From a virus, in IMG/VR virus record IMGVR_UViG_3300044675_003089, positions 1-21,036 of that record: DNA of 21,036 nucleotides; one strand, given 5' to 3'. The position numbers and the translations under genes were made by a program. The notes beneath the pieces are model-generated. The model made no database searches. It saw only the letters and a list, made by a program, of their open reading frames with translations, and was not told the DNA's origin. Below, piece by piece: positions 1 through 21,036 of this stretch. How positions within the stretch are numbered: the stretch's first letter is position 1; each line of letters opens with the position of its first letter.

Positions 1-1
1 T

Positions 2-1024
2 ATTCAACATGGTGACACTTTACTTACTGTAGAGAATGCTATTGTGAATTTTCTTGTTCCTATGTTAGATGGAACAGGAATTAGACCTATAATAAATGAA
101 ACTTTTATATGTGACACTGTTGCACAATTCCTTCCTTCTTGTACAGTGTGTACAGGGTTTACATTGAATGATGTGCTGACAGCAATCATACGAGCTACAT
201 GCGTGTTACAAGAACAGATTGATGATATTGTAGCAGACCTTGCAACTTTGAATTCAGATTATGATGTAAACTGTTTATTTGGAGTTACTAATTCTTCAGA
301 CACACACAATGTTCTTCAAGCTGCAATTGATAAGATTTGTGAAATAGATGTTGATCTTGCAGCGTTCATTGCAGAGGTTGAATTAAATTATATAAATAGT
401 TCCAACATTGACACATATATTGAAACATATCTTAATAGCCTTCCAAGCACAGGTTTAGTTAGCAATAAAATGATTCCAGGAGTAATCTACCCATATTATG
501 GATCTATTGCTAGTTTTGACGCTACAGGTGCTGGTACAGGTGATTGGATTAAAATCTATTTATGTAATGGTGGAAATCCTGGAGTTCCTGATTTAAGAGG
601 TCGTACTCTTGTAGGATTCACTGCAGGTACAATACTTGGTCCAACACCAATGAGTTCTATTGTAGATCCTTTCTCTTCACCATTCAATCCTCCATACTCT
701 CCAGGTAATCCTACATCAGGATTAAATCAAATTAGTCTTCTTGAATCACAATTACCTATACACACCCACCCTAACACTGTACTTACAACAATGACACAAA
801 CACCACATTCACATGGTTTGTCAGGAGGGGTAGTTAAGTTTGGTGGACCTTATGGATTGAATTATGCTAGTGACTTTGCTTTTGACGCAAAGTATACTAC
901 AGATGAGTCATCTGCTAATATAACAGTAACCACTTCTATTACTAATGCACCAATAGGACAAAACCTTCCTCATAGCAACGTTCAACCTTCACATGGTTGT
1001 AATTTTATAATCTACTTACCTTAA
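2..1024 (+). CDS. Tail fibre protein with C-terminal tail-collar domain (5' partial)
   Basis: The frame is open from base 2 with no start of its own, so this is the 3' part of a longer gene; the internal GTG at 44 is unlikely to be the true start. The C-terminal third (nt 470 to 1021) matches a phage tail-collar fibre domain: it opens with MIPGVIYPYYGS, has a GDWIKIYLCNGG step, then GVPDLRGRTLVGF, two His-rich stretches (LPIHTHPN and PHSHGL) and the usual ending NLPHSNVQPSHGCNFIIYLP. Such domains form trimeric fibre tips, often metal-binding through the His pairs. Upstream are two copies of a short helical pattern, around nt 158-220 (CTGFTLNDVLTAIIRATC) and nt 299-345 (SDTHNVLQAAIDKIC), which recurs near the N-termini of the next two genes. 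Likely role: receptor-binding or baseplate-proximal fibre. The collar call is strong; the exact position on the virion is inferred. Confidence 0.85.
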   Translation: MQHGDTLLTVENAIVNFLVPMLDGTGIRPIINETFICDTVAQFLPSCTVCTGFTLNDVLTAIIRATCVLQEQIDDIVADLATLNSDYDVNCLFGVTNSSDTHNVLQAAIDKICEIDVDLAAFIAEVELNYINSSNIDTYIETYLNSLPSTGLVSNKMIPGVIYPYYGSIASFDATGAGTGDWIKIYLCNGGNPGVPDLRGRTLVGFTAGTILGPTPMSSIVDPFSSPFNPPYSPGNPTSGLNQISLLESQLPIHTHPNTVLTTMTQTPHSHGLSGGVVKFGGPYGLNYASDFAFDAKYTTDESSANITVTTSITNAPIGQNLPHSNVQPSHGCNFIIYLP

Positions 1025-1028
1025 TCTT

Positions 1029-2609
1029 ATGTGGCCATTTTTACCTCAAAACCCATGTGGGTGTAGTTCTAATGAATCAACAACAAATGTTGGATCAGAT
1101 AATATAAGATATGCAGGTCCTGTATTAGCTTGTACAGGAATTGAACCTTGTGACACTCTTACCACTGCACTTCAAAAAATTGATAATGTAGTTTGTGGTA
1201 TACTTGATACACTAGACGTGTGTTGTACAACTACCACTTCTACAACTACAATATGCCCTTGTACTACGTATGGATATGTTGGACCAAGATTTAATCCTGG
1301 TACAATTACATACGTACAATGTAATACATTAGAACCAATTACAGATACTGCATCTAGCACTGTACAATTTGCTTGTGTTGACAATAACTATCCAATTATA
1401 GAAATTGGTTCAATTAATGTTATAGATACACAAGATTGTTGTTCAAATATTACAACTACTACTACAACTTCTGTTCCAGTAAACCCATTCTGTTATGAAG
1501 TAACAGTTACAGGTAAATGTACTGTTTATTGGACTGATGCTAATGGTGATCCTCAGTCAGAACAAGTTACAAATAATGTAATAAACATTTGTGCTGATGA
1601 AGATTCTATTGCAAGTAGCTGTGGTGGTGGTGCAGGTATTTCTATATCTGGAGGAACTGTTGCTTGTACAAATGATGCAATTTGTCAACCTACAACTACT
1701 ACCACTACAACAATAGCTTGTAACTGTGTTACATTTACCAATACAGATGGCACTGTAACAGATCATACCATTTCATATAATGACTGTCTTGGAGAGTTTG
1801 TTGAAACTACAATTTCTGCAAGTGAGGTGTTACAATTTTGTGGATGCTGTGGTGCATCAGATAGTGAGTTAGTAATAGTAACAACTGGAGGAGCTTGTAT
1901 TGATGAAGTGTGTCCTACTACAACAACTACAACTACATTAGCATGTGTATCTTATTTATTACAAAGTACAGGTACTGGTGGAAGAGGTAATGAATGGGAG
2001 GCATTTGCTTGTAATTCAAACATTGCAGTAGGAGGTACTATTCCTTTTCCTGGAACAATGGAAACTGGATGTATTACAGAAGGTTCATTATTACTTGGTG
2101 CTAGCTTAGAGGTTGTTTCTCAAACACCTTGTCAAGGAGTTAGTTGTGAGGCATTTGATATACAAGGATTATCTCCTGTAGGATCTTGGGATGCAATTGA
2201 TTGTTCTGGAAATAGAGTTGGTGCAGTTGCTCCTAGTGGCGATACTGTTCCTACAGGATGTATTATTCCTCAAACATTGCTTTTAGATAATGCATATATA
2301 AAAACAGATCTTGGACCATGTGGTTCTACAACTTCTACAACTTCTACAACAACAACAGTTGCTCCTGGAAGTTTTAAATATTTTTTCTCTGATGCTGCAA
2401 TTTCAGGAACGTTAGCATGTGCAAAAATAACTTTCCCAGTAACATTATATTCAGATGATACTACTCTTAACCTAGGATCTACTTTATATACAGACTTAGC
2501 ATTAACTATTCCTTTTGCAGGAGCTGCAAGATGGTATCAAGAATCTGTAAATAATATTTCTTATGCTATTCTTAATAATGGAGAAATTGCTGGTGAATTC
2601 ACTTGTTAA
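1029..2609 (+). CDS. Multidomain poly-threonine-linked virion adhesin
   Basis: 526 aa, starting 4 nt after the fibre stop (ATG after TAATCTT, no Shine-Dalgarno). Residues about 28-66 carry the helical pattern shared with its neighbours (CTGIEP, then DTLTTALQKIDNVVCGILDTL). After it come small, Cys-containing, beta-rich modules separated by Thr tracts at 1227-1250, 1452-1469, 1692-1712, 1917-1937 and 2325-2357. Modules by nt: about 1254-1448 (A), 1482-1688 (B), 1716-1913 (C), 1941-2135 (D), 2142-2321 (E) and 2361-2606 (F). A and C look related to each other; D and E are a tandem pair (both with W-x-A-x-x-C, TGCI and LLL); B has a near copy in the gene at 11925. No catalytic motif, signal peptide or membrane segment is seen. 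The most plausible role is an exposed adhesin or fibre-associated decoration recognising host surface; this is inferred from architecture and position, since the modules match no family I can name. Confidence 0.7.
   Translation: MWPFLPQNPCGCSSNESTTNVGSDNIRYAGPVLACTGIEPCDTLTTALQKIDNVVCGILDTLDVCCTTTTSTTTICPCTTYGYVGPRFNPGTITYVQCNTLEPITDTASSTVQFACVDNNYPIIEIGSINVIDTQDCCSNITTTTTTSVPVNPFCYEVTVTGKCTVYWTDANGDPQSEQVTNNVINICADEDSIASSCGGGAGISISGGTVACTNDAICQPTTTTTTTIACNCVTFTNTDGTVTDHTISYNDCLGEFVETTISASEVLQFCGCCGASDSELVIVTTGGACIDEVCPTTTTTTTLACVSYLLQSTGTGGRGNEWEAFACNSNIAVGGTIPFPGTMETGCITEGSLLLGASLEVVSQTPCQGVSCEAFDIQGLSPVGSWDAIDCSGNRVGAVAPSGDTVPTGCIIPQTLLLDNAYIKTDLGPCGSTTSTTSTTTTVAPGSFKYFFSDAAISGTLACAKITFPVTLYSDDTTLNLGSTLYTDLALTIPFAGAARWYQESVNNISYAILNNGEIAGEFTC
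1227..2357 (+). repeat. Five Thr-codon tracts in the adhesin gene
   Basis: Five separate tracts at 1227-1250, 1452-1469, 1692-1712, 1917-1937 and 2325-2357 encode runs of six or seven Thr, or Thr with single Ser. ACA and ACT are mixed with some ACC, so they are imperfect trinucleotide repeats that keep the reading frame whatever their length. Each sits between two Cys-containing modules, as a linker would. Confidence 0.9.
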
Positions 2610-2625
2610 TATTAAAGCTAAAATT

Positions 2626-2907
2626 ATGAGTATTCTTAATTGTATAAACACTGATTCTTGTTCAACACAGATTACTAAATCTGATTTAGTAACATATCTT
2701 GGACTAGATTTACTATGTACAAATATTCAAACGTCAGAAGATCTCACTGAAGCTCTTACAAAAATAGATGAACGTCTTTGTAGTATAATAGATACTTTAG
2801 GTATTTGTTGTACTACAACTACGACATCAACCAGTACTTCTACTACAACAACCACAACTGAGTGTCCTTGTCCAACAACAACGACAACAACAACTTTACT
2901 TTTATGA
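2626..2907 (+). CDS. Short helical-motif protein with poly-Thr tail
   Basis: 93 aa starting at ATG 2626 (AAAATTATG); in-frame ATGs at 2563 and 2578 lie inside the preceding gene and would duplicate its 3' end, so they are rejected. Residues about 22-62 hold the same pattern as the two upstream proteins: a hydrophobic YLGLDLLC, then EDLTEALTKIDERLCSIIDTL and GICC. The remainder is almost only threonine and serine with a CPCP break (Thr-rich at 2812-2859 and 2875-2895), ending LLL. The TGA stop overlaps the next ATG as ATGA. In effect this is the N-terminal anchor plus linker found in the larger adhesin, without a fused head module, while the next ORF is a head module without an anchor. The two may work as a coupled pair or be a split version of one fibre. 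Function unknown. Confidence 0.65.
   Translation: MSILNCINTDSCSTQITKSDLVTYLGLDLLCTNIQTSEDLTEALTKIDERLCSIIDTLGICCTTTTTSTSTSTTTTTTECPCPTTTTTTTLLL
2812..2895 (+). repeat. Thr/Ser-codon tracts at the end of the short anchor gene
   Basis: Sixteen codons of Thr with a few Ser (2812-2859), a short Cys/Pro break, then seven Thr codons (2875-2895) immediately before the stop. ACA, ACT, ACC, ACG, TCA, TCT and AGT are all used, so the amino acid composition rather than the nucleotide repeat looks selected. Confidence 0.9.
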
Positions 2908-3386
2908 CAGCACTTATAACATTAACTACAGCAGGTGCAGATACAGGTCCATTTAATCTATATTCAGATTTAGATGGATACATAACACCTTTTGAAATAG
3001 GAGTGAGTAAAGCAGCTTTGCTTGCAGGATATTCAACTTCATTGATTCCAGATTTTACAACAACTGTAAGAATACTATCAACTAGTACTTATTGTATAAA
3101 CTCTGTTGATATACCAGTGCTTCCACCACTTGACTTTGTATTAACAAGTAGTTGTGCTGGAATAAATGCAACACTTAGTATGACTACATACACTGGAGGG
3201 TCAGGGTCTTATGAATCAGGGAATGGTTTCTTTTTAAGTGAAGCAGCTGCATTAGCTAATACATCTTGGATTCCTGGAACATCTTTTGCAATAGGAATAG
3301 GATCTACACCAGGAACTTATTGGATGGTAATTAAAGACACATTAGGAAATTTAAAAGCTAAAGACATAGCTGTAAATTGTCCATAA
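2904..3386 (+). CDS. Two-module beta-rich virion protein
   Basis: 160 aa from ATG 2904, overlapping the previous stop by four bases (ATGA), which suggests translational coupling. The frame is open back to a GTG at 2862, but the ATG gives a sensible N-terminus. Residues 1 to about 70 form a module (ITLTTAGADTGPF, then SKAALLAGYST, then a strand ending in Cys) that is clearly related to the N-terminus of the protein at 13654. Residues about 75-160 form a second beta domain with TYTGGSGSYESGNGFF, AAALANTSW and GTYWMVIKDTLGN, ending in Cys-Pro; its layout resembles Ig-like or SprB-type repeats of Bacteroidota surface proteins, though I cannot confirm that by eye. It is the last gene before a terminator. 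Likely an exposed tail or fibre component; exact role unknown. Confidence 0.65.
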   Translation: MTALITLTTAGADTGPFNLYSDLDGYITPFEIGVSKAALLAGYSTSLIPDFTTTVRILSTSTYCINSVDIPVLPPLDFVLTSSCAGINATLSMTTYTGGSGSYESGNGFFLSEAAALANTSWIPGTSFAIGIGSTPGTYWMVIKDTLGNLKAKDIAVNCP

Positions 3387-3394
3387 TATACAAA

Positions 3395-3424
3395 AAGTCT
3401 TGTTTTGTTGGTTTTACAAGACTT
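3395..3424 (+). other. Perfect 9-bp hairpin before the terminator
   Basis: AAGTCTTGT (3395-3403) pairs perfectly with ACAAGACTT (3416-3424) across a 12-nt loop. It directly abuts the terminator stem that begins at 3425. It is not followed by its own T run, so it may be a 3'-end stabilising or auxiliary termination structure. Confidence 0.6.
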
Positions 3425-3454
3425 CTCCTCAAGGATTTCCTTGGGGAGTTTTTG
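3425..3454 (+). terminator. Rho-independent terminator of the fibre operon
   Basis: A 10-bp stem, CTCCTCAAGG (3425-3434) with CCTTGGGGAG (3439-3448), contains a single T-G wobble and closes an ATTT loop; five T residues follow (3449-3453). It lies about 40 nt after the stop of the gene at 2904 and before a new promoter, so it separates the fibre genes from the connector and tail operon. Confidence 0.85.
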
Positions 3455-3460
3455 TTTATT

Positions 3461-3508
3461 ATAACTATTTTAGTTATAAAGAATTAATTCCATAACTAAA
3501 AATAGTTG
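3461..3508 (+). promoter_or_regulatory. Paired palindromes, possible operator
   Basis: Two matched palindromes: ATAACTATTTTAGTTAT (3461-3477, perfect 7-bp arms, 3-nt centre) and ATAACTAAAAATAGTTGT (3492-3509, same arms with one mismatch, 4-nt centre). Their left edges are 31 nt apart, close to three helical turns, and the second overlaps the TTG of the promoter at 3506. Together the two also form one long imperfect inverted repeat (3463-3477 with 3492-3507). Either a repressor/activator site pair or a hairpin is possible; the phasing and overlap with the promoter favour an operator. Confidence 0.5.
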
Positions 3509-3537
3509 TAAACTATGAAAACAATTATATATCTTTA
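3506..3537 (+). promoter_or_regulatory. Bacteroidota-type promoter for the connector/tail operon
   Basis: TTG at 3506-3508, a 21-nt spacer and TATCTTTA at 3530-3537 fit the TTTG / TAnnTTTG pattern of the primary sigma factor of Bacteroidota, with the last base of the second box not matching. The first gene starts at 3564, leaving a leader of roughly 20 nt. It sits directly after the terminator, where a promoter is expected. No experimental start site is known. Confidence 0.55.
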
Positions 3538-3563
3538 CCTTGTTTTAACCAATATGAACGCAT

Positions 3564-4772
3564 ATGCTTGATAATCAACAATTACTAAACCAGTTGAAGG
3601 ATATGCTTCGCTGGAAAAAAAGCAAAAGTTATTATGCAAAGTCCTTAGGAATTTCTGTATTTGAAGTGGATCGACTTCTTAAACAGTTAAATGAGGACAA
3701 AAGAGTTGAACCATCATCAAACAAAACAATCAAAGTTGATCTTGAAAAGGGAGTGTTAGAAAGCACAATCATATGTGACTATGAACCCAAAGATGATATT
3801 GAACTTGCAGCATTACACAAGATAGATCTTGAGAAATATATAATTACAAACTACTGGTCTAAACTTTTACCAAATGGCAAATTTACATCTTCAGTTTTTT
3901 CTAAACGAAGAGGACCAAAAGATTACAACCCTGAAGACTTTGCCAAGTTTTTAGAAAACTACAAACCAAACAACATTGCAATTGATCCTGTTGATCACAG
4001 CAAAGAGAAAGATTATGTGGACATTGAGATATCAATCTCTGATTACCACTTAGCTAAGAAGCATGTTGATGAAGATAATAACCCTGTTGAAAGAGCATAC
4101 AGATACTTTAATGTGGCTCAATCTTTGATTAAGAAAGTTGCATCTGTATATAACATAAACACTGTGGTGTTTCCTATTTCGAATGACTTTTTCCATACAG
4201 ATAATTACCATAACCAAACTACACAAGGAACTCCACAAGACACTATATTAGATTATAGTTCTGAATACGAGTTAGGATTCTCGATACTTGTAGATACGAT
4301 AAACATGCTGAGATTCTATTCAAGTAGTGTTGATGTTATACTTGTTCAAGGAAATCATGATAGAACTAAATCTTTCTATTTAGCACATGCATTAGAAGTA
4401 TATTTCAAACGTGAATTTGATGTTAAGTTTGATAGAGAACATAGTGTTGTAAAAGGTAAGACGTTAGGAGATACATTCATTGGATGGCATCATGGTAACT
4501 GTAAAGTGGAGGATCTCCCACTATTGTTTGCAACACATCCTGAGCATAGTAAAGCATTTGGTGATGCTAAATACAGAGAGGTGCACACAGGAGATAAACA
4601 TCACTATATGGCTAAAGAAGTCAAAGGTGTAAGAATACAACAAATGCCTAGTCTGTCTGGAACAGATAGATGGCACTTAGATAACAATTATGTACATAGT
4701 GTACGAGCAGCACTTGTTTTAGTTTATGATAAACATAAAGGAAAGATTGCTGAATTTGAAGAAAGAATTTAA
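3564..4772 (+). CDS. Metallophosphoesterase with N-terminal HTH-like segment
   Basis: 402 aa. The calcineurin-like metallophosphoesterase motifs appear in order: D160-Y-H162 (metal site 1, in SISDYHLAKKH), N207-D208 with H211 and D213 in ISNDFFHTDN (where the family usually has GDxxD), G263-N264-H265-D266-R (the signature GNHD), H309-H310 in GWHHGN, and T342-G-D-K-H346-H347 (the usual GHxH position). Residues about 14-45 (YYAKSLGISVFEVDRLLKQL) look like a helix-turn-helix, so the enzyme may bind DNA. Family members hydrolyse phosphodiesters or phosphomonoesters with two metal ions; in a virion-gene operon a DNA end- or genome-processing role is possible, but the substrate is unknown. The start ATG at 3564 is the first in frame after the promoter; the ATG at 3553 opens a five-codon frame only. 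It heads the operon and is followed after 2 nt by the next gene. Confidence 0.85.
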   Translation: MLDNQQLLNQLKDMLRWKKSKSYYAKSLGISVFEVDRLLKQLNEDKRVEPSSNKTIKVDLEKGVLESTIICDYEPKDDIELAALHKIDLEKYIITNYWSKLLPNGKFTSSVFSKRRGPKDYNPEDFAKFLENYKPNNIAIDPVDHSKEKDYVDIEISISDYHLAKKHVDEDNNPVERAYRYFNVAQSLIKKVASVYNINTVVFPISNDFFHTDNYHNQTTQGTPQDTILDYSSEYELGFSILVDTINMLRFYSSSVDVILVQGNHDRTKSFYLAHALEVYFKREFDVKFDREHSVVKGKTLGDTFIGWHHGNCKVEDLPLLFATHPEHSKAFGDAKYREVHTGDKHHYMAKEVKGVRIQQMPSLSGTDRWHLDNNYVHSVRAALVLVYDKHKGKIAEFEERI

Positions 4773-4774
4773 TT

Positions 4775-5500
4775 ATGTCAACATTAAGAAAATTAGTTTC
4801 AGACGTAAGATCATCACACAAGCTGCTTTCTACAGACAGCTTAATCACTGATAGAGCTATTGCTTCTGAAATCAGAAACAATTCTTTATTGCTCATCAAG
4901 AGAGAAACAAATCTTAGAAAACTTTGGGCTACAGATACTTTGTTTACAACTATTCCTTGTTTAGAGATGTGTCAAGTACCAATCTCTGAATGCTGTGACT
5001 TTGTAGATGAATGTACTATTGCTAGAAGTAAATATAAACTTCCACGTGTATCAGAAGGTAATTACCAATATGTAATACAAGGAGTTTATTCCATTAATGC
5101 AATGAGTGGAAAAGGAACTAAACTAAAAGAGATTTCTGTCAATAGATACATAAATCTTTTAAAACTTCCAATGATTAAAAACGAAGCTTACTTCTGGATA
5201 TCCAATGGGTATCTTTATGTAACTAATCCAGCATTGCAAGCAATTAGATTTGTAGCATTCTTTGAAGAAGATGTAGACAACGACATCCTCTATCCAGAAT
5301 GTGGATGTGGAAAAGAATATACAGAAGAAGAATATTGCATCAACCCATTAGATAAAGAGTTTGCTTGCCCAGGGTATTTAGAACAACAAGTGTTACAACT
5401 TACATCACAAAAACTTTTAGCTACTTACTTTAGTATTAAAACAGACGTAAGTCAAGATGGTGTAGATGGACAAGCTCCAAATTCAAAACCAACAAACTAA
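4775..5500 (+). CDS. crAss-like connector or ring structural protein
   Basis: 241 aa, starting 2 nt after the phosphoesterase stop (AATTATG). The N-terminal 40 residues are helical and charged, followed by a mixed beta region with several strands (YQYVIQGVYSINAM, AYFWISNGYLYVTNP, RFVAFFEEDVD) and a Cys-rich segment near residue 170-200 (ECGCGKEY, YCINPLDKEFACP). The last part is helical (LEQQVLQLTSQKLLATYF), then a polar tail. The position immediately before the IHF-like and tail tubular genes, and the C-x-N-P-x-D-x-E-F segment before a C-terminal helix, fit the head-to-tail connector (ring) proteins of crAss-like phages. No enzyme motif is seen. The identification rests mostly on synteny, so the exact ring or adaptor position is uncertain. 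Confidence 0.6.
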   Translation: MSTLRKLVSDVRSSHKLLSTDSLITDRAIASEIRNNSLLLIKRETNLRKLWATDTLFTTIPCLEMCQVPISECCDFVDECTIARSKYKLPRVSEGNYQYVIQGVYSINAMSGKGTKLKEISVNRYINLLKLPMIKNEAYFWISNGYLYVTNPALQAIRFVAFFEEDVDNDILYPECGCGKEYTEEEYCINPLDKEFACPGYLEQQVLQLTSQKLLATYFSIKTDVSQDGVDGQAPNSKPTN

Positions 5501-5503
5501 TAT

Positions 5504-5992
5504 ATGCCAAGAGTTAAAGTAGATTGGAGAAGTGCGAGTAAGGAAAACTATAATGAATTTTGTAAAAAGCATATAGATATAAAACTTACGTTTGATGAAT
5601 GGAGAAACATAATTTACGCATTTAACGAGGCATTTAGAGATTACATTTTAGAAACAGGAGAGAAGATTAAACTTCCTTTTGGTTTTGGAGAGTTCTCAAT
5701 AAACAAGAAGAAAAGAAGAAAGATGAAAGGAGCTGATGGTAAGGAGTTTATTAATCTTCCTATTGATTGGCAGAAAACTAAAGAAAAAGGAAAAGTTATT
5801 TATAACTTCAACTATCACACAGAAGGATTCTTTTTTGGTTGGCACTGGTTCAAAAGAAGTGCAAGATTCAAACATTCTGATCTTTGGTATTTCAAAGCAT
5901 CTAGAACTACATCTAGGTTAATTACTCACTATATAAATGCTGATGATAAATATCAACATGTGTATTGTCAATGGACTATAAATAATAAATAA
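5504..5992 (+). CDS. IHF/HU-like structural DNA-binding protein
   Basis: 162 aa. Residues about 27-72 match the IHF/HU fold: a helix (LTFDEWRNIIYAFNEAFRDYIL) followed by TGEKIKLPFGFGEFSI, the 'G-x-x-V-x-L-x-G-F-G-x-F' turn of HU proteins with G60-F61-G62, and a basic KKKRR stretch. The C-terminal half is extended and aromatic/basic (NYHTEGFFFGWHWFKRS), unlike cellular HU of about 90 aa, so this is a longer phage variant. crAss-like phages carry an IHF-like gene at this point in the structural block, between a connector gene and the tail tubular gene, which supports the call. It may package with DNA or act in the portal region; the role is inferred. It starts 3 nt after the previous stop. Confidence 0.7.
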   Translation: MPRVKVDWRSASKENYNEFCKKHIDIKLTFDEWRNIIYAFNEAFRDYILETGEKIKLPFGFGEFSINKKKRRKMKGADGKEFINLPIDWQKTKEKGKVIYNFNYHTEGFFFGWHWFKRSARFKHSDLWYFKASRTTSRLITHYINADDKYQHVYCQWTINNK

Positions 5993-5993
5993 A

Positions 5994-6968
5994 ATGAGTT
6001 ACTACTATAAATATAATTTTGTTACCCCAGAGCCAGTTTATTCTACTGTAAAAGAAGAATTGAAATCTTACTTTGATACAGGAGCTGTGGATGATCTTTT
6101 GTTTCCAACCTACTTAGACAAATGTCTTAAGAAGCTTGGACGTACTACGTATGTTATATCTGAACAAGTATTGTTCGTAGAAGATTTTGAAGCTAGGCTT
6201 CCTGATAACTTTTATGCTGTTAGAGAAGCATGGATGTGTACTGAGATACCACAATATCCATATCAATCAGCTAATTCATTTTATTCACAAGCAGCTTCTG
6301 CTACCACTATTCAAGTGGCTCCTGTAACTTATGGAGGAACTCCTTGTACTAATGTAGGATGTACAAATCCTGAATGTGATGGATTGTGTATGCCAGAATT
6401 GATTCAAGCTGTGTATAAAACAAATACACAAATGACAAGATCATACAAACAATCTTATTTGCTTAAGCCAGGAAACATTTCTGCTAAGAGTAGATGTGAT
6501 GTAGGATATTCTGATAGTTGGGAGTTTTACCAACAACCCTTACCTATACACGAATCAACTCCTGGTGCTGCTAGTTATGACTCATTTGATGTTAGAGATA
6601 ATAAATTTGTTACCAACTTCAGAAATGGGGTGGTGCATTTAATATTCTATTCTACAGAATATGATGAGATTGGAAATCAATTGATTCCTGACAACTATCG
6701 TATCAGAGAATATGTAGAAGCATTCATTAAATACAAAGTGTTTGAGATGCTTACAAATCAAACCAACGATGAAACGTTCAATCAGTTGCAACAAAAACTT
6801 GTCTACTATAAACAATTATCAGACGAAGCATTCATCATGGCTGATATTGAAATTAAGAAACAAACTCCTTGGGAGAAACAAAGAAGAATTAAAAAAGATC
6901 TTAATAGATTTAATATGTACGAGTTACCAAATCGTACTAATAGATATGGTTGGAGACGTAATAATTAA
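5994..6968 (+). CDS. Tail tubular / ring-type protein
   Basis: 324 aa, directly after the IHF-like gene (1-nt gap). The helical start (VYSTVKEELKSYFDTGAVDD), the strand FEARLPDNFYAVREAW, the central SYLLKPGNISAKSRCD and the C-terminal FRNGVVHLIFYSTEYDEIGNQLIPD followed by long helices (YVEAFIKYKVFEML) fit the tail tubular proteins that form a ring under the portal in crAss-like and T7/P22-like phages. A Cys cluster, C118, C123, C128 and C132, sits in the insertion before LLKPGN and could bind metal. The C-terminus is strongly basic (RRIKKDLNR and TNRYGWRRNN). It should contact the connector above and the muzzle protein below. The family call relies on sequence pattern and synteny, without a search. 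Confidence 0.7.
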   Translation: MSYYYKYNFVTPEPVYSTVKEELKSYFDTGAVDDLLFPTYLDKCLKKLGRTTYVISEQVLFVEDFEARLPDNFYAVREAWMCTEIPQYPYQSANSFYSQAASATTIQVAPVTYGGTPCTNVGCTNPECDGLCMPELIQAVYKTNTQMTRSYKQSYLLKPGNISAKSRCDVGYSDSWEFYQQPLPIHESTPGAASYDSFDVRDNKFVTNFRNGVVHLIFYSTEYDEIGNQLIPDNYRIREYVEAFIKYKVFEMLTNQTNDETFNQLQQKLVYYKQLSDEAFIMADIEIKKQTPWEKQRRIKKDLNRFNMYELPNRTNRYGWRRNN

Positions 6969-6973
6969 TAATT

Positions 6974-9900
6974 ATGGCAGATAATACACAAGATCCATCA
7001 GAACAAGGAGGAATTAGACAAGAGTATAATGTTGCTACTACAGGTTTAAATTTAGATCAATCTCTTAATCAGATTCCTAAAGGTAAATTAACATATGCAT
7101 TAAATGCTGCTGTTGAAAACTTTGATGCGAATTCTGTAAACTATCAAAATGAACCAGGGAATGAACTTTGTATTAATTTTCCTACAGAGTTTGTATTGAT
7201 TGGAACGCACTTTATCCAAGAAAAAAATAAACATATATTCTTTATTACAAATCCTGGAACAGGTGATTCAGAAATTGGATATATGGACAACAATGATTGT
7301 CAGTATAAAACATTAGTTTCTGGAAAGTGTTTAAATTTTAAAATTGATTATCCTATTCATAAAGTTGTACACAAGATTACAAATTGTGCCACTGAAATTT
7401 ATTGGACAGATGGATTCAATGATAGAAGATATTTAAACATTGATGATATTCCATATGAAATAAAATCTGGATCAATTATTTGTGATCCAGTTTATACAGA
7501 TGTATTAGATTGTAATCAGATAAAAGTTCAACCTAACTTTAGTATTCCTGAAATAGAAATAACTAATGTTGTATCAGGAGGTAGTCTTATATCAGGTACA
7601 TACCAGTTTGCTGTACAATATTGTGATGCAGCAGGAAATGCTTATACATCATATTATTCAGTTACAAATCCTTTACCAATTGCAGACATTTATATCACTA
7701 CTCCTAATTTTAATTATGAAGTAGGGAAGTCTATTAGAATGAATGTTAGCAATCTTGATTTAACAGGGCAGTTCCAATACTTTAACATTGCTGTAATAAA
7801 AACCATTAATAATATCCCATCAGTAGAACTGATAGGTATTTATTTTATTGAATCATCTACAAAAGATGTTACATACACAGGTCAGAATACTACAGATATA
7901 AAATTAACAATAGCTGATATATTTCAGAAGTATCCTTATTATGATATTGCACAAGATCTTACAGTTGTGCAAGACATTCTTGTATGGGATCAATTGACTA
8001 CAATTGATAGAATTAATTATCAGCAGATTGCAAATAATATTGAACTTCAGTGGGAGACATATAAAATTCCTGCTAATGAAAATTATGCTGATGAATTAAA
8101 TGCTTTAAATTTACGTGGGTATCTACGTGATGAAATATATGCATTTGAGATTGTGTTCTTATTGAAGAATGGAAAACAAACAGATGGTTTCCATATTCCT
8201 GGAAGAAAGATATCTGCTTATGATTTATCGTTTCCAGATGTTCCTGATACAAATCCTGATTTTGTTGGAGAGCCAGAATATTATGATGTATATGGTGTTG
8301 GATATAGTCCATGGTGGAAAGTTTACAATACAGGTAGAGCTTTAGGATTTTCAAATAATCCTGAGATCAACAATGCTACAGCATATCAGTTTGGAGAATT
8401 TGCTTATTGGGAATCCTTAGAACAATATCCATGTAACGTGGATGTATGGGGAGAACTTGCTGGTCAAAATATTAGACATCACAAATTTCCTGATGTTCTT
8501 GTAAGTCCCATATTTGAAGATGCAGTAAATTCATTAGGTGGAAGTTCTACCCAAATGCAAAACTGTGCTGTATTTCCAATTGGTGTAAGAATTGATGTAT
8601 CACAATTGTTTAGTTCAATAAATTTATCAAATCTTACAAATGAGCAAAAAGCTGACATTGTAGGATTTAAGATTGTAAGAGGAGATAGAACTACAAACAA
8701 ATCTATTATTGGTAAGGGTATTCTTAGAAACGTAAATAAATATGAAAGAGATGATCAAACATATTTCTTTCCTAATTACCCATACAATGATCTTAGTGGA
8801 GATCCTTTTATAAATCAAATAAACAATGCATATTCTCAAATATGCGAACCATGGTTAATTATCTGTACTGATAATGGTGAATTCCAATATACAGACTGTA
8901 ATAGAAATAAACCAAAAAGAGCATCAATGGTAACTGGTCAAATCTATGAGGTTTGTTCAACAACAAAACCTACACATTTAACTGGTGCTGCTGAAATAGG
9001 TCCTGGTAATTATGACATGTGGCTTGCTACAGGTTGTGCTGGTACAACAGGATATGATATACAATATTCCACACCTTTCACTACAGACAATACAGCTATC
9101 AAAGCAGTGTCAGAATATTTAAATGGTGCAGGAATTGGTGGTTGGGGATCATGTGATACAGTTTATAGAAAATTGGAATTAGATGGACAAATGGGTGACA
9201 CTTGTGGTGGAACATTTGATTCATGTACTTCTCGATACTATAAACTTGAAAGAGTTGAACAAGATCCAGGTGTGATGCTACCTGATAAAGGAAGAATCTC
9301 TAAATTAAATTGTAGAGCTGAAACTCCATTAGAAGCAATAAGAAACATAACAGATATTGGATATAGACAAATATTTAATTCTCCTGAGACATCTTTTGGA
9401 CAACCTTTCTTAGGTAACGTTCTTAAGTTAGAGAATGTGATATTTGGTAATGGAATTGCTCACTTTACTGAGGTTAGAAATAATGCAAAATATAAACTTC
9501 TATCAGAAGAAGCTCAGAGAGATGCTTTGAAAAGTTCTGAGGATATAGCTAACTATACAAATGCATTCAATGCATCTGCAATGTTTGCTGCATACCAATC
9601 ATACCTAACTATTTATGTAAATGGTATTACAAGAAAGAACTATGCATACTCATTTAATTCTATAGCTAGTTATGATAATTTTGCAAACATTGATAATGGT
9701 ATACAAGTTAAGCAACGTAAAATAGATCGTAAACAATACCTTATCCCAGGAGTACAATCTGTAGGAGATGAGTACAATATTAATAACTATAATAGAGAGT
9801 CGTCTGTATTTATAAGAACAACAGGGTTAGAAGATGATGAGCCTCAATATAGTGCGTTGCCTTTCCCTGATCAAACTCCAAGTTTATTATCTGGAGGAAC

Positions 9901-11890
9901 AAGTATTGTTAAAGATTATTCTAGATTTACAATTGGTAGTACAAATAATTGTGCTACTCCTGGATTAGATCAACCTATAACAGTTGTATCATATTATGCT
10001 TCTATGAAGAACATAATAGATAATCAATGGGGACAAATATATTCCTATGATACAATTGATACAGGATTCCAATTCATGTTTAATGAAACTGCGTCAGGAC
10101 CTGTTCCATTCTTTGGAGGTGATACGTTCATTTCTAGATTTGCATTCAAAACAAAACTTCCATACTTTATTGATAACAGAGTGGGAGCTCCTGATGATTC
10201 AGACATCTTCTATGACGAGATTGGTAATGTAGGTTATCCTAAATACTGGCACTCAGCACGTTCTATATTAGAGAACTATGCTCTTAGAAATGGAACAGTT
10301 CTTTCAAATTTCATTTCATATAAGGCGCACAATTTTGATTGTCCTAATAATCCTGCAACTATTGCAGTTACAAATACTGGATCTTCAAGTTATAGAACTT
10401 TCTATGATGGATACTTCTACTTGTTTGCATATGGGGTTCCAAACTTCTATTGTGAGAGTACATATAACGTAGACTTGCGTCAAGCATTTGATAATAAGGC
10501 TGGTGATTTCTGGCCACATGTTAATACAAGTATTCCTGATGATTGGGTACAAGAAAGCTATGTATCAATTGCAAATGATAATACATATACATATAACGTA
10601 ACCTTCTCTAAACAAAATAGAGAAAATACATTTACACACTTACCTCCTGATTGGGAAGGTCAATTGTGTTATACACATTATCCATTTAGAGGTATATATT
10701 CAGAACCTCAAGTAAACAATGCTGATAATAGAGTAAATAACTGGTTGACGTATTTACCATTATCATTATATGATTTTCCACAGAATTATGGAAAACTTAT
10801 ATCATTAGATGGTATTCAGAATAAAGCTGTACTTGCTAGATTTGAGAATAAGTCATTGTTGTACAACAACTTGTTAACTATTAATACAAGTAATCCTCAA
10901 GCTGCATACGTAGGTAATCCTAAGTTATTTGAAGGTGCACCTCCTATTGATTTTGCTGAAACAGATCTTGGATATGTAGGAAGTCAGAATAAGTTCTTGT
11001 TGAAAATTCCACAAGGACAAATCACTGTTGACGCTAAACGTGGACAAGTATTCCTTATATCTGGAACACAAGCTGTAGATCTTTCTGCATTTGGTTCAGG
11101 TGTGAACAGATTCTTTACAGACCACTTAGCATTTGAGATTCTTAGATATTTCCCTGAAGTAGATACAGATAATCACTTTAATGCTATTGGTTTACATGGA
11201 GTGTATGATTCTAAATTTGATAGAGTTATTCTTACGAAACTTGATTACATTCCACTAGATCCTGATATCAAATATGACCCTGTTACTAAAGAGTTTTATA
11301 TTGAGACAGTTGATTACATGAATGGTCCAACTACCACATCAACAACATCGTCAAGTTCAACAACTACTACATCAACATCTTCTACAACCACCACTACTAC
11401 AACATTGGTTTGTAACTCTTATAGATATGCAATTGATTTGTACACATGTGCAAATTGTACAAGTTTTGGTGCAGGAGAAATGTACAATGCTGTACCTTTA
11501 ATAGTTGGAGGTTGGTATATTTACCAAGGATATAAAGTACAAGTGACAGCATTTTTATTCTGTAGTCAAGGTGGTACATTAGTTGACATTGAACCTACAT
11601 ATCAACCTAGTTGCATAGGATTAACTTGCCCTACGACAACAACAACAACCACAACAATATTTGATAATTATCAAATTCAGGATTGTATAACTTCAAATGT
11701 TTACACATTATCTAAAACATATATATTTTCTTTAGGAGATGTAGTTCAGTATCAAATTGGTGTTCCAGGAGCAGGATTACAAAGATGTGGAGTAATTATA
11801 AGTACTACAACCAATTTAGCACCAACAGCATCTCTTTTTTCAGCTAATGACTATTCTTGTGGTGATACTGTACATTGCCCTTCAAGTTAA
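6974..11890 (+). CDS. Tail stabilisation (muzzle) protein, first part, with poly-Thr cassettes at its end
   Basis: 1638 aa, starting 5 nt after the tail tubular gene (AATTATG). The N-terminus (GLNLDQSLNQIPKGKLTYAL, ANSVNYQNEPGNE, ITNCATEIYWTDGFNDRRYLNID) is the characteristic opening of the large P22 gp10-like stabilisation or muzzle protein of crAss-like phages, which forms the distal end of the short tail. Recognisable muzzle sequence continues to about residue 1451 (FDRVILTKLDYIPL, then YDPVTKEFYI). There the expected sequence stops: a Thr/Ser tract (11330-11404, residues 1453-1477), a Cys-rich module (about 1478-1551), eight Thr (11633-11656) and a last module to the stop follow. The continuation of the muzzle sequence appears in the next two genes. 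The extra modules probably hang off the tail tip and may contact the host. The muzzle assignment is strong; the cassette function is unknown. Confidence 0.85.
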   Translation: MADNTQDPSEQGGIRQEYNVATTGLNLDQSLNQIPKGKLTYALNAAVENFDANSVNYQNEPGNELCINFPTEFVLIGTHFIQEKNKHIFFITNPGTGDSEIGYMDNNDCQYKTLVSGKCLNFKIDYPIHKVVHKITNCATEIYWTDGFNDRRYLNIDDIPYEIKSGSIICDPVYTDVLDCNQIKVQPNFSIPEIEITNVVSGGSLISGTYQFAVQYCDAAGNAYTSYYSVTNPLPIADIYITTPNFNYEVGKSIRMNVSNLDLTGQFQYFNIAVIKTINNIPSVELIGIYFIESSTKDVTYTGQNTTDIKLTIADIFQKYPYYDIAQDLTVVQDILVWDQLTTIDRINYQQIANNIELQWETYKIPANENYADELNALNLRGYLRDEIYAFEIVFLLKNGKQTDGFHIPGRKISAYDLSFPDVPDTNPDFVGEPEYYDVYGVGYSPWWKVYNTGRALGFSNNPEINNATAYQFGEFAYWESLEQYPCNVDVWGELAGQNIRHHKFPDVLVSPIFEDAVNSLGGSSTQMQNCAVFPIGVRIDVSQLFSSINLSNLTNEQKADIVGFKIVRGDRTTNKSIIGKGILRNVNKYERDDQTYFFPNYPYNDLSGDPFINQINNAYSQICEPWLIICTDNGEFQYTDCNRNKPKRASMVTGQIYEVCSTTKPTHLTGAAEIGPGNYDMWLATGCAGTTGYDIQYSTPFTTDNTAIKAVSEYLNGAGIGGWGSCDTVYRKLELDGQMGDTCGGTFDSCTSRYYKLERVEQDPGVMLPDKGRISKLNCRAETPLEAIRNITDIGYRQIFNSPETSFGQPFLGNVLKLENVIFGNGIAHFTEVRNNAKYKLLSEEAQRDALKSSEDIANYTNAFNASAMFAAYQSYLTIYVNGITRKNYAYSFNSIASYDNFANIDNGIQVKQRKIDRKQYLIPGVQSVGDEYNINNYNRESSVFIRTTGLEDDEPQYSALPFPDQTPSLLSGGTSIVKDYSRFTIGSTNNCATPGLDQPITVVSYYASMKNIIDNQWGQIYSYDTIDTGFQFMFNETASGPVPFFGGDTFISRFAFKTKLPYFIDNRVGAPDDSDIFYDEIGNVGYPKYWHSARSILENYALRNGTVLSNFISYKAHNFDCPNNPATIAVTNTGSSSYRTFYDGYFYLFAYGVPNFYCESTYNVDLRQAFDNKAGDFWPHVNTSIPDDWVQESYVSIANDNTYTYNVTFSKQNRENTFTHLPPDWEGQLCYTHYPFRGIYSEPQVNNADNRVNNWLTYLPLSLYDFPQNYGKLISLDGIQNKAVLARFENKSLLYNNLLTINTSNPQAAYVGNPKLFEGAPPIDFAETDLGYVGSQNKFLLKIPQGQITVDAKRGQVFLISGTQAVDLSAFGSGVNRFFTDHLAFEILRYFPEVDTDNHFNAIGLHGVYDSKFDRVILTKLDYIPLDPDIKYDPVTKEFYIETVDYMNGPTTTSTTSSSSTTTTSTSSTTTTTTTLVCNSYRYAIDLYTCANCTSFGAGEMYNAVPLIVGGWYIYQGYKVQVTAFLFCSQGGTLVDIEPTYQPSCIGLTCPTTTTTTTTIFDNYQIQDCITSNVYTLSKTYIFSLGDVVQYQIGVPGAGLQRCGVIISTTTNLAPTASLFSANDYSCGDTVHCPSS
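11330..11404 (+). repeat. Thr/Ser-codon linker at the first muzzle break
   Basis: Twenty-five codons of Thr and Ser only, mixing ACA, ACT, ACC, TCA, TCT, TCG and AGT. It begins right where recognisable muzzle sequence ends and leads to a small Cys-containing module. A second, all-Thr linker of eight codons is at 11633-11656. Confidence 0.9.
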
Positions 11891-11924
11891 TTTAAATCAA
11901 TCAATGCCATTATAATTGTATAAT

Positions 11925-13649
11925 ATGGAAGATAATACAATACCAGTAGTAACAAGAACACAAGTTTATCTTACAGATCCTGAATTCTTCTGTAATAAAT
12001 CTTGGACCTTATCATTTAATTTCAACACTAAATCTTGGATAAGCTTCCATAGCTATATCCCTAATTTCTATATAGGAGAAAACAATTTCTTCTATTCAGG
12101 ACTTAACAATTGTTGTTCAGATGTTGAGGGTCAATTTACAGCATTAGTTGGTAATCCAGATAAACCTGTTACAACCACAACAACTACTACTGGACCAATT
12201 CCACCAACCACAACAACTACAACAGCTACTCCAATAGATTGTACAATAGAAGGAGTTATTCTTTTAACATACTGTGAATTAGAGGGAGATGCAATAATTA
12301 CAGTTCCTCCAACTACAACTACAACAATTTGTCAAAGACCATTTGGTTTAAATGTATATCAATTAGTACAGGGCTATCAAGTAGGAACAGATCCAGCAGT
12401 AGTATCTTCTGGAAGTTTATCAGATGCATGTTCAGCAATATCTACTGTGCGATCACTTGATCCATTGATAAGTGTGGATTGGTTTCCAGGAGTTGCAAAC
12501 AGTTTAGATGTTTTAGAAATTGTTTATTATGGAGCTAATACTGATTGTACATTTGTTCCAGATGGATGGTACTTTACTCAAGAAGGAATGGTCAAAGGAT
12601 TTGTTTATCAAATCTTTAATGGATATGTTCGTAGTATTGGATATTGTGATTGTGGAACTACAGATAAAGAAACTACACTTCCACCTAACATTGATGAATG
12701 TTGTGGAATATTTACTAGTTCAGGAGATGAGATTACTTACTATAATAACTCTGCAGTGAATACATTAATTGTTCCAGGATATACATCAGCATTAGGTACT
12801 GCAATAACATCCACTAAATTTTGGTCTATTAATACAGATATACAAGAGTGGGATATAACAACTACTCCTTTCACTGCTGTATACAATAGAGCTATAGCTT
12901 TCCCTGGAGGATTTACAACATCATCAGGAATTGTAGCAATTGACAATACAACATTAATTACAATAGATGATTCTGTCTCTCCTCAAGATGTAGTAGAAAT
13001 GGACATCACTACAACTACAGGAGTTCCAACTGTAATGTTTAGTTTACAAGCTAATAGAGTTGCAATAGGAAATATGTTATATACAACTGGAGATAAACTT
13101 CTTGTGATTAATCAAGATTCAGTTACCTTTGACTATTTTATCACTCAGTATGAATATTCTACAGGAACTTTAGAAACTGATGTAAATATTGGAACAGTTT
13201 CTGCAGTTGGTTTGTTTGAATGTGATTGTGTTATTTATGTAGTTGATGAGTTTGAAAATACATACGTGATTAGTAAAACATCTCCTTATGAATTAATTGC
13301 ACATGCTCCATTAGGAATAGTTGGAACATTGTTTACGCAAATAGGAACATGTGTACCAACTTCAATTACAGAAAATGCAAACTTGACAACTACAACTACA
13401 ACAACATTTGTTCCTAATACATACTGTCATACAGTGAGAGTAAATGGTTCATGTTCGTTGAGTTGGATAGATCATTCAGGAACTGTACAATTTCAAACTG
13501 TAACTAATGATGCAATATACATTTGTGCTCAACTATATTCTATAACACAAAGTTGCACCAGTGGTTCATCAATTTCAATTAGTGGTGGAGTAGATTCTTG
13601 TACAGATGACTTACAATGTACAACTACAACCACAACTACAATTCCTTAA
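11925..13649 (+). CDS. Muzzle protein, second part, carrying poly-Thr modules and a propeller-like domain
   Basis: 574 aa from ATG 11925 (MEDNTIPVV); a TTG three codons upstream is less likely. Residues about 10-70 (VYLTDPEFFCNKSWTLSFN, SWISFHSYIPNFYIGENNFF) are a segment that normally lies inside the muzzle protein, after the part ending in the previous gene. Thr tracts follow at 12171-12191, 12207-12224, 12312-12326, 13386-13406 and 13620-13640. Between them are a short Cys module, a module of about 110 aa with a PDGWYF strand, and a region of about 220 aa (residues 259-481, nt 12699-13368) of repeated short strands (KFWSINTDIQEWDITTTPF, GIVAIDNTTLITID, VVEMDITTTTGVP, LLVINQDS, YVVDEFENTYVIS) that reads like a beta-propeller. 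Then comes the 69-aa module duplicated from the gene at 1029. Probably a tail-tip subunit that displays receptor-binding modules; this is inferred. Confidence 0.7.
   Translation: MEDNTIPVVTRTQVYLTDPEFFCNKSWTLSFNFNTKSWISFHSYIPNFYIGENNFFYSGLNNCCSDVEGQFTALVGNPDKPVTTTTTTTGPIPPTTTTTTATPIDCTIEGVILLTYCELEGDAIITVPPTTTTTICQRPFGLNVYQLVQGYQVGTDPAVVSSGSLSDACSAISTVRSLDPLISVDWFPGVANSLDVLEIVYYGANTDCTFVPDGWYFTQEGMVKGFVYQIFNGYVRSIGYCDCGTTDKETTLPPNIDECCGIFTSSGDEITYYNNSAVNTLIVPGYTSALGTAITSTKFWSINTDIQEWDITTTPFTAVYNRAIAFPGGFTTSSGIVAIDNTTLITIDDSVSPQDVVEMDITTTTGVPTVMFSLQANRVAIGNMLYTTGDKLLVINQDSVTFDYFITQYEYSTGTLETDVNIGTVSAVGLFECDCVIYVVDEFENTYVISKTSPYELIAHAPLGIVGTLFTQIGTCVPTSITENANLTTTTTTTFVPNTYCHTVRVNGSCSLSWIDHSGTVQFQTVTNDAIYICAQLYSITQSCTSGSSISISGGVDSCTDDLQCTTTTTTTIP
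12171..12224 (+). repeat. Two Thr-codon tracts at the second muzzle break
   Basis: Seven Thr codons (12171-12191), a Gly-Pro-rich spacer, then six Thr codons (12207-12224). They follow directly on the last recognisable muzzle segment of this ORF. ACA, ACC and ACT are mixed. Confidence 0.9.
13413..13619 (+). repeat. 69-codon module duplicated from 1482-1688
   Basis: This module and nt 1482-1688 are both exactly 207 nt between Thr tracts and align without gaps at an offset of one residue, with about 32 identities in 68 by hand count. Shared features include G-x-C-x-x-x-W-x-D, VTN-x-x-I-x-ICA, SI-x-x-SC, ISISGG and a final CT-x-D-x-x-C. The next Thr tract follows immediately in both genes. Confidence 0.85.
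13620..13640 (+). repeat. Seven-Thr tract at the end of the second muzzle part
   Basis: Seven Thr codons, then Ile-Pro and a TAA stop. The next ATG follows after 4 nt, in a different frame. The same layout (Thr tract, stop, new ATG starting a TGPF-type module) occurs at 2875-2904. Confidence 0.9.
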
Positions 13650-13653
13650 AATT

Positions 13654-14520
13654 ATGCCAAAGACAGTAGTAATAAAATTAACAAAAGCTGGACCTTACTC
13701 TGGTCCATTTAGCATCACCACTGAATATGGTGATGTTGTTGCTACAAATGTTTCTAAGAAAAAATTAATATTTGGAACTAGTTATGTTGTTGACAATAAT
13801 GTAAAAATATTAATCATTGAATCTTTAGGTAAATGTAAAATCAAGAAGATGTTTTCTTTAGAATCATTTACTATTATTGATTACGCTCAAGCAGTGTACA
13901 CGCAATCTCAAACTGCTTGTCTATGGAGACATTTGACAAACGTTCAAATATATAACTACTTCTATGGAAGTATAGAACCATACATCATTGAGTATCCTTT
14001 TTCATATGAACTGAGTGATGAAATTTTACAGAATGTAAAAGACTACACCAAGGCATATGAATATCTTCCTATTCCTGATGGTGTGTTTAACGATAACGCT
14101 AAAGTTGAAACAAACGATAAATGGTTTAACAAAGCTATTCTATACAATGGACAACAGAGTACAGGAGTATTGGAACTTGTTGCAAAACCAATGAACAATT
14201 TGCAAGCTTACAACTTATATCCTATCTTTAACGCTGATAGCAAAACTATTACGTATACTAAGAGTGATAACTTCTATCAATATAATACATTCTGGGCATT
14301 GCAGAAAAGTTCTCAAATTCCATTGTTTAATACATCTTGTCAAAGTCTTTCGATTGATAAGGTGATCAATCAATCTAACATGGACTATGGAACTAGATCA
14401 TTTAAGAAAGCTCCCCTTAGAGCAAAAGAACTTAAGGTGAGACACATCTTGGATAACTCTGCAACCACACATTTAGTTAGTCAATTCATAATAGCTCCTG
14501 CACAAATCTCTTACAAATAA
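13654..14520 (+). CDS. Muzzle protein, third (C-terminal) part, fused to a small N-terminal beta module
   Basis: 288 aa from ATG 13654 (AAAATTATG); an in-frame ATG at 13606 lies within the upstream gene's Thr tract and is rejected. Residues 1 to about 65 (VVIKLTKAGPYSGPFSI, VSKKKLIFGTSYVV) are a module related to the start of the protein at 2904. From about residue 80 on, the sequence is that expected near the C-terminus of crAss-like muzzle proteins: ACLWRHLTNVQIYNYFYGS, PYIIEYPF, a helix ILQNVKDYTKAY, KWFNKAILYNGQQSTGVLEL, NLQAYNLYPIFNADSKTITY and a basic end (GTRSFKKAPLRAKELKVRH). It therefore seems to complete the protein begun at 6974. How three chains assemble is unknown. The TAA stop shares its last A with the next ATG (TAATG). 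Confidence 0.7.
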   Translation: MPKTVVIKLTKAGPYSGPFSITTEYGDVVATNVSKKKLIFGTSYVVDNNVKILIIESLGKCKIKKMFSLESFTIIDYAQAVYTQSQTACLWRHLTNVQIYNYFYGSIEPYIIEYPFSYELSDEILQNVKDYTKAYEYLPIPDGVFNDNAKVETNDKWFNKAILYNGQQSTGVLELVAKPMNNLQAYNLYPIFNADSKTITYTKSDNFYQYNTFWALQKSSQIPLFNTSCQSLSIDKVINQSNMDYGTRSFKKAPLRAKELKVRHILDNSATTHLVSQFIIAPAQISYK

Positions 14521-17500
14521 TGAAAGGAAAAGTAACATGTTCAAGTTGTGGATGGTCATGGAACAAATCAGATTCTAGCCAGAAAGATATGTACATCTGT
14601 CACGAGTGTGGTAGAGACAATAGTAACAACATGAAAAATGGTGGTTGGCTAGATAATATTCCTCAAGCTCAAGATGGAGAAGTTTTATATACACCACCAA
14701 AATCACAATATAAAAGATTATATGGACATGCAAGTGAAGCTGGTATAGGTGAAAATGAAAATATGAGAATAGATCCTAATACAGGCTATTCTTATTTTCC
14801 ACAAGAAACATCTCTGAGTCAAGAAAAAGAAGTTCCCAATAGTCCATGGAATGTTTCTAGATTTTTATTTGATCCATTTATAAGAAATGTTTCTCAAGGA
14901 ATTCATAATGCAAAATACAATAACAAAGGAGAATATATAGATAGTCCAGGAGATGTTATAGAACAAGGCTACCTTACAAGTGGAATGAGTAGGAGAGAAA
15001 GATATGATGCTGCAAAAAAAGATATTACTTCTTATTATAAAGAAGATCTAAAACAAAACGATGATACTGTTGAGAAAAATGTAGATAATACAATGGATCT
15101 TGTTAGAAAAATGAGGAGAGCTGAAGAGATGATGCAAAGACAAAATGAAACCTACAAAAATTTTCAAAATCCTGAAGAAGTATTTAAAAAAGCTGTTGGA
15201 TTTTATGGTGATGATAACGAAATTAATCCTAGTGAAGCTAAAAGAGCATATAAAATGTTTCAAAAAACATGGAGAGGAACTTCAGGCAAAGAAGCAAGAC
15301 AAAATTCTAGAGAAGAATTAAAAAAAGCTAAAGAAGCATTTAAACTTTCTAAAGAACAAATGAGGAAAGGTTTGCCTAAACCTGACCCTAACTATGTTCC
15401 AGAAGATTTTGCTAATGGAGGAATATTAAAAAATGGTGGTTGGTTAGACAACTATAATGATTATGAAGTTTCTGCTCCTGAAGGATTTGAAGGAGATGGA
15501 TATAGTAACGTAGGACGTAACTATTCTCCTGCATGGGGAGGACAGTTTAAAGAAGGAGGAATAATTCCTAATGCACAAAATGGTTGGTTAGAAAAAATTG
15601 ATAATGTACTTTCTGCACCAGCAAGAGCTGCTACATATGCTGTAGAAGCAGGAGCACATGCTATAGGTGCAAGAAAAGCTCCTCCTAAATATGAAGATCC
15701 TTCTGATGGACTTGGGATAGATGAAAAAGAACATCCATATTTAAAATTGGCTACAGATATAGTTTTAGATCCTACAAACCTTTTAGGAGTAGGAGCTATT
15801 TCAAAAATAGGTAAATTAGCCAAAGGTGTAAAAACAGTACAAAAAACAAAAAATGTTTTACAACCTGCAGTCAAAACAGCATTTGATGCAGCAACAAAAG
15901 CAGGTAAAGCATCTGGAGCAATAACTTGGGGAAGAAATTTAGGTAAACAACATAAAGCTTTTTTTAAAGAATATGATGTATTACTTAAAAATTTGTATAA
16001 ACCTGAAGTTGTTGAACAAGCTTTAAAATTAGGAGCAAAAGATGCTATAGGAGCAACTGCGATTATTAATGATTTAATAAAACAACATCCAGAAAAAAAA
16101 GAAGAAATTTTAAAAAATTATAAAAATATAACTAAACAAAATACTAATAAAAACCCAAAACAAGAAGTAGTAGCAAAAGATAAAAAACCAAAAGATAAAA
16201 AACCAGAGTATACATTACAAGAAAAGTATAATTATGATCCAGGTTATAGAGCACTTAAAGAATATGTAAAAGTTTATGATACTCCTGAAGTAAAACAATT
16301 ACAAAATAATTTACATCCAGAAGGATTAGTAACTGGAAATACAGATTTATATTCTGAACTTCCTACAATAAGACCTACAGCAAAAAATGCTAAGTCTTAT
16401 AAAGTAAAAGAAACTGTACAAGGTAAGTATGCCCCATCTACAGTTGAGTATGAAGTTACAGATCCAAGAAACATTAACATGAATGATCTTGGTCCTGGTA
16501 ACACAAGAGTAGTAACTCCTGAATATCAAATGGGTGGGAATGTCTATCCAGTCAACTATGTTCCTCAAGCACAGAAAGGTAAGAAAGCAAAGAAAGTATT
16601 TAAAAAAGAATTAGAAGATGATGTAGATGATTTTTTAGGAAATCCACAAGAGAGAGCAAGGTATATGTCTGAAACAAATCCTGACGAAGCACCTAGTGAC
16701 AGTATGAGACATTCATTTGCTGGTAGATATACACAAGATGCTATTGCTAAAAAATTTGGAAATGGAGTAATAGGAAATATTGCAGGTCTTATTGGATCAA
16801 ATGCAATGGGAGCTGCTCATGAACTAAGTACATTAAGTAAAGATAAAAGAGACTGGTCTACTAAACTTAGAGAGTCTGGAGAAGACATGTTTAACAATGC
16901 TGTTGGATCTGTTATAGGAGCACTTCCTTATATGGATGAGAAAGCAAAAGATGATATGATGCGCAAGATGGTTTATGGTAATTTGCTTCCTGATGGATAT
17001 GTTTCTACACCTGAAGGAGTTAAAAAAGGATTATCTAGTAATATATATTTTAAGAACGATAGAGGACAAGTTAAAAGAAATTATGCAATGGGTGGTTCTC
17101 TTCCAGGATCTCCAGGATTTACATATGCACGTACAATTGAACCTGCTCCTGATAATGGACCTTATGCAAAGAAAACAATGGCTAGTGCACAGAATGGTAA
17201 AAATTTAAATCCTTACACCTATCCTAAACCAGATCATTACTCTAGAATGAATCCTTTTGTTTTTCAAGATCCTCAACATGGTATCTTTATAGGTGGAGTG
17301 AATCCAACCTACTCAACAAAAGATTTCTCTATAGGAGCATCTGCTGTTGGTGTAGGTAATAAAGATTTTGTAAATCCTCTTGTTGATTATGGAATAAGAG
17401 GATCATATAGTCCAATGGAGAATCTTCATTTAACTGGAAGTGTATCAAAAAATAATATTGGTGCAGGGTTAAATTATAGATTTGAAAATGGTGGAGAAAT

Positions 17501-20500
17501 GTCTTACTACCAACATGGGTTAGATTGGAAACCTAAAGGAATGGAGAATGGTGGATGGTTAGGTAAATATGAACAAGCGCAGAAAGGTGCACAGACAAGT
17601 AAATCTAAACCTGCTGTTAAGTTTGATCCTAAACAGTTTGCAAAAGATTTTAATCTTAATCTCACTCCACAACAAAGAGCACTCAAAGCATCTACAGATA
17701 AAGAAGCTCAATCTGAAGATTACAGAAGATGGGTTAGTAGTGATGAATATAAAAAAGCAGTTAAGGCACAAAAGATTGCTGAGGACAAAGCTACAATAGC
17801 ACAAAGAAAAGCTAACATAGCAAAATCAGATAAAGCTAAATTAAATCAATGGTCCACTGATGTACTTAAACCATCTAATTGGACAAGAGAAAATCTTGCT
17901 GATGCTGCTGCAGGTCTTGGTGATAAAGCTAGATTGTTTCCTGATGATCCAGATAGTTTTATTGACGAATGGTTGAATCCTGGTGTAATGATTGGAGGAA
18001 TGGCTCAGTCTCTTGGAGAAGCTCCATTACAAGCAAAAGAAACAGATTCGTATCTTCCATATGTTACAGCTATTGGTGCACCATTATTAACAGGAGCTCT
18101 TGAAGGACTTGGAGCAAATACAACTAAACAGTTTGTAAATAACTTAATCAACCCTTTTAACATTGTTCCAGGTTACAAGACTGCTGAAAAATTTGCAATG
18201 AAAAAGGCAAAAGATGTATTATTTGATGCAACAAGTTATGGAAGATTATTAAATAAAAAAATTGGAAATCAAGTTGGAATTGCTAAGAGTTTAATAAATG
18301 ATCCAAATGTAAAACTTCAGAAACCTTTATTTTTAACAAGTAAAGATGAAGTGTATCAAAACATTAACAAGGGTGCTGGTGTTTTAGAAGATCGTATTAG
18401 TAGAAAAATAATGGATCTACAATCTCCAGAAGGAATGTCAAGATTAGTAAATCAAGAAAAAGAATACCTAGAAGGTATAGGATTTACTGGAGACATATCT
18501 GAGCAAGCACTTAAGAATGCGAATGCGAGGATAGAGGAACTTGAGTACATGGAAATATTTGGTAATAAAAATAAAAACTTTGTAGAACGTTTTAAACAAG
18601 ATGATTTTGTTCCATCATACATACCTCTTATACATCCTACTCGTAAACCTACAATTAGTCAAGCAATGAAGGCTACTGATATACCAGATGTAAATGCGTA
18701 TTATCAATCACCTCCACAGTTAGAATTAACAAAAGATTTAATTGGTATAGATGTTCCTCCTTCTGCATTAAATCCTTATACTATTTCTAGTACAAGATAT
18801 TACCAACTTGGAGAAAAGCCTGCATTTGGACAACTTGCTTTAGGACAAGGCATGGCAGATGCAGCAGATACAGCAGATCATGAAATCAATCATGCTCTTC
18901 AAAGAGATAGAGTATTAAAAATAGATAATGATTTGAAAGATCTTCAAATGGATTATCAAAAAAACTTATCAGAAGATGAAATTAAAGATTATTTATATTT
19001 TGCATATGGTTCAGGAGGACAAGAATCAAGTGCATTTCTTGCAGATTTTAGAAAACAAATGTTAGATAATGGATTGATAAATCATATATATGAACCTATT
19101 TCTCCTGAAAAAGTTGCAGAAGCAGTTACTTACTTTAAACAAAACCCTAATAAAATAGTTACTGTAAAACCTACTGGACTTAGAGCACATTCAAAAGCAC
19201 GAATTGCAAATTTTGTAAGACCTAATCAAAAGAACTTTGAACTATTAAGTAAGTCATTAAATAAGTTACCAACAGTAGTTCCAGGAGCAATTGGATTAGG
19301 AGCAGCTTCCCAATTAAACAATGAAGAAGAAGTTCCTGAATATAAACAAGGAGGAATCATTAAAGATGACATGGGACAATGGGCTCATCCTGGAGAGATA
19401 ACAGAGATAGGTTCTAACAATATAACAATGCAAGGAGTTCCTTATGATGTATTAGGAATATCTGATACTGGTGATACAAAACTAATGAAACCAGGAAAGA
19501 ACTATAAGTTCAAAGGAAAGAAAGTAACAGAGTTTCCAATGGCTAAGAATGGTGTAAATCAGGTAGATGAAAAAACTTTTGAACAGTTAGATCAATTAAC
19601 TAACTTTACAAACTATAATACAAAGCAACCTGGTGGATGGTTAGATAAGTTTGCAGAGGGAGGAACCTTACCTGCAGAAGCAGCTAGTTTGCCTGCTGAG
19701 TCTTATGATATCAAAGAAGGAGATACGTTATTTGAAATTGCTCGTGACAATAATGTCCCATTAAATACATTAGCAAATGCAAACAATTTGTCTAATCCAG
19801 ATCTTATTAAAACAGGAAACAAGTTAGTAATTCCAAAACAATATAAAAAGGAATTATCATTTGCACAAATTCCTACAGCTGATAACAAGAAAGTTGTAAT
19901 AGATAACTTTAGTCCTCACTATGATTATATTGTAGAAGGAGACAAAACTTATTACAAAGTTAAAAGTGGAAAGACGTGGGCAGACATTTCTGATAATAAG
20001 AAGGCTAGAGAAAACCTAATGAGTTTCTTAGATAAGAATAATTATTGGGCAGGATATGGTAGTGGTGAGAAAGCTAAGTATGACAAAGTGCATCATCAAC
20101 CTGTTGTAGTTCCTGGAAGTAAAGTTCCAAGAACAACACCAAGCGTAATAAGAAATACTGAAACAGGTAATAAGCCTACAATTGTAAAACGACCTATTAG
20201 TAAAGTGGTCAAAGAAGAACCAGGATTCTTTAATGAGATTTCTGATATGGTATCTTCAGGAGTTAAATCCTTAGAAAATAAATGGCAAGATGTAAAAAAA
20301 GAAACTAAGAATATAGTTAAGTCTGTAGAAGATTCTGTAATATCAACTGCCAATAATGCTATTCGTACAACAGAGGATGCATATCAAACTGTAATGAATG
20401 GTGTGGAACGTAAGTATAAAACTTACACAGGAGATGATGATGATGTTAAAGTTACAACTAAAACTTCTCCAATACCTAAAACTGTAAAAGAATGGTATGG

Positions 20501-21036
20501 TAATAAATCTGGAGCTGAGATTACGCAAGTTATAGATGCACCAAATACTGATGGTAGAGTTTACAAACAACAAGTTTTACCTACATCTAATATTAAATTT
20601 GGAGTTAGAAACAGAGGAGAATATAAAGATATCAATACTGATGGTTTAGAAGTTACAACTTTTAATGCATTTAGTAAAGATCCTCTTCCTGATAACACAA
20701 CAGTATTGGCTGTAGATCCTAAAGGAAATTTACATACTGGAACATACAAAGATTTCAAAGGACAGAAAGGTTATTTGTTCAGTAAAACTTTTAGAAATAA
20801 CATTGTTGATTTTTCTGAAATTAATGGAAAAAGTGAATATGTAAGTGGTGTAGCATCAGGAAATCCTAAATACCAACAACCAAAAGTTAAAGTGTTAGAT
20901 GATAAAGGTAAAGTTGTAAATGGATCTTTGAACATATTAGTAAAAGATGATAGTAAAAAAGATTACTATGGTCAAGTTCAAGGTGGTCGTATATTATTTG
21001 TGAACCCAGATACAAAAGAACAATATCTTGTATCTG
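14520..21036 (+). CDS. Giant virion protein with zinc ribbon, HExxH peptidase site and LysM (3' partial)
   Basis: At least 2172 codons from ATG 14520, overlapping the previous stop (TAATG) and open to the window end. Residues 7-30 form a zinc ribbon, C7-x2-C10 and C27-x2-C30. Around residue 390-420 is a hydrophobic stretch (LKLATDIVLDPTNLLGVGAI). Residues about 911-989 have alternating strands (FSIGASAVGVG, IRGSYSPMENLHLTGSVS, GAGLNYRF) like an outer-membrane barrel. H1454-E1455-I-N-H1458 is an HExxH zinc-peptidase site with E1502 as a plausible third ligand. Residues 1608-1680 hold a conserved-looking module (WAHPGEITEIGSNNITMQGV, LGISDTGDTKLMKPG). Residues 1729-1773 form a LysM domain. Repeated Gly-Gly motifs occur throughout. 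In crAss-like phages this locus carries very large internal or ejected proteins, so a cargo-type role in crossing the host envelope (peptidoglycan binding, cleavage) is likely but inferred. Confidence 0.75.
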   Translation, partial: MKGKVTCSSCGWSWNKSDSSQKDMYICHECGRDNSNNMKNGGWLDNIPQAQDGEVLYTPPKSQYKRLYGHASEAGIGENENMRIDPNTGYSYFPQETSLSQEKEVPNSPWNVSRFLFDPFIRNVSQGIHNAKYNNKGEYIDSPGDVIEQGYLTSGMSRRERYDAAKKDITSYYKEDLKQNDDTVEKNVDNTMDLVRKMRRAEEMMQRQNETYKNFQNPEEVFKKAVGFYGDDNEINPSEAKRAYKMFQKTWRGTSGKEARQNSREELKKAKEAFKLSKEQMRKGLPKPDPNYVPEDFANGGILKNGGWLDNYNDYEVSAPEGFEGDGYSNVGRNYSPAWGGQFKEGGIIPNAQNGWLEKIDNVLSAPARAATYAVEAGAHAIGARKAPPKYEDPSDGLGIDEKEHPYLKLATDIVLDPTNLLGVGAISKIGKLAKGVKTVQKTKNVLQPAVKTAFDAATKAGKASGAITWGRNLGKQHKAFFKEYDVLLKNLYKPEVVEQALKLGAKDAIGATAIINDLIKQHPEKKEEILKNYKNITKQNTNKNPKQEVVAKDKKPKDKKPEYTLQEKYNYDPGYRALKEYVKVYDTPEVKQLQNNLHPEGLVTGNTDLYSELPTIRPTAKNAKSYKVKETVQGKYAPSTVEYEVTDPRNINMNDLGPGNTRVVTPEYQMGGNVYPVNYVPQAQKGKKAKKVFKKELEDDVDDFLGNPQERARYMSETNPDEAPSDSMRHSFAGRYTQDAIAKKFGNGVIGNIAGLIGSNAMGAAHELSTLSKDKRDWSTKLRESGEDMFNNAVGSVIGALPYMDEKAKDDMMRKMVYGNLLPDGYVSTPEGVKKGLSSNIYFKNDRGQVKRNYAMGGSLPGSPGFTYARTIEPAPDNGPYAKKTMASAQNGKNLNPYTYPKPDHYSRMNPFVFQDPQHGIFIGGVNPTYSTKDFSIGASAVGVGNKDFVNPLVDYGIRGSYSPMENLHLTGSVSKNNIGAGLNYRFENGGEMSYYQHGLDWKPKGMENGGWLGKYEQAQKGAQTSKSKPAVKFDPKQFAKDFNLNLTPQQRALKASTDKEAQSEDYRRWVSSDEYKKAVKAQKIAEDKATIAQRKANIAKSDKAKLNQWSTDVLKPSNWTRENLADAAAGLGDKARLFPDDPDSFIDEWLNPGVMIGGMAQSLGEAPLQAKETDSYLPYVTAIGAPLLTGALEGLGANTTKQFVNNLINPFNIVPGYKTAEKFAMKKAKDVLFDATSYGRLLNKKIGNQVGIAKSLINDPNVKLQKPLFLTSKDEVYQNINKGAGVLEDRISRKIMDLQSPEGMSRLVNQEKEYLEGIGFTGDISEQALKNANARIEELEYMEIFGNKNKNFVERFKQDDFVPSYIPLIHPTRKPTISQAMKATDIPDVNAYYQSPPQLELTKDLIGIDVPPSALNPYTISSTRYYQLGEKPAFGQLALGQGMADAADTADHEINHALQRDRVLKIDNDLKDLQMDYQKNLSEDEIKDYLYFAYGSGGQESSAFLADFRKQMLDNGLINHIYEPISPEKVAEAVTYFKQNPNKIVTVKPTGLRAHSKARIANFVRPNQKNFELLSKSLNKLPTVVPGAIGLGAASQLNNEEEVPEYKQGGIIKDDMGQWAHPGEITEIGSNNITMQGVPYDVLGISDTGDTKLMKPGKNYKFKGKKVTEFPMAKNGVNQVDEKTFEQLDQLTNFTNYNTKQPGGWLDKFAEGGTLPAEAASLPAESYDIKEGDTLFEIARDNNVPLNTLANANNLSNPDLIKTGNKLVIPKQYKKELSFAQIPTADNKKVVIDNFSPHYDYIVEGDKTYYKVKSGKTWADISDNKKARENLMSFLDKNNYWAGYGSGEKAKYDKVHHQPVVVPGSKVPRTTPSVIRNTETGNKPTIVKRPISKVVKEEPGFFNEISDMVSSGVKSLENKWQDVKKETKNIVKSVEDSVISTANNAIRTTEDAYQTVMNGVERKYKTYTGDDDDVKVTTKTSPIPKTVKEWYGNKSGAEITQVIDAPNTDGRVYKQQVLPTSNIKFGVRNRGEYKDINTDGLEVTTFNAFSKDPLPDNTTVLAVDPKGNLHTGTYKDFKGQKGYLFSKTFRNNIVDFSEINGKSEYVSGVASGNPKYQQPKVKVLDDKGKVVNGSLNILVKDDSKKDYYGQVQGGRILFVNPDTKEQYLVS
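18879..18893 (+). other. HExxH metallopeptidase active-site codons
   Basis: Encodes H-E-I-N-H (residues 1454-1458) in TADHEINHALQRD. E1502 in GGQESSAFLADFR, 44 residues further on, fits a gluzincin-type third zinc ligand. The target could be a peptide cross-link, a host envelope protein or the virion protein itself. Confidence 0.6.
19704..19838 (+). other. LysM domain region
   Basis: Residues 1729-1773 begin Y-D-I-K-E-G-D-T-L-F-E-I-A and end N-K-L-V-I-P-K, with the central N-x-L-x-x-A-N-N-L-x-N-P-D-L-I-x-x-G spacing of LysM. LysM binds the N-acetylglucosamine-containing glycan of peptidoglycan. A weaker second copy may follow at about residue 1806 (YYKVKSGKTWADIS). Confidence 0.85.

Follow-up and report, generated by a model that had tools for sequence, protein, structure and literature searches.

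In a clade of uncultured crAss-like phages, the gene for the muzzle has likely undergone fission, with coupled reinitiation of translation at the breaks and reassembly of the resulting chains into one structure. The muzzle (or tail stabilisation protein) lies at the tail tip, counts as one of the conserved structural proteins of crAss-like phages, and is a proposed ejection gate. We analysed a stretch of 21,036 nucleotides, IMG/VR record IMGVR_UViG_3300044675_003089 (hereafter, the window), in which three consecutive ORFs correspond to an N-terminal part (N1), a short middle part (mid2), and a C-terminal part (C3) of the muzzle. We refer to the break between N1 and mid2 as cut A and to the break between mid2 and C3 as cut B; C3 is preceded in its chain by an additional domain, D (Table 1).

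Table 1. Features of the window: parts of the split muzzle and related elements of the tail region
Feature	Position	Strand	Remarks
Homologue of the final chain 2 module	1443..1685	+	Within tail ORF 1029-2609
Tail-region ORF ending in Thr7-Leu3	2626..2907	+	TGA stop overlaps the next ATG
Tail-region accessory protein starting with D	2904..3386	+	D HMM, E 1.1e-24; paralogue of the chain 3 D
Chain 1, muzzle part N1	6974..11323	+	1450 aa, from the N-terminus up to ...YDPVTKEFYIETVDYMN
Cut A insert at the end of chain 1	11324..11890	+	188 aa; Thr/Ser linkers and Cys-containing modules; TAA at 11888
Spacer from chain 1 stop to chain 2 ATG	11891..11924	+	34 nt
Chain 2, muzzle part mid2	11925..12158	+	About 60 conserved aa; PHROGs 15100 and 37948, mid2 HMM
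Thr-linked modules at the end of chain 2	12159..13649	+	496 aa; Thr7-Ile-Pro at 13620-13646; TAA at 13647
Chain 3, D domain	13654..13881	+	76 aa at the extreme N-terminus; D HMM; ATG 4 nt past the preceding stop
Chain 3, muzzle part C3	13882..14520	+	212 aa, muzzle C-terminus; PHROG 15100 1587-1781, C3 HMM

The three ORFs (6974-11890, 11925-13649, and 13654-14520) lie in three different frames. The initial annotation described Thr tracts, Cys-containing modules, and a stop and restart in a different frame each time, and all of these are present in the ORFs as described. Chain 1 ends in a module (...CPSS, then the stop) and not in a Thr run; only at the second cut does a Thr run stand directly at the chain end (TTTTTTTIP, stop, 4 nt, ATG). 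PHROG and Pfam searches with the cut A insert of chain 1 gave no match. The spacer at cut A is just 2 nt long in a close relative (L002). In Pfam, ORF1 matches the family crAss_MUZ (PF25731) with 129.8 bits, where the cut-off is 27, and among 26 long contigs from the clade, 23 exceeded it. Upstream of the muzzle, the ORF at 5994-6968 matches CrAss_Ring_1 (PF24228; 29.3 bits, cut-off also 27). We identified 25 relatives of ORF1, and the full-length ones are 55-91% identical to it. Judging by dN/dS between the window and L002, all of the parts are under purifying selection, which is strongest on C3 (N1, ~0.12; mid2, 0.23; D, 0.26; modules, 0.25-0.27; C3, ~0.05). The ORF at 14481-21035 runs off the end of the contig after more than 2100 aa. 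Its N-terminus resembles a zinc ribbon, a LysM domain lies around residue 1740, and the product is likely a virion protein carried as cargo or associated with lysis.

That the three ORFs are successive parts of one muzzle chain, as first proposed from the sequence, agrees with the PHROG matches, with PF25731, and with our HMM comparisons. In PHROG 15100 (a virion structural protein with 1783 profile positions), the N-terminal part of ORF1 corresponds to positions 10-418, residues 22-59 of ORF2 to 1546-1583, and residues 87-286 of ORF3 to 1587-1781. PHROG 37948 is matched by both ORF1 (best stretch 1191-1744, E 1.7e-101) and ORF2 (2051-2099). We also built HMMs from the three parts and ran them against homologues in which the muzzle is a single chain: those of Cellulophaga phages phi4:1 and phi17:2 (2289 aa each), Flavobacterium phage FpV4 (1961 aa), Leptolyngbya phage Lbo-JY46 (1654 aa), csAssE-Sib (2257 aa), and crAss001 (gp44, 1371 aa). 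The parts are colinear on the intact homologues and overlap at their edges by at most a few residues, so that together they cover a single reference chain contiguously. N1, mid2, and C3 extend to 1743, over 2051-2100, and over 2100-2252 in phi4:1; to 1405, over 1407-1457, and over 1451-1654 in Lbo-JY46; and to 1994, over 2008-2061, and over 2064-2255 in csAssE-Sib. The order of the parts is the same in crAss001 gp44, with a weaker match than in the other intact homologues. The phi4:1 protein (gp42) is annotated as a virion protein on the basis of MS/MS. Although phi4:1 gp42, phi17:2 gp43, and FpV4 gp29 are colinear with the window, they have neither a stop and restart nor D. At site A, phi4:1 and FpV4 carry in-frame inserts of about 300-360 aa and Lbo-JY46 carries nothing; at site B, no intact homologue has an insert. 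Part of the site A insert of FpV4 gp29 (the stretch FDRSGS..., near 11000-11700 of L028) resembles a vWA domain. In csAssE-Sib (L032), a TnpB-family gene (3533-4756) lies directly upstream of the muzzle gene. A search with the C-terminus of the Leptolyngbya phage protein found no viral contigs.

From the 25 relatives of ORF1 and two scans of IMG/VR for C3, after removal of repeated contigs, we obtained 172 metagenomic loci that contain C3. In 166 of these, C3 lies in a separate ORF with D fused ahead of it. Another locus (L050) is cut by the contig end but shows a partial D, and we counted it among the 167 loci of the clade. Five loci (L195-L199), which are relatives of csAssE-Sib and were fetched with it, have an intact muzzle. 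Cut B is present in all 167 clade loci that hold the C-terminal segment: C3 is never in the same ORF as mid2 (0 of 167). No relative of the intact type has this cut. Thus, the split first noticed in the window is not specific to this genome as far as cut B is concerned, but cut A is only occasional (the window and 31 relatives, or 32 of 167 loci). In a quick maximum-likelihood tree of C3 (176 rows, 146 of them distinct, with long outgroup branches), the split form occupies one side of a single branch with a support of 100, and a single origin suffices to explain cut B. Cut A changes 12 times on the same tree, which implies that site A was opened or closed repeatedly. Because the muzzle is intact in other Crassvirales, as are the nozzles of T7-like phages, SU10, and Pa223, fission is the likely direction of change, rather than fusion. 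When bacterial genomes were scanned for a host, the single match was a short contig from the bin of a Tissierellales MAG. It has the same arrangement (56% identity), and we regard it as a misbinned phage contig.

Sequence and profile searches of the PDB with the muzzle parts themselves returned nothing usable. With AlphaFold2, we obtained a model of moderate confidence (mean pLDDT 54) for one of the intact relatives of csAssE-Sib (L195). Its C-terminal region aligns to residues 1124-1367 of the phicrAss001 muzzle (7qol_P; Foldseek E 1.2e-7, VIA Z 10.7), and that protein, gp44, has a ring-joining domain (PMC10172136). Taken together, the two halves give an rmsd of 12 A against the phicrAss001 muzzle and do not superpose rigidly. 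Both halves of the model also align to the nozzles of T7 (gp12), SU10, and Pa223, which are single unsplit chains and shorter (~790 aa in T7). Residues 184-346 of the model, which include mid2, match propeller folds, and C3 starts near residue 355. In this intact context, most of C3 has a pLDDT of about 60-84, as compared to 27-58 (that is, no confident fold) in an AlphaFold2 model of chain 3. The latter was made from a shallower alignment (17 versus 45 rows), which may account for part of the difference. These models suggest that mid2 is the last predicted blade of the propeller, that C3 holds the ring-joining domain, and that cut B falls in a low-confidence stretch after the last blade and ahead of C3. 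The two cuts had been taken for openings at two surface loops; the model instead puts A beside the last predicted blade and B after it, which would not be arbitrary loops. In phicrAss001, gp44 (PDB 7qok/7qol) is from the same family (PF25731) and has the upstream ring gene and the part order of the window, but it is one chain without D, whereas the window has three chains with modules on the new ends.

D is a 67-residue domain that opens the C-terminal chain and also opens accessory proteins of the tail. With an HMM, we found 245 copies in the first locus set and 189 in the second (some contigs are common to both). In every case checked (151/151 and 189/189), D had a Met at its N-terminus and started a chain. 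D had no Pfam match worth reporting and none among phage records. Between one and four accessory proteins of the tail region start with D, and some relatives (L005 and L017) have tandem D genes. The window's tail region includes a copy of the cut B layout, with poly-Thr, stop, start, and D in succession (2626-3386). In the AlphaFold2 model of chain 3, D is a confident small beta domain (pLDDT 76-92 over residues 1-80) with a predicted Ig/FnIII-like fold. The nearest folds, by VIA, are the C-terminal domains of type 9 secretion (T9SS) substrates (8gl8_D, Z 6.0; 8glk_D, Z 5.0), at scores that are within the noise for Ig/FnIII folds. T9SS is a system of the Bacteroidota. Unlike those C-terminal domains, D is always N-terminal. 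Exactly one Cys is present in 144 of 165 distinct D domains, at a position that holds Cys in 100% of the muzzle copies and 98% of the tail copies; a single conserved Cys should be free to pair with another chain. A Cys is found within the last 4 aa of the upstream chain in 78 of 163 loci, in modules that are Cys-rich in any case, and a disulfide that links D to the end of the preceding chain is only an idea.

Since D is common to tail accessory proteins, and since C3 has acquired its own new N-terminal domain, the C-terminal chain might have become a separate component of the tail that D recruits elsewhere, such as to the fibre region, the site of action of other D proteins. We consider this improbable: C3 is the most conserved part of the muzzle (dN/dS of ~0.05), its gene has stayed adjacent to those of the other parts, and we saw no replacement for the C-terminal part of the muzzle.

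The C-terminal chain appears to be translated separately. Its start codon is ATG in 163 of 163 scored loci; the stop codon of the upstream chain is TAA in 161 of them; and the gap from stop to ATG is -1 to 14 nt in 153. As compared to internal Met codons, the sequence upstream of this ATG is A-rich at -3 and -2 and poor in G+C at -5 and -4 (for example, A at -3 in 68% versus 37%, and G+C at -5 in 10% versus 50%), which agrees with initiation in Bacteroidota and with the A-3 rule of Flavobacterium (PMC6847099). The retained ATG, the start-like context, the variable frame relation across cut B (0, +1, or +2 in 30, 69, and 64 loci), and the genes that intervene at some loci (see below) all support separate translation. 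It is very unlikely that the stops are only apparent and that the pieces are fused at the poly-Thr (ACN) repeats, whether by programmed frameshifting, by readthrough, or by bypass. In some loci, the window among them, the downstream frame extends upstream into the Thr repeat without a stop, but in many others a stop closes it only 0-2 codons from the ATG. With the three frame relations also in use, the hallmark of programmed frameshifting (a fixed frame relation with an open upstream overlap) is absent. The nearly invariant TAA, gaps of up to 34 nt, whole genes between the parts, and an ATG that is always retained argue in the same direction. The poly-Thr runs do not account for the split either: only 68 of 163 upstream chains have a Thr/Ser run at their end, and many others have a Cys there or close by. 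For the same reason, we dropped a general rule in which poly-Thr tails pair with the next D.

At about 20 loci, cut B is occupied by other genes. For example, in L012 (13583-14301), mid2 and D-C3 are separated by a GH108 endolysin gene and a small ORF, both placed inside the ancestral muzzle gene. In L173 (4482-8770), four ORFs separate the muzzle parts, and one of these has a weak trypsin-like match; in L185, the gap holds a nucleotidyltransferase gene and a Fib_succ_major protein. Elsewhere, additional D genes lie in the gap. These intervening genes make frameshifting, readthrough, introns, and inteins very unlikely.

The inserts themselves are Thr-linked, Cys-containing, and highly variable (189 inserts form 57 clusters at 60% coverage). 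Modules that could be named include concanavalin/LamG, Fib_succ_major, and beta-propeller repeats. In the window, the last module of chain 2 (13377-13619) is homologous to a module of a tail ORF (48% identity over 81 aa; blastp E 2e-8), and the window is the only contig in which a muzzle insert and a tail ORF share a module. Across the set, 15 of 189 inserts had a match in the tail once muzzle ORFs were excluded and low-complexity hits were filtered (99 before). The inserts would fit a role as surface-exposed adhesin modules.

Introns and inteins are plentiful in Crassvirales of other groups (PMC7886860), and a self-splicing intron or a (split) intein, removed at the RNA or protein level, would also interrupt the gene. 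For this clade, such an element seems most unlikely. The window has no Rfam match at the gathering score, group I and group II intron RNA included. The Thr-linked modules that make up the inserts are translated as in-frame extensions of the preceding chain. Chain 2 opens directly with mid2, which leaves no space for half of an intein; D is predicted to be Ig/FnIII-like; and the genes that occupy the gap have their own starts. Finally, the notion that the stops stem from errors of assembly or sequencing in the low-complexity ACN repeats, where misassembly could occur, or from gene decay, is scarcely credible and, as to errors, is refuted for cut B: the architecture recurs across many separate metagenomes; L002 and L003 (91% identical to the window, from other metagenomes, and unchanged in architecture), together with cut B in 167 loci, exclude chance or assembly error; a 287-aa UniProt protein of Virus NIOZ-UU157 aligns end to end with chain 3 (62% identity); and every part is under purifying selection. 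This virus has two relevant proteins, the homologue of chain 3 and a 77-aa match to D (A0A7S9SU37 and A0A7S9XFL2), both deposited as uncharacterised.

Under gene fission, the C-terminal ~210 residues (the putative ring-joining part and tail-barrel anchor) would have become a gene of their own by gaining an ATG and D. In the window and some relatives, a second cut would have freed the mid2 blade, with Thr-linked modules on its C-terminus. The close spacing of stop and start codons makes it probable that synthesis of the chains is coupled, with ribosomes that terminate and then reinitiate. The chains would then rejoin non-covalently, perhaps with disulfides, as one muzzle. Both the new termini and the intergenic gap would be open slots that accept adhesin-like modules or whole genes while the core fold stays unbroken. 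The modules may have a receptor-binding role. A bolder possibility, which we hold as doubtful, is that D is a general docking domain: six D domains would be displayed at cut B, and accessory D proteins would plug onto them or onto each other. If so, the receptor-binding outfit could be changed through insertion of D genes or through modules attached to a donated propeller blade, and splitting an essential tail protein would have made a plug-in socket.

We found no description of a split muzzle in the open-access papers that we searched, although one may exist elsewhere. The split explains why automatic annotation of these environmental phages would leave part of the muzzle unrecognised, and D is a newly defined chain-starting domain. 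The reassembly of split propellers and the use of chain ends as slots for surface modules become testable. More broadly, evolution can open a conserved complex of the tail tip and keep it open, with foreign genes such as an endolysin between its parts, which suggests that the tail tip of this clade can be re-equipped piece by piece.
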